From positions 1,240,001 through 1,304,000 of the forward strand of contig NZ_CP059060.1 in assembly GCF_014217875.1 (NCBI RefSeq): a stretch of 64,000 bases of DNA, read 5' to 3'. This document shows, one piece after another, positions 1 through 64,000 of this stretch. Made by a program: the position numbers and the translations under genes. The notes under the pieces were generated by a model. It saw nothing but the letters and a program-made list of their open reading frames with translations, was not told the origin of the DNA and ran no database searches. The DNA is from Synechococcus sp. LTW-R. GTDB taxonomy: Bacteria > Cyanobacteriota > Cyanobacteriia > PCC-6307 > Cyanobiaceae. Positions within the stretch are counted from its first letter, which is position 1. The number at the start of each line of letters is the position of its first letter.

Positions 1-1141
1 GCTGGCCCGCCACCGCCAGCTCCCAGTCGTTGGCGTTCACCTCGGGCAGGAAGTCCCGCAGGCTGTCGATCCGCTGCTTCGGGCGCTGGACGACCTGCCC
101 GACCAGGTAGCGGACCAGATCAAAGTTCTTGGCCCCCACCTGCAGGGTCGGCAGCAGGTTGTAGGGCTTGATCGAGCGCCCCAGATCCCAAAGGGAGCCC
201 TGCCTCAAAAAGCGAGTACTAAACCCGGCGTAGGGACCAAAGAGCAGCGCCCGCTGGCCATCAATCCAGCGGGTGTCCAGGTGGGGCACGGACATCGGCG
301 GCGCCCCGACCGCAGCCTTGCCATAGACCTTGGCGTTGTGGGCCTCAATCACCTTGGGGTTGCGGCAGACCAACCACTGGCCGCTGACCGGGAAGGCGCC
401 GTAGACCCGGGCCTCGGGGATGCCGGAGCGCTGCAGCAGCGGCAGGCTGCCGCCCCCGGCCCCGAGGAAGACAAACGGTGCCTCCAGCTCACCGGAGCTG
501 GTCTGCACCCGCCAACCAACGCCACCCCGCTCGAGCCCGAGCACGGGCTGACCCAAGCGCAGATCGACGCCCTTCAGCAGGGCCCGGGTGAGGGACCCAA
601 AGTTCACGTCGGTGCCGCGGGCCACCCGGGTGGCCGCCAGGGGTTGGTGCAGGCGGCGGCCGGCCATGACCAAGGGCATCCACTCCCGCAGTTGCTCCGC
701 ATCGGTGCTCCAGGCCATGTCGGCGAACTGGGGCGCCGCCTGCAGAGCGTCAAAACGGCGGCGCAGGTAATCGACGTTGGCCTGCCCCCAAACAAAGCTG
801 AGGTGCGGCACCGCGCGAATGAAACCGGCGGGATCACTGAGCTGCTGGCTCTCCACCAGGGAGCTCCAGAACTCCAGGCTGCGCTCATAGGAGGCGTTGA
901 TCGCCAGGGCCTTGCCGGTGGGGATCGAGCCGTCCGCGGCCTCCGGGGTGTAGTTGAGCTCGCAGTTGGCGGCGTGGCCGGTGCCGGCGTTGTTCATCGG
1001 CCCACTGCTTTCGCAGCCAAGTTGGGGGAGCCGCTCCAGCACCACCACCTTCAGGCTGGGATCGAGCTGCCTCAGCAGGTTCGCCAGGGTGGCGCCCATG
1101 ATCCCGGCGCCCACCAAGAGGGCATCGCAGCGTTCACTCAT
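1..1141 (-). CDS. mqo: Malate:quinone oxidoreductase (C-terminal end outside window)
   Basis: FAD-dependent membrane-associated enzyme that oxidises malate to oxaloacetate and passes electrons to the quinone pool. The N-terminus reads MSERCDALLVGAGIMGATL, a dinucleotide-binding glycine motif. It is followed by family-typical stretches around 'SSGPMNNAGTGHAANCELNYT' near residues 45-65. About 380 residues are visible and the C-terminal part lies beyond the left edge. The ATG start at 1141 gives the FAD motif at residues 9-14. The gene is divergent from the rseP-type gene, with under 90 bp between them. Assignment rests on motif recognition; the family is distinctive. Confidence 0.85.
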   Translation of the reverse strand, partial: MSERCDALLVGAGIMGATLANLLRQLDPSLKVVVLERLPQLGCESSGPMNNAGTGHAANCELNYTPEAADGSIPTGKALAINASYERSLEFWSSLVESQQLSDPAGFIRAVPHLSFVWGQANVDYLRRRFDALQAAPQFADMAWSTDAEQLREWMPLVMAGRRLHQPLAATRVARGTDVNFGSLTRALLKGVDLRLGQPVLGLERGGVGWRVQTSSGELEAPFVFLGAGGGSLPLLQRSGIPEARVYGAFPVSGQWLVCRNPKVIEAHNAKVYGKAAVGAPPMSVPHLDTRWIDGQRALLFGPYAGFSTRFLRQGSLWDLGRSIKPYNLLPTLQVGAKNFDLVRYLVGQVVQRPKQRIDSLRDFLPEVNANDWELAVAGQ

Positions 1142-1228
1142 GGAGCCGGAATCAGGCGGGGCGCACGGTCACCCAACGCTATGGCCGTGCCTTCCCCCCC
1201 ACAATGGACGCACTTTGGATCTGCAGGG

Positions 1229-2317
1229 ATGGGCGTCCTGACGGCTCTGGCGATCCTGGCCGGCCTGATCGTGGTGCATGAGGCCGGGCACTTCTTTGCG
1301 GCCACCTGGCAGGGCATCCGCGTCAGTGGGTTCTCGGTGGGCTTCGGCCCGGTGCTGCTCGAGAAGCAGCGGCGGGGGGTGCAGTTCGCCCTGCGGGCGA
1401 TCCCCCTGGGGGGATTCGTCTCCTTCCCCGATGACGACGAGGACAGCACTATCCCGTCCGACGACCCGGACCTGCTCAGCAATCGCCCCCTGCACCAGCG
1501 AGCCCTGGTGATCGCCGCTGGCGTGATCGCCAACCTGCTGCTCGCTTGGGCCGTGCTCCTCGCCCAGGGCGCCTTCGTCGGCATCCCGGCCGGCTTCAGC
1601 GCCACCCCCGGCGTCCTCGTCTCCGGTGTTCAACAGGGCCAGGCGGCGGCGGCCTCCGGCCTCAAGGCGGGCGATCGGATCCTGGCGGTGGACGGCCGCG
1701 ACCTCGGGGGCGGCCAAACCGCGGTCAGCCAACTGGTGGAGTTGGTGAAGGGCGCCCCGGATCAAACCCTGCGCCTGCGCGCCGAGCGCCAAGGCCAGGC
1801 CCTCGAGCTCAAGCTGACCCCGGCGGATCTGAGCGGCATCGGCCGCATCGGCGCCCAACTGCAACCGAGCGGCAGCGAGGCCTTCCGCCGGCCCCGCAGT
1901 CCGATCGAGGTGATCAAACAGGCCAACCACGACCTCGCCCTGCTGACCAAGCGGACGGTGGACGGCTTTGTGACCCTGGTGACCCACTTCGGTGAAACCG
2001 CGGGCCAGGTCTCCGGTCCGGTGAAGATCGTTGAGATGGGGGCCTCCCTGGCCAAGCAGGGCGGCAGCAGCCTCTTCCTCTACACCGCCTTGATCTCGAT
2101 CAACCTGGCGGTGCTGAATTCCCTGCCCCTGCCGATGCTCGATGGCGGGCAGTTTGTCCTGCTGCTGCTGGAGGGTCTGCGCCGCAAACCCCTGCCCGAG
2201 AAGTTCCAGATGGCCTTCATGCAGTCGGGCTTTGTCCTGCTCGTGGGCCTCAGCGTCGTCCTGATCGTCAAGGACACCAGCCAGCTGGCGGCGGTCCAGC
2301 AGTTGCTGGGACGCTAA
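1229..2317 (+). CDS. rseP: RseP/S2P-type membrane zinc metalloprotease
   Basis: Site-2 intramembrane protease that cleaves membrane-anchored substrates such as anti-sigma factors. The zinc motif HEAGH is at residues 17-21, inside the first membrane helix. A PDZ domain follows (about residues 125-210, with GLKAGDRILAVDGRDL). The second metal-ligand motif is 'NSLPLPMLDGGQ' near residue 300, and a C-terminal helix closes the protein. The reading frame stays open far upstream, but that part is the shadow of mqo. ATG 1229 puts the HEAGH helix at the N-terminus as in the family; ATG 1181 is an alternative start. rpsN follows after about 40 bp. Confidence 0.88.
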   Translation: MGVLTALAILAGLIVVHEAGHFFAATWQGIRVSGFSVGFGPVLLEKQRRGVQFALRAIPLGGFVSFPDDDEDSTIPSDDPDLLSNRPLHQRALVIAAGVIANLLLAWAVLLAQGAFVGIPAGFSATPGVLVSGVQQGQAAAASGLKAGDRILAVDGRDLGGGQTAVSQLVELVKGAPDQTLRLRAERQGQALELKLTPADLSGIGRIGAQLQPSGSEAFRRPRSPIEVIKQANHDLALLTKRTVDGFVTLVTHFGETAGQVSGPVKIVEMGASLAKQGGSSLFLYTALISINLAVLNSLPLPMLDGGQFVLLLLEGLRRKPLPEKFQMAFMQSGFVLLVGLSVVLIVKDTSQLAAVQQLLGR

Positions 2318-2358
2318 GAGGTAGTCTTTCTAGTCATTGCTAACGAGATCCAGGCCGC

Positions 2359-2661
2359 ATGGCGAAGAAGTCGATGATTGCGCGCGACGTCAAGCGCCAA
2401 AAGCTTGTTGATCGCTACGCCGCGAAGCGCGCAGCTCTGATGGCCGCCTTCGAAGCCGCTGGCGATCCGATGGAGCGCCTGGAGATCCACCGCAAGATCC
2501 AGAACCTGCCCCGCAACAGCGCCCGCGTGCGTCTGCGCAACCGTTGCTGGGCCACCGGCAAGCCCCGTGGTGTGTACCGCGATTTCGGCCTGTGCCGCAA
2601 CCAGCTGCGGGAGCGCGCCCACAAAGGCGAACTGCCCGGCGTAGTCAAGTCCTCCTGGTGA
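2359..2661 (+). CDS. rpsN: 30S ribosomal protein S14
   Basis: Small-subunit ribosomal protein of 100 residues, beginning [20 protein letters not shown]. It contains the conserved tail '[26 protein letters not shown]'. The length and the absence of paired CxxC zinc ligands mark it as the long, zinc-independent S14 form. It stands between the rseP-type gene and pnp and is followed directly by an intrinsic terminator. Confidence 0.97.
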
Positions 2662-2686
2662 GCTTCACGATCCTTTGATCGACCCC

Positions 2687-2711
2687 AAGGCGCCGCAAGG
2701 CGCCTTTTTTG
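2687..2711 (+). terminator. Intrinsic terminator after rpsN
   Basis: A perfect 7-bp stem (AAGGCGC/GCGCCTT) with a 6-nt loop is followed by a T-tract, 26 bases past the rpsN stop. Confidence 0.88.
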
Positions 2712-2819
2712 TTGCCGGCCTGCGTTGTGGCATTCCGGAAGAGATTGCGCCTGTTTTCCGCACGTCTTCGGGCTCAGATGCAAGAATTGCTCTTGACAAC
2801 AAACAAGACATAAGCCCAC

Positions 2820-4952
2820 GTGCAAGGTCACACTCAGTCGGTCTCCTTCGATGGTCGGGAGATCCGGCTGACCACAGGTCGGTTCGCCCCGCAAGCCGGG
2901 GGTTCCGTGATGGTCGAATGCGGAGATACCTCTGTTCTCGTCACTGCCACCCGCTCCGGCGGCCGTGAGGGCATCGATTTTCTCCCGCTGATTTGCGACT
3001 ACGAGGAGCGCCTCTACGCCGCGGGTCGCATCCCCGGCAGCTTCATGCGCCGCGAGAGCCGTCCCCCTGAGCGCGCCACCCTGATCGCGCGCCTGATCGA
3101 CCGCCCGATGCGCCCGCTGTTCCCCAGCTGGCTGCGGGATGACCTGCAGGTCGTTGCCACCTGCATGTCCCTGGATGAGCGGGTTCCGCCCGATGTCCTG
3201 GCGGTGACGGGCGCCTCCCTGGCAACCCTGCTGGCCAAGATCCCCTTCAACGGCCCCATGGCCGCCGTGCGGGTGGGCCTGCTGGGTGATGACTTCATCC
3301 TGAACCCCAGCTACCGCGAGATCGAGCGCTCCGAGCTGGATCTGGTGGTCGCCGGCACCCCCCAGGGAGTGATCATGGTGGAAGCGGGCGCCAACCAGCT
3401 GCCCGAGCAGGACGTCATCGAAGCGATCGACTTCGGCTACGAGGCCGTCTGCGAACTGATCAAGGTCCAGCAGACCCTGCTCAAGGAGCTCGGCATCGAG
3501 CAGGTGATCCCCGAGGCCCAGACCGTCGACGCCACCCTGCCCAGCTTCCTGGAGAAGGAGTGCAGCAAGGGCATCGGCGGTGTCCTCAAGCAGTTCAGCC
3601 TGACCAAGGCCGAGCGCGACGAGCAGCTCGATGCGATCAAGGCCCAGGCAGCTGAGAAGATCAGCGGCCTCAAGGACGACGACGCCGTGAAGGTGGCCGT
3701 CAGCAGCAACGGCAAGGCCCTGGGCAACAACTACAAGGCGCTCACCAAAAAGCTGATGCGCGCCCAGATCGTCCAGGACGGCAAGCGCGTGGACGGACGC
3801 AACCTCGACGAGGTGCGTCCGATCAGCGCCGCCGCCGGTGTGCTGCCCAAGCGCGTGCACGGGTCCGGTCTGTTCCAGCGCGGCATGACCCAGGTGCTCT
3901 CCTGCGCCACCCTCGGTACCCCGAGCGACGCCCAGGAGATGGACGACCTGAACCCGTCCAACGAGAAGACCTACCTCCACCACTACAACTTCCCCCCCTA
4001 CTCCGTCGGCGAAACGCGCCCGATGCGCAGCCCCGGCCGCCGCGAAATCGGCCACGGTGCCCTGGCGGAGCGGGCTCTGATCCCCGTCCTGCCCAGCAAA
4101 GAGAGCTTCCCCTACGTGCTTCGCGTGGTGTCGGAATGCCTGAGCTCGAACGGCTCTACCTCGATGGGTTCGGTCTGCGGTAGCACCCTGGCCCTGATGG
4201 ATGCCGGCGTGCCCCTGAAGGCCCCCGTGAGCGGCGCCGCCATGGGCCTGATCAAGGAGGGCTCCGAGGTGCGGATCCTGACCGACATCCAAGGCATCGA
4301 GGACTTCCTCGGCGACATGGACTTCAAGGTGGCCGGCACCGAGAAGGGCATCACGGCCCTTCAGATGGACATGAAGATCACCGGTCTCGAAGTGAAGACC
4401 GTGGCTGAGGCCATCAACCAGGCCCGCCCGGCCCGTCTGCACATCCTCGAGAAGATGCTCGCGGCGATCGACAAGCCCCGCGATGTCCTGAGCCCCCACG
4501 CCCCTCGCCTGCTCAGCTTCCGGATCGACCCCGAGCTGATCGGCACCGTGATCGGCCCCGGCGGCCGCACCATCAAGGGCATCACCGAGCGCACCAACAC
4601 CAAGATCGACATCGAGGACGGCGGCATCGTCACGATCGCCAGCCACGACGGTGCAGCGGCTGAGGAAGCCCAGCGCATCATCGAAGGCCTCACCCGTCGC
4701 GTCTCTGAAGGCGAAGTCTTCAGCGGTGCCGTCACCCGCGTGATCCCCATCGGCGCCTTCGTCGAGATCCTGCCCGGCAAGGAAGGCATGATCCACATCT
4801 CCCAGCTCAGCGAAGCCCGCGTGGAGAAGGTGGAAGACGTCGTCAAGGTGGGTGACCACGTCACCGTGCGCGTCCGCGAGATCGACAACCGCGGTCGCAT
4901 CAACCTCACCCTGCGGGGTGTTCCACAACAGGACGAGCCGGCCCAGGCCTGA
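2820..4952 (+). CDS. pnp: Polyribonucleotide nucleotidyltransferase (PNPase)
   Basis: Phosphorolytic 3'-5' exoribonuclease that also makes heteropolymeric tails; it takes part in cytoplasmic RNA turnover. The 710 residues hold two RNase PH domains, with '[20 protein letters not shown]' in the first and '[21 protein letters not shown]' in the second. A KH domain ([15 protein letters not shown] near residue 570) and a C-terminal S1 domain ([20 protein letters not shown]) follow. Translation appears to start at GTG 2820, since no better-placed ATG exists. A terminator follows directly. Confidence 0.97.
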
Positions 4953-4960
4953 TCCAGCCC

Positions 4961-4984
4961 AGCCCCCGCAAGGGGGCTTTTTTA
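4961..4984 (+). terminator. Intrinsic terminator after pnp
   Basis: A 7-bp GC stem (AGCCCCC/GGGGGCT) with a GCAA tetraloop and a run of T residues lies 9 bases after the pnp stop. It separates pnp from the convergent cysQ gene. Confidence 0.9.
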
Positions 4985-4992
4985 ATGGCTGA

Positions 4993-5931
4993 CTAAACCG
5001 CGAAGCCCGGGTCGATGCGGCCCATCGCCTCGGCCGCTTTCGCGCAGAGCTCCTGGTGGCTGACGCCGTGGCTGGCGATCAGGCAGCCGGCCTGGCGCAC
5101 ATCACCGGTGTTGTAGCGGAGGGGTACACCGTCAGCGTGGGTGAAGGCCCCACCCGCCGCCTTGAGCACGGCCTCGGGAGCCGCCATGTCCCAGTCCTTC
5201 GGAGCGCTCTTGCCCGAGAGGGAGATGTAGACGTCGGTCTCGCCGCGCAGGATCGTGGCGACCTTGCCGCCGACGCTGCCGATCGCCTTGGTGTCGCCGA
5301 GGGCCAGGGCCTCCAGCAGCTGCTCGAGCCGTTGGTCCCGGTGGTTGCGGCTGGCCACCAGGACCATCTCACCAAGGGCCTGGCGGCGGCTGAGCTGGGC
5401 GGGCTGCTGCTCACCGGCGCGGTTCTCGCGCCAGGCGCGGCCCTCGGGCACCAGGCCAAACCAGAGGTCCTCAAGCAGCGGTTGCAGCACCACCCCCAAG
5501 ACAGCCTCTCCGCGGTGCACGAGGGCGAGATGCACGGCGTACTCGCCGGTGCCCTGCAAAAAATCCTTGGTGCCATCGAGGGGATCCAAGATCCAGAGCC
5601 ACTCGGCATCCAGGGGCTCCCCGGCGGTGAGCTGCTCCTTGGCGGTCTCCTCACTGAGCAGGGTCCAACCGGCATCGGGATAGGCCTTGGCCAGCCCCTC
5701 AAGCAGCCACTGGTTCACCGCCAGATCCGCTGCACTGACGGGGCCCTCGCCCCCTTCATCCACGCTCAGGGCCTTGGGAAAGCCGTAGGGGGGCTGCTCC
5801 CCGCGGCCGTAGGCCAACAGGATGTCCGCGGCGCCCCAGCAGAGCCGGCGCAGATCCGCCAAGAGCTGCTCCTCCGCGATGCCAGGAGGGAAGCAAGCGG
5901 CGGCGGGCATCATGGAAGGGCAAAGGAGCAT
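4993..5931 (-). CDS. cysQ: 3'(2'),5'-bisphosphate nucleotidase, inositol monophosphatase family
   Basis: Magnesium-dependent phosphatase that hydrolyses 3'-phosphoadenosine 5'-phosphate (PAP), a by-product of sulfate assimilation. The metal-binding motif DPLDGTKDF lies near residue 118 and the C-terminal motif 'KDWDMAAPEAVLKAAGG' near residue 245; both are family hallmarks. An acidic residue cluster 'SEE' is at about residues 92-94. The start could be at 5931 or at the internal ATGs near 5913. It is divergent from rsmI, with almost no intergenic space, so the two promoters must overlap the coding ends. Confidence 0.88.
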   Translation of the reverse strand: MLLCPSMMPAAACFPPGIAEEQLLADLRRLCWGAADILLAYGRGEQPPYGFPKALSVDEGGEGPVSAADLAVNQWLLEGLAKAYPDAGWTLLSEETAKEQLTAGEPLDAEWLWILDPLDGTKDFLQGTGEYAVHLALVHRGEAVLGVVLQPLLEDLWFGLVPEGRAWRENRAGEQQPAQLSRRQALGEMVLVASRNHRDQRLEQLLEALALGDTKAIGSVGGKVATILRGETDVYISLSGKSAPKDWDMAAPEAVLKAAGGAFTHADGVPLRYNTGDVRQAGCLIASHGVSHQELCAKAAEAMGRIDPGFAV

Positions 5932-5935
5932 TGTG

Positions 5936-6793
5936 ATGCAGGGCGCTGAACCCGCTGCAGGCGTGCTCTATCTGGTGGGCACCCCGATCGGGAACACCGG
6001 GGACCTCTCCCCCAGGGCCAAAACCGTTCTGGCCGGGGCGGATCGCATTGCCTGCGAAGACACCCGCCGCAGCGGCCTCTTGCTGCACAACCTGGGCATC
6101 AAGAACCGGTTGGTGAGCTTCCACGAGCACAACCAGGCCACCCGCATCCCGGAATTACTGGAGGCCCTGGAAAACGGCGAAGCGATCGCGGTGATCAGCG
6201 ACGCCGGCCTGCCGGGCATCTCAGACCCGGGGGAGGAGCTGGTGACGGCGGCCCGCCAGCAGGGGCGCACGGTGATCTGCGTGCCGGGCCCCTGTGCGGC
6301 GACGACAGCCCTGGTGAGCAGTGGGCTGCCCTGCGGCCGCTTCTGCTTTGAGGGCTTCCTGCCGCCGAAGACCACGGCCCGGCGAACCCGGCTGCTGGCC
6401 TTAGCCCCGGAGGAGCGCACCCTGGTCTTCTACGAGGCCCCCCACCGTCTGCTGACGGTGCTCGAAGACCTGCTGGAGCTGCTCGGGGATCGCCCCATCG
6501 CGGTGACCCGGGAACTGACCAAACGCCATGAAGAGCAGGTGGGCCCGAGCGTGTCGGTGGCCCTGGCGCACTTCCGCGAGCACCCACCCCAAGGGGAATT
6601 CACCCTGGTGCTCGGCGGAGCGGAGGTCAGCGCTAGCGAACGCCCCAGCGATGCCGACCTGCGCGAGCAGCTCAAGGCCCTCGTGGAGGGCGGCTTGAGC
6701 CGCAACGATGCCGCACGCCAACTGGCCCGGAGCACGGGCATCGCCAAACGTGAGCTCTACGCTTTGCTGCATCAAGACGACGACACCCCCTGA
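5936..6793 (+). CDS. rsmI: 16S rRNA 2'-O-ribose C1402 methyltransferase
   Basis: SAM-dependent tetrapyrrole-methylase-fold enzyme that methylates C1402 in the ribosomal decoding centre. Near the N-terminus are 'LYLVGTPIGNTGDLSPRA' and 'CEDTRRSG', then 'SDAGLPGISDPGEELV' and 'VPGPCAATTAL', all diagnostic of RsmI. The length of 285 residues is normal. ATG 5936 (with GTG just upstream) places the glycine motif at the N-terminus. The stop overlaps the start of the next gene (TGATG), so the two are probably co-translated. Confidence 0.93.
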   Translation: MQGAEPAAGVLYLVGTPIGNTGDLSPRAKTVLAGADRIACEDTRRSGLLLHNLGIKNRLVSFHEHNQATRIPELLEALENGEAIAVISDAGLPGISDPGEELVTAARQQGRTVICVPGPCAATTALVSSGLPCGRFCFEGFLPPKTTARRTRLLALAPEERTLVFYEAPHRLLTVLEDLLELLGDRPIAVTRELTKRHEEQVGPSVSVALAHFREHPPQGEFTLVLGGAEVSASERPSDADLREQLKALVEGGLSRNDAARQLARSTGIAKRELYALLHQDDDTP

Positions 6794-7035
6794 TGCTGCT
6801 GCGCCTGCGCCTGCTTCTGGCCAGCCTTGGCGGTGGGGTGCTGCTGCTGTTGATCCTCTGTCTGGGCGCCCAGAACCTCGATCAACGCACCCGGCTCAAC
6901 CTGGGCTTTGGCCGCACGGCTGAGCTCCCCACCGGATTCCTCTTGGGGGTCTCCCTGGTGATTGGGGTGATCAGCGGCGGTGCCGCAAGCGCCCTACTGG
7001 TCCCCGGCCGGGATCAGGCTTCCGGCAGGGAATAA
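6793..7035 (+). CDS. Small LapA/DUF1049-like two-helix membrane protein
   Basis: An 80-residue protein with two predicted membrane helices (about residues 5-26 and 48-70) joined by a short loop 'NLDQRTRLNLGFGRTAELPTG'. The pattern resembles the LapA/DUF1049 family of small inner-membrane proteins, whose role in cyanobacteria is not established. It overlaps the rsmI stop by one base and its 3' end overlaps the convergent HTH gene by 22 bases. Confidence 0.6.
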   Translation: MLLRLRLLLASLGGGVLLLLILCLGAQNLDQRTRLNLGFGRTAELPTGFLLGVSLVIGVISGGAASALLVPGRDQASGRE

Positions 7036-7745
7036 AGCAGGCCGCCTTCCACCACCAGGCGGGTGATGCCCTGGGCCACCAGGTAGGAAGAACGGCGCTG
7101 CAGCACGTCGCTGTCGGGCACCTTGATCACGCGCTGGCTGCGACCGCACTGGCGCTTGGCCTGACGGGGGTTCGTGAAGAGCATCAGGGCCTGGCGGGCC
7201 TGCTCGGTTTCCGGCAGGGAGCCGAGCTCCGGGAATTCATTCAGGGGCTTGGCCTGAAGCTCCACGGCCTTGTCCACGAGCATGTAGACGCTGCTGGGCA
7301 GCAGGCCTGGGAGCAGGGGGATCGGATCGATCAGCTCAGCCGCTGCCGCCGCGCCGAAGGCGGTCGTCTCGGCGCTGTCATCGCCGTCGTCGAAGGTCTC
7401 GTCGTCGCCGTCATCGCCGAAGTCATCGGCGTCATCGATCGCCAGAACACCGGCGTCCTCGTCCGCCTCGTCGTCTGACGGGTTGGCCTCATCCAGGACG
7501 TGGGCCGAGGCGGGCTCGGAAGCCGGGGTCTCGACCTCCACCTCGCTCGGCTTGGCGGCGGAGCGACTGCGGGATTGCTTTTTGAGCGAGGCGAGTTCGT
7601 CGGGATCGATCCCGGCCTTCAGCACACGGCTGACCGTGTTCGGGCTGCAGCCATAGCTCGCCGCCAGGGCCTGGGCGGTCTCGCCCTGGCGGTAACGAGC
7701 GACCAGCTCCTCTTTTTGGCTTTCGCTCAGCCGTGGAGCGGGCAT
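7014..7745 (-). CDS. HTH-domain protein with long acidic linker, function unknown
   Basis: A 243-residue protein. Residues about 5-45 form a homeodomain-like helix-turn-helix (SESQKEELVARYRQGETAQA, then SYGCSPNTVSRVLKAG). A lysine/serine-rich stretch and an extremely acidic linker (about residues 90-140, many D and E) follow. The C-terminal 100 residues look globular and end 'LVAQGITRLVVEGGLLYSLPEA'. I chose ATG 7745 because the frame upstream runs antisense through the tRNA gene. It may be a DNA-binding regulator, but the targets are unknown. It is divergent from tRNA-Arg. Confidence 0.6.
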   Translation of the reverse strand: MPAPRLSESQKEELVARYRQGETAQALAASYGCSPNTVSRVLKAGIDPDELASLKKQSRSRSAAKPSEVEVETPASEPASAHVLDEANPSDDEADEDAGVLAIDDADDFGDDGDDETFDDGDDSAETTAFGAAAAAELIDPIPLLPGLLPSSVYMLVDKAVELQAKPLNEFPELGSLPETEQARQALMLFTNPRQAKRQCGRSQRVIKVPDSDVLQRRSSYLVAQGITRLVVEGGLLYSLPEA

Positions 7746-7813
7746 GACGACATCGATGTCCAGCACACCACCATAGAAGCCTTGGCTCAGCTGGCACAAT
7801 GCGTCAGATCCAA

Positions 7814-7887
7814 GCTCCCTTAGCTCAGCTGGATAGAGCAGCTGCCTTCTAAGCAGCCGGTCGTTGGTTCGAATCCAACAGGGGGCG
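7814..7887 (+). tRNA. tRNA-Arg (anticodon UCU)
   Basis: A complete 74-nt cloverleaf. The acceptor strand GCTCCCT pairs with AGGGGGC. The D arm is AGCTCAGCTGGATAGAGC, the anticodon arm has loop CTTCTAA (anticodon TCT), and the T arm contains GGTTCGAATCC. The 3' CCA is not encoded. It is the integration site of the adjacent element, which rebuilds the 3' part exactly and keeps the tRNA functional. Confidence 0.95.
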
Positions 7888-7888
7888 T
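7840..7888 (+). repeat. Left attachment core (in the functional tRNA-Arg)
   Basis: A 49-bp core starts in the anticodon arm and ends one base past the tRNA. It is identical to 16899-16947, with different sequence on both outer sides. Confidence 0.95.
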
Positions 7889-8003
7889 AAGCAGACACGT
7901 TGCGGCATCTGGGGTTTCTACTCAGGTGCCGCAATGCTTTTCAGAGACACGTCTCAGCCTGCGAGACAGGTCAGAAGCCTTGTGGAGCCGTCAGAGCCCG
8001 TCA

Positions 8004-8034
8004 TAATTTCACGCAGATTTCACGCGGCGTGAAA
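8004..8034. promoter_or_regulatory. Left arm-type integrase/Xis sites upstream of the integrase gene
   Basis: Two tandem ATTTCACGC units 2 bp apart are followed immediately by an inverted GCGTGAAA, ending at the integrase start codon. The first 22 bases (8004-8025) recur exactly at 16821-16842 near the right end, in the same orientation. Position and duplication fit arm-type recombinase sites; the inverted unit next to the ATG could also let the protein repress its own gene. Confidence 0.65.
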
Positions 8035-9225
8035 ATGGCTCGGCCTGAGTGGCTCGCCCGGCTCTCCAAGAGCTTCAAGGCTCACCGACAGGGTCGATCC
8101 GGCTGGAACGTGGAGGTCATGCGCGACCGCCTGCGGGTGGTGTCGGCCGAGCTACCACCAAGACCAGACGAACCCGCCGACGCTCCGACGAAGCGCCGGG
8201 CCGTCACCCTCAAAACAGCACCAGGCCCCGCCAACGGCACCGAGGCTCTCGCCGAAGCGAGCGCGATCTTCGATTCCGTCATAGCCGGCACGTGGAGGTG
8301 GCCAGACCCCGACGGCCTCGACGCTGATGACGCTGGCCGCCTGAGCCCCAAATCCCTACAAGCCCTCGTCGACCGACTTGAGGCAAAGGTGGTCAACGAG
8401 CGCGTCGTCCCACGAACCTGGAAACGGACCTACGTCCAGTACTTCCGACGCCTGCTGGAAGTCGCCGGAAGCAGAGCCTGGCAGTCAGACACGGACCTAC
8501 TGACTGAGACGCTGCGCCACTGGAAGCCCAACAGCCGGTCGCGGCAGCAAGCTCACGACCGCTTTCGCACCCTATTTAAGGAAGCCGGCTGGGGATGGCC
8601 CGAGAGCGTCCTTGAGATGCGCGGCAACGGAAAGGCAGCCGCACCCGTAGCAGGGGTGAAGGGCTTCACCGCCGCCGAAAGCCTCGAACTACGAGAGCGG
8701 ATTAAGCGGAGCAAGCTCGGCCCCGAGTCCGCAGTGGCGTGGGACCTCATGGCGGCCTTCGGGATCCGCCCAGCCGAACTAAAAGGAATAACCCTGCGAA
8801 AGCACGGCGCCTCTCTGGTTGCAGTGGTGAAGCGCGAGAGGACCACCCTGAGAGGGAAGGAGGCCTACAGGGAAGTTCCCGCCGCTCCCCCAGAAGGGTG
8901 GCCCGCCGACTGCTTTGACCTCGCGGCGCGACTCGAAAAACACGGTCTTCCACCGCGATGGATGAACATGCCCGACCCCAGCGATCCGATGGGGCAGCAA
9001 CTGAAGCGCCTGCACAAGCGGGCCGCCGTCAACGTCGAGATCGACCCCGATCTCACTCCGTACGGGCACCGTCACGCCTTTGCACTTCGGCTGGCGACGC
9101 TTGGATGCAGCTACAGGGAAAGCGCGGACCTGATGGGACACAGCCCAGCGACCCACCTACTGATTTATGGCCAAGTGCTTGACACCCCGAAGCTGATCGA
9201 CAAGGTCCTCGCAGCCCAGGCCTGA
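8035..9225 (+). CDS. int: Tyrosine recombinase (integrase) of the tRNA-Arg element
   Basis: Catalyses site-specific integration and excision between the tRNA-Arg core sequences. The 396 residues end in a tyrosine-recombinase catalytic domain. Box I Arg is in GIRPAEL (about residue 244), box II is YGHRHAFALRL (about 343-353), LMGHS follows, and the nucleophile Tyr is in HLLIYGQ (about residue 378). The usual box II HxxR histidine appears as Tyr, with the RH pair kept. The N-terminal half is lysine/arginine-rich and probably binds arm sites. ATG 8035 lies directly after the arm repeats; the frame is open further upstream only as read-through of the att region. Confidence 0.9.
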   Translation: MARPEWLARLSKSFKAHRQGRSGWNVEVMRDRLRVVSAELPPRPDEPADAPTKRRAVTLKTAPGPANGTEALAEASAIFDSVIAGTWRWPDPDGLDADDAGRLSPKSLQALVDRLEAKVVNERVVPRTWKRTYVQYFRRLLEVAGSRAWQSDTDLLTETLRHWKPNSRSRQQAHDRFRTLFKEAGWGWPESVLEMRGNGKAAAPVAGVKGFTAAESLELRERIKRSKLGPESAVAWDLMAAFGIRPAELKGITLRKHGASLVAVVKRERTTLRGKEAYREVPAAPPEGWPADCFDLAARLEKHGLPPRWMNMPDPSDPMGQQLKRLHKRAAVNVEIDPDLTPYGHRHAFALRLATLGCSYRESADLMGHSPATHLLIYGQVLDTPKLIDKVLAAQA

Positions 9226-9521
9226 GATCCCGAGCGACTAAGCACAGAGAATTAAAGACATACTTAATCGAGTTGTAGTACATCCTATTTCGAGACGATT
9301 GAGGCCCCAGAAATAGGTCTCGCCGCTTTGCATTTGCTCTACTTATTGAAGGACTCAGACGGCTTCTGAAGGCCTCTGAAGGTGCTTACTCTTATCGCAG
9401 CCACTAGAGCAATCATCTCTGCTCTGAATTACCAGAAGGTGGCGCCCTTCCGAACTGGTTCTTCCAGGGGTTATCGCAAGTTGCTTCACATGCTGCCTCT
9501 AGCAACCCTCTCGGAGACTTC
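9226..9521. other. Non-coding gap between integrase and replication operon
   Basis: About 300 bases without a convincing gene, more AT-rich than the flanks. It contains short direct repeats (TCTGAAGG twice near 9365-9385). It is the most likely place for the operon promoter and possibly a replication origin, but nothing there is proven. Confidence 0.35.
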
Positions 9522-9728
9522 ATGTCTTTCTCGTCCACAACAGCGGAGTTAATTAGGAAAACCGGCCTAAGTGACTCAACCCTCTATCGCCTCCGTAAAG
9601 AAGGCGTACTGCGGCCTGGCCGGGATTACCGCGCTAACGGCTATGGCACCAAACAGCCAAAGCTGGCCTGGGATCCCGAGGCTGTCGATAAGACCCTGAC
9701 CCTGCGAAGCAAGCGCGTCCTCGCATGA
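9522..9728 (+). CDS. Small HTH protein, excisionase (AlpA/Xis)-like
   Basis: A 68-residue protein with a winged-helix-like pattern: 'ELIRKTGLSDSTLYRLRKEG', then 'LRPGRDYRANGYG' and 'LAWDPEAVDKTL'. This is the layout of small excisionase and AlpA-type DNA-binding proteins that bind helix-turn-helix first and use a short wing. It starts the replication operon: its TGA overlaps the primpol ATG (ATGA). A relative of the same pattern is encoded at 13045-13251 on the other strand. Confidence 0.7.
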   Translation: MSFSSTTAELIRKTGLSDSTLYRLRKEGVLRPGRDYRANGYGTKQPKLAWDPEAVDKTLTLRSKRVLA

Positions 9729-10753
9729 AAAAGCCCCCTATCCCGGGGGCCAATTCGACTCCTTGCCGCCAAGCCGTGGAGTCTGGTGCCCCGAAGGACA
9801 AATGCCACCCCAAATCTAGTGGGGTCCTTGATGCTTCATCGACACTATTGAGCCATGAGGGAATCGAAGCCTCAGAACTCGACCGCCTCGATTGCTTGCT
9901 TCCATTCGGGCGGGAGCTGCTGCCCCTAGGGGGACATAAGAACCCTGTTGAGACGAACTGGCCAGAACGAGAGGACTACCCACCGGCACGGCTTCGATTC
10001 GATAAGCGGACAAGGGCTGTTGGCCTAAAGACAACCGGGCCGTTGCTCTGCTTTGACCTCGATGGTCCAGAGGCCGTGGCTTACGCCCAGCAGGAATTAG
10101 GGCTCGGCTGGCCTTGTTGGCACGTCGGTCGAACTGATACGGAGGAACGCTTCAAGCTCGTCTGCGTCCCGAGCCCAGAGCAGTGGGCGCAGTTGCCTGC
10201 CCCCGGGCTGATCCTCAAAAAATCAGTTGCAGCGCCGGTGCGCGATGCCGACAACAAGGTCGTCTTTAAGGGGCAAGCCATCGAAGTTTTCTCCGATCGG
10301 CGCCGTCAGATCGCTGTATGGGGTGAGCACCCTGATGGTGGTCGTTACTGCTGGCCCACGGGCCGAGGTCCCGAACTAGCGATCAACCCGCCGCCCGCAC
10401 CTTGGTGGGATTTGGTTCTGGAGCTGCATCGGGAGCGAGCCCAACAGGCCCAGCCCAGTTCCGTACGTTCAGGAACAACCCGCTTAGACCCTTGTCCAAT
10501 CTGCGGCCGTAACAGCTCCGATACCGGGCTGTGGTGTGAGGAGACGGCAGAAGGCTTGGTTCTCTGTATGCCAGGCCAAACCTTCAATGCCGAGCTGAGT
10601 CACGGCCGTCTTGAGCTCGGCTCTGTTGTTGATGGCTGGGCTCTGAAGAAGCGAACTCCGATCGCAGAGGGAGACGTTCTGACCTTCGGGCTGCATCAAC
10701 CGAGCTTCATCGAAAACCTTCGTCGGCGCATGCGCGCTGCTGCCCGTACATGA
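9725..10753 (+). CDS. Primase-polymerase (AEP superfamily) with C-terminal zinc motif
   Basis: Probable bifunctional DNA primase/polymerase that starts element replication together with the downstream helicase. Of 342 residues, the 'LPLGGHKNPVETNW' stretch (about 67-80) and the acidic pair in LLCFDLDG (D111 and D113) match the N-terminal primpol catalytic core. 'EERFKLVCV' and 'IEVFSDRRRQIAVWGEHP' follow in the expected order. A CPICGR motif near residue 258 begins a possible zinc finger. It overlaps both neighbours by ATGA. The first codons contain a strong hairpin that reads as a terminator on the opposite strand. Confidence 0.78.
   Translation: MKKPPIPGANSTPCRQAVESGAPKDKCHPKSSGVLDASSTLLSHEGIEASELDRLDCLLPFGRELLPLGGHKNPVETNWPEREDYPPARLRFDKRTRAVGLKTTGPLLCFDLDGPEAVAYAQQELGLGWPCWHVGRTDTEERFKLVCVPSPEQWAQLPAPGLILKKSVAAPVRDADNKVVFKGQAIEVFSDRRRQIAVWGEHPDGGRYCWPTGRGPELAINPPPAPWWDLVLELHRERAQQAQPSSVRSGTTRLDPCPICGRNSSDTGLWCEETAEGLVLCMPGQTFNAELSHGRLELGSVVDGWALKKRTPIAEGDVLTFGLHQPSFIENLRRRMRAAART
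9728..9750 (-). terminator. Reverse-strand intrinsic terminator embedded in the primpol start
   Basis: On the minus strand the GCCCCC/GGGGGC stem with a 6-nt loop is followed by TTTTT, running into the primpol start codon. It would stop antisense transcription entering the excisionase gene; on the plus strand the hairpin lies immediately after the start codon. Confidence 0.6.
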
Positions 10754-12204
10754 CCTACCGACATCCTCTTCTTGAGGGCTTCCCTGAAAGTGAGCAGGAT
10801 CAGACGAACCCGCCTCACCCTTTACAGCCGGGCGAGCTGGCTCAGCACCTGAGAGATACGTTTGGGGAAAGGCTCCGCTTCAACTCTCTCATCGATGGCG
10901 TTTGGCTTGATGAGCGCCCAGTTACTGCAATAGAGCTTGACTGCTTTTTCGTCTACCTGAGTGGATTGGGTTTCAAAATTGACCCCAAAAGAGCCTCGTC
11001 AACTGTTGTAACTGTTGCTAGAGAACACACCTTTTCCCCAGTTTGTGAGTTTCTCAAGCAGCTCAAAGACGACCCCGGTATCGATCCAATTAACATCGCT
11101 ACCGTTGCTAAGGACTATTTAGGTCTCGAGGATCCGCTCGACTCTTCAATCCTCCGGACAATGTTGATTGGAGCGGTCGCGAGGGCACTTAATCCAGGTT
11201 CCAAGTTCGACACCGTTCTCGTTCTTGTTGGTCGACAGGGCATACGTAAGTCGACATGGCTTCGCAATCTGTTCTCTGATGCGTGGTTCAACGACACTCC
11301 ACAGCGGGATGACCGCGACATGCGCATGGCGATGCACAGCTGTTGGGCAATGGAGCTGGCAGAGCTTGAAACCGTCACCGGCAAAAGAGCTTCTGGAGAG
11401 CTAAAGGCCTTGATCAGTAGTCCTACAGATCGCTTCCGCAAGCCTTATGGCGCTGTGGTTGAGGTCTTCCCACGTCCTTCAATCCTGGTGGCGTCATGCA
11501 ATCGAAACGACTTCCTTCCCGACACGACAGGTAGCCGTCGATTTCACGTCGTCTCGCTGCCTGACACTCCACTCGATACGGAGAAGGTCGCTCGCGATCG
11601 CTGCCGTATCTGGAAGGCAGCACTGTTGGAATACGAAAAAGGCACACAGCCTTATCTTGGATCGGCGGAATCGGCGCTTATCGAGCGTCGCAACTCCAAC
11701 TTCAGTACAGAGCTGATGTTTGAGAGTCAGCTTTCAGCTTGGCTTGACGGGGTCTATACGATCGCCAGTGGCATCACTCACAAATTCCCCCCAATAACCA
11801 AGCCTTTTTCGACCGAACAGGCTTTACAGCGATCAGGTTGTCGCCAATCACCGAGCATTGTCGAGCTCAGGCAGGCTTGTGAGGCGCTCCGGAGTCTTGG
11901 CTGCGTTCAAGAGCAGTTTCGTTACCAAGGCGTTAAGGGCAGATGGTGGAAGCGGCCGTCACTCGTCTCCGCTGGCAGCCCTGGGGGTGGGACACCCCAA
12001 AACGAAGGCCAAACCAGCAATCTGGGCTTCTTGTCCCACTGTCCCAACACAAATCAAAAAGAGAACTCAAAGAAAGTTCCTGGTACGGAAGAAGGTCGAG
12101 AGTTGGCTCCCGCCGGCGGGACACCCGGGACACGGGACATATGGGAGGCATTCAGCCCAGTCGACCCCCCTGCTGATTGGAGGCTTGGCCGAGAGGGCGA
12201 TTAG
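10750..12204 (+). CDS. VirE-family (DUF5906/SF3-like) replicative helicase
   Basis: Probable ATP-driven helicase that works with the primpol in element replication. Of 484 residues, the P-loop is GRQGIRKST (161-169; families usually have GIGKS). A Walker B-like MELAELE is near 200, and the sensor-like 'CNRNDFLPDTTGSRRF' is near 250-265. The C-terminal 100 residues are proline- and glycine-rich and look disordered. Two truncated relatives occur at 21240 and 24181. The ATG overlaps the primpol stop, and the 3' end overlaps the convergent tail-like gene by 4 bases. Confidence 0.82.
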   Translation: MTYRHPLLEGFPESEQDQTNPPHPLQPGELAQHLRDTFGERLRFNSLIDGVWLDERPVTAIELDCFFVYLSGLGFKIDPKRASSTVVTVAREHTFSPVCEFLKQLKDDPGIDPINIATVAKDYLGLEDPLDSSILRTMLIGAVARALNPGSKFDTVLVLVGRQGIRKSTWLRNLFSDAWFNDTPQRDDRDMRMAMHSCWAMELAELETVTGKRASGELKALISSPTDRFRKPYGAVVEVFPRPSILVASCNRNDFLPDTTGSRRFHVVSLPDTPLDTEKVARDRCRIWKAALLEYEKGTQPYLGSAESALIERRNSNFSTELMFESQLSAWLDGVYTIASGITHKFPPITKPFSTEQALQRSGCRQSPSIVELRQACEALRSLGCVQEQFRYQGVKGRWWKRPSLVSAGSPGGGTPQNEGQTSNLGFLSHCPNTNQKENSKKVPGTEEGRELAPAGGTPGTRDIWEAFSPVDPPADWRLGREGD

Positions 12205-12917
12205 CGGCCTAAAGCCTGCTTCAGCCGCTTGCTGAGCATCGTTGGGATGTGATCGGCGGCTTCCTCCTCGATCAGCTTCGCGAACGGGAACTTCGGCGTC
12301 ACGGTTGGCGGGGTGTCGGCTAAGGCCATCAGCTGGCTGAGGGTCTTTGCTTTGCGGTGATACACGCCGGGTTGGAGGTGTCCGCCCGGCTTTTCACTTG
12401 GTACGACAAAGAATTTGTGGGGGCCTTTGCTGGGGCCGGCCATTTCGAGTGCGTTGAGGCTGCCAAGGACGCGGGTGTAGACGCTCGGCCTCAAATTGCC
12501 GCGACTGGTCAGCCCCAGCAATTGCGCCGCACGGCTTCGCTCGTTTGGGATAGCTACGCCGCGGGTGATGCCCCGCCGATCCAGTGCGCCACTGAAGCGG
12601 CCGATCTTGATCTGCTTCCGTGTCGCACCGCCTTCAGCAACTTGGGGGAACAGATAGGCCGCCGGTGACGTGCCTTTAACCGCAACGTCGTTTACACCGA
12701 TCGTGACCTCAAGATCGCCCATCTTGAAGTACGGGCTGCGGGTAGTGAATGGGACCGGGTTGTCGAACTCCTTGCGCATCTCCTCCGCGAGGAACCGCTT
12801 GGCATAAAAGCCAAAGTCCTTCAGGGCACGGTTCGCAGCGTAGGGCAGCTGAACTTTTTCGAGGACATCAAGTTCGTGCAGGATGCCCTTGAGGTCGAAT
12901 TCGACATGTTGTCGCAT
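12201..12917 (-). CDS. Phage tail/virion-like protein (gp10/minor-tail-like), tentative
   Basis: A 238-residue basic protein starting MRQHVEFDLKGILHELD. The stretch 'LPYAANRALKDFGFYAKRFLAEEM' followed by 'FTTRSPYF' resembles minor tail or HK97-gp10-like proteins, where an early 'A..AL..T' helix precedes a threonine/proline-rich turn. I recognise the pattern only loosely. It faces the capsid gene across two tiny genes and is transcribed the opposite way to it, so it has its own promoter, near 12930. Confidence 0.5.
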   Translation of the reverse strand: MRQHVEFDLKGILHELDVLEKVQLPYAANRALKDFGFYAKRFLAEEMRKEFDNPVPFTTRSPYFKMGDLEVTIGVNDVAVKGTSPAAYLFPQVAEGGATRKQIKIGRFSGALDRRGITRGVAIPNERSRAAQLLGLTSRGNLRPSVYTRVLGSLNALEMAGPSKGPHKFFVVPSEKPGGHLQPGVYHRKAKTLSQLMALADTPPTVTPKFPFAKLIEEEAADHIPTMLSKRLKQALGR

Positions 12918-12954
12918 TGTTTCCTATTGTTTCTTCAATACTAGGAACAAATCA

Positions 12955-13131
12955 ATGACGTTCTTTGACGACGACACTCCTATCCAGTCGGGTCCTGTTG
13001 ATGATTCCTTGCTGAGCCCTCAGGCAAGGCGCTACCTGGCTTCTCTAGCCGCCGACCGCAAGCGCAGTGCGGTGTTTGAGAGCAACTTCAACTGCGCTGG
13101 GATTCCACATCAGCGGAGCCTTAGCGCCTGA
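12955..13131 (+). CDS. Small hypothetical protein
   Basis: A 58-residue reading frame, MTFFDDDTPIQSGPVDDSLL..., with AGGA eight bases before its ATG. It is divergent from the tail-like gene. Its 3' half overlaps the HTH gene on the other strand, so one of the two may not be expressed. No family is recognised. Confidence 0.4.
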   Translation: MTFFDDDTPIQSGPVDDSLLSPQARRYLASLAADRKRSAVFESNFNCAGIPHQRSLSA

Positions 13132-13251
13132 TCCGCGCTTGATAAAGTGAGCGCCGGGCAGCAGGATTCCTGCTTCGCGCATCCTCAGAAGACTGCGAGG
13201 GTGACAACCCAGGTGCACACTCATCTCGTCATTGGTCAACCAATCAGTCAT
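13045..13251 (-). CDS. Second small HTH protein, excisionase/regulator-like
   Basis: A 68-residue protein, 'MTDWLTNDEMSVHLGCHPRS' then 'LLRMREAGILLPGAHFIKRG' and 'LMWNPSAVEVAL'. It has the same helix-wing layout and length as the protein at 9522-9728, with clear correspondence of 'GILLPG..' to 'GVLRPG..' and 'WNPSAVE' to 'WDPEAVD'. It may be a directionality factor or a repressor of the capsid-side promoter. It starts about 80 bp before the divergent capsid gene. Confidence 0.6.
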   Translation of the reverse strand: MTDWLTNDEMSVHLGCHPRSLLRMREAGILLPGAHFIKRGSGAKAPLMWNPSAVEVALKHRTALAVGG

Positions 13252-13333
13252 CTCTAGTCGCCGATACTGTCATTTCTATTATGGCTCGCTCGCTATAGTA
13301 ATTGCATTGAAGTCGGCCCACCTGGCTTGATCA

Positions 13334-14353
13334 ATGAAAAACGCATATAACGGCGCATTCGATATCTTCGCTTTGGTCGAGAGTCAGCGTCGTGGTGCTG
13401 ACCCTTCCCTGGCCAAACGAGAGCGCGGAATTCTCGAAGTATTGGCCCAAAACAACCCTGAGGTGCGCACCCGTGGAGGCGTTCCGCTCCCTACGCAAAC
13501 TCAGGCTCGTGATTTGCAGCTGTCGACTGCAACTTCTGGCGGCAACCTTGGCAATAGCGCTTTGCTCGATGTGGCTGGCGCTGCTCGCCCCGCGACTGTT
13601 CTCGAACGGTTAGGCGCTCCGGTGGTGCAGTTGCGCCAAGCCGCGGAGGGTGCTCTGCCTGTGTTGGCGGGTACGCCCTCCGGGATGTGGATCAGCGCCG
13701 AGGGTGGCGCCATTCCACAGTTCGATCCCACCATCAACAGCGCGCTCCTAACGGCGCACGAGGCCAGCGTCCGACTCAGCTACAGCCGCCGACTGGCTGC
13801 AATGAGCGAGGACCGAGCTGCTCTGCAGGCTGATTTGCTGCGGGAGCTCGGCCAGATCATGGCTTCCACGCTCGAGGAAGGCTTCATCAAAGGCACGGGC
13901 AGCGAGGGGCAGCCCCTCGGCTTGCTGAATGTGACCGGCCGCCAAACCAAGAGTTTTGCTGGCGCGACCCCCACTTGGGCTGAGCTCACCGCGATGCTCG
14001 AGCAGCTGGGTGATGCCGATGCCCGGCTTGAGAGTGCGGCGTGGCTCCTGCACCCCTCCACGGCGGCCGACCTGATGGCGACCGAGAAAAGCTCGGGCTC
14101 TGGTCAGTACGTCCTGGAATACGACGGTGGCTACCGGATCGCAGGCCGCCCGGTCGGCATCACAAGCACGATCACGGAAGACACAGTCCTCTTGGCCGAC
14201 ATGAGCAAGCTGCGGCTGGTGTTCTTCGCGGCACCCCAGCTTCTGGTGGATCGCTACAGCCACAGCACGACCGGCGCCGTCCAGCTGGTGGTCTCGAACT
14301 ACACGGATATCGCAGTGACTTCAGGGCCAATGATCGTGGTCGGGTCCATATGA
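13334..14353 (+). CDS. HK97-fold phage major capsid protein
   Basis: A 339-residue shell protein. The N-terminal 80 residues look like a short scaffolding-type arm. The core then follows the HK97 capsid family: 'VLERLGAPVVQLRQ', 'MWISAEGGAIPQFDPTINS', 'FIKGTGSEGQPLGLLNV', 'WLLHPSTAADLM', 'IAGRPVGITSTI', 'VLLADMSKLRLVF', and a C-terminal beta strand ending 'GPMIVVGSI'. No protease, portal or large terminase gene is visible nearby. If made, the protein would have to assemble alone or mix with a helper phage's packaging machinery. Confidence 0.85.
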   Translation: MKNAYNGAFDIFALVESQRRGADPSLAKRERGILEVLAQNNPEVRTRGGVPLPTQTQARDLQLSTATSGGNLGNSALLDVAGAARPATVLERLGAPVVQLRQAAEGALPVLAGTPSGMWISAEGGAIPQFDPTINSALLTAHEASVRLSYSRRLAAMSEDRAALQADLLRELGQIMASTLEEGFIKGTGSEGQPLGLLNVTGRQTKSFAGATPTWAELTAMLEQLGDADARLESAAWLLHPSTAADLMATEKSSGSGQYVLEYDGGYRIAGRPVGITSTITEDTVLLADMSKLRLVFFAAPQLLVDRYSHSTTGAVQLVVSNYTDIAVTSGPMIVVGSI

Positions 14354-14467
14354 CCTGATCACCGCCCGCCAGGCGTGTCGGGTGAGTGCGGCCGATCCAT
14401 TGCGGGGGTGGGCCAACCGGGGGCTGGTGTCGGCTGGCCCCCACCACACATTCCTTTGGGGCGAACC

Positions 14468-14671
14468 ATGTTTCAACGAGCTGAAACCCTCCGTCAGGGC
14501 TGGATTGCCGACCATGTGGCCCGTACTGCCTTTGGGCTGTCCAACGCTGAGTGGAAACGCGCCGCCGAGCTGATGGATGCCGACGGTGCGATCAGGTGCC
14601 CAAGGAAGGGGTGGCCCGTTGAAGCGCTCGGCCTCGCAGTCCGTCGGATCAAGTTGGAGCGGGGGCTGTGA
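14468..14671 (+). CDS. Small hypothetical protein of the element
   Basis: A 67-residue protein beginning MFQRAETLRQGWIADHVART. It is helical, with 'LSNAEWKRAAELMDADGAIR' resembling a short DNA-binding or adaptor domain, though not recognised as a family. It follows the capsid gene by about 115 bp, and its TGA overlaps the GTG of the next frame (GTGA), which suggests co-translation. Confidence 0.45.
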   Translation: MFQRAETLRQGWIADHVARTAFGLSNAEWKRAAELMDADGAIRCPRKGWPVEALGLAVRRIKLERGL

Positions 14672-14847
14672 ATTGGGTCACCGCCTACTGCGATCAGCAG
14701 CAGAAGCCAGCTCGTTTCGAGAAGCCCGATCCTGCGGTTGAGCGCCTACAAGAGAACCTCAGCCGGTGGTCAGGCTCAAGGCTCTGGGCAGGGTTCCAAA
14801 AAATCGGGCTGATTGCGAGGGTTTGGGAGGTCACTCACCTCTCATGA
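14668..14847 (+). CDS. Small hypothetical protein, translationally coupled
   Basis: A 59-residue frame from GTG 14668 (VNWVTAYCDQQQKPARFEKP...) that overlaps the preceding stop by GTGA and ends just inside the convergent secreted-protein gene. The start overlap is the main support; there is no recognisable domain. Confidence 0.4.
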   Translation: MNWVTAYCDQQQKPARFEKPDPAVERLQENLSRWSGSRLWAGFQKIGLIARVWEVTHLS

Positions 14848-15376
14848 GTTGTTCGACGTTCGACTTGTCGGTTTCATTCCTTCCGGAATCGACAACGTAA
14901 CCGCCCGGATCACAGGCTTGGAAAGCAAGTTGATCGGTGTATTCATAACCAGGAATCGTTTCTGTTTGGCAAATGCCCTGCCTGAACCACCTATACCGCT
15001 GCAAAAAGCCGTTCTTGTCAGGTGCATTCTGTGTAATGCTGCCACCATTCTTGATCACTTTGCAGCCTCTATCGCTCCAGAAACGACCTTCCTGCCATAG
15101 CTTCTTGTCATTCCCTAGGTCAACTACATAACCCTTATTGTTCTTTGAAGTGGCCGTGAGCGTTACGAATTTGCCTCTCAAGGACGTAATGCAGTTTGTA
15201 ATGCTTTTCTTTTTGCATTCCTTGTAAGCCAGGTCAGGCGAGAGCCCCATCTCGCCGGCCATTTCTGCCATGCACGCCTTAAGCGCAGTCAAATCGGCGG
15301 CAAGTACCGGGGTACTTATCGCGGCGGCTGTCACTAGCGGCGTGACAAGCAATGTCAGCTTTCCTCTGGCGCTCAT
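14831..15376 (-). CDS. Secreted cysteine-rich protein, function unknown
   Basis: A 181-residue protein with a signal peptide (MSARGKLTLLVTPLVTAAAISTPVLA, cleavage near residue 26). The mature part has about seven cysteines, which suggests disulphides in the periplasm or outside the cell, and two similar stretches 'GYVVDLGNDKKLW' and 'GYVVDSGRNETDK' that hint at an internal duplication. It lies between capsid-side genes and the secreted nuclease, so it is probably cargo. No family is recognised. Confidence 0.6.
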   Translation of the reverse strand: MSARGKLTLLVTPLVTAAAISTPVLAADLTALKACMAEMAGEMGLSPDLAYKECKKKSITNCITSLRGKFVTLTATSKNNKGYVVDLGNDKKLWQEGRFWSDRGCKVIKNGGSITQNAPDKNGFLQRYRWFRQGICQTETIPGYEYTDQLAFQACDPGGYVVDSGRNETDKSNVEQLMRGE

Positions 15377-15453
15377 GGTGGATCCAGCTCAGATTTAAAC
15401 GCTACACAATTAGCTCTGAGCGCCCTAGAGGCCGGCAGGGTCAGGCTGATCTG

Positions 15454-15843
15454 ATGAAGCGTGCTCCTCTCCTTCTGGTTTTGGCCCTGGTGGGGTGCGG
15501 AGGCCAAGCCAGCGCTCTGCCCAGCGTCACCATCAGCAGTTGCTACGACGGCGATACCTGCCGCACGACCGAAGGCGAGAAGGTCCGGCTGGCTTGCATC
15601 GACACCCCGGAGCTGAGGGGCAGAAATGCTGATCCTTTGCCGGCCAAGGCTGCTCGCGACTATCTCCGCAGCAGGGTGGTCGGCAAGACCGTTCTGATTC
15701 GGCGAGTCGACACTGACCGCTACGGCAGGACCGTGGGCGATCTCTACCTGAAGCCCTTTGAGTCAGTTGGGCTTGATCTGGTCCGCAGTGGCCATGCGGC
15801 TGTCCTTCAGCGCTACGCCAAGCAGTGCCCGTGGGCTGATTGA
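15454..15843 (+). CDS. Thermonuclease-family (SNase-like) secreted nuclease
   Basis: A 129-residue protein with a lipoprotein-like leader (LLLVLALVGCGG, Cys near residue 15). The staphylococcal-nuclease fold is seen in YDGDTCR, 'VRLACIDTPELRG', 'KAARDYLRSRVVGKTV' and 'DRYGRTVGDLYL'. These carry the family's catalytic Arg and metal-binding Asp positions. It is probably a calcium-dependent nuclease acting outside the cytoplasm, either for nucleic-acid scavenging or against competing DNA. It is an accessory gene of the element. Confidence 0.82.
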   Translation: MKRAPLLLVLALVGCGGQASALPSVTISSCYDGDTCRTTEGEKVRLACIDTPELRGRNADPLPAKAARDYLRSRVVGKTVLIRRVDTDRYGRTVGDLYLKPFESVGLDLVRSGHAAVLQRYAKQCPWAD

Positions 15844-15932
15844 TCTAGCGCTAGCCACCGTCAAGACTTTTGACGTTCACTGCTGCGTCTTTCGACTGCG
15901 AGCTAGATAAACATCACTAGTAACGCTTAGCC

Positions 15933-16331
15933 ATGGGCTTTATTCGCTGGAGCTGGGAAAACTACTGGCTCATGTGGAGGAAATCTTTCGACTTCCGTGG
16001 AGTAACGCCTCGGAACCAGTACTGGGCGTTTTTCCTCGTAGAGATGGTTTTGATATTTGGTTGTCTTCTATTGTTCGGCCTCGCGACCTATGTAGTTGGG
16101 CAAGGAGAGCCAATAACTGGGACCCCTTGGGAGCCGTTCTTCCAATTCCTCTTTGTGATTTACTTCATCTTTTTTATTGGTTCGTTTGTGCCTTTTCTTT
16201 CTTGTCAGGTAAGGCGCATTAGGGATGCGAGTGGCCGCGGACTCTGGATACTGCTTGGCCTCATACCTTATGCCGGAGGCCTTGCCTTGACAGTCATCAC
16301 GCTTTATCCAACCCGCAAGAGTCTTAAGTAG
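15933..16331 (+). CDS. DUF805-family membrane protein
   Basis: A 132-residue protein with three to four membrane segments. It has the DUF805 signature: 'SFDFRGVTPRNQYWAFFL' at the N-terminus and 'VRRIRDASGRGLWILLGLIP' near residues 93-112. The function of the family is not known; it occurs often in accessory regions of bacteria and phage-related elements. GC content is lower than in the flanking core genes. Confidence 0.75.
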   Translation: MGFIRWSWENYWLMWRKSFDFRGVTPRNQYWAFFLVEMVLIFGCLLLFGLATYVVGQGEPITGTPWEPFFQFLFVIYFIFFIGSFVPFLSCQVRRIRDASGRGLWILLGLIPYAGGLALTVITLYPTRKSLK

Positions 16332-16478
16332 GGGGAAGTGCTGGCGAATCTGCAGCTACCTTGTAGCCGTAAAACATGCGAGGTATGTCGAGCCGCGCCG
16401 TTAAATCAGATATTGCGCCGACAACTACTACAAGTGGCGCCGACTAAGCTATAAAAACCCCTTCCCCAATGTAATTCG

Positions 16479-16823
16479 GTGCAACTGATCACCATTACTG
16501 AGGCTGCTGCAATCCTGGGGCGCGATCCATCGACAATTAGCCGCGCGGTTGCGTCGGGGCGGCTGTCCTTCGCTTCTGGTACTCGGATGCTGGAGCGTGA
16601 TGGCATCGAGCAGCGCTTCGCGGCCCGCACCCGTCCCCGGATTGACCGTCCCTTGGCCAGAGGCCCTGAAAGGCCCCTCGAAGGGCTCGAGTGGTGGGAT
16701 GCGTGCGCCGCCAGGCTCAGCGGCTACCTGGACCCTTCCTGCGGCGTGTGGCCTCGCCTGAGCGGCGCTCAGCTGGCTGTCTTTGTGGGCTGCATAGAAA
16801 TGGCCGCCGATGAAATCCCGTAA
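16479..16823 (+). CDS. HTH protein at the right end of the element
   Basis: A 114-residue protein from GTG 16479. The N-terminal helix-turn-helix 'ITEAAAILGRDPSTISRAVA' and 'GRLSFASGTRMLERDGIEQRF' resemble MerR/Xis or Nu1-type (small terminase) DNA-binding domains. The remainder, with 'EGLEWWDACAARL', is not recognised. It could be a regulator or a packaging-recognition protein. Its stop codon falls inside the right arm repeat. Confidence 0.55.
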   Translation: MQLITITEAAAILGRDPSTISRAVASGRLSFASGTRMLERDGIEQRFAARTRPRIDRPLARGPERPLEGLEWWDACAARLSGYLDPSCGVWPRLSGAQLAVFVGCIEMAADEIP

Positions 16824-16842
16824 TTTCACGCAGATTTCACGC
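16821..16842. promoter_or_regulatory. Right arm-type repeat
   Basis: A 22-bp sequence with two tandem ATTTCACGC units, identical to 8004-8025 and in the same orientation. It lies 57 bp inside the right attachment core, compared with 116 bp inside the left one. Confidence 0.65.
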
Positions 16843-16898
16843 AACCGGCTCGACACTCAGTGAGATCCACTGCTCCACAGCGGGTTTGCGCTTAGAGA

Positions 16899-16947
16899 AG
16901 CTGCCTTCTAAGCAGCCGGTCGTTGGTTCGAATCCAACAGGGGGCGT
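16899..16947 (+). repeat. Right attachment core (tRNA-Arg 3' remnant)
   Basis: An exact 49-bp copy of the tRNA-Arg 3' part. The acceptor 5' strand and D arm are missing, so it is not a tRNA gene. The stop codon of the convergent core gene begins at the very next base. Confidence 0.95.
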
Positions 16948-17217
16948 CTAGAGCTCGTATTCCTCCTCGAAGCGCGCCATCAGGCCGTTGTAGAGGGCGA
17001 GGGTGCCTTCGGTTTCATCGCAGAAGCCCTTGACGCGGTAAGCCTCAATCAGATGGCTCAACGAGGCATGCACCTGGGCAAAGGCCTGGGCGAATTCGTT
17101 CTGAATATCTACGTCGCGGATGTCTCGGATCTTGGCTGTCATCAGCTCAACCTTGCGCTGAGCGACGACCATCTCCGCCTCCATCTCCTTGTTGAGTTTC
17201 CGGCGCTTGGCAGCCAT
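16948..17217 (-). CDS. Conserved small coiled-coil protein, function unknown
   Basis: An 89-residue helical protein starting MAAKRRKLNKEMEAEMVVAQ, with a charged amphipathic N-terminal half and 'GLMARFEEEYEL' at the end. ATG 17217 is preferred over the upstream start because the basic N-terminus follows it directly. Its TAG abuts the right att core, so before insertion this gene ended directly against tRNA-Arg. It belongs to the core genome. Confidence 0.6.
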   Translation of the reverse strand: MAAKRRKLNKEMEAEMVVAQRKVELMTAKIRDIRDVDIQNEFAQAFAQVHASLSHLIEAYRVKGFCDETEGTLALYNGLMARFEEEYEL

Positions 17218-17259
17218 CAATCCCGCTCTGGTTGAGCCCCACATCTACACCAGTGGGCA

Positions 17260-17499
17260 CTAGCGGTAGGGGATGCAGTCAAATCCGCGAGATGTCTTGC
17301 CATCACTGGGTGCTGCCGCGACCCAACGGCGACCAGCCACGATGCAACCCTTGAGGGTCGGCATCGGGACCTTGGTCACGGCGACGTCCCTGGGGCCGAC
17401 CCTGTGGGGTTCAAAGGTCGAGCGCACCAGCCAGGCCTCGTAGGCCATCGCGGCCGGCATGGAGGCCCCAACGAACGCGACCAGCAGCAGACGCCTCAC
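17260..17499 (-). CDS. Small exported protein, function unknown
   Basis: A 79-residue protein with an N-terminal signal (MRRLLLVAFVGASMPAAMA). The mature part carries two cysteines (GCIVAGRRWVAAA, FDCIPYR) that could form one disulphide. It lies between the coiled-coil gene and dnaJ on the same strand. No family is recognised. Confidence 0.5.
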   Translation of the reverse strand: MRRLLLVAFVGASMPAAMAYEAWLVRSTFEPHRVGPRDVAVTKVPMPTLKGCIVAGRRWVAAAPSDGKTSRGFDCIPYR

Positions 17500-17556
17500 A
17501 GCTCGACAGGTGCTCCGCGCACCCTGCCATGGGTGCCCGAGACGCGCCCGACGTCG

Positions 17557-18567
17557 TTACAAACGAGCAGCGCTCATCCAGTCCGCCCGGGGATCCACAC
17601 TGCGGGCCGCCCGGAGTTGCTCCAGTAGCTGACGTTCCTGGTCGCTGTAGCGGGCGGGTTGCTTGAGGCTGAGGCTGAGCAGCAGGTCCCCGCGGCCGCC
17701 CTTGGCCGGCCATCCCTTGCCCTTCAGGCGCAGGCTTCGGCCCACGGCCATCGCCGGGGGCACCGAGACGGTGGCTTCTCCGTCGGGCGTTGCCACCCGC
17801 ACTTCGCCGCCCAGGGCCAACTCGTCGAGGCTGAGGGGAAGATCCGCCTTGAGCTGATCCCCATCGAGGGTCCAGACCGGGTGCTCCTGGACCTGCAGGG
17901 TCAGATAGAGATCGCCGCGGCGGCCGGTTCCAGGCTGCAGATTCCCCTTGCCCTTCAGGCGCAGGCGACTGCCCGGCTTCACGCCAGCGGGGATGCGGAC
18001 CTGAACGCGTTCGTCATTCACCGCCAGGGTCCGCTCGCAGCCGCGGAAGGCCTCCGAGAACGACAGGGAGATGCTGGCCTCGGCATCGAGGTTGACCGGC
18101 GCGGCCTGACGGCCCGGGCCTCCCGCAAAGCCGCCACTGCCAAAACCACCGGGGAAGCCCGAGCCAAAGCCACCGAAGCCGCCCGGGGCTCCAGCAAATC
18201 CACCACCAGGGAATCCAGCGCCGCCACCACCGGGGCCGCCAAAGCGACCGAGGAGGTCATTGATGAAGTCGTCGAAGTTGCCATAGCGGCCGAAGTCCAC
18301 ATCGACACCACCGGGGCCAGGGCCCGCACCCGCCTGACTCCAGTACTGGCCGAACTGCTCGTAACGCCGGCGCTTATCAGGATCCGAGAGGACTTCGTAG
18401 GCCTCACTGACTTCCTTGAACTTCGCCTCGGCGCCCTTGTCCCCGGGATTCACATCGGGGTGGTATTGGCGGGCGAGCTTGCGGAAGGCCTTCTTGATCG
18501 TGTCCGCATCGGCACCACGCTCAACGCCCAGAACTTTGAAATAGTCGCGGTAACCGTTGGCGCTCAT
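17557..18567 (-). CDS. DnaJ/CbpA-type co-chaperone (type II, no zinc finger)
   Basis: Stimulates DnaK ATPase and hands over unfolded clients. Of 336 residues, the J domain spans about 6-72, with the HPD motif in '[20 protein letters not shown]'. A glycine/phenylalanine-rich linker (about 85-150) follows, then two substrate-binding beta domains with [18 protein letters not shown] and '[20 protein letters not shown]'. The CxxCxGxG zinc domain is absent, so this is a type II J-protein. Confidence 0.92.
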
Positions 18568-18714
18568 CGCAGCAGCGGGGAAGGACCGATCAGCGGCCCC
18601 TCAAGTGTCCCAGCCCTGGGGGGAATTGAGCGAGGGGTCAAACAGGCGGAAGGCCGAACGCGTGACCTGCCCCGTCATCGCCCTTAGGGTGCGGCGCACC
18701 ATTCACAAGCAGCC

Positions 18715-19152
18715 ATGGCCGGCCTTCGCAGCGTCCAACTCCTGGGACGCCTGGCCCTGAGTCTCGGACTGCTGATCTCTGCACCAGCGCTGCTGCCGGC
18801 GGCCCAGGCCGCCGAGGAACAACCGGCCGCCGCCAGCCCCTCAACGACGCGGCAGAAAGAACTGGCCGAGCACCTCAAGACCCGGGGATTTCTGGTCTAT
18901 GGGGCCTGGTGGTGCCCCCACTGCAATACCCAGAACGAGCTCTTTGGCGTTGAAGCCGTTGAGCTCCTGCCCTATGTCGAATGCGACCAAGAAGAGGAGG
19001 GCCGCCAACGCTGCATGGCCGCCAAGGTGCGGGCCTACCCAACCTGGGACTACCAGGGAGAGCGCCGCGAAGGCGTGATGAGCTTGGAGGAACTCGAGGT
19101 CTGGAGCGGCTTCCCCGCCGCTCAATCCGAGTCGGTGACGCCGAAGCAGTGA
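18715..19152 (+). CDS. Exported thioredoxin-fold protein with WCPHC motif
   Basis: A 145-residue protein with a signal peptide (cleavage after AAQAA, about residue 33) and a thioredoxin-like domain. 'VYGAWWCPHCNTQNELFG' carries the CPHC redox pair, and 'RAYPTWDYQG' supplies the cis-proline. The sequence resembles the thioredoxin domain found next to VKOR in cyanobacteria, so a role in oxidative folding of exported proteins is likely. The 3' end overlaps the convergent Nif11 gene by about 30 bases. Confidence 0.72.
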   Translation: MAGLRSVQLLGRLALSLGLLISAPALLPAAQAAEEQPAAASPSTTRQKELAEHLKTRGFLVYGAWWCPHCNTQNELFGVEAVELLPYVECDQEEEGRQRCMAAKVRAYPTWDYQGERREGVMSLEELEVWSGFPAAQSESVTPKQ

Positions 19153-19376
19153 ATGAGGGCGTCGCCCCAGGTGTTGACCCGCTGAAGCTGAGCATCGTCG
19201 GCCTGAGCTAAGGCCTCCCCATGGGCCCGGAGCACGGCCGGCTTGCTCAGGTTGAAACCGTGCTTCTCCGCAATCGTGAGGATGTCGTCCACACCCGTGG
19301 CGGCGTGGATGTGGTCGCGAATGGCCTGGTTATTGCCCACCTTGGAGAGGAAGGCCCGGAGATCGGCGGCGGACAC
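19122..19376 (-). CDS. Nif11-domain protein
   Basis: An 84-residue protein. 'DLRAFLSKVGNNQAIRDHIH' and 'DDILTIAEKHGFNLSK' match the Nif11 leader-peptide domain common in picocyanobacteria. The C-terminal end lacks a double-glycine cleavage site and a Cys/Ser/Thr-rich core, so it does not look like a lanthipeptide precursor. GTG 19376 gives the usual short N-terminus; ATG 19403 is an alternative. Confidence 0.6.
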   Translation of the reverse strand: MSAADLRAFLSKVGNNQAIRDHIHAATGVDDILTIAEKHGFNLSKPAVLRAHGEALAQADDAQLQRVNTWGDALIHCFGVTDSD

Positions 19377-19439
19377 GCAGCGCAACGCGAGAGTCCTCTC
19401 CATGCTGAAGAGGACGTCGTCTTTTGGCTGCGACTGCCC

Positions 19440-19625
19440 ATGAAATTGCATGTCGCCAATGCGGTCGCGGTGTCGCTGCTGTCGACAGCCGTCTTGGTGC
19501 TGGCCTTTAAGGAAGACCGCTGCGAACCCCCAACCCCAACCGCGGCGCCCCAAGCCACGGCCCAACCCACGCCCCAGCCGGCAGCGCAAAGACCAAGAAT
19601 TCGACGGGAGCTTGGGAAGTTCTAA
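19440..19625 (+). CDS. Small membrane-anchored proline-rich protein
   Basis: A 61-residue protein with one N-terminal hydrophobic segment (HVANAVAVSLLSTAVLVLAF). A hydrophilic tail rich in Pro, Gln and Ala (residues about 30-50) follows, ending 'RIRRELGKF'. It could be an anchored or exported peptide of unknown function. It is divergent from the Nif11 gene, with about 60 bp between starts. Confidence 0.4.
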   Translation: MKLHVANAVAVSLLSTAVLVLAFKEDRCEPPTPTAAPQATAQPTPQPAAQRPRIRRELGKF

Positions 19626-19633
19626 CGACAACA

Positions 19634-19659
19634 AAGCCGGCACCCAAGGGCACCGGCTT
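19634..19659 (-). terminator. Hairpin, possible terminator
   Basis: AAGCCGG pairs with CCGGCTT around a 12-nt interval that itself contains CCC/GGG. On the minus strand only a weak T-rich tail (TTTGTTGT) follows, so it may end transcription from the VOC gene side. Confidence 0.4.
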
Positions 19660-20003
19660 CGGAGAAATGGTGGGGTCGGAGCTTCTGAAGGAGGCACACC
19701 TGGGGCCAAAGGTCCAGGTGTCGAGCGGTGGGTCTCCTGGGGCACCTCAGGCGGTGCAGACGGAGTGCCGACAGCTCAGACGTGCAATTGGTGTCCGATC
19801 TGACGGCCCGCTCACAAGCGGTAGAAGACTGTTGGAGCAGGGGCCTTCGGTCAGCTCGCTCCTGGTGACTGGTTCGGTGGAGTGTCGGTCAAATCCGCCT
19901 CCGAGATCGATGAACCCAGCATCAAGGGAACCGAGGCCAAGGGCAATCGGGGTTCATACCCATTGCGTCCAGCTCCTCTCCGATTGAGAGTGGGCGATTG
20001 CCG
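19660..20003. other. Gene-free stretch
   Basis: About 340 bases in which I see no convincing gene on either strand, no tRNA and no strong hairpin. It includes GGT/GGC-rich short repeats near 19700-19760. Confidence 0.4.
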
Positions 20004-20444
20004 TCAGCGCAGGTCCTGGTCGCCGACTGAGGCCTCATCGGTGCGGCCCAACACCGCCTCGCCATCGGTGTAGTGCTTGAACTCCAGCCAGTTCGCGCTG
20101 GGGTCTTGCACAAAGAAGGTGTGATGCTCCAGCGGCCCTCCGGCGTAGCGGCACTTCGGCATCACCGCGAACGGACATCCCTGCGCGACCAGCTGATCGC
20201 GGAGCTGCTCCCAACGGGCCAACGTCGCAAAGACCAATCCGAAATGACGGGGATAAATCCCGACCTGCGGCAGCTCCTCGAGCCCCGGCGTGGATTGCAG
20301 GACCAACTGATGACCCTCGAAGTCGAGGATCGCGGCCTGATCACTGCGGCGTCCCGGCCGGCAGCCCAAGGTCCCGACGTACCAGTCGTGGCTGCGTTGC
20401 AAATCGACCGCCGGGATCGAAAGGTGAAAGCAAGGGCGCTCCAC
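20004..20444 (-). CDS. VOC-superfamily (glyoxalase/dioxygenase-like) protein
   Basis: A 146-residue metal-dependent fold of paired beta-alpha-beta-beta-beta modules. 'CFHLSIPAVDLQRSHDWYVG' opens the first module with a metal-ligand His. 'PLEHHTFFVQDPSANWLEFK' closes the second with His and Glu ligands. The substrate is unknown. GTG 20444 gives the family's normal length; further upstream the frame runs into the Cys-rich gene. The two genes are 10 bp apart and probably co-transcribed. Confidence 0.75.
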   Translation of the reverse strand: MERPCFHLSIPAVDLQRSHDWYVGTLGCRPGRRSDQAAILDFEGHQLVLQSTPGLEELPQVGIYPRHFGLVFATLARWEQLRDQLVAQGCPFAVMPKCRYAGGPLEHHTFFVQDPSANWLEFKHYTDGEAVLGRTDEASVGDQDLR

Positions 20445-20454
20445 CGTTCGCGGC

Positions 20455-20613
20455 CTAGCCCAGCACCGGCTTACAGAAGCGACCGCTGCAGCCCTGCCAG
20501 AACTGGGCATAGGGACTCAGGAGCGCGCCATGCAAGCTGCAAAATCCATGGCAGCTCGGATCCCCTTTGAGATAGGGACAACCCGAGCAGTGGAGCTGCA
20601 GTTGAGAGCGCAT
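20455..20613 (-). CDS. Small cysteine-rich protein
   Basis: About 52 residues: 'MRSQLQLHCSGCPYLKGDPS' followed by 'CHGFCSLHG' and 'GCSGRFCKPVLG'. Six or more cysteines in CxxC-like spacing suggest a metal or Fe-S site. The frame also opens upstream from 20676. It is immediately upstream of the VOC gene on the same strand. The product is not recognised. Confidence 0.5.
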   Translation of the reverse strand: MRSQLQLHCSGCPYLKGDPSCHGFCSLHGALLSPYAQFWQGCSGRFCKPVLG

Positions 20614-20824
20614 GGAGGCGAGATGAAGATCTCCCTTGGTGCCATGGGCAGGGACGGCGTGGGGAGAGTGGAACACGAACTTGTCCCCTTCAGGTGCGTA
20701 TCCCCGGTCTAGGAACGCTCTTGGGTTCCGGCCAACGGAAAGGAGGGAATCCAGACGCGAGCCTCCAGCCGGGGTGGCCGCAGTCCGGATCGATGGCTAC
20801 GACGGAACCAGTCGAAGCGATGCA

Positions 20825-20944
20825 GTGGAAGACGGACTCTTAGGGCTCGCCGGGCTCGTGATCCTCTTGGCCCTGGCCGGTTTTGGACTGCAGGAACTGG
20901 CCGTTGAACTCCGCAATGCCCAGGACCACCCCTCCACGGAATAA
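20825..20944 (+). CDS. Possible one-helix membrane peptide
   Basis: A 39-residue frame from GTG 20825. One strongly hydrophobic helix (LLGLAGLVILLALAGFGLQE) is followed by 'LAVELRNAQDHPSTE'. It is too short to assign, and no clear ribosome binding site decides the start. Confidence 0.35.
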   Translation: MEDGLLGLAGLVILLALAGFGLQELAVELRNAQDHPSTE

Positions 20945-20983
20945 CGCCGCGGCCGACTGGGGCACCTCGGCGCTAAAGGTGGG

Positions 20984-21187
20984 ATGGATGCCGCCCGATC
21001 CATGGCCCTTCAGCGACTGCGCTCGATCAAAAAGCGCCTGATTCAATCAATGGACCGCCTCACCCAGGGGGGCTCCAAACGGGCCAAGACCAAACGGATC
21101 ATCAGCCAGAAAAGCCAGGAGGCCTACGAGGTGGTCTGCGGTGTGGCCGGTTGCGTCCTCAAAAAACGAGACGCGCCCAAGACGTAA
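20984..21187 (+). CDS. Conserved small basic protein, function unknown
   Basis: A 67-residue lysine/arginine-rich protein ('RLRSIKKRLIQSMDRLTQGG', 'SQEAYEVVCGVAGCVLKKR'). It is followed by a strong terminator, which supports it as a real gene. It is the last core-type gene before foreign DNA begins. No domain is recognised. Confidence 0.5.
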   Translation: MDAARSMALQRLRSIKKRLIQSMDRLTQGGSKRAKTKRIISQKSQEAYEVVCGVAGCVLKKRDAPKT

Positions 21188-21208
21188 GTCGACCCATCGG
21201 ACTGTTCA

Positions 21209-21235
21209 CCGCGGCGGGAAGCCGCGGTTTTTTTT
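21209..21235 (+). terminator. Intrinsic terminator
   Basis: A perfect 7-bp stem (CCGCGGC/GCCGCGG) with a GGGAA loop and eight T residues. The truncated VirE gene starts four bases after the T-run, so the element fragment was joined at or next to this terminator. Confidence 0.9.
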
Positions 21236-21239
21236 GCCG

Positions 21240-22070
21240 ATGACGAAGATCACAGCGGCCTTCTTCAAGCGGTACCTGGTCTCTGCAGTGCAGCGGGTCT
21301 ACGAACCCGGTTGCCCGCAGAGGATCTTGCCCGTTTTGGTCGGGCCGCAAGCCATCGGGAAAACCAGCTTGGGCACTGCATTATTCGGCGAGTTCTATGG
21401 CGATGCCGTCAGCGGCAACGCATCACTCGACGTTGATGACATCACAGCCATGTCTCTGACGTGGTGCACCGAACTGGCCGAGCTAGACGGCCTAACTCGG
21501 AAGGCTCAAACGTCTTCGCTGAAAGCCTTCGTCTCTCGCACGCACGACCTCATCAGGAGGAAGTACCACCACAGTTCGGAGCGCATCCCCAGACGAAGCG
21601 TGCTCTTTGGAACTTCCAACCTGTGGCCGCTGAATGACCCAACAGGGTCGACGAGGTTCTGCCTGATCTCGCTGGGCAAAAAACCACTCCCCTTCAACGA
21701 AGTCGCTCAGCTGCGCGACAACATTTGGGCGAGGGCTTTGGTCCAGTACCGCGACGGCTACCAGCCATTTCCAACCGCTCAAGAGGCCAAGGAAATTGCT
21801 GAACGCAATGCCTGTTACGACCCTGAGGATCCGCTTGAAGGCAAGCTCAGGCGCCTAGTCGAGCGAAAGGCGAGCGCGCCATACATCACGTTGGACGAAG
21901 TGCTCGATTTCATCGGCGCAGATCCAACAGGCTCGCCACAACTAAGCGCACGGCTCAATGTCGTTATGGCGCAACTGGGCTGGGACAAAAAGCGCCTCAG
22001 GTTAAACGGCCAAGGGAAAGTCTCTGCGTACTGGCCTACGGCCAGGGAGGGCAGGGATGAAAGCGCATAA
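21240..22070 (+). CDS. N-terminally truncated VirE/SF3-like helicase (copy 2)
   Basis: A 276-residue relative of the helicase at 10750. The P-loop GPQAIGKTS is at residues about 35-43 rather than 161, so roughly 125 N-terminal residues are missing. 'CTELAELDGLTRK' (Walker B-like) and 'LNDPTGSTRFCLISLG' follow in the same order as in copy 1. Sequence divergence shows it is not a recent duplicate. It probably belongs to a decayed element and may still be an intact ATPase module. Its end overlaps the next gene's start. Confidence 0.7.
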   Translation: MTKITAAFFKRYLVSAVQRVYEPGCPQRILPVLVGPQAIGKTSLGTALFGEFYGDAVSGNASLDVDDITAMSLTWCTELAELDGLTRKAQTSSLKAFVSRTHDLIRRKYHHSSERIPRRSVLFGTSNLWPLNDPTGSTRFCLISLGKKPLPFNEVAQLRDNIWARALVQYRDGYQPFPTAQEAKEIAERNACYDPEDPLEGKLRRLVERKASAPYITLDEVLDFIGADPTGSPQLSARLNVVMAQLGWDKKRLRLNGQGKVSAYWPTAREGRDESA

Positions 22071-22575
22071 CTCCCCTCACTACCTACCCCCTCTCTCTCC
22101 AGTTATGGACAAAACCCCTGTCCACCCTGTCCACCAATCAACTAATCCCATGAACTCAGAAGCACCTCTCATCAACCACCACCGCTTCACGGACTGCATC
22201 GGATCCCCCAGCCGCTACCGGCCAATCGATTCACGGCATCAGCTCATCGATCTCTACTTGGCGGTGAATAACCCCAACGCCAAATGGGAGACGGAGGAGA
22301 AATCAGCAGCCGACGATCGGCTAGACGCCTGGGAGTTCGACCTTGAGGAATACATCAGCAAGCATGACCGACTGCCCTGTGGATGCGAACACCGTCGACC
22401 AGGCTGGTTTGAGTACATGGATGAGCTGGTCATTGCGATCGGCCACAAGGGCAACTACCTGTGGAGGGTGGACCTAGATCGCAACGGCAACACCAAGGAC
22501 AGCGAGGTGTTCACGTCGCTTGAGAATGCCTGCATGTTTATCCAGGGCTTCAAGTACGAGGCTTCTCATTACTAG
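22057..22575 (+). CDS. Hypothetical protein linked to the helicase fragment
   Basis: Up to 172 residues from ATG 22057, which overlaps the helicase stop. The first 30 residues are low-complexity, so ATG 22105 or 22150 may be the real start. The C-terminal half looks like a compact domain ('AWEFDLEEYISKHDRLPCGC', 'GWFEYMDELVIAIGHKGNYLWRVDL'). No family is recognised; it is probably element-derived. Confidence 0.5.
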   Translation: MKAHNSPHYLPPLSPVMDKTPVHPVHQSTNPMNSEAPLINHHRFTDCIGSPSRYRPIDSRHQLIDLYLAVNNPNAKWETEEKSAADDRLDAWEFDLEEYISKHDRLPCGCEHRRPGWFEYMDELVIAIGHKGNYLWRVDLDRNGNTKDSEVFTSLENACMFIQGFKYEASHY

Positions 22576-22603
22576 ACATAGGGCCATCTGGCCCTAGTCC
22601 CTA

Positions 22604-22630
22604 CCCCCGGGGTTCGACCTCGGGGGCTTT
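22604..22630 (+). terminator. Probable terminator
   Basis: CCCCCG pairs with CGGGGG around an 11-nt loop, followed by CTTTCTT. A second perfect 7-bp hairpin (AGGGCCA/TGGCCCT) sits just upstream at 22580-22595. Confidence 0.6.
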
Positions 22631-22840
22631 CTTGTGACGTAACCAGCCTTACGGACCAGGCGTCTCAAAACCGCTGGCACAACAGCTCACCGACCCACTG
22701 CTCAGTAGCGGGGAGTGTTGAGGTGGGGGAGTTTGGCACTCCCCCGTCTCGGATCACGTAGGAACGACCACCGTGTCCTCAGCGGTTATGGCCTTAGTGT
22801 TGCCGTCAGTGCAAGGGGGTGGCACATCCACAATGAAGAG

Positions 22841-23074
22841 ATGACCAAAGTCGCTGCTGCTGTACTGCTTGCTTCGTCTCTCATTGCTACAGGCGTTCGA
22901 GCAGAAGAACCGGACGGCAACTACACCTTTGCCACTAAGGCAGAAGCCCTGCAACGGGCAAAGGAGACGGGCTGCGAAGGCGCTTACGAATGGTTTGGTG
23001 TCTGGTCACCCTGTGAAGAAGACGGTGGCGAAGACGATCACAGCGGCCATGACCACAGCGGTCACAGCCACTAA
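22841..23074 (+). CDS. Exported DUF3721-like protein with histidine-rich tail
   Basis: A 77-residue protein with a signal peptide (MTKVAAAVLLASSLIATGVRA). The motif 'KAEALQRAKETGCEGAYEWF', then WSPC, matches the two-cysteine DUF3721 pattern of marine picocyanobacteria. The C-terminus adds DDHSGHDHSGHSH, which could bind zinc or copper. The nearby CobW cluster makes a metal-related periplasmic role plausible, but that is inference. Confidence 0.65.
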   Translation: MTKVAAAVLLASSLIATGVRAEEPDGNYTFATKAEALQRAKETGCEGAYEWFGVWSPCEEDGGEDDHSGHDHSGHSH

Positions 23075-23118
23075 TCCGCAGATCCCTGCCGGTGGTTCTG
23101 AAGACGAGGAGTAGGGCC

Positions 23119-23145
23119 AAAAAAAGAGGCGGGTTCCACCCCGCC
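23119..23145 (-). terminator. Reverse intrinsic terminator
   Basis: On the minus strand GGCGGG/CCCGCC forms the stem, followed by CTCTTTTTTT. Confidence 0.65.
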
Positions 23146-23314
23146 CCAGGTTCTCCCTTGAAACCCATTCGAAGGTCTCGGATCGATAGTGCGGCCAGCA
23201 CTTAGTTGGTGACGTCTCTTTGGTCACCAATTGAGCGTTGTGTGTGGGACTACGGACTAGGCCTGAGGTTCTCGAAGCAGCCAGTCGTAGGCGACCCGTA
23301 GGCGACCAGTCAAG

Positions 23315-23350
23315 AAAAAACCTCCCTGGGATGACTAGCCACGGAGGTTT
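23315..23350 (-). terminator. Reverse intrinsic terminator
   Basis: AAACCTCC pairs with GGAGGTTT around a 17-nt loop; on the minus strand a six-T run follows. Confidence 0.6.
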
Positions 23351-23668
23351 GCGCTCACAGCGACTGCGTCAGCGCTGCGTAGGTCTAAGAGCTTCGAGAC
23401 CGGCGTTGGGTGGGTGGAAACCGTCCCATTGATAAGGGCGGCAGCTGGCTAATGGTTTGATACCGCCGATACGAAGTAAGTCGTGCCCTGATGACTGCAC
23501 ACTCACTTGATAAAACCGGGATGAATGCGCTGCTTGCATGCTCCCAGGTGACTGGTTAATGCTTAAACCTGTTCATTACTTACCTGACATCGACTACAGT
23601 AGTCCAAATGCTTGAAAAAGGACATACCATGAACCTACGCCCGCAATCGTGGATAAAGCTATTGTCTG

Positions 23669-23881
23669 CTAATCATATTCCCACCAACCAATCAGCTTGC
23701 TGGTGTAAAAACCGGCCAAAGCGCTAATATTGACTCGCAGGAAAAGTGCAGCCAGTAAAAATAAGACTACTTTCTTGAGTTTCCGCAGGACTGGATCTGC
23801 GTGCTCATTCGCAAGCAGGTATACGGCAAAGATGCAGGCGAAGGTAATAGCGATTACCGGAAGCGGGATGCATGTATTCAT
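23669..23881 (-). CDS. Small two-helix membrane protein
   Basis: A 70-residue protein. Hydrophobic segments at about residues 6-24 and 38-60 are separated by 'NEHADPVLRKLKKVV', and the protein ends 'KLIGWWEYD'. CTCCTC lies upstream rather than a clear Shine-Dalgarno. Two reverse terminators downstream support transcription from this strand. No family is recognised. Confidence 0.4.
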   Translation of the reverse strand: MNTCIPLPVIAITFACIFAVYLLANEHADPVLRKLKKVVLFLLAALFLRVNISALAGFYTSKLIGWWEYD

Positions 23882-24180
23882 TTCGAGGAGGCTGCCTTCT
23901 GTTTAGTATGAGTTGTATCTGAAGCGAACATCGTTAATTGGTGTCTTCTTGAGATCTGGCATTTCCTGAAGGCGAGATAACGAGAGGCTCCATCAGACTT
24001 CTTCCGCTAACACGGGGTTAGCGAACTCGTATCGCATGGCATTAGCTCCTCATCTTCGCCAGGAAAGCGCACACCGAGAAGGGCGGCGTCCCCACCGCCC
24101 CCTCGGCACCTAACCCGTCAGAACGAAGGCAGGCTTTGTAGGTGTCGGCCCCCTTGATAGCTCGGTCGCTAGCTACTGCC
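23882..24180. other. Gap before helicase fragment
   Basis: About 300 bases without a recognised gene. The junction to the VirE fragment lies near its right end. Confidence 0.35.
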
Positions 24181-24906
24181 ATGAGCAGAAGCACCTGCAA
24201 CCGAGACGACTTCCTCAGGGATGCCACCGGCCACCGGCGCTTCCTAGTTATCGAGACCGGCCAAATCGATTGTGATCGGATTGAGGCTGATCGCGACCGC
24301 ATCTGGAAAAGCGCTGCCCTGGCCTATCAGGCGGGCGAGCGTCCGTTCCTGACAGCGGAAGACCAGCAAGCCAGCAACCAGCGAAACAAAGGCTTCGAAC
24401 TGGAGAACCCGTTCGAGGCAACCGTCGGTCGTTGGCTCCGGTACGGCACGATCCCGGGTGATCAGTTCACCTTCGATGAGTGCCTGGCGGGCATCGAACG
24501 GTGCAACCTTCAGGCGCCCGATCGCCACTACGTCAAAGAGGCATTGAAGGAGCACGGCTGCAAGCCGCCCAAGCAACAGACACGCCGCCACGGCGTGAAG
24601 GTCAGGCTGTGGACTCACTACCGTGCCGCCTCGGCAGCCTCACCATCTGCAAGGGGGCGTGAGGCGCCTCAACCAGCAGCGGCAGCAAAGAGTCCGGGCG
24701 ATTTGTCTCATGCCTCACCTCCTTTTAGTGAAAGGAGTGAAGGACAAGAAACAGGGAGGCATCAACAGTCCCTGCCCGGTTGTGCGGAAAAGGGTGAGGC
24801 GGCGAGACAACAGCTCAAACCCCCTGTGGGATCTGGGTTCGACGTTGACTCGGACAACTCCAAGCCCGAGACAATCCCGCCGCTCAACCTCGATTGCTCG
24901 TTCTGA
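24181..24906 (+). pseudogene. C-terminal fragment of a VirE-family helicase (copy 3)
   Basis: 241 residues that begin inside the helicase core. 'CNRDDFLRDATGHRRFLVIE' corresponds to the sensor region of the intact copy at 10750, and 'DRIWKSAALAYQAGERPFL' matches 'CRIWKAALLEYEKGTQPYL'. P-loop and Walker B are missing, so it cannot be a helicase. The last 80 residues are serine/proline/glutamine-rich, like the tail of the intact copy. It is a relic of another element. Confidence 0.75.
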
Positions 24907-25019
24907 GAACTGACCAACTTGCTGAGACAGAACACCTAGCGGAAGATGCAAGCAACGCTCATGGCAAGCGACACCAAACTTCCATGGGGACGAGACAGGG
25001 CAGCGACGGAGGCCAATAA

Positions 25020-25034
25020 TAAGAATGATTCTCG
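25020..25034. promoter_or_regulatory. Zur-like box upstream of the CobW-like cluster
   Basis: TAAGAATGATTCTCG contains the perfect 5-1-5 palindrome AGAAT-G-ATTCT and fits 10 of 14 fixed positions of a TGATAATNATTATCA-type Zur/Fur box. It lies 18 bases before the first gene, where a repressor would block transcription. Confidence 0.5.
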
Positions 25035-25052
25035 GATGTCGAGGAGGTTGCG

Positions 25053-25832
25053 ATGGGCCAGGTGTGCCTGATTTCAGGCCCTCCGGGGTGCGGGAAAACA
25101 ACTTGGGCGCTCCAAAGGCTTCAGCAGCATCAAGGCCCCTGCGCCTACCTGCGGCTGGAGGGAGAGAAGGCAGCGGGGCTTGAACAGGGGGAAGACAGCG
25201 GAATCGACCTGACCTGGCTCAAGGACCAGGTGCCCAGGCTTGAGGAACCGGCAACAGCCAACGCAACGGATCTGAAGCAGGACAACGATGGGCTGACCCT
25301 GATCGAAGTGCAGCAGTTCCATCCCCCCAGCAAGGAAGGAGTTGAAGGGCTGGGAGACGACGTTCGCTCCAAGCTGGAGGCCTTGCAGCTGCACCCCGAC
25401 ATACTCCTGCACTTCGGGCGAGACCCTGAATTGCCTGCAAAGGACACCCTGGAGTTCAGCAAGCTCGAGGCCTGGCACACCTCTCTTTCGGGTTGTGTTT
25501 GGGATCCCAACAGCCTGAGCAGCTTTTGGTTTGAACTCGTGAACGGTGCCTACGGCGATGTGTACCGCGCCAAAGGCCTGATGAATCTTCCTGACGGGCG
25601 GGCGTTTTTCTGCAATTGGATGGTGAGCCAGGAGTCGTCCCAGTTCCTTCCCCTGGAAGCCACAGCACCACCTCAGGGTCGCCCCAGTCGAACCTCAGAG
25701 CTCGTTGTTCAGGGCAAGGCACTCAACCCTGAAGCCATTCAAGCCACCATCAACGACTGTCTGCTCGCGGATGACGTGCTCGCCATGCAGCAACAACAGC
25801 TCCAGCAACAACAACCCACTTCGCAAGGCTGA
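25053..25832 (+). CDS. Divergent CobW-like P-loop protein
   Basis: A 259-residue protein. It opens with a P-loop, 'VCLISGPPGCGKTTWALQRL', like the GFLGAGKTT of CobW. The C-terminal part 'GDVYRAKGLMNLPDGRAFFC' and 'SELVVQGKALNPEAIQATIN' lines up with the CobW C-terminal domain of the gene at 27483 ('EVFWAKGILWF', 'QLVLIGRDIDHTTLREQLQ'). The CxCC metal motif is absent. It is probably a nucleotide-driven metal-handling partner. A glutamine-rich tail ends the protein. It is first of three closely spaced genes. Confidence 0.65.
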   Translation: MGQVCLISGPPGCGKTTWALQRLQQHQGPCAYLRLEGEKAAGLEQGEDSGIDLTWLKDQVPRLEEPATANATDLKQDNDGLTLIEVQQFHPPSKEGVEGLGDDVRSKLEALQLHPDILLHFGRDPELPAKDTLEFSKLEAWHTSLSGCVWDPNSLSSFWFELVNGAYGDVYRAKGLMNLPDGRAFFCNWMVSQESSQFLPLEATAPPQGRPSRTSELVVQGKALNPEAIQATINDCLLADDVLAMQQQQLQQQQPTSQG

Positions 25833-25837
25833 TTGAC

Positions 25838-26653
25838 ATGAACCACGCCGTCATCTCCTGTTTGCACGCCAACCTTGCCGCCGTGGAGGCGGTGCTCGAC
25901 GACATCGACTCCCAGGGCATCCAAACCATCACTTGCCTTGGCGATCTTGTGGGCTACGGACCCCAGCCCAATGAGGTGGTGGAACTGGTACGTCAGCGCG
26001 AGATTCCCACCTGCCAGGGCTGCTGGGACGAGGACATCATTGACGGTCTGAATGCCTGTGAATGCAGCTATCCCTCCCAGCTGGCAGAACGACGAGGTCA
26101 TCGCGCCCATCACTGGACAGCCGATCTGCTGACGGAGGAGAACAAGGCCTTTCTGGCTGAACTTCCGATGACACTGCGGCGCGACAAGCTGTTGTTTGTG
26201 CATGGAAGTCCGAACAGTCAGCACGAATATCTGTTGCCCGACATGAATGCCTTTGCGGCCCTTGAGCGGGTGGAAACAGCAGGGGCGGAAACCTTGTTCT
26301 GCGGCCACACCCACCAGCCCTATGTGCGCGAACTACGCCAGGGATCCATTCGGGTGAAGGTGCAACAACGTGATCAAGGCGCACCAACAGAACAGGAGAT
26401 GGAACTGCCGATGCGGCGGATCGTTAACGCTGGTTCTGTGGGGGAACCGCGTCATGGAAGCACTAAAGCCACTTACGTCATCCATAACGACAACACCGGA
26501 GAGGTGACGATTCGTGAGGTCGACTACGACGTCGCCAAAACCTGTCGAGCGATCGTTGATGCGGGTCTACCGGAGGTGTTTGCCTGGAGGCTCAGCCACG
26601 GCTTCGAATATGCCGAGCGGGCTGAAGACGCCAGCCACGTGTGTGAGCGCTGA
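25838..26653 (+). CDS. Metallophosphoesterase-family protein with altered metal motifs
   Basis: A 271-residue calcineurin-like phosphoesterase fold. 'CLGDLVGYGPQPNEVVELV', 'LLFVHGSPNSQHEYL' and 'FCGHTHQPYVREL' are canonical. The first motif reads ISCLHAN where SDIHGN is normal, and the GNHD motif reads CQGCWDED. The metal site is therefore changed, with cysteines replacing Asp/Asn positions. It may prefer another metal or have lost activity. It starts 6 bases after the P-loop gene and overlaps the next by one base. Confidence 0.75.
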   Translation: MNHAVISCLHANLAAVEAVLDDIDSQGIQTITCLGDLVGYGPQPNEVVELVRQREIPTCQGCWDEDIIDGLNACECSYPSQLAERRGHRAHHWTADLLTEENKAFLAELPMTLRRDKLLFVHGSPNSQHEYLLPDMNAFAALERVETAGAETLFCGHTHQPYVRELRQGSIRVKVQQRDQGAPTEQEMELPMRRIVNAGSVGEPRHGSTKATYVIHNDNTGEVTIREVDYDVAKTCRAIVDAGLPEVFAWRLSHGFEYAERAEDASHVCER

Positions 26654-27363
26654 TGGAACGCTGGGCCCTGGTGAGTGGTCTCCAAGGAGACCTGGATCTG
26701 TACGAACAGATTCAGAGAGAGTTGAAGCAACAACGGGGTGTTGCCAATCTCTTCGTTCTCGGTGATCTGATCGGATCACAACCCAAGTGCAATGCACTGC
26801 TCGAGCGTTTGAGGCAGCCGAAACGCGGTGATCTTCAGCCCGACTGCATCTATGGCTGGTGGGAAGAGCAACTTCTGGCGGAGTGTGGTTACCGCGGCGA
26901 ACGGAAGGCTGAAGGCCTCAGAGCCGAGCAGGGCGAGGCGGCGGTTGGCGAGCTTCTTGCTGCGGTGGACCCCGATCATCTCAACTGGCTGGCATCGCTG
27001 CAGTTCGGCTTCATCGAACTCGACTGCGCTTTGATTCATGGCAGCTCTGCTGACGTCGGCGACCGGCTGACGGAAGACACTTCAGCCCTGGTGCTGCTGG
27101 ATCGGCTGACACGGCTAGACGTGAACCGTCTGTTTACAGCGCGGTGTCGTCGTCAGTTCCGACTGGAGCTTTCCGGTGGGTCCATCCAATCCCACGTCAA
27201 AGACCATGCCGGTGAACAGCAAAGTGAGCAGGCTGTTCCCAAGCGAAGCGTGATCGGCATTGGCGGAGGGAAGCACTACACCCTCTATGACCCCGCCACA
27301 GATCACATCGAGTTTCGAATTGCGGGAGAACCTTCCAACGCTTCGGGGCGGGGCTTTGGCTGA
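26653..27363 (+). CDS. Degenerate metallophosphoesterase paralogue
   Basis: A 236-residue protein clearly related to its upstream neighbour: 'LFVLGDLIGSQPKCNALLE' mirrors 'TCLGDLVGYGPQPNEVVEL', and GWWEEQ mirrors GCWDED. The catalytic motifs are lost: DxH is replaced by 'SGLQGD', and the final GHTH position reads 'FTARCRRQF'. It is probably a non-catalytic partner of the neighbour, with which it is translationally coupled (TGATGG). Confidence 0.6.
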   Translation: MERWALVSGLQGDLDLYEQIQRELKQQRGVANLFVLGDLIGSQPKCNALLERLRQPKRGDLQPDCIYGWWEEQLLAECGYRGERKAEGLRAEQGEAAVGELLAAVDPDHLNWLASLQFGFIELDCALIHGSSADVGDRLTEDTSALVLLDRLTRLDVNRLFTARCRRQFRLELSGGSIQSHVKDHAGEQQSEQAVPKRSVIGIGGGKHYTLYDPATDHIEFRIAGEPSNASGRGFG

Positions 27364-27482
27364 CAGCCATGTCTCGAGATGTTTAGTCGCACCAACTGCT
27401 GAGTGAGTTGCTCTCCTGATCACGAAAAAGTCATTTCACAACCTTTGATCTCAGAAATCACCTCTGTATTTTTTCTGACCCA

Positions 27483-28508
27483 ATGACCACTACACCCGCC
27501 ACTGCCAACGTCCCCGTCACCATTCTCAGCGGCTTTCTCGGAGCGGGAAAGACCACGCTGCTGAATCACATCCTGAGCAATCAGCAGGGGGTGAAGACCG
27601 CGGTGCTGGTGAATGAGTTCGGTGAAATCGGAATCGACAACGATCTGGTCGTCACCACCGATGAAGACATGGTGGCGCTGAGCAACGGTTGCATCTGCTG
27701 CTCAATCAACGACGAGCTGATGGAGGCGGTGGAACGGGTGATTGAACGCCCAGAACCACTCGATTACATCGTCGTCGAAACCACCGGTCTGGCCGATCCC
27801 CTGCCAGTTGCGATGACCTTCCTCGGCAGTGAGCTGCGGGACCAAACCCGCCTGGATTCGATCATCACGTTGATCGATGCAGAAAACTTCGACAACGTCG
27901 TGCTCGACACGGAAGTTGGCCGGGCCCAGGTTATTTATGGCGACATCCTGCTGCTGAACAAGTGCGACCTCGTCTCAGAGGAGCGGCTTGAGGCTGTCGA
28001 GCAGCAACTCAGGGACGTAAAGAACGACGCTCGGATCCTGCGGTCGGTAAAAGGAGATGTGCCTCTGCCCCTGCTGCTCAGCGTTGGACTGTTCGAATCC
28101 GACAAGGTGAGTTCCCCTGCTGACGATCCGAGCCTGGATCACAGCGACTGCGACCACGACCATGGCCACTGCAGCCATGACCATGGGCATGACCACAGCC
28201 ATGAGCACGGTGACCATCAGGACATCGAGGGATTCACCTCCGTGTCCTTCCAAAGTGATGACCCCTTCTCCCTACGCAAGTTCCAGAACTTCCTCGACAA
28301 CCAGATGCCCCAGGAGGTGTTCTGGGCCAAGGGAATCCTCTGGTTCAACGAAAGCGAACGCCGCCATGTGTTCCATCTGGCAGGCAAACGCTTTTCCATC
28401 GACGACACCGACTGGACCGGTGATCGCAAAAATCAATTGGTGCTGATCGGCCGCGACATCGACCACACCACACTGCGGGAGCAACTCCAAGCGTGTGTGG
28501 TGTATTGA
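27483..28508 (+). CDS. CobW/ZNG1-family GTPase metallochaperone
   Basis: GTP-dependent protein that delivers metal, probably zinc, to client enzymes. Of 341 residues, Walker A is GFLGAGKTTLLN (near 19-30), and the metal-binding motif is GCICCSINDE with the CxCC core (near 70). 'VETTGLADPLPV', 'LLNKCDLV' and a very histidine-rich linker (about 220-247) follow, then the CobW C-terminal domain. It lies 120 bp after the metallophosphoesterase pair and may have its own promoter. Confidence 0.88.
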   Translation: MTTTPATANVPVTILSGFLGAGKTTLLNHILSNQQGVKTAVLVNEFGEIGIDNDLVVTTDEDMVALSNGCICCSINDELMEAVERVIERPEPLDYIVVETTGLADPLPVAMTFLGSELRDQTRLDSIITLIDAENFDNVVLDTEVGRAQVIYGDILLLNKCDLVSEERLEAVEQQLRDVKNDARILRSVKGDVPLPLLLSVGLFESDKVSSPADDPSLDHSDCDHDHGHCSHDHGHDHSHEHGDHQDIEGFTSVSFQSDDPFSLRKFQNFLDNQMPQEVFWAKGILWFNESERRHVFHLAGKRFSIDDTDWTGDRKNQLVLIGRDIDHTTLREQLQACVVY

Positions 28509-28583
28509 GTCAGAGGCGTCGGTACTGGTGGTTCGAGTGACCGCGGAATCCTTTCTGGTCAGCGCCCAGGGCCATCATTCGAT

Positions 28584-29092
28584 TTAGCGCCGTAGGTGGC
28601 CGCGGTGGGAGTTGTATCCGGTGCCGGTCATGTGATCGAGCTGCCGGATGCAGGCCACCACAGCGCCCGGGTTCTTCAGCTGCATCGCCTGCCCAGCTGC
28701 TGCCATCAACGTTTGGATTGACCAGGACAGCAGCTCCTGCCGGTCGATACCGCTCCCATCGATGTCGTCTTTGATCTGGGCCCAAGCCTTCTTCAGCAGC
28801 CGATAGCCCTGGCTTCGTGAGACCCCCCACTGTTGTCGCGCAAAAGAGACACAAGAGGAGTTGGGGTTGCCTTCCAGGATCAGTCGGTGCAGCTCGTCGA
28901 CTCGGTCTCTGGTGACTGAGGCGGTCGATCGAGTTGTGCCATTTCCAGGTCCAGGACGTAAAGCAGCATTTCCCTGTGGGCCAAGGCCGTCATCCCGACA
29001 AACATCGGCACGAGCTTCTGCAGAACGCCCGGGTGGTGGGCTGCTGTTGCCGCAATCGCTTTTGCGACCGCCTGGACTTCGGAACTGATCAT
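28584..29092 (-). pseudogene. Terminase-small-subunit-like HTH protein, apparently frameshifted
   Basis: Two frames carry one plausible protein. The first (MISSEVQAVAKAIAATAAHH..., 29092-28880) reads well until 'LEMAQLDRPPQ'. The second (from about 28920 to 28584) continues with 'TRDRVDELHRLILEGN', an HTH 'ARQQWGVSRSQGYRLLKKAW' and 'LKNPGAVVACIRQLDHMTG'. The second frame has no good start codon of its own where the sense coding begins. HTH plus helical tail resembles phage small terminase. Either a disabling frameshift or a programmed one joins them. Confidence 0.5.
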
Positions 29093-29661
29093 TCATTACA
29101 GCGCCAAAAGTCAGTCAGCTCTACAAGATTATAATGTTTTCATGCTAGATTTAGTCCGAGCAAGGGTCGGCTTAGCTCTACAGAAGGGATAGCTGGCTAT
29201 TCACCACTAGCCCGCAAGAAGGGGGGCAGGTATTAACCACCCCCCCCCATTTTTGTTGGCCGTGGACGGCGCAAGAAGATTTAACGCAATAACGATTACG
29301 ACCGAATGGACTCCAGTGCCACTCAGTCGTCATAGACCCGATCACAGGCCCGCAGATGTTCTGCTTTTCGTACGAAAAAGATTCCGCCGTCAGGCAACGA
29401 CAGAGCCTCGGCACCTGCCGGCCATGTATTTATGGGACGCTAACGACAGTGCGGTGCGGTGGCCGCTGATCGAGGCGTGGGAAGCATGAACACTGCCTCT
29501 GCCTCTTCCTCAGGACAGGAACGGCTGCGAAGGCCATGCTGTCGCGAAGGACAGACAAATACCCGCCAACGTCTCTTTTGATACATCATCTCGCGTCATT
29601 GCGACCAACTCGCTTAATTGAAGGCACCAGACTTGCGAGAGCCTCTTTGGTGTGAGGACCA
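29093..29661. other. Long gap upstream of the porin
   Basis: About 570 bases without a convincing gene. It contains an AT-rich tract near 29125-29150, a run of nine C residues at 29242-29250, and an open frame (29253-29489) of no recognised composition. The porin promoter and a long 5' leader presumably lie here. Confidence 0.4.
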
Positions 29662-31272
29662 ATGAAACTGTTCCAGAAGCTTCTTCTGGCGCCTGCAGCT
29701 CTGGGCCTTCTGGCTCCTGTCGCTGCAAACGCCTCTGACGTCAACATTGCTGGCCTGAGCCAGTACGGCACCGAAGAGCAGGTGACTTCGATCACCCAGT
29801 TCTCCGACGTGCAGCCCACCGACTGGGCTTATCAGGCACTGAGCAACCTGATCGAGCGCTACGGCTGCGTCGCTGGTTACCCCAACGGCACCTACCGCGG
29901 CAACCGTGCGATGACCCGCTATGAAGCGGCCGCACTGCTGAACGCTTGCCTCGACCGGGTCACTGAAGTGACCGATGAGCTCAAGCGCCTGATGAAGGAA
30001 TTCGAGCGTGAGCTGGCTGTGCTCCGCGGTCGCGTGGACGGCCTCGAGGCCCGCGTCGGCGAGCTGGAAGCAACCAAGTTCTCCACCACCACCAAACTTC
30101 GCGGTAAGGCCGATTTTGTCATTGGCGGCGGAGCCTACACAGGGGACACTTCGGGGCTCACGACTTCGAGCGGTGCCTACAACGGTCAGGACACTGTCAC
30201 CTTTAACTATCGCCTGACGCTAAACCTCGACACCAGCTTCACAGGCAAAGATCTGCTGTACACACGACTGCGTACAGGAAACTTCGGCAAAAACCTCTTC
30301 TCGGGTAAGGGTTACACCGGCAATCAGACGATGCTGGATGTTGCGAAGGAGACTGGCAATGTTGTCAAGGTAGATAAGCTTTGGTATCAGTTCCCCGTTG
30401 GCAACAACCTAAAGTTTTGGGTTGGTCCGCTAATCGAGAACTATTACATGGTGGGGAGTACGCCTAGCGTCTATCGCCAGATACTTAAGCAATTTAAGCT
30501 TGGTGGCTACTACGGCGTATATGGAGCAAGCACGGCACCTGGTGCTGGTGTTAGCTGGAAGCAATCCTACAAAGGCCGCAACACCCCCCGGTTCAGCGTC
30601 AGTGCGAATTACACCGCTAAGAACGGGACCAAGGGGGATAGCGGTATTGGTACTGCAGACTCGAAGGGTAAGTTTTTGGCTCAGGCCGGATACGGCACCA
30701 GCTCGTGGAACTTGACAGCCGCCTATGCCTACATTCAAAAGGGTGCAACGGTCGGCTATGGAACGCCACTGGGCGCAAACACCACTGTTGTAAGCAGTGG
30801 TGATGTTTCTGTTTCTCGTGGGTTCGACTCTGCCAATGCTGTTGCACTAAATGCATGGTGGAGACCTCAGAACCGAGGCTGGATCCCAAGCGTTAGTGCA
30901 GGCTGGGGGTTAACTGCATTCGAAAGCTCTGAAACCGAATTCAGCACTGGTGAAAAATTTCAATCTCAAGATTGGATGATTGGCTTGAATTGGGCTGACG
31001 CTTTTATCGAAGGAAATCTTCTAGGCTTTGCTATTGGTCAGCCCCAATTCGAAACGGTACGATCTGGCGGCACTACACCTGAAGACGGCAATTATGCCAT
31101 GGAGCTCTACTACCAATTTGCAGTTTCAGATAACGTCACTGTGACGCCTGCGGTCTTCTATCTTTCTCGTCCCTTCGGTGAGCTGACTGGCACGAATGAC
31201 ACGTACGGTGGAACTGGCGCTAATTCCTTCGGCACTCTTGGAGCTCTGGTAAAAACAACGTTCAAATTCTGA
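29662..31272 (+). CDS. SLH-domain outer-membrane porin (SomA type)
   Basis: Abundant cyanobacterial outer-membrane channel of 536 residues. After the signal peptide (cleavage near ANA, residue 24), an SLH domain (about residues 45-105, 'FSDVQPTDWAYQALSNLIER', 'GYPNGTYRGNRAMTRYEAAA') binds the cell-wall polysaccharide. A coiled-coil (about 110-140) and a beta-barrel ending in the C-terminal Phe follow. The N-terminal third is GC-rich core-like, while the barrel is more AT-rich, which suggests a mosaic allele. It is followed by a strong terminator. Confidence 0.88.
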   Translation: MKLFQKLLLAPAALGLLAPVAANASDVNIAGLSQYGTEEQVTSITQFSDVQPTDWAYQALSNLIERYGCVAGYPNGTYRGNRAMTRYEAAALLNACLDRVTEVTDELKRLMKEFERELAVLRGRVDGLEARVGELEATKFSTTTKLRGKADFVIGGGAYTGDTSGLTTSSGAYNGQDTVTFNYRLTLNLDTSFTGKDLLYTRLRTGNFGKNLFSGKGYTGNQTMLDVAKETGNVVKVDKLWYQFPVGNNLKFWVGPLIENYYMVGSTPSVYRQILKQFKLGGYYGVYGASTAPGAGVSWKQSYKGRNTPRFSVSANYTAKNGTKGDSGIGTADSKGKFLAQAGYGTSSWNLTAAYAYIQKGATVGYGTPLGANTTVVSSGDVSVSRGFDSANAVALNAWWRPQNRGWIPSVSAGWGLTAFESSETEFSTGEKFQSQDWMIGLNWADAFIEGNLLGFAIGQPQFETVRSGGTTPEDGNYAMELYYQFAVSDNVTVTPAVFYLSRPFGELTGTNDTYGGTGANSFGTLGALVKTTFKF

Positions 31273-31288
31273 ACCTCACAAAATCATT

Positions 31289-31313
31289 GGCCTCCGAAAG
31301 GAGGCCTTTTTTT
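31289..31313 (+). terminator. Terminator of the porin gene
   Basis: GGCCTCC/GGAGGCC stem with a GAAA tetraloop and seven T residues. Confidence 0.93.
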
Positions 31314-31319
31314 GGCCAC

Positions 31320-31343
31320 AAAAAAGCCCTCGGCTAGGAGGGC
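31320..31343 (-). terminator. Reverse terminator of the small exported-protein gene
   Basis: GCCCTC pairs with GAGGGC around a 6-nt loop; six T residues follow on the minus strand, 14 bases past that gene's stop. Confidence 0.8.
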
Positions 31344-31357
31344 TTCTGAAATAAGAA

Positions 31358-31588
31358 CTACCAACAATTTTCACCTTCTCCAATCGGCACACAAACCTCT
31401 TCTTGCTCGGCTTGCTTCTTAAAGGCTTTCAGTTCAGCATCTGGCTTGGCCTCATCATCAACTTCTTGGTCAGTCGTCCACTCTTGAAAACCGCCTTGAG
31501 GCGAAGACTGGGAGAATGCAGGAAAAACTGGCTGGGTCGCGAGAGCTGCTGTCGCCGCCAAAAGAATTGCAGCAGGGGATTTTTTCAT
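31358..31588 (-). CDS. Small exported acidic protein, function unknown
   Basis: A 76-residue protein with a signal peptide (MKKSPAAILLAATAALATQP). The acidic mature part has 'AELKAFKKQAEQEEVCVPIG' and ends in ENCW. The two C-terminal cysteines could pair or bind metal. It has its own reverse terminator. ATG 31588 is preferred over 31597. The family is unknown to me. Confidence 0.55.
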   Translation of the reverse strand: MKKSPAAILLAATAALATQPVFPAFSQSSPQGGFQEWTTDQEVDDEAKPDAELKAFKKQAEQEEVCVPIGEGENCW

Positions 31589-31655
31589 TGGGGTCATTGG
31601 ATTGCCATAATTATAGACTTTATTGACTCATATGGAGCCCCTTGATACATCACTA

Positions 31656-32321
31656 TCAGCTTGAAAGTCGTCTCATCGCATTCGTGTAAGCCTGAAACAC
31701 AAGATCAAGTTCGTCACTCCTCCCATACTTTGCAAGGAGCGCTTTTGCACCCGCATTCAGAGAAAATAAGAGTTGACGGTCTTCGGCTGATTTGACGTAG
31801 CTTTCGATCCAGCCAACACAAGCGTACCTGACTCCTTCTTCTACTGTGGTGACCCGATGAATAGATGCACTTGAGTAGACAACTACATCACCCATACTCG
31901 GACGATAGCTTTCAGACGATTGAATACCTTGAATCTCCAGGCGCCCACCCTCATAAGCATCAGGATCGCTCAAGAAAACCGTAAACGAAAGATCTCTTCT
32001 GCCATAAGAAGTAAATGGGTTGTCCACATGCCAACCATAGCCATCACCAGGCTCATACTTCGAGAGCATCATGCTGTGAATTCGCCTGGGTATTGAAAAT
32101 GCCTGAACAAGAGGGTTGGTCAGCAGCTTCTCTTTGATCGATAAGCAAATCCTGCGGGAAACCTCGCTCGATGGATCGAGCTGCTGGTTCTTTTTGACGA
32201 GTGACGCCTGAGGACCGGCACTCAAGACTCCATCGCGCCAACTGTCAAAGGTCTCAGCAAGTTCTTCATTGAACTTTCTAGACTCACCGCATGAGATCAG
32301 CTCTGCAGAAAGGACATCCAT
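31656..32321 (-). CDS. PiuC/PKHD-type Fe(II)/2-oxoglutarate dioxygenase
   Basis: A 221-residue oxygenase of the PKHD family, often found with iron-uptake genes. Iron ligands are the His and Asp in 'GYGWHVDNPF' (near residue 96) and the distal His in 'VVVYSSASIHRVTTVEEG' (near 155). An Arg in 'GVRYACVGWIES' binds 2-oxoglutarate. ATG 32321 gives the family's usual length of about 220 residues. It is divergent from futA, with 122 bp between them. The substrate is unknown; in other bacteria it is linked to siderophore use. Confidence 0.82.
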   Translation of the reverse strand: MDVLSAELISCGESRKFNEELAETFDSWRDGVLSAGPQASLVKKNQQLDPSSEVSRRICLSIKEKLLTNPLVQAFSIPRRIHSMMLSKYEPGDGYGWHVDNPFTSYGRRDLSFTVFLSDPDAYEGGRLEIQGIQSSESYRPSMGDVVVYSSASIHRVTTVEEGVRYACVGWIESYVKSAEDRQLLFSLNAGAKALLAKYGRSDELDLVFQAYTNAMRRLSS

Positions 32322-32379
32322 ACGAGTATTGCCTTTCCTAAAGTTTAGTGCAGTCAAGGTGGAAGATCAGACCCGAGCA

Positions 32380-32395
32380 GGTGACATAAATCACC
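32380..32395. promoter_or_regulatory. CRP/IdiB-type palindrome between PiuC-like gene and futA
   Basis: GGTGACATAAATCACC is a perfect 5-bp inverted repeat with a 6-nt spacer (GTGA-N6-TCAC core), the layout bound by CRP/FNR-family regulators. It lies nearly midway between the two divergent starts, about 59 and 49 bases from them. IdiB, a CRP-family activator of idiA/futA-type genes in cyanobacteria, is the obvious candidate binder. Confidence 0.6.
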
Positions 32396-32443
32396 AGTAC
32401 CCAGCCTGCCCTGATCTAAAATGAAGCAAGCAAGGTCTTTCAA

Positions 32444-33445
32444 GTGAAAAAATACATCATCGCCCTCCTTTCTCTTTGGGTGACTGCTCCAGCCCTGACC
32501 CAAGCAGCGGAGGTTCGTGTTTATTCTGGTCGTCACTATAATTCAGACCGAAAAGTCTTCAAGCAGTTCTCTGATCTGACAGGCATCCGTGTTCGCCTTC
32601 TTGAGGCAACAGGTGTCTCGTTAGTTGAACGCCTCAAACGCGAAGGAGATCGCGCCAATGCCGATGTGATCATTCTGGTCGATGCTGCACGAATTCAGTC
32701 AGCAGCAGATCAGGGCCTTCTACAGCCATCAGCTACCAGCGCCCTGGTTCGTCAGGTCCCAAGTGAGTATCGAGATCCCAAAGGAAGGTGGTTCGGAATG
32801 ACGCGGCGCATCAGGGGAATTATTGTTAATCCAAGTCGTGTGGATATTGGATTGATTCGAAGCTACGAAGATCTTGCTTCTCCGGAACTTAAAGACAAGC
32901 TCTGCTTGAGAAAGAGACAAAATGTCTACAACCAATCGTTGGTAGCAAGCCAAATCGCTCTAAAAGGACCGACCAAAGCCAAGCAATGGCTTAATGGGAT
33001 GCTCCGAAACGTTTCCGAGCCGTTCTTTTCTAGTGATACAGCATTGATACGGGCAGTCGCCCAAGGCAAATGCGGTGTTGGTGTTGTCAATCACTACTAC
33101 TTGGCGAGGATGCAAGCTGGTGGGAATGGAAAACGAGATGCTGAATTGACGAAGAATGTCAGACTGATTCTACCCAGACCTGCACATGTCAACATTAGCG
33201 CCATCGGAATTGCTACCTCTGCCAAGAACTATAAGGAGTCAATCCAGCTAGCGGAGTTCCTAACCTCAAAACAGGGAAGTTCTGCTCTCGCGAGCTCTAC
33301 CTATGAATACCCCATAATGGGAAGCAGTTCTTCTAACAAGCTCAGGGAATATGGAGACTTTACATCGGACGGGGTATCGATTAGCAATCTCTCGAAGCAG
33401 TTAAAACCAGCACTGGCTTTGATGACTCAAGTCGGCTGGAAGTAA
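32444..33445 (+). CDS. futA: Periplasmic iron(III)-binding protein of an ABC transporter
   Basis: Captures ferric iron in the periplasm for the FutBC permease. Of 333 residues, the signal peptide (MKKYIIALLSLWVTAPALTQA) is followed by the FutA/IdiA pattern 'EVRVYSGRHYNSDRKVFKQF', with Tyr ligands further on in 'NVYNQS' and 'VVNHYYLARM'. GTG 32444 is the start. No permease or ATPase gene is adjacent, so it relies on a system elsewhere. Codon and base usage is AT-richer than core genes. Confidence 0.9.
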   Translation: MKKYIIALLSLWVTAPALTQAAEVRVYSGRHYNSDRKVFKQFSDLTGIRVRLLEATGVSLVERLKREGDRANADVIILVDAARIQSAADQGLLQPSATSALVRQVPSEYRDPKGRWFGMTRRIRGIIVNPSRVDIGLIRSYEDLASPELKDKLCLRKRQNVYNQSLVASQIALKGPTKAKQWLNGMLRNVSEPFFSSDTALIRAVAQGKCGVGVVNHYYLARMQAGGNGKRDAELTKNVRLILPRPAHVNISAIGIATSAKNYKESIQLAEFLTSKQGSSALASSTYEYPIMGSSSSNKLREYGDFTSDGVSISNLSKQLKPALALMTQVGWK

Positions 33446-33539
33446 CTAAATACGAATTCAATCAACCCAAAGATTGGAGGAGCGATCCTGCGCGGCGCGT
33501 GAATCAAAGATTCACGCACTGCAAATCTCTACAGACGCT

Positions 33540-33845
33540 TCAGCTCAACCGCAGCGACGAACTATCTACAGGGTTAGCGGCAACGTACCCACCAGTCGTC
33601 GATGCCGACGACTGGCCCAGCGTGCACTGCAGCGTGAACACGTCGCACCCTCTGCGAATGGCATGGGTCGCGTGGGTGTGCCTGCACCGGTGCGGATGAA
33701 GCCGGACCCCAGCCTCTTGGCCCCACTTCGCCATTCGACCGGCGACTGCCTGACGGGTCAGGGGGCCGTCCCGACGGTCAGAAGGAAACAGCCATTCCTC
33801 CGCCTCGCCGCGGCCGAGCGACTCGAACAGCGCGAAGGTTTCACG
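33540..33845 (-). pseudogene. C-terminal fragment of a tyrosine integrase
   Basis: About 100 residues that match the end of the integrase at 37980-39062: 'LFESLGRGEAEEWLFPSDRR', then 'HPHRCRHTHATHAIRRGCDV' and STTGGYVAANP. The box II and nucleophile Tyr regions are present, but the box I Arg and the whole N-terminal half are missing. A perfect 9-bp hairpin (33497-33517, GCGTGAATC/GATTCACGC) lies just beyond its stop. It marks an older insertion of a related element. Confidence 0.8.
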
Positions 33846-33940
33846 TTATTTAGCGATTGATGTCAGCATGTTCTATTTAAGCATTTGAATGAATGCAGTC
33901 AGAGTTCAACGTAAAATCAGTACAGATTTGAAGCAACGAC

Positions 33941-34711
33941 ATGCATGTCCACTTCCTCATTCCCTGCTTTGGGGGTCAGATCTCGGAAGCTACCTTCACC
34001 AGTTTTGTGAGGTTCATATCCAAAGCACCACTGTGGGACCTGGAGTGGAGTATGGATACTTTGGTTAATGAAAGCCTGATTCCGAGGGGAAGAAATACTC
34101 TTGTAGCCAGAGCAATGCACAACACTCGTGCGACTCATCTGATGTTCCTAGATGCCGATATAGGCTTCGATCCAGAGTACATCCAGATGCTCCTTCAGGA
34201 GGATGTAGACGTAATTGGAGGTGGCTACCCAAAAAAGAGCCTACCAATCGATTACGTGCTTAATCCAATCAAAGATGGGGAGACTGACGATTCAAAGGCT
34301 GAAGTTAAACGCATTGGGACAGGCTTTCTTATGATTAAAAAAGAGGTTTTTTTTCGCATGGCAGAAAGCATGCCAGAACTAAAATATAGCGATGATTGCG
34401 GTCTTAACCCTGCAATCAATAAATATCTGTATGCATTTTTTGAATGCGGACTATTTGGGGAAAAAGTTTTCATGAGTGAAGATTGGATATTTTGCAATCG
34501 CTGGCGAAAACTTGGAGGGCGCATTTATATCTCGAAGCGATTTGTGTTAACGCACGTAGGAAACTATGCCTTCTCAGAAGCATCTCAGGCCGCTCTGATA
34601 ACCAAGTTATGTTCTCAGTCTTCGGCTCCTACAATCACAACAGCAAATACCACCCCACAAACTACGCCATCTGCTTCCACCTCAACTTATACAGATTCGA
34701 ATAATGGATAA
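33941..34711 (+). CDS. Glycosyltransferase-like protein (GT-A fold)
   Basis: A 256-residue protein. 'LIPRGRNTLVARAMHNTRAT' precedes a DxD-type motif in HLMFLDADIGFDPEYI. 'VIGGGYPKK', 'GTGFLMIKKEVFFRM' and 'SEDWIFCNRWRKLGG' follow, a layout seen in glycosyltransferases of cyanophages and bacterial surface-sugar islands. The C-terminal 30 residues are Thr/Ser-rich. The gene is AT-rich compared with the core, which points to transfer. The acceptor is unknown. Confidence 0.7.
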   Translation: MHVHFLIPCFGGQISEATFTSFVRFISKAPLWDLEWSMDTLVNESLIPRGRNTLVARAMHNTRATHLMFLDADIGFDPEYIQMLLQEDVDVIGGGYPKKSLPIDYVLNPIKDGETDDSKAEVKRIGTGFLMIKKEVFFRMAESMPELKYSDDCGLNPAINKYLYAFFECGLFGEKVFMSEDWIFCNRWRKLGGRIYISKRFVLTHVGNYAFSEASQAALITKLCSQSSAPTITTANTTPQTTPSASTSTYTDSNNG

Positions 34712-34998
34712 ACTAAGATCTCGAATACAATCAAAGCTTTAGATATTAAACAGCAAGCAAATCATATGGTAGTCAAAGGGTAAATTCATGCCATGTGTAA
34801 AACCACCAGCAAAACCAATATGCAAAGACTTTTACTCATCGCAACCGGAGATCTAAGAGTTCACCGCACTAGCTCATGCAAGATCACCGCAACATTGTCA
34901 GATCATTAGCAAGAAGTGTAAGAGCAGATATATCACTAACTCTCAAAGCGCAATGTGTGGATACCTATCCACATAGTAACAAGAATTGAGGAGAGACT

Positions 34999-35142
34999 AT
35001 GCCTAATAGGGATACCATATTTTCGCAATCCTGGATGAGGGAAATAGCAAATAAGATTAAATCAATGCCTAGGGGATTTAATTTTGATCTCAGTCTTATA
35101 ATCGTGGTGAGGATGATACCCTTTAAAGCTCCAATCCACTGA
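34999..35142 (+). CDS. Small hypothetical protein before the second glycosyltransferase
   Basis: A 47-residue frame, MPNRDTIFSQSWMREIANKI..., with a good Shine-Dalgarno (GAGGAGAG) just upstream of ATG 34999. It ends one base before the next gene's ATG, so the two are probably coupled. The role is unknown. Confidence 0.45.
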   Translation: MPNRDTIFSQSWMREIANKIKSMPRGFNFDLSLIIVVRMIPFKAPIH

Positions 35143-35143
35143 G

Positions 35144-35926
35144 ATGCAGATTCCTAATACCGAGAGTGATGAGAGAATGAAAGGAGAGTGCATCGCCGTG
35201 ATGGGCCCTAAAGGTGCAGCTGTAATCACGCCTTACCACAAAGAATCAATCCAAGTGCTTTGGAGATGCCACCTCAGCTGTTTACGGCAATATGGAGATT
35301 GGAGGTTGCGGCATGTGATGGTGGCTGATGGCCATCCACGTGAAGAAGTTGATGGGTGGGATGTTGATCACATCATCCTCCCCATATCGCACGGAGATAA
35401 TGGCAACACTCCGCGATGCGTTGGAGCAATTTCCGCTATTAATCAGGGCTATTGGCCAATCCTCCTCCTAGATGCTGATAACTGGTTTCAGCCTTGGCAC
35501 ATCAACACGATAGAAAAACTCAGACAGCAGCACCCCAGTGCAGATGTTTTAGCAATGGGTCGGGTGTGTGCACTACCCGATGGCACACAGATTCCGGGCG
35601 TGTCCGAAGAAGATCTAGAACATCGCCATGTAGATACATCCTGTTATGTGTTTTACCCATCGTCGTTTCGTGTATTACCGATCTGGGGAATGATGCCACC
35701 ATATCTGGGTCCAATTTGTGATCGGTTTATTCGGAAGTCGATCATAGAATTTGGCCTTGTTTTAGCAGGTACACATCACCCCAGCGTTGTCTTTACTGCT
35801 CACTACAGCTGGGCATATGAAGCGCTAAGTCGGCAAGCCCCAAATGATGTTCACGACATCGACTGGAAACAACTTCAAAGTGCATATAACGCCGATGAAG
35901 TTTATCAGCGCACGGGCTTGCACTAA
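35144..35926 (+). CDS. Glycosyltransferase-like protein (GT2 type)
   Basis: A 260-residue GT-A-type protein. 'AAVITPYHKESIQVLWRCHL' is the usual first strand, 'VAIS...YWPILLLDADNWF' carries the DxD-like DAD motif, and 'EDLEHRHVDTSC' lies in the acceptor region. It probably adds a sugar to a surface or extracellular glycan. With its neighbour at 33941 it forms a small glycan module of low GC content. Confidence 0.7.
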   Translation: MQIPNTESDERMKGECIAVMGPKGAAVITPYHKESIQVLWRCHLSCLRQYGDWRLRHVMVADGHPREEVDGWDVDHIILPISHGDNGNTPRCVGAISAINQGYWPILLLDADNWFQPWHINTIEKLRQQHPSADVLAMGRVCALPDGTQIPGVSEEDLEHRHVDTSCYVFYPSSFRVLPIWGMMPPYLGPICDRFIRKSIIEFGLVLAGTHHPSVVFTAHYSWAYEALSRQAPNDVHDIDWKQLQSAYNADEVYQRTGLH

Positions 35927-36127
35927 TCACTCACTCATGACTGACTCAAAATCCCTTAGAAGGCCAATCGCTTCGGGCATTAAACAAAGCGGGCGTATTT
36001 TGAAGTTATATGAATAGCCAAAAAGCCTCCGACATTGCATGGGTCTCATTTCATTAATCTCACCAATCAGTCAACACTTAAGTCAGGCTGAATCAACTCC
36101 ATAAGCGCAAACTGCGAACGCTTGATC

Positions 36128-36266
36128 TTACTGAGGAGAAGCCTGAGGAGAAGCATTGGAGGTGATCACGCCACCTGGCCCGCCGCCGCCGCCGCCAAGG
36201 CTTTGCAACAACACCCCATACGAACTAATCCCACCGTTCGAAAAGCTCGAAACGGCATAGCTTTAA
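36128..36266 (-). pseudogene. Out-of-frame C-terminal extension of the beta-barrel protein
   Basis: Immediately after the stop of the beta-barrel gene another frame reads 'SYAVSSFSNGGISSYGVLLQ', then SLGGGGGGPGGVITSNASPQ and a stop. This is a second copy of the 'LQSIGGGGGPGG' unit at the end of the intact frame. One missing or extra base would join the two, so this is probably a frameshifted tail. Confidence 0.55.
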
Positions 36267-37313
36267 TTAGGATGATGTTAGATTCCCTCCAGCAGCTGCA
36301 TTGTTTACGCTCCCGCCTGGCCCGCCGCCGCCGCCAATGCTTTGCAAAAACACAGCCCAAGCGTTATCGGGATCGTCAACGGGACCGTCATGAACTCGTA
36401 CATCCCTATTGCTTGGTGTTGATGTTAGGGCATTGATTACGGTGTGTCGATGAACATCTTTGCGCTTCACTGTTGTAGATGCACCACCAAAGCGAACCTT
36501 AAGATCTGCTGAAACTCTTGTATCAAATGCCTCGTCATAGGAGATATTCACTCCTGCCGTTAAGCCATTACTGATCTCATAAGCCAAGCGACCAAGAACG
36601 CCAGCACCATCAACCTCGCCCATATCTCCATTTTGGTAGTAGTAACCAACAGAAGCATTAACGGCTGGAGTGATGAAATAACCAACATCAAGGCCATAGG
36701 TATCCAGTGCACCACCTTGATAGAACCAGTTCAGTTTCTGCTCAGTATCACCAACAGTAATCAAGGCATAGGCATTAAAGTTCCAGTCATTAGAAACAGC
36801 TTCTGCATTAACAGCCACCTGCTGGAAGAAAGCACTCGTCTCAGCACCGCTGACATTGACGCCTGTATCGGTTCCACCTGTATTCATCGGACGGCTGTCA
36901 TAGCCACCGTTAATACCAAACATCCAGCTGCGATCACCATTCAGCCAGCGATAACCAAGCCTTGAGGAGGTGCTGATCGTGGTGCCAGCAACATCGGTGT
37001 TGATGATGCTGCTCTCACCCTCACGATCAGCGAAGTTGATGTTGGCAAGGGCATCAAGAAACCAGACGCTGTTGTCACCAACAGAAAGCGGCCAAAACCC
37101 ACCAATACCTGCTTGGTTTGGTGTTCCTGCTCCTTGCAATGCCCCTTGAATCCCAATGGTGGGCTTGACCACATCCTCAAGGCTGATGCTCATCACACCA
37201 AGGTCTTCTGCACCACTTGCTTCCTGGGCCGCTGCAGGCAGCAGTCCGCCATTGGAGAGTAACAATGCAGCAACACCACTCAGCGATAACGACAAGTGCA
37301 ATGAACGCTGCAT
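36267..37313 (-). CDS. Intimin/inverse-autotransporter-like beta-barrel protein
   Basis: A 348-residue exported protein. The signal peptide (cleavage near AAAQEA, residue 31) is followed by alternating beta strands: 'VWFLDALANINFADREGESS', 'GYRWLNGDRSWMFGINGGYD', 'LDVGYFITPAVNASVGYYYQ' and 'AGVNISYDEAFDTRVSADLK'. This is the inverse-autotransporter barrel pattern. The passenger that should follow is only a stub, ending in an autotransporter-type 'QSIGGGGGPGG' repeat before a stop. It is probably a truncated adhesin. Confidence 0.65.
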   Translation of the reverse strand: MQRSLHLSLSLSGVAALLLSNGGLLPAAAQEASGAEDLGVMSISLEDVVKPTIGIQGALQGAGTPNQAGIGGFWPLSVGDNSVWFLDALANINFADREGESSIINTDVAGTTISTSSRLGYRWLNGDRSWMFGINGGYDSRPMNTGGTDTGVNVSGAETSAFFQQVAVNAEAVSNDWNFNAYALITVGDTEQKLNWFYQGGALDTYGLDVGYFITPAVNASVGYYYQNGDMGEVDGAGVLGRLAYEISNGLTAGVNISYDEAFDTRVSADLKVRFGGASTTVKRKDVHRHTVINALTSTPSNRDVRVHDGPVDDPDNAWAVFLQSIGGGGGPGGSVNNAAAGGNLTSS

Positions 37314-37979
37314 TGAAAAAGGTTGTTTAATTGCAGAATACCTGGCCTTGATGGCAGATGAGAGCTGAAATAGACGGTGTCAGCTTTGCCCTCACAAACG
37401 GACTAAAGGCTCACACCCAGCCGCGGCCATCAGCGTCTGAATTATACAGCTGGACGATCAGTTCGCGGTGGGCGATCAACACGATCCCCGCGAACAACGG
37501 CAATGCGTCGGGGTAGCTCCTGTGAATGGTAGAAAGCACTATTGAAACTTGCAGGAGCCGAGAATAAATCATTCATCTAGCAGCAACTTTCTATCCACTA
37601 AAACTACAGAGCAATCAGATACTACTGGCAAAATATAGAAGCGAGGAACGCCCTAGCATTCAATGAACAAGGGGCGCTGGCTTCCAAGGCCGCCCCCTTT
37701 TTTTAATGCTCGATTGTTACCGCGAGCGACCGCCCGGCGCCGTCAAAAATCAACTAAAGGCAACCAACAACAGCTGTTGATATAATTAGGGTTTTGATTG
37801 TTGCGAGAATCAAGCCCGGGCCTGGCGGAATTCCACCCACGCCTCACGATGAATTGCACAGCACTGCATACACATGCAGACGTAATTGGCATCAATGCCG
37901 ATAAAGCCACCACCTCTCCAGTGGGTGTGCAGGGTGGTGCCCGGGAAAAGCCGAGCCAACTCGTCGTTAGAACGGCCCA
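37314..37979. other. Long intergenic region with an orphan terminator
   Basis: About 670 bases without a recognised gene, AT-rich to 37660. A plus-strand terminator at 37670-37706 has no upstream gene on its strand within 1.7 kb, so a small RNA could end there. Confidence 0.5.
37670..37706 (+). terminator. Orphan intrinsic terminator (possible small RNA end)
   Basis: AAGGGGCG pairs with CGCCCCCTT (one bulge) around a loop with a further CCTT/AAGG-like stem, followed by seven T residues. Confidence 0.55.
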
Positions 37980-39062
37980 TCAACCCAGCCGGAGAGATGA
38001 ACTCTCGCCAGGCTCAGCAAGAACGTAATTAGACGTGGTTCCCGTTGAGCTGTGGCCGAGCGTCGCCGAGAGCGTGAAAACGTCCACCCCCCGCCGAATT
38101 GCATGAGTGGCATGGGTGTGACGGCAACGGTGCGGGTACAGGTGCACGTCGGCAGCCTTTCCCCATCTGGCCATGCGAGCGGCCACCCCCTGCCGGGTCA
38201 ATCGCCCATTCCTTTTATTACTTGGAAAGAGCCAGTCCTCGGGAGCGCCGCGGCCCAGCGACTCGAACAGCTCCAGCGTGGGGGTGCTGATGCGAACGGT
38301 GCGGGGCTTGCTGCCCTTGCCGAGGAGGTGAACCTGGCCAGCGCCATCCAGCGGCTCGATGTCCTTCCACTGCAAGCGGCACAGCTCGGACACCCGGCAG
38401 CCCAGGAGATAACTGCCCTTCACCATCACGAAGTCACGGCGGGCGGTGGTGCTGGTGGCGGCAGCTCTGGCGATGGTGGCCAGCACCATGCCGAGATCGT
38501 CCTCTGACATTGGCTTGGCCAGCTTCGGGACCATGTAGGTGGCGCGGCGCGGCATCGGATTCCGGGGGATGCCGGTCACGGCTGACCGCGTGGGCTCCGA
38601 GGCCCAGCGGTAGAGCGAGCTGATGGCAGCGATCCGGCGGTTGTAGGTCCGCGGCTTCATCAGGCCAGCGGCAACTTGTTCCCGCAGGGAGGACACCCAG
38701 TCATCCACCAGGGCCGGGTCCAACTCCCGCAGGTGCAGGTGGGGGTGCAGCTCATCTCGCCAGCGAACGAAATGGCGCAGCTCTCGGGCGTAGCCGTTGA
38801 TGGTCTCCTGGCTCCCGGTGCGGCTGCACTGTTCGAGAAAACGCTTCAAGAGAAGGTCGTCTCCCCAGAGCACGGCCCCGGCCATGGCGGCGTCAAACAG
38901 ACGCGAGACGTAGGCCAAAGCCTCCGCTTTATCCATGCCGCTGAAGACCGGCGGGATCTTGTCTAGATTTTTGTCTGGAAGCGAATTTGGAGGATCTGGC
39001 GTAATACCAAGATCCCCTGCACTGGAATGATTTGAAGGGGCCTCCCAGCCCCCATGGATCAT
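37980..39062 (-). CDS. Tyrosine integrase next to ssrA
   Basis: A 360-residue XerC/D-like recombinase. The SAM-like core-binding domain is around 'INGYARELRHFVRWRDELHP', and the catalytic residues are in GCRVSELCRLQW (Arg), 'LYPHRCRHTHATHAIRRG' (HxxR), LGHSS and TSNYVLAEP (Tyr). The real start may be the internal ATG near 38938, since the first 40 residues are low-complexity. It begins about 15 bases downstream of the tmRNA gene and is transcribed in the same direction, the classic position for an ssrA-targeting island. Confidence 0.88.
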   Translation of the reverse strand: MIHGGWEAPSNHSSAGDLGITPDPPNSLPDKNLDKIPPVFSGMDKAEALAYVSRLFDAAMAGAVLWGDDLLLKRFLEQCSRTGSQETINGYARELRHFVRWRDELHPHLHLRELDPALVDDWVSSLREQVAAGLMKPRTYNRRIAAISSLYRWASEPTRSAVTGIPRNPMPRRATYMVPKLAKPMSEDDLGMVLATIARAAATSTTARRDFVMVKGSYLLGCRVSELCRLQWKDIEPLDGAGQVHLLGKGSKPRTVRISTPTLELFESLGRGAPEDWLFPSNKRNGRLTRQGVAARMARWGKAADVHLYPHRCRHTHATHAIRRGVDVFTLSATLGHSSTGTTSNYVLAEPGESSSLRLG

Positions 39063-39074
39063 TTGGTTGATAAG

Positions 39075-39315
39075 GCTGATCTGACCCCATCTCCCTTAAT
39101 TAGGGTCAGGCAGCCACAGGGGCGGTCTGACGGGAGAAACGAACGATGTTGTTCGCTGTTACGGGTTCGCTCTAACCGAGCAGGCTTCAGTCACCCTCCT
39201 CATGCCCCGTCGAAACCATTGCAGCCCCTTGGAGTGGAGCTGAGCGGAATCGAACCGCTGTCCGAAACACTGGTGTGAGCCACCTAGTCCGGTCAAGACC
39301 GGACCCCCTCATTCT
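39075..39315 (-). ncRNA. ssrA: Permuted two-piece tmRNA
   Basis: Rescues stalled ribosomes and tags their products. Read on the minus strand, the acceptor piece comes first: a T arm with GGTTCGATTCC and an acceptor 3' strand AGCTCC. After a short spacer the coding piece begins GGGGCTGCAATGGTTTCGAC (from 39228). GGGGCT pairs with the earlier AGCTCC, which shows circular permutation. The resume codon GCG (39154-39156) opens the tag ANNIVRFSRQTAPVAA with stop at 39106-39108. A helix CTGACCC/GGGTCAG spans the stop. The outer ends are approximate. Confidence 0.93.
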
Positions 39316-39381
39316 GCAGGGTGAACGCACAATGAGAGAGACCGCCCGATGGACGGGTGACCGACCGCCTTCATCGATGAC

Positions 39382-40551
39382 ATGACAGAGGCCTGGCGCC
39401 AGCAGTCCCATCGCCGCAGCGGCCTCATCCAAGGGATTGCGGTGCTCCCCCAGGGCCTCGAGGAGATTGGCGCTGAGGAGCTCATCAAGCTGGGGGCCAA
39501 GCAGGTGGAACCCCTGCGGCGTGCCGCGGCCTTCGAAGCGGACATGGCTTGCCTCTATCGGCTGCATCTGCAATGCCGTTACCCCTTCCGCTTCCTCCGG
39601 GAAATGGCGCGGTTCCCCTGCCATGACCGCGAGTCGCTCTACTTCGGCATCCAGAACGCCCTCGACTGGGAGCGCTGGCTGCACCCCTCCATGAGCTTCC
39701 GCGTCGATGTCAGCGGCAGCAATCCAGGGCTCAGCCATAGCCACTACACGGCCCTGCAGGTCAAAAACGCTGTTGTCGATCTGCAGCGGAACCTCTGGGG
39801 TGAGCGCTCCTCCATCGATCTTGAGGAGCCGGACCTCTCCCTCCATGTCCACCTCAACCGCCAGGAAGCCCGGCTCAGCCTGGATGGCTCCGTCGGCAGC
39901 CTGCATCGCCGGGGCTACCGCAGCGCCATGGGCCTCGCCCCCCTCAAAGAAAACCTGGCCGCCGGCTTGGTTCGCCTCACTGGCTGGGATGGAACGACTC
40001 CCCTGGTGGACCCCCTCTGCGGCTCGGGCACCCTCTTGATCGAAGCCGCCAGCTGGGCCCTCTCCCAAGCCCCCGGCCTGCATCGCCCCTTTGCCCTCGA
40101 GGGCTGGGCCGACTTCAACGCCGAGCTCTGGGAGGAGGAACAACGGCGCGCCCAGGCCCGGGAGCAACCCCTCAGCACCCTGCCCGTGCTGCTGGGCTGC
40201 GAGCAGAACGCGAGCGTCGCCGATCAGGCCCGCCACAACGCCCAGGCCGCCGGCCTGGACGAGGCGATCACGATCCAAACCGGCGACTTCCGGACGCTGG
40301 AGCCCCCCAGCGGCCCCGGGGTCCTGGTCTGCAACCCGCCCTATGGCGAGCGGATCGGCGAACGGGAGGAACTCGAGCAGCTCTACGCCGATCTGGGGGC
40401 CATGGTGAAAGAACGCTGCAGCGGCTGGAGCCTCTGGCTGCTGAGCGGCAACCCGGAGCTCACCGGAGCGCTGCGGATGAAAGCCAGCCGGCGCATTCCC
40501 GTGAGCAATGGCGGCATCGATTGCCGCTGGCTCCACTACGAGATCCGTTAA
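39382..40551 (+). CDS. RlmL-like 23S rRNA (guanine-N2) methyltransferase
   Basis: A 389-residue RNA methyltransferase. An N-terminal THUMP-type region (about 15-165, 'GLEEIGAEELIKLGA') binds RNA. The Rossmann domain carries 'VDPLCGSGTLLIEAASWAL' (SAM binding) and the catalytic NPPYGER near residue 320. It probably makes m2G2445 like RlmL. Short compared with the fused RlmKL of enterobacteria, since the RlmK half is absent. Divergent from ssrA. Its stop lies 5 bases before the antiporter start. Confidence 0.85.
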   Translation: MTEAWRQQSHRRSGLIQGIAVLPQGLEEIGAEELIKLGAKQVEPLRRAAAFEADMACLYRLHLQCRYPFRFLREMARFPCHDRESLYFGIQNALDWERWLHPSMSFRVDVSGSNPGLSHSHYTALQVKNAVVDLQRNLWGERSSIDLEEPDLSLHVHLNRQEARLSLDGSVGSLHRRGYRSAMGLAPLKENLAAGLVRLTGWDGTTPLVDPLCGSGTLLIEAASWALSQAPGLHRPFALEGWADFNAELWEEEQRRAQAREQPLSTLPVLLGCEQNASVADQARHNAQAAGLDEAITIQTGDFRTLEPPSGPGVLVCNPPYGERIGEREELEQLYADLGAMVKERCSGWSLWLLSGNPELTGALRMKASRRIPVSNGGIDCRWLHYEIR

Positions 40552-40555
40552 CACC

Positions 40556-41881
40556 ATGGGGCATGTGCTGGCGAGTACCCAGGGGCTCATGAGCGTCCCG
40601 CTTGAGATTCAACTGCTGTTTATCGGCGCGGTGTATCTCGGCACATTGATCATCAGTCGCTTCTCGATTCGGATTGGCCTTCCCGCCGTCCTTGGCGTCC
40701 TGCTCTTAGGGCTCCTGATCAATCTCCAGATCCTGGATGTTCATCCCTCGGAGGTGGAGCGTCTCCAGACCTTCTCCCTGGCCCTGCTGCTCTTTTATGC
40801 CGGCCTGAAAACAGACATCCAAGCCATCCGGGGCTTCCTGAAGTACGGACTCGTCCTCGCCATTGCCGGGGTCGCCATCTCGACCCTGGTGCTGGGGGCC
40901 GCCATCGTCTGGCTGACCTCCCAAAGCGGCAGCGCGATCACCCCGGGACTCGGCAACGCCATCCCCCTGGGGGCCGCACTTCTAGTGGCCGCCTGCCTGG
41001 GGTCAACGGATGCCGGCGCGACCCTCGGGGTCCTGCGCCAAGTCCAACGCCATGTCCCTCAAAAGGTGCAGGACCTGATGGAATTCGAGTCCTCGGTGAA
41101 TGACCCTTCGGCGCTGATTTTGTTCAGCGTTGCCGCCAGTCTCTTCACCGTTGGCGTGCAAGGCCAAGCCTTGCCAGAGGTGATCATCAGCGCCTTCTCC
41201 AGCTTGCTGCAAAAGACCGGCTCTGGCGTCTTAGTGGGCCTGGGCTTCGGCTACATCGCCCGCTTGATGATTAACCGCTTAGTGGTCGATCGCGAGCAAC
41301 TGCTGATCGTGGCGATCTCCATCGCCTTTATGGATTACGGCTGCACCCAGATTCTCGGTGGATCTGGATTTGTCGCGGTCTATATCACCGGTCTCCTAAT
41401 GACCAACGAGCACTACAACCAACCGGAGATCAATCACCAAAGCATCCAAGACGTATTGCTGCCGTTCAACACGATGACGGAGATCAGCATCTTCTTCATT
41501 TTCGGCTTGCTGGTGAATCCGAATCAGCTGCTGCCGGCCCTTCCCGCCGGCCTAGCCACCGCCGCGGTCCTCATGCTCGTCGCCCGCCCCTTGAGCGTCC
41601 TGGTCTTCCAACAAATGTCGCCCTTCAGTTTTAAGGAGTCGCTATTGGTGGCCTGGTGCGGCCTGCGCGGTGCGGTGCCCCTGGCGCTCTCCTTCAACGT
41701 CATGACGGCCATCCCGATGCTGCGGGGCGTGCCCAGCGACACCAGCGCCGTCCTGCTGGCCCAGAACTGCCAGGCCATCATCTTCATCACGGTGATGCTG
41801 AACCTCAGCCTGCAGGGACTGTCCCTACCGAGCCTCTGCCGTTGGCTCAGCGACCGACCAACGCCCGCGTCGTCTTCGTAA
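40556..41881 (+). CDS. CPA-family cation/proton antiporter
   Basis: A 441-residue inner-membrane protein with 12 or 13 hydrophobic helices. 'CLGSTDAGATLGVLRQ' and 'EFESSVNDPSALILF' form the acidic transport core typical of NhaP-like antiporters, and 'WCGLRGAVPLALSF' is another family hallmark. It probably exchanges Na+ or K+ for H+ and helps pH and salt balance. ATG 40556 starts 5 bases after the methyltransferase stop. The 3' end overlaps the convergent holin-like gene by 35 bases. Confidence 0.88.
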   Translation: MGHVLASTQGLMSVPLEIQLLFIGAVYLGTLIISRFSIRIGLPAVLGVLLLGLLINLQILDVHPSEVERLQTFSLALLLFYAGLKTDIQAIRGFLKYGLVLAIAGVAISTLVLGAAIVWLTSQSGSAITPGLGNAIPLGAALLVAACLGSTDAGATLGVLRQVQRHVPQKVQDLMEFESSVNDPSALILFSVAASLFTVGVQGQALPEVIISAFSSLLQKTGSGVLVGLGFGYIARLMINRLVVDREQLLIVAISIAFMDYGCTQILGGSGFVAVYITGLLMTNEHYNQPEINHQSIQDVLLPFNTMTEISIFFIFGLLVNPNQLLPALPAGLATAAVLMLVARPLSVLVFQQMSPFSFKESLLVAWCGLRGAVPLALSFNVMTAIPMLRGVPSDTSAVLLAQNCQAIIFITVMLNLSLQGLSLPSLCRWLSDRPTPASSS

Positions 41882-42257
41882 GCCCCGCCAGCGTTTCAGG
41901 CAGGTAGGGGCCCTTCGTCATCAGGCCGCCGATCCGCAAGAAGAGTCCGCTCAAGAGCAGGTTCATGCCCATCACCCCGAGGGCGGCATGGATCCAGCTC
42001 CAAGCCCAGCTCTGATGCAACCAAACCAGGAGCGCCACATCGGCCGCTAACCAGGCCATCAGCAGCGCCGAGAACCCGGCCATCAGCAGGACCACACCGC
42101 CGATCAGGCGGCGCTTCTCCCGATCGGCCTCCTTCAGGGCGATGCGGACATGCAGGTCCATCACCGAGGCCACCAGACCGGTGATCCGAGACGCCGCCTT
42201 CAGGGGCACCCCACGCCGCGGCGCATCTTGCGGGGAAGAAGAGTCGGAGCTGGTCAT
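41847..42257 (-). CDS. Holin-X-like (phage_holin_3_6/DUF1469) membrane protein
   Basis: A 136-residue protein with a short hydrophilic N-terminus, then 'ASRITGLVASVMDLHVRIAL' and two long membrane helices (about 55-80 and 88-112). The pattern is that of the small membrane proteins called holin-superfamily III, which in cyanobacteria sit beside DUF883/ElaB-like proteins. The start overlaps the stop of the upstream gene (TGATGA), so the pair is translated together. Confidence 0.7.
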   Translation of the reverse strand: MTSSDSSSPQDAPRRGVPLKAASRITGLVASVMDLHVRIALKEADREKRRLIGGVVLLMAGFSALLMAWLAADVALLVWLHQSWAWSWIHAALGVMGMNLLLSGLFLRIGGLMTKGPYLPETLAGLTKTTRALVGR

Positions 42258-42775
42258 GACGAACGGCGGCCGGAGAGCATCAGACCCAACAACAAACCCA
42301 CTCCAGCAGCCAAACCCAAGGCCATCAAGGGGCGCTCCCGCACGGGTTTCTCGATGCGCGGCCGCAGATTCGTATTGAGGTCGTCGAGTAACTGCTCCAG
42401 CTGCTCCTCCAGGGGCCGCAGGGAATCCGCCCATTGCTGGGCCTGGTCCTCGCCGAGGGTCAGCAGATCCAAGAGCTGATCCTTCACACCGTCACTGGTG
42501 CGTCCGGTCTGGCGAGCGATCACCTCGACCACGGTGTCCAAGCTGCCGCGGGTGGCCTCCAGGGTGTGACGAGCCACCTCGGGCCACTCCCGCTGAATCG
42601 TCGGCAGGAACTGCTCAAACTGCTCGCGGAACAGGGTCGCGACCGGGGAAACGGGCTCGCTCTCAGGCTGCCCGGTTTCAGGCGGCTCGTCTGGTTCCGG
42701 CTCGATCTTGGCCCGCCAGGGCTGCTCCGGCATCGGCTCGTGGGGGACACCGTTGCTGGTCGTGCCTGAGTCCAT
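42254..42775 (-). CDS. DUF883/YqjD-like membrane-anchored protein
   Basis: A 173-residue protein. A proline/glutamate-rich N-terminus is followed by a helical region (about 50-140, coiled-coil-like 'LRPLEEQLEQLLDDLNTNLR'). A C-terminal membrane helix with 'ALGLAAGVGLLLGLMLSGRR' ends the protein, as in ElaB/YqjD proteins, which associate with ribosomes in other bacteria. ATG 42775 is preferred. It lies upstream of and co-translated with the holin-like gene, and divergent from smc. Confidence 0.65.
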   Translation of the reverse strand: MDSGTTSNGVPHEPMPEQPWRAKIEPEPDEPPETGQPESEPVSPVATLFREQFEQFLPTIQREWPEVARHTLEATRGSLDTVVEVIARQTGRTSDGVKDQLLDLLTLGEDQAQQWADSLRPLEEQLEQLLDDLNTNLRPRIEKPVRERPLMALGLAAGVGLLLGLMLSGRRSS

Positions 42776-42866
42776 GGGGCCTTGGGACAGCCACCACACC
42801 GTAATGACCATGCCTTGAAATCGACAGCGGGTCGGCTACTTTTCTGGTGCTCGACGCTCGGGCCTG

Positions 42867-45800
42867 TTGGTTCACATCAATCAGGTAGAGCTGACCCACT
42901 TCAAGTCCTTTGGCGGATCGATGTCGATCCCACTGGACGAAGGGTTTACGGTGGTCACCGGCCCTAATGGTTCGGGCAAAAGCAACATCCTCGACGGCGT
43001 CCTCTTCTGCCTGGGCCTCGCCAGCAGCCGCGGGATGCGGGCTGAGCGACTCCCTGACCTCGTCAACAGCTCCAAGCTGAAGCAGGGCAAGGCCGCCGAA
43101 ACGGTGGTCTCGGTTCGCTTTGACCTCAGCGACTGGCAGCCCGATGAGGCCGAACAGGGCCTTGAGGCGCCCCAAGAGGGTCCCTGGATCAAACCCGGGC
43201 AAACCGAGTGGACGGTGACCCGCCGGCTGCGCATCGCCCCAGGCGGCACCTACGCCAGCACCTACAGCGCCGACGGCGTCCCCTGCAATCTCCAGCAGCT
43301 CCAAACCCAACTCCGGCGCCTGCGGGTGGACCCCGAGGGCAGCAACGTCGTCATGCAGGGCGACGTGACCCGCATCGTCTCGATGAGTTCCCGGGACCGC
43401 CGCGGAATCATCGATGAGCTGGCCGGGGTGGCCCTCTTTGACTCCCGCATCGAGCAGACTCGCTCCAAGCTCTCCGACGTCCAAGACCGGGAAGAGCGCT
43501 GCGCCATCGTCCAGCAGGAACTGCTGGTCTCCCGCCAGAAGCTCGAGCGGGACTGCGCCAAGGCCCGCACCTATCAAGAGCTGCGGGACCGCTTCCAGCG
43601 GGGCCGGCTCCAAGAGCAAGTGCTGGGCTTTGAGCAGGCCGAGAGCCAGTTCAAGCAACTGCAAAGCCGCCAGGAGGCGCTGAAACGCCAGCAAAAGAGC
43701 GAGCGCCAAAGCGTCAGTGAAGGCCGCACCGCCCTCGAAAGCTCAGCCAAGGCCCTCGAGGCGCTGCAAGCCGAGGTCAAGGCCCTCGGCGAAGACCAGC
43801 TGCTGGCGGTGCAATCGGAGCTGGCGGGTCTGGAGGCCAGCGCCCGGGAGCTCAGCCGCCAAGCCGAGAAGCACCAGCAGGGCGCCGAAGAGCTGCAGCG
43901 CCAACGGATGGAGCTGGGCCGCCAGCAGGCCGACCTCAAGCAACAGCAGAGCCAGCTGAACAGCGCCGACGACCAAGCCAGCCTCGAGCAGGCCGAAGCC
44001 AACTGCCGCAGCGCCGAAGCCGCCGTCGAACTCTCCCGCCGGCGCCTCGGGGAAGTGGCCGGCCGTAGCGGCAGCTGGCTAGAAGAACAGAAACAGCGCA
44101 GCCGCCAGCGCCAGGACCTCCAGGCCAAGATCTCCCCGCTCCAGGCCGAGCAACAGCAACTCGTCGAGCGCCTGCGTCAGGAGCAGGAGCGCCTGGGCGA
44201 ACTCCAGGAGCAACTCCAACAGGACGCCGCCAGCAGCGATGGGGTCTCCAGCTCCCTGACCGCACTCGAGCAGGAGTGGCAACAGCTCCTCGACGACCTC
44301 AAGACCCAGCAGACCCGCGCCCAGGAGCTCGCCGAAGCCCTCGCCCTCCAGCAACGCACCCGCCAGCGGCTCGAACAGGAACAGGTCAACCTGGAGCGGG
44401 AGATCGCTCGGATGGAATCCCGCCGCGAGACCATCCAGGAAAGCCGCGGCACCGGGGCCCTGCGCCTGCTGCTGGAGGCCGGACTCGAGGGCATCCATGG
44501 TCCCGTCGCCCAACTCGGCGACGTGGAGGAAGCCCATCGCCTCGCCCTCGAAGTGGCCGCCGGGGCCCGCCTCGGCCAGGTCGTGGTCGATGACGACCGC
44601 ATTGCGGCCCGGGCGATCGACCTGCTCAAGAGCCGCCGGGCGGGACGGCTGACCTTCCTGCCCCTCAACAAGATCCGCGGTGGCGGTGGGGCGATGCGCA
44701 ATGGCGCCGCCTTCGAGCGGGGCGGTGGTGCCGTCGGCGGCGACGGTTTGGTGGGGCGCGCCGTGGAACTGGTGCGCTTCGAGCCCGTCTATGGCGAGGT
44801 CTTCCGCTACGTCTTCGGCGACACCCTGGTCTTCCGGGACCTCGCCAGCGCCCGCCGCGAACTGGGCCGCTGCCGCGCCGTCACCCTCGATGGCGAACTG
44901 CTCGAGAAGAGCGGGGCCATGACCGGCGGCTGCTTCCAGCAGCGCGGCAACCAGCTGAGCTTTGGCGCGGCCAGCGACGCCGATGAAGCCGAGCCCCTGC
45001 GCCGGCGCCTGCTGGAACTCGGTGAAACCCTGCTGGCCTGCAAGCGCAAAGAGGCCGAGCTCGGACGAGCTCTTGAGGAACTGCGCCCGCAGCTCAGCCG
45101 CCTCGAGCAGCGCAAAGCCGCCCTGGAGGCCGAACGCACGGCAGCCCAACGGGCCCATGGCCCCCTGCAGGAGCGCCGCGATCAACTGACGGCACGGATC
45201 AAGCAGATCGAGACCGACCTCAGCGGCGGTCAGCAGCGCCTGCAGACCATCGCCACGGAACTCAGCCCGCTGCAACAGGCCCTGCAGGAACTGGAGGCCA
45301 GCGAAGCCAGCGCCCAGGCCAGCGGCGACAGCGAGCGTTGGCAAGGGCTCCAGCAGGATCTCGAAGCCGCCGATGCCGCCCTGACCCAGGCCCGGCAGGA
45401 ACGGGACAACTTGCTCGCCGCCCGCCGGGAGCGGGGACTGGCCGCGGAGCGGGTCAGCAGCCAATTGCAGGCCCTCGGCGGCGAAGAACAGCGGCTCGCC
45501 CAGGCCGTGAACGCCCTGATCGCCGAGCGCAGCCAATGGAAGGAACAGCACCAGGCCGACCAGCAGAAGCGCAGCGAGCTCGAGGCCAAACAACAGGAGC
45601 TGCAAACCCGCTTCGGGGAACGGCGCCGCGCCCGCGATGAAGCGGAGGTGCAACTCGCCAAGCAGCGCCAGGCCCTACAGCAGCAGGAGTGGGAGCTCCA
45701 GCGCCTCGGCGAAGAACTCCTGGCCCTGGCCGAGGAGGAGCGCAGCAGCGGCAGCCGACTTGAACAGCTGCAGCGGGAACTGCCTGATCGCTTGCTGGAG

Positions 45801-46472
45801 ATTCCCGATGAGGTGCGCGAGAACGGCCTCGAGGCCCTTCAGGCCGAACTGAAGAGCCTGCAGCAGCGGATGGAAGCCCTCGAGCCGGTCAACATGCTTG
45901 CCCTGCAGGAGCTCGAGGAACTGGAGACCCGGCTGGCGGACCTGCAGGAGCGCCTGGATGTCCTCTGCAAGGAGCGCGAGGAATTGCTGCTGCGGATCGA
46001 GACCGTGGCGACCCTGCGCCAGGAGGCCTTCATGGAGGCCTTCAACGCCGTCGATGGGCACTTCCGCGACATCTTTGCGGGCCTCTCCGATGGTGAAGGC
46101 TTCCTCCAACTCGAGAACCCCGAGGCCCCTCTCGACGGGGGCCTGAACCTCGTGGCCCACCCCAAGGGCAAAGCGGTGCGCCGCCTGGCCTCCATGAGCG
46201 GCGGCGAGAAGTCCCTGACCGCCCTGAGCTTCCTCTTTGCGCTGCAGCGCTTCCGTCCCTCCCCCTTCTATGCCCTCGATGAGGTCGACAGCTTCCTCGA
46301 TGGCGTCAACGTGGAGCGCTTGGCCGCCTTGATCGCCCAGCAGGCCGATGCCGCCCAGTTCCTCGTGGTCAGCCACCGCCGTCCGATGATTGGAGCGGCC
46401 ACACGCACCATCGGTGTGACCCAGGCCCGCGGTGCCCACACCCAGGTGGTGGGATTACCCCAAGCGGCGTAA
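42867..46472 (+). CDS. smc: Chromosome segregation protein SMC
   Basis: Condensin ATPase that compacts and separates chromosomes. Of 1201 residues, Walker A GPNGSGKSN is at 32-40. Two long coiled coils flank a hinge (about 520-690, 'LEGIHGPVAQLGDVEEAHRL', 'RAGRLTFLPLNKIRGG'). The signature motif 'MSGGEKSLTALSF' and Walker B 'FYALDEVDSFLDG' are in the C-terminal head. TTG 42867 gives MVHINQVELTHFKSFGG, the expected N-terminus. It is followed by a PRC-barrel gene. Confidence 0.96.
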   Translation: MVHINQVELTHFKSFGGSMSIPLDEGFTVVTGPNGSGKSNILDGVLFCLGLASSRGMRAERLPDLVNSSKLKQGKAAETVVSVRFDLSDWQPDEAEQGLEAPQEGPWIKPGQTEWTVTRRLRIAPGGTYASTYSADGVPCNLQQLQTQLRRLRVDPEGSNVVMQGDVTRIVSMSSRDRRGIIDELAGVALFDSRIEQTRSKLSDVQDREERCAIVQQELLVSRQKLERDCAKARTYQELRDRFQRGRLQEQVLGFEQAESQFKQLQSRQEALKRQQKSERQSVSEGRTALESSAKALEALQAEVKALGEDQLLAVQSELAGLEASARELSRQAEKHQQGAEELQRQRMELGRQQADLKQQQSQLNSADDQASLEQAEANCRSAEAAVELSRRRLGEVAGRSGSWLEEQKQRSRQRQDLQAKISPLQAEQQQLVERLRQEQERLGELQEQLQQDAASSDGVSSSLTALEQEWQQLLDDLKTQQTRAQELAEALALQQRTRQRLEQEQVNLEREIARMESRRETIQESRGTGALRLLLEAGLEGIHGPVAQLGDVEEAHRLALEVAAGARLGQVVVDDDRIAARAIDLLKSRRAGRLTFLPLNKIRGGGGAMRNGAAFERGGGAVGGDGLVGRAVELVRFEPVYGEVFRYVFGDTLVFRDLASARRELGRCRAVTLDGELLEKSGAMTGGCFQQRGNQLSFGAASDADEAEPLRRRLLELGETLLACKRKEAELGRALEELRPQLSRLEQRKAALEAERTAAQRAHGPLQERRDQLTARIKQIETDLSGGQQRLQTIATELSPLQQALQELEASEASAQASGDSERWQGLQQDLEAADAALTQARQERDNLLAARRERGLAAERVSSQLQALGGEEQRLAQAVNALIAERSQWKEQHQADQQKRSELEAKQQELQTRFGERRRARDEAEVQLAKQRQALQQQEWELQRLGEELLALAEEERSSGSRLEQLQRELPDRLLEIPDEVRENGLEALQAELKSLQQRMEALEPVNMLALQELEELETRLADLQERLDVLCKEREELLLRIETVATLRQEAFMEAFNAVDGHFRDIFAGLSDGEGFLQLENPEAPLDGGLNLVAHPKGKAVRRLASMSGGEKSLTALSFLFALQRFRPSPFYALDEVDSFLDGVNVERLAALIAQQADAAQFLVVSHRRPMIGAATRTIGVTQARGAHTQVVGLPQAA

Positions 46473-46507
46473 CCAAGCCCGACCCGCTTTTCGGTCACAA
46501 TGCGCCC

Positions 46508-47431
46508 ATGACAAGCACCCCACCCGGAAGCGACCCCGCGGCCACCCCGAGCGATCGCCTTTGGCTGCGCTCGGAGCTGATGGGCACCCAGGTGATCACC
46601 CGCGACACCGGACGGCGTCTGGGTGTGGTGGGCGAAGTCGTCGTCGATATCGACCGCCGCGAGGTGGTCTCCCTGGGCCTGCGCGACAACCCGCTGACCC
46701 GTTTCCTGCCGGGCCTGCCCCGCTGGATGCCCCTGGAGAGCATTCGCCAGGTGGGCGACGTGATCCTGGTGGATTCCGCGGACTCCCTCTCCGAGAACTT
46801 CGATCCGGACCGCTACTCCCGGGTGATCAACTGCCAGGTGATCACCGAATCCGGCGAACAGCTCGGCCGGGTGCTGGGCTTCAGCTTTGACATCGAAACC
46901 GGCGAGCTCACCACCTTGGTGATCGGGGCCGTCGGCGTCCCCCTGCTCGGGGAAGGGGTGCTCAGCACCTGGGAGCTGACCGTTGAGGAGATCGTCAGCA
47001 GCGGACCCGACCGGATCATTGTTTACGAGGGCGCCGAGGAGAAGCTGAAGCAACTCGGCACCGGTCTGCTGGAGAAGCTGGGCGTCGGTGGCCCCAGCTG
47101 GGAGCAGGAAGAGCGCGAGCGCTACCGCCTCAACATGGTTCCGGTTGAGAACCAGCTGGCCGCCGGCCAACCCACGGCCCAAGAAGAGCAGCGCCGCATT
47201 GAACCGGCCACCAACCGCCGCTTCGAGCCGGAAGAGGATTACGACTACGTCGAGGTCGAGCAGCGCCGCGAACGGGAGCCCCTGCGCCAGCGCCGCTATC
47301 TGGACGATGAGCCCGCGCCACGCCGCTACGTGCGCGATGAGTCCCCGCTGGACGTGGAGCCCTATGAGCCCTACGACGAGCGGGCACCCATGCCGCGGCG
47401 GCGGGAGCCCTCCGGCGGCGATCCCTGGTAA
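46508..47431 (+). CDS. PRC-barrel domain protein with charged disordered tail
   Basis: A 307-residue protein. Two PRC-barrel domains occupy about residues 18-90 ('VITRDTGRRLGVVGEVVVDI') and 100-180 ('VITESGEQLGRVLGFSFDIE'). The last 100 residues are rich in Arg, Glu, Asp and Pro, and look disordered. PRC barrels usually mediate protein contacts; the cellular partner is unknown. The gene begins 36 bases after smc and is likely in the same transcript, which suggests but does not prove a link to chromosome handling or division. Confidence 0.75.
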   Translation: MTSTPPGSDPAATPSDRLWLRSELMGTQVITRDTGRRLGVVGEVVVDIDRREVVSLGLRDNPLTRFLPGLPRWMPLESIRQVGDVILVDSADSLSENFDPDRYSRVINCQVITESGEQLGRVLGFSFDIETGELTTLVIGAVGVPLLGEGVLSTWELTVEEIVSSGPDRIIVYEGAEEKLKQLGTGLLEKLGVGGPSWEQEERERYRLNMVPVENQLAAGQPTAQEEQRRIEPATNRRFEPEEDYDYVEVEQRREREPLRQRRYLDDEPAPRRYVRDESPLDVEPYEPYDERAPMPRRREPSGGDPW

Positions 47432-47443
47432 TCGGGGAAGGGC

Positions 47444-47845
47444 CTAGCCCTTCTCCTCCTCGAAGTTCAGGGACGCCGAGTTCACGCAGTAACGCAGCCC
47501 GGTGGGTGTGGGTCCGTCGTTGAAGACGTGGCCCAGGTGGGCGTCGCAGTTGGCGCACTTGATCTCGGTGCGGACCATGCCGTGGCTGGTGTCCGAGTGG
47601 GTGCTGATGGCGCCCTCCTTGGCACCATCCCAGAAGCTCGGCCAGCCGGTGCCCGAGTTGAACTTGGTCTCGGAGCTGAAGAGCTCACTGCCGCAGCAGA
47701 CGCAGCGGTACATGCCCTTCGCTTTGTTGTCCCAATAGACCCCGGTGAAGGCCCGCTCGGTCCCCCCCATCCGGGCCACCTGGAACTGCTCAGGGGTGAG
47801 CTTCTCGCGCCATTGCTCGTGGTCGTGCTGGGCGGCGTCAGCCAT
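47444..47845 (-). CDS. msrB: Peptide methionine (R)-S-oxide reductase
   Basis: Repairs oxidised methionine (R form) in proteins. A 133-residue protein with two CxxC zinc pairs (CVCC and CANC). '[14 protein letters not shown]' and '[20 protein letters not shown]' follow, with the catalytic Cys in RYCVNSASL. The length is normal. It is convergent with the PRC-barrel gene. Confidence 0.93.
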
Positions 47846-47874
47846 CGCTGGGGATCCTGCGGATTGCGCTCAAG

Positions 47875-49161
47875 CTAGGCAGCGTCCCGAGGGGCCGGCG
47901 GCAGCAATTCCCGCACCATCCCGGCCAGGGCCGCCACGGCACCGGGCTGCCCGCGCAGGCTGCGCAGGTCCTCTCGCATCCCCTCCAACCGCTGGGGATG
48001 GGCCAACCAGTCGGCGGCTTCCGCGGCGATCTCCTCCGGTGTGATCGCCCCTACCCGCTCGGGCACCACCTGACGTCCCGCCGAGATGTTCGGCCAGGCC
48101 AAGAAGCCGTGGTTGCGCATTCGCCAGGCGGTCAAGGCCGCCCCGAGCAGCCAGCGCAATAGGGGCAAGCGAGCCAGGATCCCGATGCCCCCATCCCAGG
48201 CCTGCATCACATGCAGGTGCTGCGTGGGCACCAGAACGATCATCGGGACCCCCAGGGCCCCCAACTCCGCCGTGTTCGCCCCGACCGTGGTCAGCGCCAA
48301 TTGGCATTGACTTAGCACCCCATGGGCGGGCTGCTCCTCCACCAAACGAATCCGTGAGCCGGCGGGGGTGACCAGGTCCTCGCCCTCGAGCCGTGGCTCC
48401 CCGGAGCCGTAGTGCTGGGCAATCGGATTGGCGGCGCTGCCATAGGCCAGCAACTCTTGAACGCTCGTGGTGGGGGCTACGGGCAGCAGAAAGCGGCAGC
48501 CGGGCCGCTGGGCAGCCAGGCGATCGGCGGCCTCCAGCAGAAACGGCATCCCCACCTGGAGCTTTGCCCGCTTGGATCCGGGCATCAACGCCACCCATTC
48601 CCCCTGGGGCAGGGGGCGCTCCGAACGGGCGGCGTCCGAGAGGTCGGCCATCAGGTCCCCCACCACTTGGCACCGGGGCTGCCAGCGGCGGGAGAGGCGA
48701 TCCGCGGCCGCAGGCCCCATCGCCGCAATCCGGTCGTTCCAGCGGGGCCAGCGGGCCACCCATTCGGCATAGGTGATGTGGCGATAGCCCAGGCGGGCCG
48801 AGAGCAGCACCGTCCAGAACTGATCACCGCCAAGGAAGACCACGACACCGCGCCGGGGCCAACGCCCCGGGCGCAGCAGCAGGCTCCAGAAGCGTTTGGC
48901 GGGGCTGATCCGCTCAAACAAACCCATCCGGTCCGCCACCTGGTGCTCAATGCCCGTGGCGTTCGGGCAGGGAACCAGCACCAGCTGGAGGGCCATCTCC
49001 GCCCCAGGTGTCACCGGGCGCAGGGCCAATTCACGGTGCAGGCGCTGGGCCAGCGGGCGCACCCATGTGGCCAGTTCGCCAGGGCCATTGCAGACCAGGA
49101 CGATGCAGGCAGAATCGCTCCCGCCAGGGAACGAAGGCTGGGGCTCAGCGGCGGCAGGCAT
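47875..49161 (-). CDS. LpxB-like glycosyltransferase (lipid-A-disaccharide synthase related)
   Basis: A 428-residue protein. 'VLVCNGPGELATWVRPLAQR' at the N-terminus, 'VFLGGDQFWTVLLSARLGYR', 'VALMPGSKRAKLQVGMPFLL' and 'LALTTVGANTAELGALGVPM' resemble LpxB-type GT-B enzymes and their cyanobacterial relatives. Cyanobacteria of this group may have another lpxB, so the true substrate is open. ATG 49161 is used; GTG 49164 precedes it. It lies next to tRNA-Leu. Confidence 0.65.
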   Translation of the reverse strand: MPAAAEPQPSFPGGSDSACIVLVCNGPGELATWVRPLAQRLHRELALRPVTPGAEMALQLVLVPCPNATGIEHQVADRMGLFERISPAKRFWSLLLRPGRWPRRGVVVFLGGDQFWTVLLSARLGYRHITYAEWVARWPRWNDRIAAMGPAAADRLSRRWQPRCQVVGDLMADLSDAARSERPLPQGEWVALMPGSKRAKLQVGMPFLLEAADRLAAQRPGCRFLLPVAPTTSVQELLAYGSAANPIAQHYGSGEPRLEGEDLVTPAGSRIRLVEEQPAHGVLSQCQLALTTVGANTAELGALGVPMIVLVPTQHLHVMQAWDGGIGILARLPLLRWLLGAALTAWRMRNHGFLAWPNISAGRQVVPERVGAITPEEIAAEAADWLAHPQRLEGMREDLRSLRGQPGAVAALAGMVRELLPPAPRDAA

Positions 49162-49183
49162 CACGCTGCGGAGCTTTCAACAA

Positions 49184-49265
49184 TGCGGATGGCGAGACTT
49201 GAACTCGCAAGACCGAAGTCACACGCCCCTCAAACGTGCGTGTCTACCAATTCCACCACATCCGC
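49184..49265 (-). tRNA. tRNA-Leu (anticodon GAG)
   Basis: A class II tRNA. GCGGATG pairs with CATCCGC in the acceptor. The anticodon stem CACGT/GCGTG frames loop TTGAGGG (anticodon GAG), a variable arm with TTCGG follows, and the T arm is GAGTTCAAGTCTC. CCA is not encoded. Confidence 0.93.
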
Positions 49266-49477
49266 GTGGTAGTGAACGTCCATGCCAGAACGATGTTCTG
49301 GGCTGGATTCTCGGGGGGAGTCCACCACCGCAGAACGGTGGCGTGAGGGGTGCAGCGCTGATGCACTGCCCAGGCAATATACCCATCGCCTGACCCCGCT
49401 CAGCAAGGGGAAGGGCTCGGTCATCACTGATACAGTCCCACCGGCCCGCCCTGCCGGATTCGCCGGACTGCCACTGG

Positions 49478-50826
<1,349 letters not shown>

Positions 50827-50830
<4 letters not shown>

Positions 50831-51171
50831 GCCGGCAGCACGCTCAAGCGCATCACCATCTGGGTGAGCAGCCCCTGCTGACCCACCAACAGCTCTCGAA
50901 TCAGGCTGACCAGCCCCACCCAGATCACCGGGGTGACGTCCACGCCGCCGATCGGAGCGATCAACTTGCGGCTGACGCCGAGGACAGGCTCGGTCGGAAT
51001 CGCCACCAGCTTCCAAACCCCCTGGCTGAGATCCACCTGCGGATACCAGGTCAGAACGATCCGGAACAGGAACAGCAGGGTCCAGGCCGACAGCAGCAAA
51101 CCCAGGCCCATCGCAAAGGGCGGCAGCACCAGACGGAGCAGTTCCAAGCTGGAGCCATCAGTTCCCGTCAC
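50827..51171 (-). CDS. YggT/YlmG-family membrane protein
   Basis: A 114-residue protein with two main membrane segments and the family signature '[20 protein letters not shown]' then '[20 protein letters not shown]' before the second helix. The family is linked to photosynthetic-membrane and cell-division structure in cyanobacteria and plastids. It ends next to accC and is divergent from psbX. Confidence 0.8.
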
Positions 51172-51248
51172 AAAGCCCTAAGCAGCGGCTTCTCAATCGT
51201 AGGAAGTTGCCATCACTGCCTAGGATTGCCGGCGGATTCGGCACTGTC

Positions 51249-51371
51249 ATGACCCCTTCCCTCGCCAATTTTCTGAGCAGCCTTCTCTGGGGCGCCGTGA
51301 TCGTGGTCATCCCTGTGGCAGCTGCCGTGGTCCTGATCAGCCAGAACGACCGGGTCGACCGCAAGCTCTGA
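51249..51371 (+). CDS. psbX: Photosystem II protein PsbX
   Basis: A 40-residue single-helix subunit of photosystem II in the thylakoid membrane: 'MTPSLANFLSSLLWGAVIVV' then 'IPVAAAVVLISQNDRVDRKL'. Length, the central helix and the charged RVDRKL end match PsbX. ycf66 follows after 65 bp on the same strand. Confidence 0.9.
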   Translation: MTPSLANFLSSLLWGAVIVVIPVAAAVVLISQNDRVDRKL

Positions 51372-51436
51372 TTCCCCTTCAGCTAGGGGCCGGTCTCGAC
51401 GCCCGCCCTAAAGTGGCCTGAAAGGGCAATCGATCT

Positions 51437-52315
51437 GTGGTTAACGCCAGCCTGAATTGGGCCAGCATTGTCGGGATCGTGCTGGCCGTCGGCGGGGCTC
51501 TCCTCTATTTCATGAGGAGCTTCAAGCCGGCTCTGGCTCGCGACTACGACGTGTTTTTTGCCGCCGTCGGCCTGCTCTGCGGCGGCATTCTCTTTTTCCA
51601 GGGCTGGCGCCTGGATCCGATCCTTCAGTTCGGTCAGTTCCTGCTGGCCGCCACCACCGTCTTCTTCGGCTACGAGAGCGTGCGGCTCCGGGGTGTGACG
51701 ACAGAACAGGCCCGCCGCTCCTCCTACTTCGACGACGACGACGAACCCAGTCCGAGACCGCGCATGGGTGGCGGACGGGACTTCCGCGACGACGCCGACC
51801 GCTTTGACGATCCCCAGCCCCTGCGCCGGCGGATCCGCTCCCGCGAGGACAGTTACGGCGAACGGGAGGAAGATGATTTTTACCGTCCCCGTCGCCCCGC
51901 CCGTGCCGCCATCCCTGAGCGCGCCGCGTCCCGTGATGACTGGCAAGGCCAAGGTGGCCGCTCCGAGCGGGACCCCGAGCCCTCCAGCCGCTTCCGCGCT
52001 GGCGGCGCCCCAGCCTCCTCTCCTTCGGAATTTGGCAGCCGCCGCCAAGGCCGCGAGGAGATGCGCCGCGGCAGCCGTCCGGCGAGCCGCCCGGACGACA
52101 TGCCCCGCTCCAGCCGTCGCGGCAGCCCCATGGGCGCAGCCCCCTCTACTGAGAATCCGGGAGTGCCCCAAGGGGCTCCCTATCAAGCCAACGCCAAACC
52201 CGAAGCGGACACGGGCGTGAGTGATGCCGAGTTCCGGCCGGTCCGGCCGGCCCCGGGTGGCAGCGCCAACGGATCGCCCCGTCCCCGCGACAACAGCTCC
52301 CGCTTCGACGACTGA
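51437..52315 (+). CDS. ycf66: Ycf66-family protein
   Basis: A 292-residue protein from GTG 51437. Three hydrophobic segments in the first 85 residues ('WASIVGIVLAVGGALLYFMR', 'AVGLLCGGILFFQGWRLDPI', 'FLLAATTVFFGYESVRLRG') form the conserved Ycf66 domain. The remaining 200 residues are charged and disordered, rich in Arg, Asp, Pro and Ser. The protein is found in cyanobacteria and some plastids; its role in photosynthesis is not defined. It lies directly downstream of psbX. Confidence 0.88.
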   Translation: MVNASLNWASIVGIVLAVGGALLYFMRSFKPALARDYDVFFAAVGLLCGGILFFQGWRLDPILQFGQFLLAATTVFFGYESVRLRGVTTEQARRSSYFDDDDEPSPRPRMGGGRDFRDDADRFDDPQPLRRRIRSREDSYGEREEDDFYRPRRPARAAIPERAASRDDWQGQGGRSERDPEPSSRFRAGGAPASSPSEFGSRRQGREEMRRGSRPASRPDDMPRSSRRGSPMGAAPSTENPGVPQGAPYQANAKPEADTGVSDAEFRPVRPAPGGSANGSPRPRDNSSRFDD

Positions 52316-52320
52316 GGCCG

Positions 52321-52860
52321 TTGCACGCCCGAGCACTGGTGATGGCTGGCGTCCTGCTGGCCATCGGTGGATGTGGACTGCGCCGGCAGACGGCCAGTCC
52401 GATCGGCCTCAACGGTGCTGAGAACCGCGAGCAGCCTGCTCTGAGTGGCGATGGTCGTTTGCTGGCTTCCCTCGTCGAGCGCGGCGGCCGCACCACCGTC
52501 CTGCTGCAGGAGCGCCGCAGCGGCAAGGTGCTCCCCCTGCGGCACCTGCGGAGGCATCAACCCCACAGTTCCCCCTCCCTGAGTTGGAACGGCCGCTACC
52601 TGGCCCTCTTGATCCAACGGGGGGCCCGCCGGGAGGCCGTCATTGAAGATCGGGCCAGCGGCGCCCTGCAGCCCCTCTTTCTACCCGGGAATGCCGAGCC
52701 CAGGCGGCTCAGCCTGGCGCCGGATGCCCGACAACTGGCGGTGGAGCTCACCAGCCAGGGCAGCACGCGGCTGCAGCTCTACGACCTCAGCGGCCTGCTG
52801 GAGCCGGACCTGGCCCCGGGTCTGCGCGAGAGCGGCGGCGGACCGGGGGGGCCGCCGTGA
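52321..52860 (+). CDS. Lipoprotein with TolB-like repeats
   Basis: A 179-residue protein from TTG 52321. A lipobox (LLAIGGC) near residue 18 suggests a membrane lipoprotein. Beta-propeller-type repeats 'QPALSGDGRLLASLVERGGR', 'SPSLSWNGRYLALLIQRGAR' and 'RLSLAPDARQLAVELTSQGS' follow. With the next gene it may form two halves of one propeller or a paralogous pair. The 3' end overlaps the next start (GTGA). Confidence 0.6.
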   Translation: MHARALVMAGVLLAIGGCGLRRQTASPIGLNGAENREQPALSGDGRLLASLVERGGRTTVLLQERRSGKVLPLRHLRRHQPHSSPSLSWNGRYLALLIQRGARREAVIEDRASGALQPLFLPGNAEPRRLSLAPDARQLAVELTSQGSTRLQLYDLSGLLEPDLAPGLRESGGGPGGPP

Positions 52861-53342
52861 CGCGGCGTTACTTGCTCACGGCCAGCGCGGCACTGCTGCT
52901 GCTCAGTGGCTGCGGCGGTGGACGCCTGCGGCCCCTCCCGGGGCTCAACCAGCAACTCAATCAACTCGGCCAAGGCCGGAGCCCTTCCCTCTCCGGCGGC
53001 TGGCTGGCTTTGATCGCCGCCCGCGGCAGCGGCCGCGTCCAGGTGCAGCTGATCGACGTCAACCGCCGCAACCCCGTCCCCTTGCCCGGGCTGAATCGGC
53101 CGGATGCCCTACCGATCAGCGTGGCCGTGGACCAAAACGCGGAACGCCTCGCCGTCGTGCGCCAACGGGAGGACCGCACCGAGTTGGTGCTCTACAAGCG
53201 CAGCCTGCAGGCCACGCAACTGCTACCCATGGAGCCCGCCGGTGTGCCGCGCCAGGTGAGCTTCAGCGCCGATGGGCGCGTGCTGGCGGTGGAGGTCAGC
53301 CGCGGCGGGCTCTGGCAGATCGATCTCCTGGAGATCCCCTAG
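52857..53342 (+). CDS. Second lipoprotein with TolB-like repeats
   Basis: A 161-residue protein from GTG 52857. The lipobox is LLLLSGCGGG (Cys near residue 19). Repeats 'SPSLSGGWLALIAARGSGRV' and 'QVSFSADGRVLAVEVSRGGL' match the first lipoprotein, so the two arose by duplication. It is translationally coupled to it and convergent with hli. Confidence 0.6.
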   Translation: MTRRYLLTASAALLLLSGCGGGRLRPLPGLNQQLNQLGQGRSPSLSGGWLALIAARGSGRVQVQLIDVNRRNPVPLPGLNRPDALPISVAVDQNAERLAVVRQREDRTELVLYKRSLQATQLLPMEPAGVPRQVSFSADGRVLAVEVSRGGLWQIDLLEIP

Positions 53343-53349
53343 ACGGGCC

Positions 53350-53532
53350 TCAGCCGACGAAGCCGGCCCAACGCAGGAAGGTCTCCCCGCTGATGGCTTC
53401 CACCACCAGGATCGCCACGAAGCCGACCATCGCGAAGCGACCGTTGACCCGCTCGGCATAACCGCTCCAACCGAAGGCCGGAGCGTCATTGGTGGTGGCA
53501 CTGGTGGCGGGGACGTCGGGCGTCTCGGACAT
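53350..53532 (-). CDS. hli: High-light-inducible (CAB-like) protein
   Basis: A 60-residue single-helix protein of the chlorophyll a/b-binding family. The pigment-binding motif is 'ERVNGRFAMVGFVAILVVEA', where Glu, Asn and Arg hold chlorophyll and helix contacts. It protects photosystems or handles chlorophyll under light stress. ATG 53532 gives the standard short N-terminus. It lies 8 bases after the ABC-transporter stop on the same strand. Confidence 0.9.
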   Translation of the reverse strand: MSETPDVPATSATTNDAPAFGWSGYAERVNGRFAMVGFVAILVVEAISGETFLRWAGFVG

Positions 53533-53539
53533 CGTGGGA

Positions 53540-55531
53540 TCAGGCTCCTGAGCTGAAGTCATAGCTGGTGGCGGGAATCAGCTTCCATCCCCCCTGGCCG
53601 TCGAGCTCGAGCACCAGGTCGTGGAAGCTCTTGAGGCTAGGGCGGTGGCCCACGCTCACAAAGGCCATCTCCCGTTGGGAGAGCAGCTCATAGAGGTGTT
53701 TCTCCGTGCCCACATCCAGCGCACTGGTGGCCTCATCCAGCACCACAAAGCGCGGGGAATTCAGCAGCAGACGGGCAAAGGCCAAGCGCTGCTGCTCACC
53801 CAGCGAGAGCAGCCGCGGCCAGTCCTGCTTGATGTCGAAATCGGGGTAGCGCTGCACCAGGGCCGACAGACGCACTTCGTTCAACACGCTGCGCAGATGC
53901 TCATCGCTGAAGCGCTGGGGCTCCTGGGGATAACAGAGCTGCTCCCGCAGGCTGCCCAAAATCATGTAGGGCTTCTGGGGAATGAACAGCAGCTCGGAGA
54001 GGGGCGGACGCTGAACCTCACCGCGGGCGGCCGGCCAGAGGCCGCTGACCAGACGCAGGAAGGAGGTCTTGCCGCAGCCGCTGGGGCCAACCACCAACAC
54101 CCGCTGCCCGGGACCCACGTCAAGGCTCAAATCCTGGATCAAGCGCCGCTCGCTGTTGGGGGGCACCAGATCGACATGGCGCACCAACAGTGAACCGGAG
54201 GCCCCGGTGCTGGATTGCACCTCGCTCAAGCGCTGCTGCTCGGCGTTGACCTCACTGATGGCTTCGACCTTGCCCTGGAAGCCCTCCAGTCGGCTGATCG
54301 ATGCGGAGAAGGCCGCCAGGCGGTCGATGTTGTTGACGATGAAACTCACCGAGAACAGCACCTGGGAGAAGGCAATCCCGGCCTGGGCGAAGACCCCGAA
54401 ATCCACCTCCTTGGCGAAGTAGATCGGAGCGATCACCAGCCAGGGCAAAAAGCGGGAGAAATAGTCATAGGAGCGCTGAATCACGCTGATCAGCGCCTCC
54501 CAAATGATCAGCTTGTTGTAATTCTGAATCGCCCCACCCAGGCGCCGCTCCGCCTCCCGTGATTCCTGCTGCTCACCGCGATAGAAGGCGATCGATTCGG
54601 CGTTATCGCGGATGTGCACTAGGCCGTAACGGAAGTCGGCCTCCAGGCGCAACTGGTCGTAGTTCAGGGCCACCAGCTTGCGGCTGGCGAACACGATCAC
54701 GGCCGTTCCACCCAGGGAATAGATCAGCAGCCAGAGGGCCAGGGTCGAGCTGATCGTCCACAGCACCACGATGAAGCTGAGGAAGGTCAAGACGGCCGAC
54801 ACCACCTCGACACTGACGCTCAGGCTGGTGCCCGTGAAGCTGGCGGTGTCCTGGGAGATCCGTTGATCCGGGTTATCGATTTCTTCGGCCGCCTCATCGT
54901 TGGGATTGAGGACGTAGTAGGCGCGATTGGTCAGATAGCGGCGCAAGAGGCGGCCACTGAGCCATTCCCGCCACAACAAACCCAAGCGGGGAATCAAGTA
55001 GCTCTGCAGGGCCCGGATCGGCAACGCCAGCACCAAGCAGAAGGCGTAGATCGCGACGATCTGCCAGAACTCTTCGACCTTGTAGGTGACGAGCGCGTTT
55101 TCAACGTTGCGGGCGACGTAGCTGATGCCGACGTTGATCCCGTTGATCACCAGGATCAGCAGGGTGATCACCCCAAGCATCACCCAAGGGAGCCAACGCC
55201 CCTGCCGCAACTTGCTGCGCAGGGAGACAAAACTGCCGACACCCGCGGCAAACAGGACCATCACGATCGGGCCGGCCGGACTGGCCCAAATCGAGGCCAC
55301 CTGCTCGGGAACCCCCGGCAGGAAACGGGCCTGGAACTCAGGAACCAGTGCACCACTCAGGGCGATGACCCCACTGAGCAGCAGCAGGGTGCTGCCGGCT
55401 ACGACCGCCAACAGGGCCAGGATCAGCAGCAGGAACTGCCAACCACTGGTCTCCTCAACGGGGAGGAAGTAGGGCTGCGCCAGCCGCTGCAGCTTGATGA
55501 GCTGACGGCGGAAGGCCTGCAGGGGATTCAT
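53540..55531 (-). CDS. SbmA/ABCD-type ABC transporter (permease-ATPase fusion)
   Basis: A 663-residue half-transporter. Six membrane helices (about 30-340) with 'NPDQRISQDTASFTG' (a signature of the SbmA/ABCD family) are followed by an ATPase. Walker A is GPSGCGKTSF (near 490), and a degenerate signature 'LLSLGEQQRLAFARLLL' precedes Walker B 'RFVVLDEATSALD'. Relatives import peptides, B12 or fatty-acid derivatives; the substrate here is unknown. In cyanobacteria a B12 or peptide role is plausible. Confidence 0.82.
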   Translation of the reverse strand: MNPLQAFRRQLIKLQRLAQPYFLPVEETSGWQFLLLILALLAVVAGSTLLLLSGVIALSGALVPEFQARFLPGVPEQVASIWASPAGPIVMVLFAAGVGSFVSLRSKLRQGRWLPWVMLGVITLLILVINGINVGISYVARNVENALVTYKVEEFWQIVAIYAFCLVLALPIRALQSYLIPRLGLLWREWLSGRLLRRYLTNRAYYVLNPNDEAAEEIDNPDQRISQDTASFTGTSLSVSVEVVSAVLTFLSFIVVLWTISSTLALWLLIYSLGGTAVIVFASRKLVALNYDQLRLEADFRYGLVHIRDNAESIAFYRGEQQESREAERRLGGAIQNYNKLIIWEALISVIQRSYDYFSRFLPWLVIAPIYFAKEVDFGVFAQAGIAFSQVLFSVSFIVNNIDRLAAFSASISRLEGFQGKVEAISEVNAEQQRLSEVQSSTGASGSLLVRHVDLVPPNSERRLIQDLSLDVGPGQRVLVVGPSGCGKTSFLRLVSGLWPAARGEVQRPPLSELLFIPQKPYMILGSLREQLCYPQEPQRFSDEHLRSVLNEVRLSALVQRYPDFDIKQDWPRLLSLGEQQRLAFARLLLNSPRFVVLDEATSALDVGTEKHLYELLSQREMAFVSVGHRPSLKSFHDLVLELDGQGGWKLIPATSYDFSSGA

Positions 55532-55569
55532 GACGGCGCTCGGATGCCGTCATTCTCGCCGCTCGCAAC

Positions 55570-55923
55570 TCAGCCTGGAGGCCAAGCCAAGGGACGGCCA
55601 CCAATCACGTGCACATGCAGGTGGAAGACGGTCTGCCCGGCCTCCTCGCCGCTGTTGATCACCGTGCGGAAGCCCGTCAGACCCTCCTGCTTGGCGACCT
55701 TGGCCGCCACCAGCAGGAGATGACCCAGCAGTGACGCCTGGCTGGCCTCCGCCTCCGCCAGGTTCACCACGTGCTCGCGGGGGATCACCAGGATGTGGAC
55801 CGGGGCCTGGGGAGCCACGTCGCGAAAGGCCAGGCACTGCTCATCGGCATAGACCTGATCGCAGGGAATCTCCCCCCGCAGGATCCGGCCAAAGATCGTG
55901 TCGTTGTTGGCGGCGTCGGCCAT
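55570..55923 (-). CDS. hinT: HIT-family (HinT) nucleotide hydrolase
   Basis: A 117-residue purine nucleoside phosphoramidase. 'TIFGRILRGEIPCDQVYADE' at the N-terminus and the catalytic histidine triad in 'GQTVFHLHVHVIGGRPLAWP' identify the family. The length is normal. It is divergent from comM. Confidence 0.93.
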   Translation of the reverse strand: MADAANNDTIFGRILRGEIPCDQVYADEQCLAFRDVAPQAPVHILVIPREHVVNLAEAEASQASLLGHLLLVAAKVAKQEGLTGFRTVINSGEEAGQTVFHLHVHVIGGRPLAWPPG

Positions 55924-55983
55924 GGGTTCAGGCGGCTGGTGAAACAGCGGTGGAACTAATCAACCAGCGCTGTCCTTAAGCCG

Positions 55984-57513
55984 ATGCTGGCACGATCAAG
56001 CACCGCGGCCCTGGCGGGGATCAAGGCCTATCCCGTCCAAGTGGAGGTGGATCTCGCCCCCGGCCTGCCGGCCCTGGTCATCGTCGGCCTGGCCGATGCA
56101 GCGGTCCAGGAATCCCGGGAACGGGTGCGCTCCGCCCTGCGCAACAGCGGCCTGCGGCTGCCGCTTTCGCGGGTGGTCGTCAGCCTGGCGCCGGCCGACC
56201 GCCGCAAGCAGGGACCCAGCTTTGATCTCCCCATCGCATTGGCCCTGGCCTGCGCCAGCGGACAACTCCAACCCGAGCAACTGGAGGGGATCTGGTGCTG
56301 CGGCGAACTCGGCCTCGATGGCCAGTTGCGGCCCATCCGCGGCGCCCTCTCGATCGCCTTAGCCGCCCACCAGGCCCGGGCCCGGGCCCTCCTGGTCCCC
56401 GAGGGCAATAGGGCGGAAGCCGCCTTGGTGGAGGGGCTTGAGGTCAGGCCGGCCGGCAGCTTGAAGCAAGCCCTCGAGGCGCTGCAGCCGAACTACACCC
56501 CCAAGCCGCTCCCACCTCAAGCTCCCCCGCCAAAGCCCAGGGACAGGTCCGTCGATCTGCAGGAGGTGCAGGGCCAAGCCCACGGCCGCCGTGCCTTGGA
56601 AATCGCCGCGGCCGGCGGCCATCACCTCCTGCTCGTGGGCCCGCCCAGCAGCGGCAAAACCCTGCTCGCCCAGAGCCTGGCCGGTCTGCTGCCACCCCTC
56701 AGCCCGCCGGAGCAACTGGAGATCACCCAGCTCTATTCCGTGGCCGGAGAACTCGAGCAGCAGAGCGGATTGGTCAGCGCACGCCCCTTCCGCAGCCCGC
56801 ACCACAGCTGCTCCAGCGCCGCCCTCTTGGGGGGCGGCCGCGCACCGCGACCGGGGGAACTGGCCCTGGCCCACCGCGGCGTGCTCTTCCTCGATGAGCT
56901 GGGGGAATTCGGCCGGGATGTCCTCAACCAACTGCGGCAACCGCTCGAGCAGGGCGCGCTCAGGCTCGGCCGGGCGCAACAACCGTTGCACTACCCCTGT
57001 TGCATCTGCCTGGTGGCGGCCACCAACCCCTGCCCCTGCGGCTGGTACGGCGACCTGGAGCACGACTGCAGCTGCACCAGCTCCGAGCGCCAGCGCTACT
57101 GGGGGCGCCTTTCCGGACCCTTGCTCGATCGCATTGACCTGCAGGTGGTCATGCAACGGGTTCCGGCGGAGATCCTGCGGCAGGGTTCTGGGGAAGGCGG
57201 CCGTGACGCACCGCCAGAATCCACGGCCCACGTCGCCCAGCGCATCCAGCGGGCACGGGCGCGGATGGTCCAGCGCAATCCCCCAGGGACCAACAACCAC
57301 AAGCTGAGCACCCGCGATCTGCGCGAGCGCGCTCAGCTGAGCCAAGACGCCCTCAGCCTCTGGGAGCAAGTCATGGCGGCCCGGGCCCTCTCCGCCCGCA
57401 GCGGTCAACAGCTGCTGGGCGTGGCCAGAACCATTGCCGATCTCGATGGCGACGCTGAGGTCGGGACCTCAGCGGTGGCCGAAGCCCTCACCTACCGCAG
57501 CTTTGCGCCCTAG
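55984..57513 (+). CDS. comM: ComM/YifB-type magnesium-chelatase-like AAA+ ATPase
   Basis: A 509-residue AAA+ helicase-like protein that aids branch migration during natural transformation in other bacteria. The N-terminal domain ('VEVDLAPGLPALVIVGLADA') precedes the P-loop GPPSSGKTLLA (near 220), Walker B 'VLFLDELGEFG' (near 300), and a zinc-like 'CPCGWYGDLEHDCSC'. 'DRIDLQVVMQRV' and a C-terminal winged region follow. Normal length. Its stop overlaps the tail of the small gene on the other strand. Confidence 0.92.
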   Translation: MLARSSTAALAGIKAYPVQVEVDLAPGLPALVIVGLADAAVQESRERVRSALRNSGLRLPLSRVVVSLAPADRRKQGPSFDLPIALALACASGQLQPEQLEGIWCCGELGLDGQLRPIRGALSIALAAHQARARALLVPEGNRAEAALVEGLEVRPAGSLKQALEALQPNYTPKPLPPQAPPPKPRDRSVDLQEVQGQAHGRRALEIAAAGGHHLLLVGPPSSGKTLLAQSLAGLLPPLSPPEQLEITQLYSVAGELEQQSGLVSARPFRSPHHSCSSAALLGGGRAPRPGELALAHRGVLFLDELGEFGRDVLNQLRQPLEQGALRLGRAQQPLHYPCCICLVAATNPCPCGWYGDLEHDCSCTSSERQRYWGRLSGPLLDRIDLQVVMQRVPAEILRQGSGEGGRDAPPESTAHVAQRIQRARARMVQRNPPGTNNHKLSTRDLRERAQLSQDALSLWEQVMAARALSARSGQQLLGVARTIADLDGDAEVGTSAVAEALTYRSFAP

Positions 57514-57653
57514 TGCTTGTGGGGCGGTATATCCCGGTAGGGCTGCACACCCACGTTCGGGGGCTGGTGCTGGCGCTCTTCGAGGGGATTGCCAAAGGCA
57601 TTGCCCACGCTCTTGCCAAACCAGCGGTTAATGGCACTGATTAACTCCTTCAC
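57510..57653 (-). CDS. Small conserved-looking protein, function unknown
   Basis: A 47-residue frame from GTG 57653: 'VKELISAINRWFGKSVGNAF', then 'GNPLEERQHQPPNVGVQPYR' and a histidine-ended tail. GGAG does not stand clearly before it, and it is too short for firm assignment. It lies downstream of the rpsU terminator, so it needs its own promoter. Confidence 0.45.
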   Translation of the reverse strand: MKELISAINRWFGKSVGNAFGNPLEERQHQPPNVGVQPYRDIPPHKH

Positions 57654-57694
57654 AGCGCACCTCGACGGAGACCTTCTCCATCATTGGTAGCCAT

Positions 57695-57732
57695 GAAAAA
57701 AGCGGAAATCGGTGTTTCTACCGATTCCCGCT
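57695..57732 (-). terminator. Terminator of rpsU
   Basis: AGCGGGAATCGGT pairs with ACCGATTTCCGCT (one mismatch) around a 6-nt loop, with a T-run on the minus strand, 26 bases past the rpsU stop. Confidence 0.88.
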
Positions 57733-57757
57733 GAAGGGATTGCGCTGAAGCCGAAGC

Positions 57758-57928
57758 TCAGCGGCGGCGGCGGCGCTGCTGGGCCTTGCGCTTGTACTTC
57801 TCGACGGGGGTCTCGTGGTGACGGAGACGCTTGAGATCGGCAAAGATCCCGGCCTTGGAGACCTGGCGCTTGAAGCGGCGTAGTGCCGACTCAATGCCCT
57901 CGTTCTCGCCGACGGTGACCTGGGTCAT
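57758..57928 (-). CDS. rpsU: 30S ribosomal protein S21
   Basis: A 56-residue ribosomal protein: '[20 protein letters not shown]' then '[20 protein letters not shown]' and a polyarginine end. It binds the small subunit near the anti-Shine-Dalgarno region. It is a complete gene, below usual length cut-offs, with its own terminator. Confidence 0.96.
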
Positions 57929-57981
57929 AAAACCGATCTAGGAATTTTGCAGTTTGAAGATGGTAGCAAGGGGGGAGCAGG

Positions 57982-58599
57982 TCACCAGAGACCAGGGACC
58001 GCGGGATCCGTAGCCGGCTGATCACCGGTGGCAGCGGGCTGCTCCGCCACCGGCCAGCTGTCCCGATAGATGTAGACGTGGCCGAGGTTCCGTCCACCGA
58101 ACTGGCGGCGCATCAGCTTCCAGCCGGGTTCGGGCTGCAGCAGGAGGTAGTCGGTGTTTTGGCTGTGGCCGCCGGTGCGGGCGATCACCATCTCCGGGCC
58201 AGCGCTGGGCTTGGAGGGGAAGGCCATCAGCACGTTGTCGCCCTTCTCGCGCACCACGCTGATGCGGTAGGTGCTGGCCAGGTCGTCCTCGCCAACCCGA
58301 AGGGAATAGCCGTTGCCGTCGATGTAGCGGCTGCAGATCCCCGTGAAGTCAAAGCTCGAGAGCAGGGGGTCGACCTTCACCGGCCCCTCCTCCACCAAGG
58401 CGAAACAAGGACGGGTGTCCTTGCGTTGCTCGTAGATATTCAGCTGGGCCCGCTCGCCCGTCCCAATCGGGGCGGCGACGATGACGAACTTGGTCTGGTC
58501 GACCTCCACGGCGTCAAACAACGCTTTGGCCTGCACGGGCGCAGCCATCAGGCTGGCGACCGGAAGCAGGGCAGCCAGGGTTCGGACCAGAGAAAACAC
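57982..58599 (-). CDS. Exported DUF3747-family protein
   Basis: A 205-residue protein from GTG 58599. The signal peptide (cleavage near VQAKA, residue 24) is followed by 'ALFDAVEVDQTKFVIVAAPI', 'QRKDTRPCFALV' and 'FDFTGICSRYIDGNGYSLRV', typical of the cyanobacterial DUF3747 domain. A proline-rich end follows. The function is not known; the protein is probably in the periplasm or outside. Confidence 0.8.
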   Translation of the reverse strand: MFSLVRTLAALLPVASLMAAPVQAKALFDAVEVDQTKFVIVAAPIGTGERAQLNIYEQRKDTRPCFALVEEGPVKVDPLLSSFDFTGICSRYIDGNGYSLRVGEDDLASTYRISVVREKGDNVLMAFPSKPSAGPEMVIARTGGHSQNTDYLLLQPEPGWKLMRRQFGGRNLGHVYIYRDSWPVAEQPAATGDQPATDPAVPGLW

Positions 58600-58658
58600 A
58601 GAGTCGCTTCGGTTGGCAGGGGCTGATCGTAAAAGTGATCGGCAGCGGCGCCAGTCCC

Positions 58659-58856
58659 TCAGGCCGGCTTGTTGATCCGGATCGCCACCAACAGGCTGAT
58701 CAATGTGCCGGGCAGGGAGAGCCCCAGGATCGTGCCGGTGGCGGTCACCCCCAGCTCGGGGTCGCCGTAGGCCAACTCGAACACCGATCCGGTGGCGGCA
58801 ATCCCCAAAACGCAGGCCAGGGCAAGGAAGAGTCCCGCCAGGGGTTTCATCGGCAT
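58659..58856 (-). CDS. Small two-helix membrane protein
   Basis: A 65-residue protein with two membrane helices ('PLAGLFLALACVLGIAATGS' and 'ILGLSLPGTLISLLVAIRIN') and a short loop. It starts 10 bases after the def stop and is probably co-transcribed with it. No function is recognised. Confidence 0.55.
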   Translation of the reverse strand: MPMKPLAGLFLALACVLGIAATGSVFELAYGDPELGVTATGTILGLSLPGTLISLLVAIRINKPA

Positions 58857-58866
58857 AACAAGTGGC

Positions 58867-59469
58867 TCAGGCGATGGTGTGGACGTCGGAGCGGTCAAAC
58901 CCCTTTTCCTTTAAACCCTCGAGGAGCTTCTCCTCGTCGGTGACTCGATCCACGAAGAGAACCCCGTTGAGGTGGTCCATCTCGTGCTGGATGCAGCGGG
59001 CCATCAGGCCATCGGCCTTCATCCGCTTCGGGCGACCGAAGGCATCCCGGTAGCTCACATCCACCACGCTGGGGCGCACCACATCGAGGTAGACGCCGGG
59101 GATGCTCAGGCAACCCTCTTCATAGGTGCACAGCCCACCACCCACGGAGGTGATTTCAGGGTTGATCAGCACCAGGGGAGGGCTATTGGGGTCGTCCAGC
59201 TCCAGGTCGATCACCAACAGCTGTTGGTTCACCCCAATCTGCGGAGCGGCCAGGCCAATGCCTTTAGCGGCGTACATGCTCACAAGCATGTCGGTGGCCA
59301 GCTTGCGGACCGCGTCATCCACCTTGCCGATGCGCCGCGCCGGCTCCCGCAGGGCCTCATCACCCAGCTTGTGGATGTCGTAAGGAGGATTCTCGATGGG
59401 CTCCTTGGACACCTGCAGGCGTCCCGAGAGCTCAGCCGAGCGCGCCAACTTGGCGAAGCTATTGGCCAA
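58867..59469 (-). CDS. def: Peptide deformylase
   Basis: Removes the formyl group from nascent proteins. A 200-residue iron/zinc enzyme with all three motifs: GIGLAAPQIGV (near 90), EGCLSIPG (near 137; metal-ligand Cys) and QHEMDHLNGVLF (near 178; two metal-ligand His and the catalytic Glu). The N-terminal 25 residues extend beyond the enterobacterial form. It is divergent from the S9 peptidase. Confidence 0.95.
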   Translation of the reverse strand: MANSFAKLARSAELSGRLQVSKEPIENPPYDIHKLGDEALREPARRIGKVDDAVRKLATDMLVSMYAAKGIGLAAPQIGVNQQLLVIDLELDDPNSPPLVLINPEITSVGGGLCTYEEGCLSIPGVYLDVVRPSVVDVSYRDAFGRPKRMKADGLMARCIQHEMDHLNGVLFVDRVTDEEKLLEGLKEKGFDRSDVHTIA

Positions 59470-59528
59470 GACGTGTCCTCAACGGCGTTGCGAACAGCGA
59501 TTCTAGGAGGCCTGATCGGCCTGTTCCG

Positions 59529-61433
59529 TTGAGCCTGACCCCTCCAGCCACGCTCACCCCCCTCTCCGCCCAACTGGTGCTGGGGAAAACCCCCAGCCTC
59601 AAGGAGCCCGTGCTGTTGGCTGGGGCGCTCTATTGGCTGGAGCAGCGGCCGCACGAACAGGGACGCACCACCTTGATGGGGCGATCGGCCCCCGGGCAGG
59701 AGGCCCGCGAATACACCCCCGGGAGCTGGAATCTGCGCTGCCGGGTCCATGAGTACGGCGGCGGCGCCTGCGCGATCGGCCGCCGGGCCAGCGGGGAGGC
59801 CGTGGCGGTCTTCTGCCATGACGTGGACCGCAGCCTCTGGCGCCTGGATCTGGGTCAAGCCGGGGCCGAACCGCAGCGGCTGCTCCAGCCCCAGGGGGAT
59901 CGCTTCGAGGGAGCCCTGGGGGGCGGCCTGATCGACCCGCACCAGGACCGCTGGATTGGTGTCCTTGAGCGCGACGGGATCGACCAGTTGGTGGCCCTGC
60001 CCCTGGCCGGCGGGGAACTCGAGCTGCTGCATCAAGCGGCCGACTTCTGCGGCTACCCCGCCCTGAACCCCGACGGAGCGCGGCTGGCCTGGGTGGAGTG
60101 GCAGCAACCGGCCATGCCCTGGGACCGCAGCAGCCTCTGGCTGGCGGAGGTCGAGGGTTCCGGTCCGCTCAAGCGGGCCCAACGGGTGGCCGGCGCCTCC
60201 CCCGAGGACGCCCAAGCGATTTCGGTCTTTCAGCCCATCTGGGCGGGGCAGGACCTCGTGGTCGCCAATGACCGCAGCGGCTTTTGGAATCTGGAGGGCT
60301 GGTCCGGCGCCGACCAAGCCCCCCTGGAGACGCCCCACTGGGCCCCGCTGCTGACGCTGGAGGCGGAGTTCGCGATGCCCCAGTGGGTGTTTGGCATGAG
60401 CACCCACGCCTGGGATGGCGAGCGGCTGCTGGCCATCGCCTGCCGACAGGGCCGTTGGGAACTCGGGGAGGTCACCGGCGGAACTTGGCGACCGATTGAG
60501 CAACCCTGCAGCGACCTGGCGGGACTGTGCGCTGAAGCCGGACAGCTGGCCTGCATCGCCAGCAGCCCAACCCATCCCTCGGGTCTGCTGGAGGTCGCAC
60601 TGGAGGGCGGCCAGTGGAACCATCGCGCCGCGGCCCCCTGCCCGATCGCCCCGGAGGCCATCAGCCAACCCGAAGAACTGTGGTTTGACGGCCATGGCGG
60701 CCAGCCCACCCAGGCCTGGTACTACCCCCCTGCCGGAGGCGGCCACGGCGAAGCACCGCTGCTCGTGAAGAGCCACAGCGGCCCCACCGCGATGGCCCGC
60801 ACCGGCCTGAATCTGGCGATCCAGTTCTGGACCAGCCGCGGCTGGGGGGTGGTCGATGTGAACTACGGCGGATCCACGGGCTTCGGCCGGGCCTACCGCG
60901 AACGACTCAACGGCCAGTGGGGCGTGGTCGATGTCGCCGACTGTGCCGCCGCGGCCCAGGCCGTGATCGACCAGGGGCAGGCCCACCCCAAGCGGGTCGC
61001 GATCGAGGGGGGCAGCGCCGGCGGCTTCACGACCCTGGCGGCCCTCTGTTTCACGGACCGCTTCAGCGCTGGAGCGAGCCGCTACGGCGTCGCCGACCTG
61101 AGCGCCCTCGCCGAGGACACCCACCGCTTTGAGGCCCGCTACCTCGATGGCCTCGTGGGCCCGTGGCCGGAGGCGCGCGCGACCTACGCAGCCCGCTCCC
61201 CCCTCAACCACGCCGAGCGAATGGGCTGCCCGGTGATCTTTTTCCAGGGGCTCGAGGACGTCGTGGTGCCCCCCGAGCAAACCGAGCGGATGGCCGCCGC
61301 CCTGCGCGAGAAGGGCATCCCGGTGGAGGTGCGCCTCTTTCCAGAGGAGGGCCACGGGTTCCGCAAGGGCAGCACCCAGATCGAGGTGCTGGAGGCCACG
61401 GAAGCCTTCTTCCGGATGCACTTCGCCCTCTGA
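59529..61433 (+). CDS. S9-family serine peptidase (acylaminoacyl-peptidase/dipeptidyl-peptidase type)
   Basis: A 634-residue protein from TTG 59529. An N-terminal beta-propeller (about 30-370) gates a C-terminal alpha/beta hydrolase. The nucleophile Ser is in GGSAGGFT (near 496), with Asp in 'FFQGLEDVVVPPEQ' (near 577) and His in 'PEEGHGFRKG' (near 611). 'VVDVNYGGSTGFGRAYRERL' is a family hallmark. Probably cytoplasmic, since no signal is seen. Its stop overlaps the next start by one base (TGATG). Confidence 0.9.
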   Translation: MSLTPPATLTPLSAQLVLGKTPSLKEPVLLAGALYWLEQRPHEQGRTTLMGRSAPGQEAREYTPGSWNLRCRVHEYGGGACAIGRRASGEAVAVFCHDVDRSLWRLDLGQAGAEPQRLLQPQGDRFEGALGGGLIDPHQDRWIGVLERDGIDQLVALPLAGGELELLHQAADFCGYPALNPDGARLAWVEWQQPAMPWDRSSLWLAEVEGSGPLKRAQRVAGASPEDAQAISVFQPIWAGQDLVVANDRSGFWNLEGWSGADQAPLETPHWAPLLTLEAEFAMPQWVFGMSTHAWDGERLLAIACRQGRWELGEVTGGTWRPIEQPCSDLAGLCAEAGQLACIASSPTHPSGLLEVALEGGQWNHRAAAPCPIAPEAISQPEELWFDGHGGQPTQAWYYPPAGGGHGEAPLLVKSHSGPTAMARTGLNLAIQFWTSRGWGVVDVNYGGSTGFGRAYRERLNGQWGVVDVADCAAAAQAVIDQGQAHPKRVAIEGGSAGGFTTLAALCFTDRFSAGASRYGVADLSALAEDTHRFEARYLDGLVGPWPEARATYAARSPLNHAERMGCPVIFFQGLEDVVVPPEQTERMAAALREKGIPVEVRLFPEEGHGFRKGSTQIEVLEATEAFFRMHFAL

Positions 61434-62818
61434 TGGACGGGCTTCTGCCAGGACTCTGGGGCCCTGATCTCTTCGATGGGATCAGCTGGCTTGTCCTGGC
61501 CGGAGGCGTTCTGGCCGCAATCCTGGCGACCGGTCGGGCCATCGGCCGGCGGCTGCAGCTGCAGCTCTGGGGCATTCCTGAGGCCTTGGTGGCCGGTGTT
61601 TTGGGCCTGCTGGTGGCCCCCAAGGGACCCTTCCCGCTGCTGCCCGAGCACCTGATGGAGCTCTGGGCGCAGCTGCCCTTGGTGCTGCTGACCTTGGTCT
61701 TCGGCTCCTTGATGCTCGGCAAACCCCTGCCCAAGCTCGCGGGGGTGCTCAAGCCGGTGGGCGGCCACGTCACCCTGGCCTTGGTCCTGGCCTTCGGCCA
61801 GTACGTCGTGGCGGGGTTGGTGGTGCTGCTGGTGCTGCAACCGCTGCTGGGCTTCAGCCCGGTGATGGCCTGCCTGATCGAGGTGGCCTTTGAAGGCGGC
61901 CATGGCTCCGCCGCGGCCATGGGGGCGAGCTATGCCGCCCTGGGATTCGAGAGCGGCCAAGACCTCGGGCTCGCCCTGGCGACGGTGGGACTGCTCTCCT
62001 CGACCTTGATCGGCGGCTTGGTGGTGGTGCTCGGGCGCTCCCGGGGGTGGCTCGTGGCGGACCTCGCCCCCGAGGCGATCCAGCCCCCCGCGACACCCAC
62101 CGAGGCCAGCGACGGCCCTGGACATCCGCTGGCCGCGTGGCTCTGCAACCTCGGCCTGGTGGGCGTCGCCGTTGGCGTGGGCTGGCTCCTGCAACTGCTG
62201 CTGCGGCAGCTGACAGGCTGGATCGGGGGCGGGGTAGCCACAGTGGGACAGGCCCTACCGGTGTTTCCCCTGGCGATCCTTGGGTCCCTGCTGGTGCGCT
62301 GGCTGCTGCAGCGCAGCGGGCGGAGCCAATGGGCGTCGGCGCCCATCCAAAGCGAAGTCAGCACCCTGGCGGCCGATCTACTGATCGCCTCGGCCACCGC
62401 CGGTCTCAACCTGCAACTGCTGCAGGCGAACTGGCTACCGATCAGCCTGCTGGCCGGGGCCGGCTTGGCCTGGAACCTCCTGATCAGTCTCTGGCTCGCC
62501 CCCAAGCTGCTGCCCAAGGACTGGTTTGAGCGGGCCCTGGTGGAATTCGGCCAGGCCACCGGCGTGGCCGCGTCGGGCCTGCTGCTGCTGCGCATGGCGG
62601 ACCCGGAGGACCACAGCGACGCCCTCCCGGCTTTCTCGCTGAAGCAGCTGCTGCTGCAACCCCTGCTGTCGGGCGGGGTGATCACCGTGGTGGCCCCCCT
62701 GGCCGTGACGGGCTGGGGGCTGCCCCTCTGGACCCTGGTCTGCGCCGGCGTGATGCTGCTGGCCGCGGGCGCGGGCCTCTGGATCGCTCAGCTGCCGGAG
62801 CTCGAGGAGGCCCGGTAG
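61433..62818 (+). CDS. GltS-type sodium/glutamate symporter family protein
   Basis: A 461-residue membrane protein with about 11 or 12 hydrophobic segments in two repeats. 'WGIPEALVAGVLGLLVAP' and 'LIEVAFEGGHGSAAAMGASY' near residue 145 match the GltS family substrate loop. It probably imports glutamate or a related acid with Na+. ATG 61433 overlaps the peptidase stop. A peptidase coupled to an amino-acid carrier suggests peptide and amino-acid use. The 3' end overlaps the aldolase gene by 31 bases. Confidence 0.75.
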   Translation: MDGLLPGLWGPDLFDGISWLVLAGGVLAAILATGRAIGRRLQLQLWGIPEALVAGVLGLLVAPKGPFPLLPEHLMELWAQLPLVLLTLVFGSLMLGKPLPKLAGVLKPVGGHVTLALVLAFGQYVVAGLVVLLVLQPLLGFSPVMACLIEVAFEGGHGSAAAMGASYAALGFESGQDLGLALATVGLLSSTLIGGLVVVLGRSRGWLVADLAPEAIQPPATPTEASDGPGHPLAAWLCNLGLVGVAVGVGWLLQLLLRQLTGWIGGGVATVGQALPVFPLAILGSLLVRWLLQRSGRSQWASAPIQSEVSTLAADLLIASATAGLNLQLLQANWLPISLLAGAGLAWNLLISLWLAPKLLPKDWFERALVEFGQATGVAASGLLLLRMADPEDHSDALPAFSLKQLLLQPLLSGGVITVVAPLAVTGWGLPLWTLVCAGVMLLAAGAGLWIAQLPELEEAR

Positions 62819-63465
62819 AGGAGGGTGCGGAACTGATGGCGCACCTGCTCCATCTGCTCAGCACTCAGCAGCGGCGGCTCGCCAAGGGCGAGGGCCTGCA
62901 GGTAGATCCGCGCCAGGGTTTCCACCTCGACGGCCAGGGCGAGAGCCTTGTCGAGGGTGGGGCCCACCGAGACCTGACCGTGCTGGGCCATCAGGCAGGC
63001 CAGCCGTCCCTCAAGGGCTTGGACCACACCGTCGGAGAGCTCCTGGGTTCCAAAGGTGGCGTAGGGGGCACAGCGGATGTCGTGACCGCCGGCCACCGCC
63101 GTCATGTAGTGGAAAGGAGGAATGTCCCGGCCATGGCAGGCCAGGGCGGTGGCGTGGATGGAGTGGCAGTGCAGCACCGCCTGCACCTCCGGGCGGCTGG
63201 CCAGGACGTCGGCATGCAGACGCCACTCCGAGGAGGGCCGGCGTTGGGGACGGCCATCGGCGGGGATGAAGAGGGGCTCACCCTTGAGATCCAGCGCCAC
63301 CAAGTCGTTGGGCTGCATCTGCTCATAGGGCAGGGAGCTGGGGGTAATCAGCATCCCGCCGGGGATGCGTACCGAGAGGTTGCCGGAGGTGCCCTGGTTG
63401 ATCCCGCTGGCCTGCATGCGCCGGGCGCAGTCGACGAGTTGCTCGCGCAGATCCAGATCAGACAT
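62788..63465 (-). CDS. Class II aldolase/adducin-type enzyme, probably methylthioribulose-1-phosphate lyase or dehydratase
   Basis: A 225-residue class II aldolase-fold protein. '[20 protein letters not shown]' binds phosphate, the zinc ligands lie in '[16 protein letters not shown]', and a further His is in '[12 protein letters not shown]'. The neighbour mtnA, which it overlaps by 8 bases, makes methylthioribulose-1-phosphate. The enzyme here is either MtnB-like (dehydratase) or the aldolase of the DHAP shunt. The sequence alone does not decide. Confidence 0.75.
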
Positions 63466-64000
63466 CGGCGTAGAGCTCCTGGAGACCTTCGGCGCTGGCG
63501 GCGACGACGCCGCGCTCGGTGATCAAGGCCGTCACCAGGCGGGCCGGGGTGACATCAAAGGCGGGGTTAAAGCCAGGGCTGCCATCGGGGCTGAGCTGCA
63601 CGCTGGTGATCTGCCCATCGGGGCTGCGGCCCTGGATGTGGGTGACCTCCTCAGGGCTGCGGGCCTCGATGGGAATCTCGGCGACCCCGTCATCGATCTG
63701 CCAGTCGATCGTGGAGGCCGGCAGGGCGACATAGAAGGGGACGTTGTTGTCGCGCGCCGCCAGGGCCTTCAGGTAGGTCCCGATCTTGTTGCAGACATCG
63801 CCGCGGCGGGTGGTGCGGTCGGTGCCGACGATCACGGCATCCACCTGGCCGTGCTGCATGAGGTGCCCGCCGGCGTTGTCGACGATGACGGTGTGGGGAA
63901 CCCCTTCGCGGCCGAGCTCATAGGCGGTCAGCGAGGCGCCCTGGTTGCGGGGGCGGGTCTCATCGACCCAGACGTGAATATCGAGGCCAGCGCGGTGGGC
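63458..64000 (-). CDS. mtnA: S-methyl-5-thioribose-1-phosphate isomerase (N-terminal part outside window)
   Basis: Isomerises methylthioribose-1-phosphate in recycling of methylthioadenosine, a by-product of polyamine synthesis. The visible C-terminal 180 residues contain '[20 protein letters not shown]' and the catalytic Asp region '[20 protein letters not shown]', with '[14 protein letters not shown]' and '[17 protein letters not shown]'. The family's typical C-terminus ends '[18 protein letters not shown]'. It is upstream of and overlapping the aldolase gene. Confidence 0.9.

Follow-up and report, generated by a model that had tools for sequence, protein, structure and literature searches.

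Picocyanobacteria are major aquatic primary producers, and satellite tycheposons have reportedly been described in the small genomes of Prochlorococcus. Tycheposons resemble the element reported here in being small, in lying in a picocyanobacterial tRNA gene through integration by a tyrosine recombinase, in carrying replication genes and in having satellite-like variants. PICIs and P4-like satellites, which are not known to carry a major capsid gene, combine an integrase, a small HTH regulator, a primase/helicase and sometimes TerS in elements of comparable size. PICIs of the SaPI type and P4-like satellites remodel or redirect the capsid of the helper, cf-PICIs encode a protease, portal, connectors, TerL, TerS and HNH, and the Mulch and Flayer satellites of Streptomyces phages encode capsid genes of their own (PMC10690885). 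Finally, the PICMIs of Vibrionaceae are minimal marine elements with an integrase, an AlpA regulator and a primase (PMC10803314).

The element analysed here belongs to Synechococcus sp. LTW-R (GCF_014217875.1) and lies in a window of 64,000 nucleotides (1,240,001 to 1,304,000 of contig NZ_CP059060.1), which is the whole stretch analysed and the basis of the numbering below. Compared with tycheposons by description only, it differs in the use of tRNA-Arg/tRNA-Val by its integrase clade and in a capsid clade without the protease fusion found in small-genome relatives. It shares the integrase, HTH and replication genes and the size of PICIs and P4-like satellites but, unlike them, has a major capsid gene. 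In being of satellite size and encoding an HK97-type capsid protein of its own it recalls the cf-PICIs, but no protease, portal, TerL or HNH was found, and it lies outside their definition. PICMIs, by contrast, have no capsid or packaging genes and integrate next to fis, whereas Mulch and Flayer are the reverse of our element, having a full capsid and packaging repertoire and no primase gene. The cyanosiphoviruses S-CBS1, S-CBS3 and S-LBS1 differ in being complete phages (both TerL and a portal are encoded by S-CBS3), with a longer capsid polyprotein placed on a separate tree branch, and a prophage, complete or defective, would differ in its structural cluster of terminase, portal and tail genes. 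In the broad sense the element is a probable phage satellite: it is mobile, with its own integration and replication genes and incomplete virion genes.

Insertion site and boundaries of the element

The ends of the element, with the integrase, are formed by the following features.

7814 to 7887, forward strand: complete tRNA-Arg(UCU), the left attachment gene (ARAGORN, anticodon tct)
7834 to 7888, forward strand: left core repeat, the tRNA 3' end (direct repeat, 54/55, 49 bp exact)
8004 to 8034, forward strand: left arm-type site (TTTCACGC twice with an 11-bp period, inverted copy GCGTGAAA at 8027)
8035 to 9225, forward strand: tyrosine integrase, 396 aa (PF00589, 3e-7)
16821 to 16842, forward strand: right arm-type site (exact 22-bp repeat of 8004 to 8025)
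16893 to 16947, forward strand: right core repeat, the duplicated tRNA 3' end (direct repeat; joined-flank alignment with empty sites)

The two core repeats, 55 bp long with one mismatch, are 9,059 bp apart from start to start, this being the length of the element, and genome-wide the right copy has a single other match, the left one. A first-pass annotation had reported an exact 49-bp tRNA duplication at both ends and an integrase next to a restored tRNA, and both are borne out. In addition, the search for an empty tRNA-Arg site that it proposed gave a positive result, since the flanks, fused via one tRNA copy, align without a break to three congeners (L070, L071 and L072). As judged from the sequence, the element is integrated in the 3' end of tRNA-Arg(UCU), with its own integrase adjoining and the tRNA restored, and its boundaries and core genes are intact.

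No further copy of the paired arm motif exists in the window, and shuffles never produced it; short repeats of a similar kind, at nearly the same distances, are present in L133 and L134. The 22-bp repeat, present just within each end, resembles the arm sites of an integrase. These repeats (8004 to 8025 and 16821 to 16842) had previously been overlooked. As a general exact repeat the arm sites were not retained: they stand out in the window as well as in L083 and L200 but are weaker or absent in other elements.

Replication genes

Downstream of the integrase lie three genes coupled by ATGA overlaps.

9522 to 9728, forward strand: excisionase-like small HTH protein (xisA), 68 aa (weak HTH_17/MerR/AlpA matches)
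9725 to 10753, forward strand: Prim-Pol-like primase, 342 aa (33% to an L093 protein; 1e-68 to the L201 homologue)
10750 to 12204, forward strand: VirE/VapE-type helicase, 484 aa (PF05272, 1.3e-56; phrog_1313 DNA helicase, 4.9e-56)

At most loci where this integrase clade occurs, a small HTH gene comes next. The second protein has no direct match in Pfam or PHROG, and we assign it as Prim-Pol-like because of its match to the L093 relative, whose N-terminus corresponds to PF09250 (4.6e-9). Of the Xis/primpol/VirE operon initially proposed, the coupling and the VirE domain hold, while 'primpol' must be read without a direct family match and 'Xis' denotes an excisionase-like small HTH with weak matches only.

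The capsid gene, the acidic peptide and the surrounding genes

The remainder of the element contains the following genes.

12201 to 12917, reverse strand: phrog_1924 protein ('minor tail'), 238 aa, role uncertain (5.4e-28)
12955 to 13131, forward strand: conserved acidic peptide (PEP), 58 aa (core DDDxP...S-x-Q-x-R-R; profile matches beside capsid genes)
13045 to 13251, reverse strand: small HTH protein (xisB), 68 aa, divergent from the capsid gene (HTH_17, 0.0014)
13334 to 14353, forward strand: HK97-fold major capsid protein, 339 aa, no protease (PF05065, 5.5e-24; TIGR01554, 2.4e-19)
14468 to 14847, forward strand: two small ORFs (67 and 59 aa) past the capsid gene, the second recurring in L064
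14831 to 15376, reverse strand: 181-aa protein (no Pfam or NCBIfam match)
15352 to 15843, forward strand: thermonuclease-like protein, 163 aa (PF00565, 2.8e-13), recurring in L091, L139, L143 and L144
15933 to 16331, forward strand: DUF805 membrane protein, 132 aa (PF05656, 1.1e-15)
16479 to 16823, forward strand: HTH protein with weak terminase-small-subunit similarity, 114 aa (phrog_57, 4e-4, HTH part only)

The two sequence families, which are phage head proteins, confirm the HK97-type capsid gene. The top Foldseek matches are all HK97-type capsids (best 1e-18), the EcCI2 capsid being one of them, and the best folds are those of phage and GTA capsids. Encapsulins also appear among the Foldseek matches. 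The capsids of the three cyanosiphoviruses are among the nearest in phages, at 25-28% identity. In the tree, the capsids of related elements form two supported clades separate from the eight sampled phages: one, which includes the protein described here, lacks a protease, and the other is protease-fused. dN/dS values of 0.10-0.25 indicate purifying selection on the relatives' capsid genes. A virome scan with the capsid protein gave no match; in alignment the capsid sequences varied too much for use as a scan query.

The gene for the acidic peptide lies close to the capsid gene in 20/22 loci, and the peptide has no PHROG match and was not found in annotated phages. A strict link with the capsid was rejected, as several elements carry the peptide without a capsid gene. 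xisB occupies the same position in L062-L065, and in L067 is assigned by position only.

With regard to head-tail connectors, the element shows the phrog_1924 protein, whose context points to replication, and a weak phrog_27 match (0.063). A role of this 'minor tail protein' as head-tail joiner was dropped: in L153, L154 and the virome contig L158 its gene is located near replication genes and not tail genes, and its model, a poor one (pLDDT 61), gave no fold match. The phrog_1924 protein, the acidic peptide, xisB and the TerS-like HTH had all been overlooked earlier.

Search for packaging genes

Among the element proteins, no head maturation protease (Pfam, PHROG and NCBIfam scans) and no HNH endonuclease was matched. 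Since the portal of a near cyanophage is of the lambda type, PF04860 by itself would be an unfair test, and the portal and terminase test was widened to PF05136 and PF05876. Neither portal family nor the GpA terminase (PF05876) was found in the 22-23 genomes searched, host included, and phrog_2 scores in the host stay at ATPase background, with no convincing match to a large terminase. Likewise, the 50 proteins of five tRNA-bounded capsid elements include capsid/protease, integrase, helicase, primase and ligase, and no portal, terminase or tail family. TerS-family proteins are encoded by related elements, specifically L068 (phrog_57, 1.8e-22), L093 (7.3e-21) and L139. In conclusion, by these profile searches neither the element nor the host chromosome has a convincing large terminase, a portal or a certain tail gene.

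Distribution of related elements

The integrase clade is present in 25/400 genomes of the family, across 10 genera; nearly all loci inspected have a tRNA-Arg or tRNA-Val gene next to the integrase, typically tRNA-Arg(UCU) or tRNA-Val(UAC). Exact tRNA-end repeats of 41-51 nt bound 16 elements, 5.3-12.8 kb long, and seven of these carry a capsid gene (7.8-10.7 kb). Much of the gene plan is shared by about 20 loci of this bacterial family, some of which lie in very small genomes (1.5-1.7 Mb) of the Prochlorococcus type. In many relatives that have the same integrase or the peptide, a capsid gene could not be detected, and the capsid is therefore not essential to the lifestyle. The search for the same gene set suggested at the outset was answered in part, much of the plan recurring and the capsid often undetected; the view that the combination is unlike described classes stands with respect to cf-PICIs, but the combination is not unique to this element. 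No close relatives were found in phage or virome collections, and megablast of the whole element against phages gave no match. L062 was considered as a circular contig and rejected, showing no terminal overlap.

Proposed mechanism and alternative explanations

These comparisons give good support to a satellite-like element that is mobile, encodes its own replication proteins and a capsid, and lacks the remaining phage structural genes as far as they can be recognised. On balance we lean, with moderate confidence, towards an integrated phage satellite of picocyanobacteria that would replicate itself, make its own shell, perhaps provide the recognition step of packaging, and borrow portal, motor and tail. 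This reading is favoured because of the empty sites, the arm repeats, the widespread integrase clade and the bounded capsid elements, and also because of the missing portal and terminase, the purifying selection, the two capsid clades and the relatives with TerS-family genes. The original proposal of a self-replicating satellite that borrows phage packaging agrees with the mobility, gene content and empty sites, and the borrowing itself we infer as the most economical explanation.

Specifically, the HTH protein or proteins would direct excision, and the Prim-Pol-like/VirE pair would replicate the excised circle. Around a portal acquired from an infecting tailed phage, a shell fit for about 9 kb of DNA would then be built from the capsid protein, probably together with the upstream-encoded acidic peptide. 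Satellite DNA may be marked by the TerS-like HTH for the packaging motor of the helper, which would also supply the tail, lysis and, if one is needed, the protease. Several observations weigh against this reading: the element has no protease, its TerS similarity is confined to the HTH, many relatives lack a detectable capsid gene, and no close kin were found in the phage and virome collections.

An unlikely, although not negligible, alternative is a satellite or defence element whose capsid protein and peptide act as a poison, co-assembling with or blocking the shell of an infecting phage, the element travelling, if at all, in unmodified helper particles. This would fit a capsid gene that stands alone, with no portal or large terminase and, in its clade, no protease, and also the many relatives in which no capsid gene is detectable and the several elements that carry the peptide but no capsid gene. 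However, several relatives encode TerS-family proteins, the fused protease of the other capsid clade suggests shell maturation and not poisoning, and PADLOC gave only weak HTH/nuclease matches. We regard as quite improbable an island moved by vesicles, natural uptake or generalised transduction, with the capsid as cargo or as a nanocompartment-like shell; the encapsulin matches and the cargo-like thermonuclease and DUF805 genes speak for it, but the best folds and the sequence families point to phage-type capsids, and related elements have TerS-family genes. A degraded prophage retaining its capsid gene by chance is very improbable, since, despite two phage-type genes (capsid and phrog_1924), the ends are intact with empty sites elsewhere, elements of the same reduced plan, flanked by exact tRNA-end repeats, occur in several genera, the relatives' capsid genes are under purifying selection and the portal is absent from all 22-23 genomes.

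Within the satellite reading, we put forward as a speculative and rather doubtful possibility a distinct class, whose minimal particle module would be one capsid gene and the short peptide encoded upstream, working on a stolen helper portal. The peptide would act as a scaffold or set the size of the satellite's own shell, and two separate capsid clades, one with protease and one without, would have joined the same peptide-centred module.

A stable intermediate with a single capsid gene is absent among the satellite classes in the literature compared. The element would stand between satellites that reshape the shell of their helper and those that make nearly all but the tails and, if the proposed reading is true, it would show how little virus an element needs to control its own packaging. 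Finally, the set of tRNA-borne elements, the marker peptide and the empty sites provide a means to seek helper phages in picocyanobacteria.

Insertion site and boundaries of the element

The complete tRNA-Arg(UCU) gene maps to 7814-7887, and its 3' end lies within 55 bases (7834-7888) that recur at 16893-16947 with one mismatch and 49 bp exact. Besides the left copy, no further copies of the right repeat were matched in the host genome. The G+C content is 54-65% over 8-17 kb, compared to 65-68% in the adjoining kilobases. We joined both flanks through one repeat copy and aligned the joined sequence to congeneric genomes. Specifically, the alignment was unbroken with the congeners L070 (92.6% over 2,522 bp), L072 (85.5% over 2,843 bp) and L071 (84.9% over 2,902 bp); therefore, the attachment site is empty in close relatives. 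The first-pass annotation had proposed a satellite-like 9-kb element from the sequence alone and had named the lack of an empty site in any close relative as a refutation; its proposal withstands this check. In addition, the junction is spanned by the alignment in the congeners L073 and L074, with divergence further downstream. Next to the same tRNA, at least one congener (L075) carries another integrase together with a virE-like gene, and a second (L077) a distantly related integrase with an excisionase-like HTH.

The 22-bp sequence TAATTTCACGCAGATTTCACGC lies 117 bp inward of the left end and 78 bp inward of the right end. The paired motif was absent elsewhere in the window, two mismatches being allowed, and none appeared in shuffled sequences; a third copy of the motif, inverted, is found at 8027. 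Two related loci, L133 (+129/-66) and L134 (+117/-81), carry short direct repeats at near-identical distances, their 10-bp matches showing no excess over the control, and TTTCACGC itself is present in one of the two. At L083 and L200 the repeats are long, tandem-type and different in sequence, with a period of 11-12 bp. Following the established anatomy of tyrosine recombinases, we read the end repeats as putative integrase arm sites.

Integration, replication and possible packaging-recognition genes

The integrase matches PF00589. The genes for a 68-aa HTH protein, a 342-aa Prim-Pol-like protein and a VirE helicase are joined by ATGA overlaps. The 342-aa protein had no match in the libraries searched, but it aligns across 209 columns, at 33% identity, with the N-terminal region of a protein of the related locus L093 (851 aa), which matches PF09250 and PriCT_2; through this homologue, it is indirectly assigned as a probable Prim-Pol. 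The last gene encodes an HTH protein weakly similar to the DNA-binding part of the phrog_57 small terminases, a family with longer matches in related elements (L068, 1.8e-22; L093, 7.3e-21; L139, 2.7e-13).

Of 400 genomes of the bacterial family, 25 from 10 genera encode an integrase of this clade (E at most 1e-30); one named member comes from Cyanobium sp. T1B-Tous (58%). In nearly all loci fetched, tRNA-Arg(UCU) or tRNA-Val(UAC) directly adjoins the integrase; the tRNA was not found at L150, L155 and L157, which are fragments or contig ends, nor within the stretch fetched for L068. Downstream there is usually a small HTH gene and, often, a replication gene, the type of which differs between loci. 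With this one, sixteen elements (5.3-12.8 kb) are intact and bounded by exact tRNA-end repeats of 41-51 nt, and seven of them (7.8-10.7 kb) bear a capsid gene.

Other genes were observed in or near these elements. Thermonuclease-like genes occur at 15352-15843 of the window and at L091, L139, L143, L144 and L076, and a sigma-factor gene (L062 1248-2003) lies within a capsid-bearing element of another genus. In the virome contigs L158 and L159, phrog_1924 ('minor tail protein') is matched at 9992-10708 after an 832-aa primase-helicase-like gene, so this public label is doubtful. Fragments of NAD-dependent DNA ligase, about 250 aa long, adjoin the integrase in three protease-clade elements:

L084 2528-3280, ligase fragment
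L085 11030-11779, ligase fragment
L089 5963-6724, ligase fragment

A second island of lower G+C, apparently decayed, occupies 20000-39100 and adjoins the tmRNA gene (39015-39324), of whose end no second copy was found. Another decayed relative in the host genome, L212 (G000:C1:280000-299000), also holds two integrases and an excisionase-like HTH. Their features are:

37980-39062, minus strand, tyrosine-integrase-like ORF (tmRNA island)
21141-22070 and 24142-24906, broken VirE-like ORFs identified by eye (tmRNA island)
L212 6485-6853, capsid fragment of the protease-fused clade
L212 7553-7924 and 16059-16412, two near-identical HTH genes

The capsid protein and the acidic peptide

The capsid protein of the element matches PF05065 and TIGR01554. 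The structure predicted for it has a mean pLDDT of 72.5, with most of residues 1-75 unreliable, and resembles HK97-type shells, among them those of phage R4C, HK97 and the cf-PICI EcCI2. Of the 400 family genomes, 27 encode relatives, the nearest sharing 46% identity over partial sequence. They form two well-supported clades, both apart from the eight phage capsids included: one of about 330-400 aa without a protease, comprising this element and six others (support 100/97), and one of 530-600 aa with 15 loci (support 100/99) and an S78-type protease fused in the members tested. Separate recruitment of the two clades is suggested rather than shown, because the eight phage capsids are a small sample. 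In close pairs of relatives, which belong to the protease-fused clade and do not include this element, the capsid genes have a dN/dS of 0.10-0.25 and are thus functionally maintained.

Relatives of a 58-aa acidic ORF (12955-13131, plus strand) have DDDxP and S-x-Q-x-R-R in common with it. A six-member profile matched further loci, of which 11 had E values no higher than 5e-5, one being a duplicate view of one place. After one round, matches (1e-10 or better, most by then in the profile) were clearly separated from noise (0.25), and shuffled proteins gave nothing below 0.5. At 20 of the 22 capsid loci with enough sequence, the peptide is encoded next to the capsid gene or upstream of it; it is missing at L068 and L083, on the opposite strand at L063 and more than 1 kilobase from the capsid gene at L067. 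In most of the protease clade its ORF overlaps or abuts the capsid start. When whole genomes were searched, 35 of 400 contained it, and two additional capsid loci (L190 and L196) came to light in this way; it was also located in elements lacking a capsid gene, often still with an integrase or replicase. None of the peptides tested has a PHROG family. The peptide may be a scaffold, shell cement or regulator.

Search for other phage structural genes and the proposed mechanism

Scanning 50 proteins of five tRNA-bounded capsid elements against all PHROGs returned the named families capsid, protease, integrase, helicase, primase/polymerase and ligase, and no portal, terminase or tail family. Both portal families and the GpA terminase were not found in 22-23 capsid-bearing genomes. 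With a general profile for large terminases, the host genome scored no higher than background ATPases; genome G297 had a clear match and G130 a moderate match, both away from the listed capsid loci. Thus, no resident helper is visible to these profiles in the host genome.

By the definition in PMC10690885, the element is not a cf-PICI. In its described features it resembles the satellite tycheposons of Prochlorococcus. On the sequence evidence, the element is integrated at the tRNA, and the identity of its genes points to self-replication; we infer the particle half of the account, its own shell completed with borrowed helper parts. In conclusion, the best-supported account is that of a phage satellite which would integrate and replicate by itself, encode its own shell protein and possibly its own packaging recognition, and depend for the rest on a helper phage, which would supply the portal, motor and tail.

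Follow-up and report, generated by a model that had tools for sequence, protein, structure and literature searches.

A tRNA-Arg-integrated satellite of Synechococcus sp. LTW-R carries a major capsid gene of predicted HK97 fold without recognisable portal, protease or large terminase genes

Organisation of the element

We analysed a stretch of 64,000 nucleotides from the genome of Synechococcus sp. LTW-R, referred to here as the window. It contains a 9,059-bp element that is bounded by a 55-bp direct repeat of tRNA-Arg(TCT) sequence (7834/16893). The GC content of the element is 0.58, compared with 0.67 for the flanking host DNA. In five genomes of the same genus the joined flanks give an uninterrupted match. 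Hence, the tRNA-Arg site is unoccupied in these congeners. The features of the element are listed in Table 1, where labels of the form L### denote loci or contigs used for comparison. Genomes used for comparison are labelled G###.

Table 1. Features of the LTW-R element. Positions are those of the window.
Feature	Position	Strand	Remarks
attL	7834..7888	+	within tRNA-Arg(TCT) 7814-7887; 55-bp repeat, 98% identity to 16893-16947
22-bp repeat, copy 1	8004..8025	+	TAATTTCACGCAGATTTCACGC; two 8-bp iterons; identical copy at 16821-16842
Tyrosine integrase	8035..9225	+	PF00589 3e-7; 56-57% identity to integrases of satellites L150 and L036
Small HTH, excisionase/regulator type	9522..9728	+	weak HTH_17/MerR/phrog_66 matches
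Primase-like protein	9725..10753	+	clusters with primase-helicases from related satellites
VapE-type helicase	10750..12204	+	PF05272 1.3e-56; phrog_1313 4.9e-56
phrog_1924 minor tail/tail-completion-like protein	12201..12917	-	5.4e-28; adjoins MCP region
C8 microprotein, about 45 aa	12955..13128	+	motif DDDxPxxPxP..D.LxSAQxRRYL
Small HTH regulator	13045..13251	-	HTH_17 0.0014
Predicted HK97-fold major capsid protein (MCP), protease domain absent	13334..14353	+	339 aa; Pfam, PHROGs, AlphaFold2/Foldseek
Small ORF	14468..14671	+	no PHROG match
Small ORF	14668..14847	+	no PHROG match
181-aa protein, cargo candidate	14831..15376	-	signal-peptide-like N-terminus by eye; PHROG match chance-level only
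Staphylococcal-nuclease-like protein, cargo candidate	15457..15843	+	PF00565 1.5e-13
Small membrane protein, cargo candidate	15933..16331	+	phrog_12855 membrane protein 3.4e-12
TerS-like winged-helix protein	16479..16823	+	114 aa; phrog_57 terminase small subunit 4e-4
22-bp repeat, copy 2	16821..16842	+	identical to 8004-8025
attR (copy of tRNA-Arg 3' part)	16893..16947	+	55-bp direct repeat

The 22-bp repeats near both ends are probably arm sites for the integrase. The integrase gene is followed by genes for a small HTH protein, a primase-like protein, a VapE helicase, a phrog_1924 protein (opposite strand) and the C8 microprotein. Next come an HTH gene (opposite strand), the MCP gene, two small ORFs, three cargo candidates and a gene for a protein resembling the terminase small subunit (TerS). 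The element has an integrase, its own replication module and an incomplete set of virion genes, as phage satellites in general do. Elsewhere in the window, pieces of VapE-type helicases lie at 21141-22070 and 24142-24906 (31% and 40% identity to L045); these are probably remnants of other elements.

The major capsid protein and its gene neighbours

The first-pass annotation described a full-length HK97-type capsid protein. This description holds. The gene is an exact 339-aa open reading frame, and residues 105-337 match Phage_capsid (PF05065, profile positions 35-278 of 280, E = 5.5e-24). Phage_capsid was the sole Pfam match at E values up to 1; the encapsulin sequence family was not matched. 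In PHROGs, matches were to phrog_617, a major head protein (1.6e-29), and phrog_10 (1.6e-26). For the AlphaFold2 model (pLDDT 73, pTM 0.65), relatives were drawn from viral contigs. Confidence was low over much of the N-terminal 81 residues, where a short helical segment is kept in the model. Foldseek matched the model to experimentally solved capsids of this fold, best to that of the marine siphophage R4C (3.3e-18), then to those of a GTA (3e-15), HK97 (1.5e-14) and the cf-PICI EcCI2 (1.4e-13). The structural comparison proposed at the outset thus gives a well-supported prediction of the HK97 fold, with a cf-PICI shell among the matches.

The same annotation called the capsid gene a lone one, with portal, protease and large terminase (TerL) missing. 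In Pfam and PHROGs searches, no other ORF of the element matched any of the three, and all of the unassigned ORFs are too short for a portal or TerL. Moreover, the whole host genome gave no match to the portal families PF04860 and PF05136, the TerL families PF20441 and PF05876 or the S78 protease PF04586. The lambda-type families PF05136 and PF05876 were included since they contain the portal and terminase of S-CBS3, which was the phage that matched best. Synechococcus elongatus served as a positive control and was matched by PF05136, PF05876 and PF04586. The profile search of the small proteins therefore revealed no complete head module within the element, and the gene is alone with respect to Pfam and PHROGs in the element and to these five families in the genome. 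The earlier picture of its surroundings is right about the main head genes and can be extended by two genes, the structural-type phrog_1924 gene beside the MCP gene and, at the right end, the TerS-like gene.

Relatives of the phrog_1924 protein occur in phages S-CBS1 and S-CBS3, and in three other elements (L032, L082 and L210). The structure model of this protein was too poor for use (pLDDT 49). The TerS-like protein, aligned together with its relatives from L032 and L150, matched 13 phage TerS proteins, taken as a set, with 96% probability in hhalign, over the DNA-binding part. The small HTH protein of the same element scored only 15% against this set. Identity to the TerS of phage contig L117 was 42% over 69 columns. 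The resemblance to TerS is confined to the DNA-binding part, and excisionase-type HTH proteins look similar there. The C-terminal part differs; the protein may therefore work alongside the TerS of a helper phage, not replace it. In proteobacterial PICIs, by analogy, Rpp acts with the helper TerS instead of replacing it (PMC10690885). A full-length TerS is encoded by two other satellites, L036 (phrog_57, 1.8e-22) and L084 (phrog_57, 8.4e-27). The first of these (L036:7793-9307) has a protease-less MCP and also carries an endonuclease (phrog_16945, 5e-41); its gene set is closer to a packaging module than that of the LTW-R element.

We identified the C8 microprotein in 20 of the scanned satellite loci, and its gene usually lies directly upstream of the MCP gene. 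It spans separate MCP lineages and differing GC contents. Unrelated proteins of the host may account for the weakest matches (E above about 1e-4). In phage contigs, matches to C8 were at chance level only (E about 0.5 or worse), and one C8 sequence, taken from relative L043, had no match among 50,697 phage records. We considered whether C8 is tied to the MCP only. This was ruled out; C8 is also encoded by related satellites that lack a recognised MCP. Given this distribution, C8 marks picocyanobacterial satellites with or without a recognised MCP and is conserved among them. One guess is that C8 is a factor for assembly or shell size.

Two MCP designs and loss of the protease domain

Scans of viral and genome contigs with the single MCP sequence did not find its relatives. 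Relatives of the MCP are present in 27 of 400 genomes of the same family. None of the 27 had a match to a portal or TerL (PF04860, PF05136, PF20441 and PF05876). Full-length relatives have one of two designs: fusion to an N-terminal S78 protease (533-600 aa) or a protease-less form (330-400 aa). Peptidase_S78 was matched in 12 of the 27 genomes, in every case inside an MCP open frame (539-617 aa). Among these 27, no Peptidase_S78 was found in genomes with protease-less MCPs, including that of LTW-R. Many of the relatives sit beside tRNA-Pro or tRNA-Ala genes, in elements with an integrase, a small HTH protein and a primase-helicase. Some are in same-family genomes with a GC content of about 0.33-0.36, in elements at tRNA-Pro. 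Where both ends could be located, MCP-bearing elements measured 7.8-10.7 kb. One tRNA-Pro satellite without a recognised MCP (in G173) encodes a 572-aa protein after the helicase (L209:8421-10139). The MCP profile gives no match to this protein, which could be another structural protein.

Two contigs hold elements that compare with that of LTW-R. In an IMG/VR contig, 9.2 kb lie between repeats at tRNA-Asn, with an integrase-type gene identified by eye (L082:2939-12204). This element shares with that of LTW-R the trio of MCP, phrog_1924 protein (7.5e-27) and TerS (phrog_57, 3.5e-22), and no match to a portal or TerL was found in it. Its MCP is protease-fused and frameshifted. The second, L150, is a viral contig of 9,151 bp with a 123-bp terminal repeat. 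The repeat means a circle or a head-to-tail repeat and is not, as such, proof of packaging. There is no whole tRNA gene in L150; a 45-bp piece of the same tRNA-Arg, upstream of the integrase gene, is the rejoined attP. The L150 integrase is 56% identical to that of LTW-R. Read as a circle, L150 shares the gene order of the LTW-R element: primase-helicase, C8, MCP, small ORFs, TerS-like, att and integrase. Five further contigs (L152-L156), taken up as candidate protease-less satellites, were rejected as ordinary phages; in L152 and L153, examined by eye, there are separate protease-like, head and tail ORFs.

The L150 MCP (388 aa) is 56% identical to L116, a protease-MCP fusion from a phage. Its start lies after the protease, and a short segment before the shell domain is retained. 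In the tree, the L150 MCP groups with such phages and the LTW-R MCP falls in a separate clade of satellite MCPs (support 100/99), the long branches of which leave its exact placing uncertain. A single clade of all protease-less MCPs was rejected by the AU test (p-AU 0.005). Since the L150 MCP is derived from phages and one clade is rejected, loss of the protease was probably convergent. On these sequence comparisons, it probably occurred at least twice in elements of this kind.

Proposed shell building with helper parts and competing readings

The element was compared with known satellite systems. Tycheposons are reportedly viral satellites of Prochlorococcus. VEIMEs are said to be small, integrative, virion-encapsidated satellites from the sea, seen as repeated units in virus-fraction DNA. 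We tentatively liken the LTW-R satellite to both, by their descriptions. Shared with tycheposons are integration in a tRNA gene with a flanking repeat (here tRNA-Arg(TCT) and 55 bp), a tyrosine recombinase, a primase/helicase and a picocyanobacterial host. The recombinase is homologous to integrases of low-GC tRNA-Pro/Ala-type elements of the same family, at an identity of only about 22-34%. Whereas most of those elements have a protease-MCP fusion, the LTW-R MCP is protease-less. The likeness to VEIMEs comes from L083 and L150, which are terminally redundant viral contigs. Both groups are named as marine satellite families (PMC11389934, PMC10803314). Like cf-PICIs, the element has its own MCP of predicted HK97 fold, which structurally matches the EcCI2 capsid. 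However, cf-PICIs encode an MCP, protease, portal, connectors, both terminases and HNH (PMC10690885). The LTW-R element has only an MCP, a TerS-like protein and a tail-type protein, and is therefore no cf-PICI. PICMI is also a small marine satellite of a lytic phage with an integrase, HTH protein and primase. Conversely, it integrates at fis, not in tRNA-Arg, and capsid-remodelling genes are absent from it (PMC10803314).

In IMG/VR phage contigs that cover the relevant region, the gene order is TerS, TerL, joining protein, portal and (protease-)MCP. The satellites L083, L084 and L150 differ from this order. For the MCP as well as for the phrog_1924 protein, the top phage matches include S-CBS1 and S-CBS3. 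These are complete cyanosiphoviruses with a lambda-type portal and GpA terminase, neither of which is present in the LTW-R element. The S-CBS3 MCP is fused to an S78 protease and is 28% identical to the LTW-R MCP, which has no protease. Since a protease of the S-CBS3 type is part of the MCP chain, a shell without it would stay uncleaved or need helper subunits.

That the element is a satellite with a self-made shell is well supported by the att repeats, integrase, primase/helicase, TerS-like protein, MCP, empty sites and terminally redundant relative. It probably builds or reshapes a coat using the parts of an infecting phage. We favour, as rather probable, a satellite that brings its own shell protein together with a protein for packaging specificity, while a lytic cyanophage provides the portal, motor, protease and tail. 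The helper is probably a lytic cyanophage of the S-CBS1 or S-CBS3 kind, which package their DNA in the lambda manner. Once it infects, the element would excise and replicate with its own primase/helicase. It would then make its HK97-fold shell protein, without a maturation protease, and particles would form. The TerS-like protein would steer packaging to satellite DNA. The helper would contribute the portal and large terminase, the protease activity, the tail and most of the parts that join head and tail.

The first-pass annotation also proposed that the element makes small particles or poisons the helper capsid by co-assembly. The anatomy of the element agrees with a shell of its own. Small particles are suggested by its size of roughly 9 kb. 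If the 33 kb of S-CBS3 fill a T=7 shell, and volume is proportional to T^1.5, then 9 kb would correspond to about T=3, a calculation that speaks to plausibility only. Related satellites without a recognised MCP are equally large (7.6-10 kb), so size cannot prove a small shell.

Co-assembly fared less well, and we think it unlikely. Here, the satellite MCP would enter helper shells, either shrinking them so that satellite DNA alone fits or poisoning them as a defence against phages. Satellites are known to remodel helper capsids, as PLE (PMC10945586) and P4 with Sid (PMC10690885) do. Furthermore, with the S-CBS3 protease fused to the MCP, a protease-less subunit could gain protease only by mixing with such a helper, and the conserved C8 could be a size determinant. 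However, identity between the LTW-R MCP and the sampled phage MCPs never exceeded about 34%. Homologous capsid proteins this distant seldom co-assemble. As for defence, the staphylococcal-nuclease-like protein gave a weak match to a defence model, and no other match of this kind was found. Other satellites carry complete protease-MCP fusions, which would be needless for a pure poison.

We judge it improbable that the MCP is instead without function, as the remains of a capsid-forming satellite or prophage that has decayed. Broken relatives do exist (stops in G346 and fragments in L038 and L056), and MCP branches in the LTW-R clade are long. Against this, intact full-length ORFs are present in several genera, and the closest pair of relatives, L031 and L034, shows purifying selection (NG86 dN/dS ~0.11, with dS saturated). 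The lone-MCP architecture also recurs in separate MCP lineages, and the genes are intact in the terminally redundant contigs L083 and L150. Least probable is an encapsulin-like nanocompartment, a lone HK97-fold shell for a use other than DNA packaging: encapsulins are likewise single genes for an HK97-fold shell, and the structural search with the MCP did match them, but the MCP belongs to phage MCP sequence families, has relatives fused to a phage maturation protease and lies in a mobile element alongside TerS-like and tail-type genes.

Returning to the satellite with its own shell protein, we tentatively consider a 'shell-only' class. In such a class, which is possible though somewhat doubtful, independent lineages would keep one main head gene, repeatedly cut away the fused protease and rely on the helper for nucleation, maturation and packaging, with C8 maybe setting shell size or assembly. 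This split of head building between satellite and phage is not described in the papers cited here. Known capsid-encoding satellites have a complete head module and others borrow or reshape the helper shell; an element with the shell protein only stands in between. It is a natural experiment on which head components have to fit each other and which are interchangeable between a satellite and a phage. That the protease was lost repeatedly suggests selection for leaving maturation to the helper. Picocyanobacteria are major primary producers. Since MCP relatives, the majority of which sit in elements of this kind, occur in 27 of the 400 family genomes sampled, the elements may influence how much phage is produced and how genes are transferred in these organisms.
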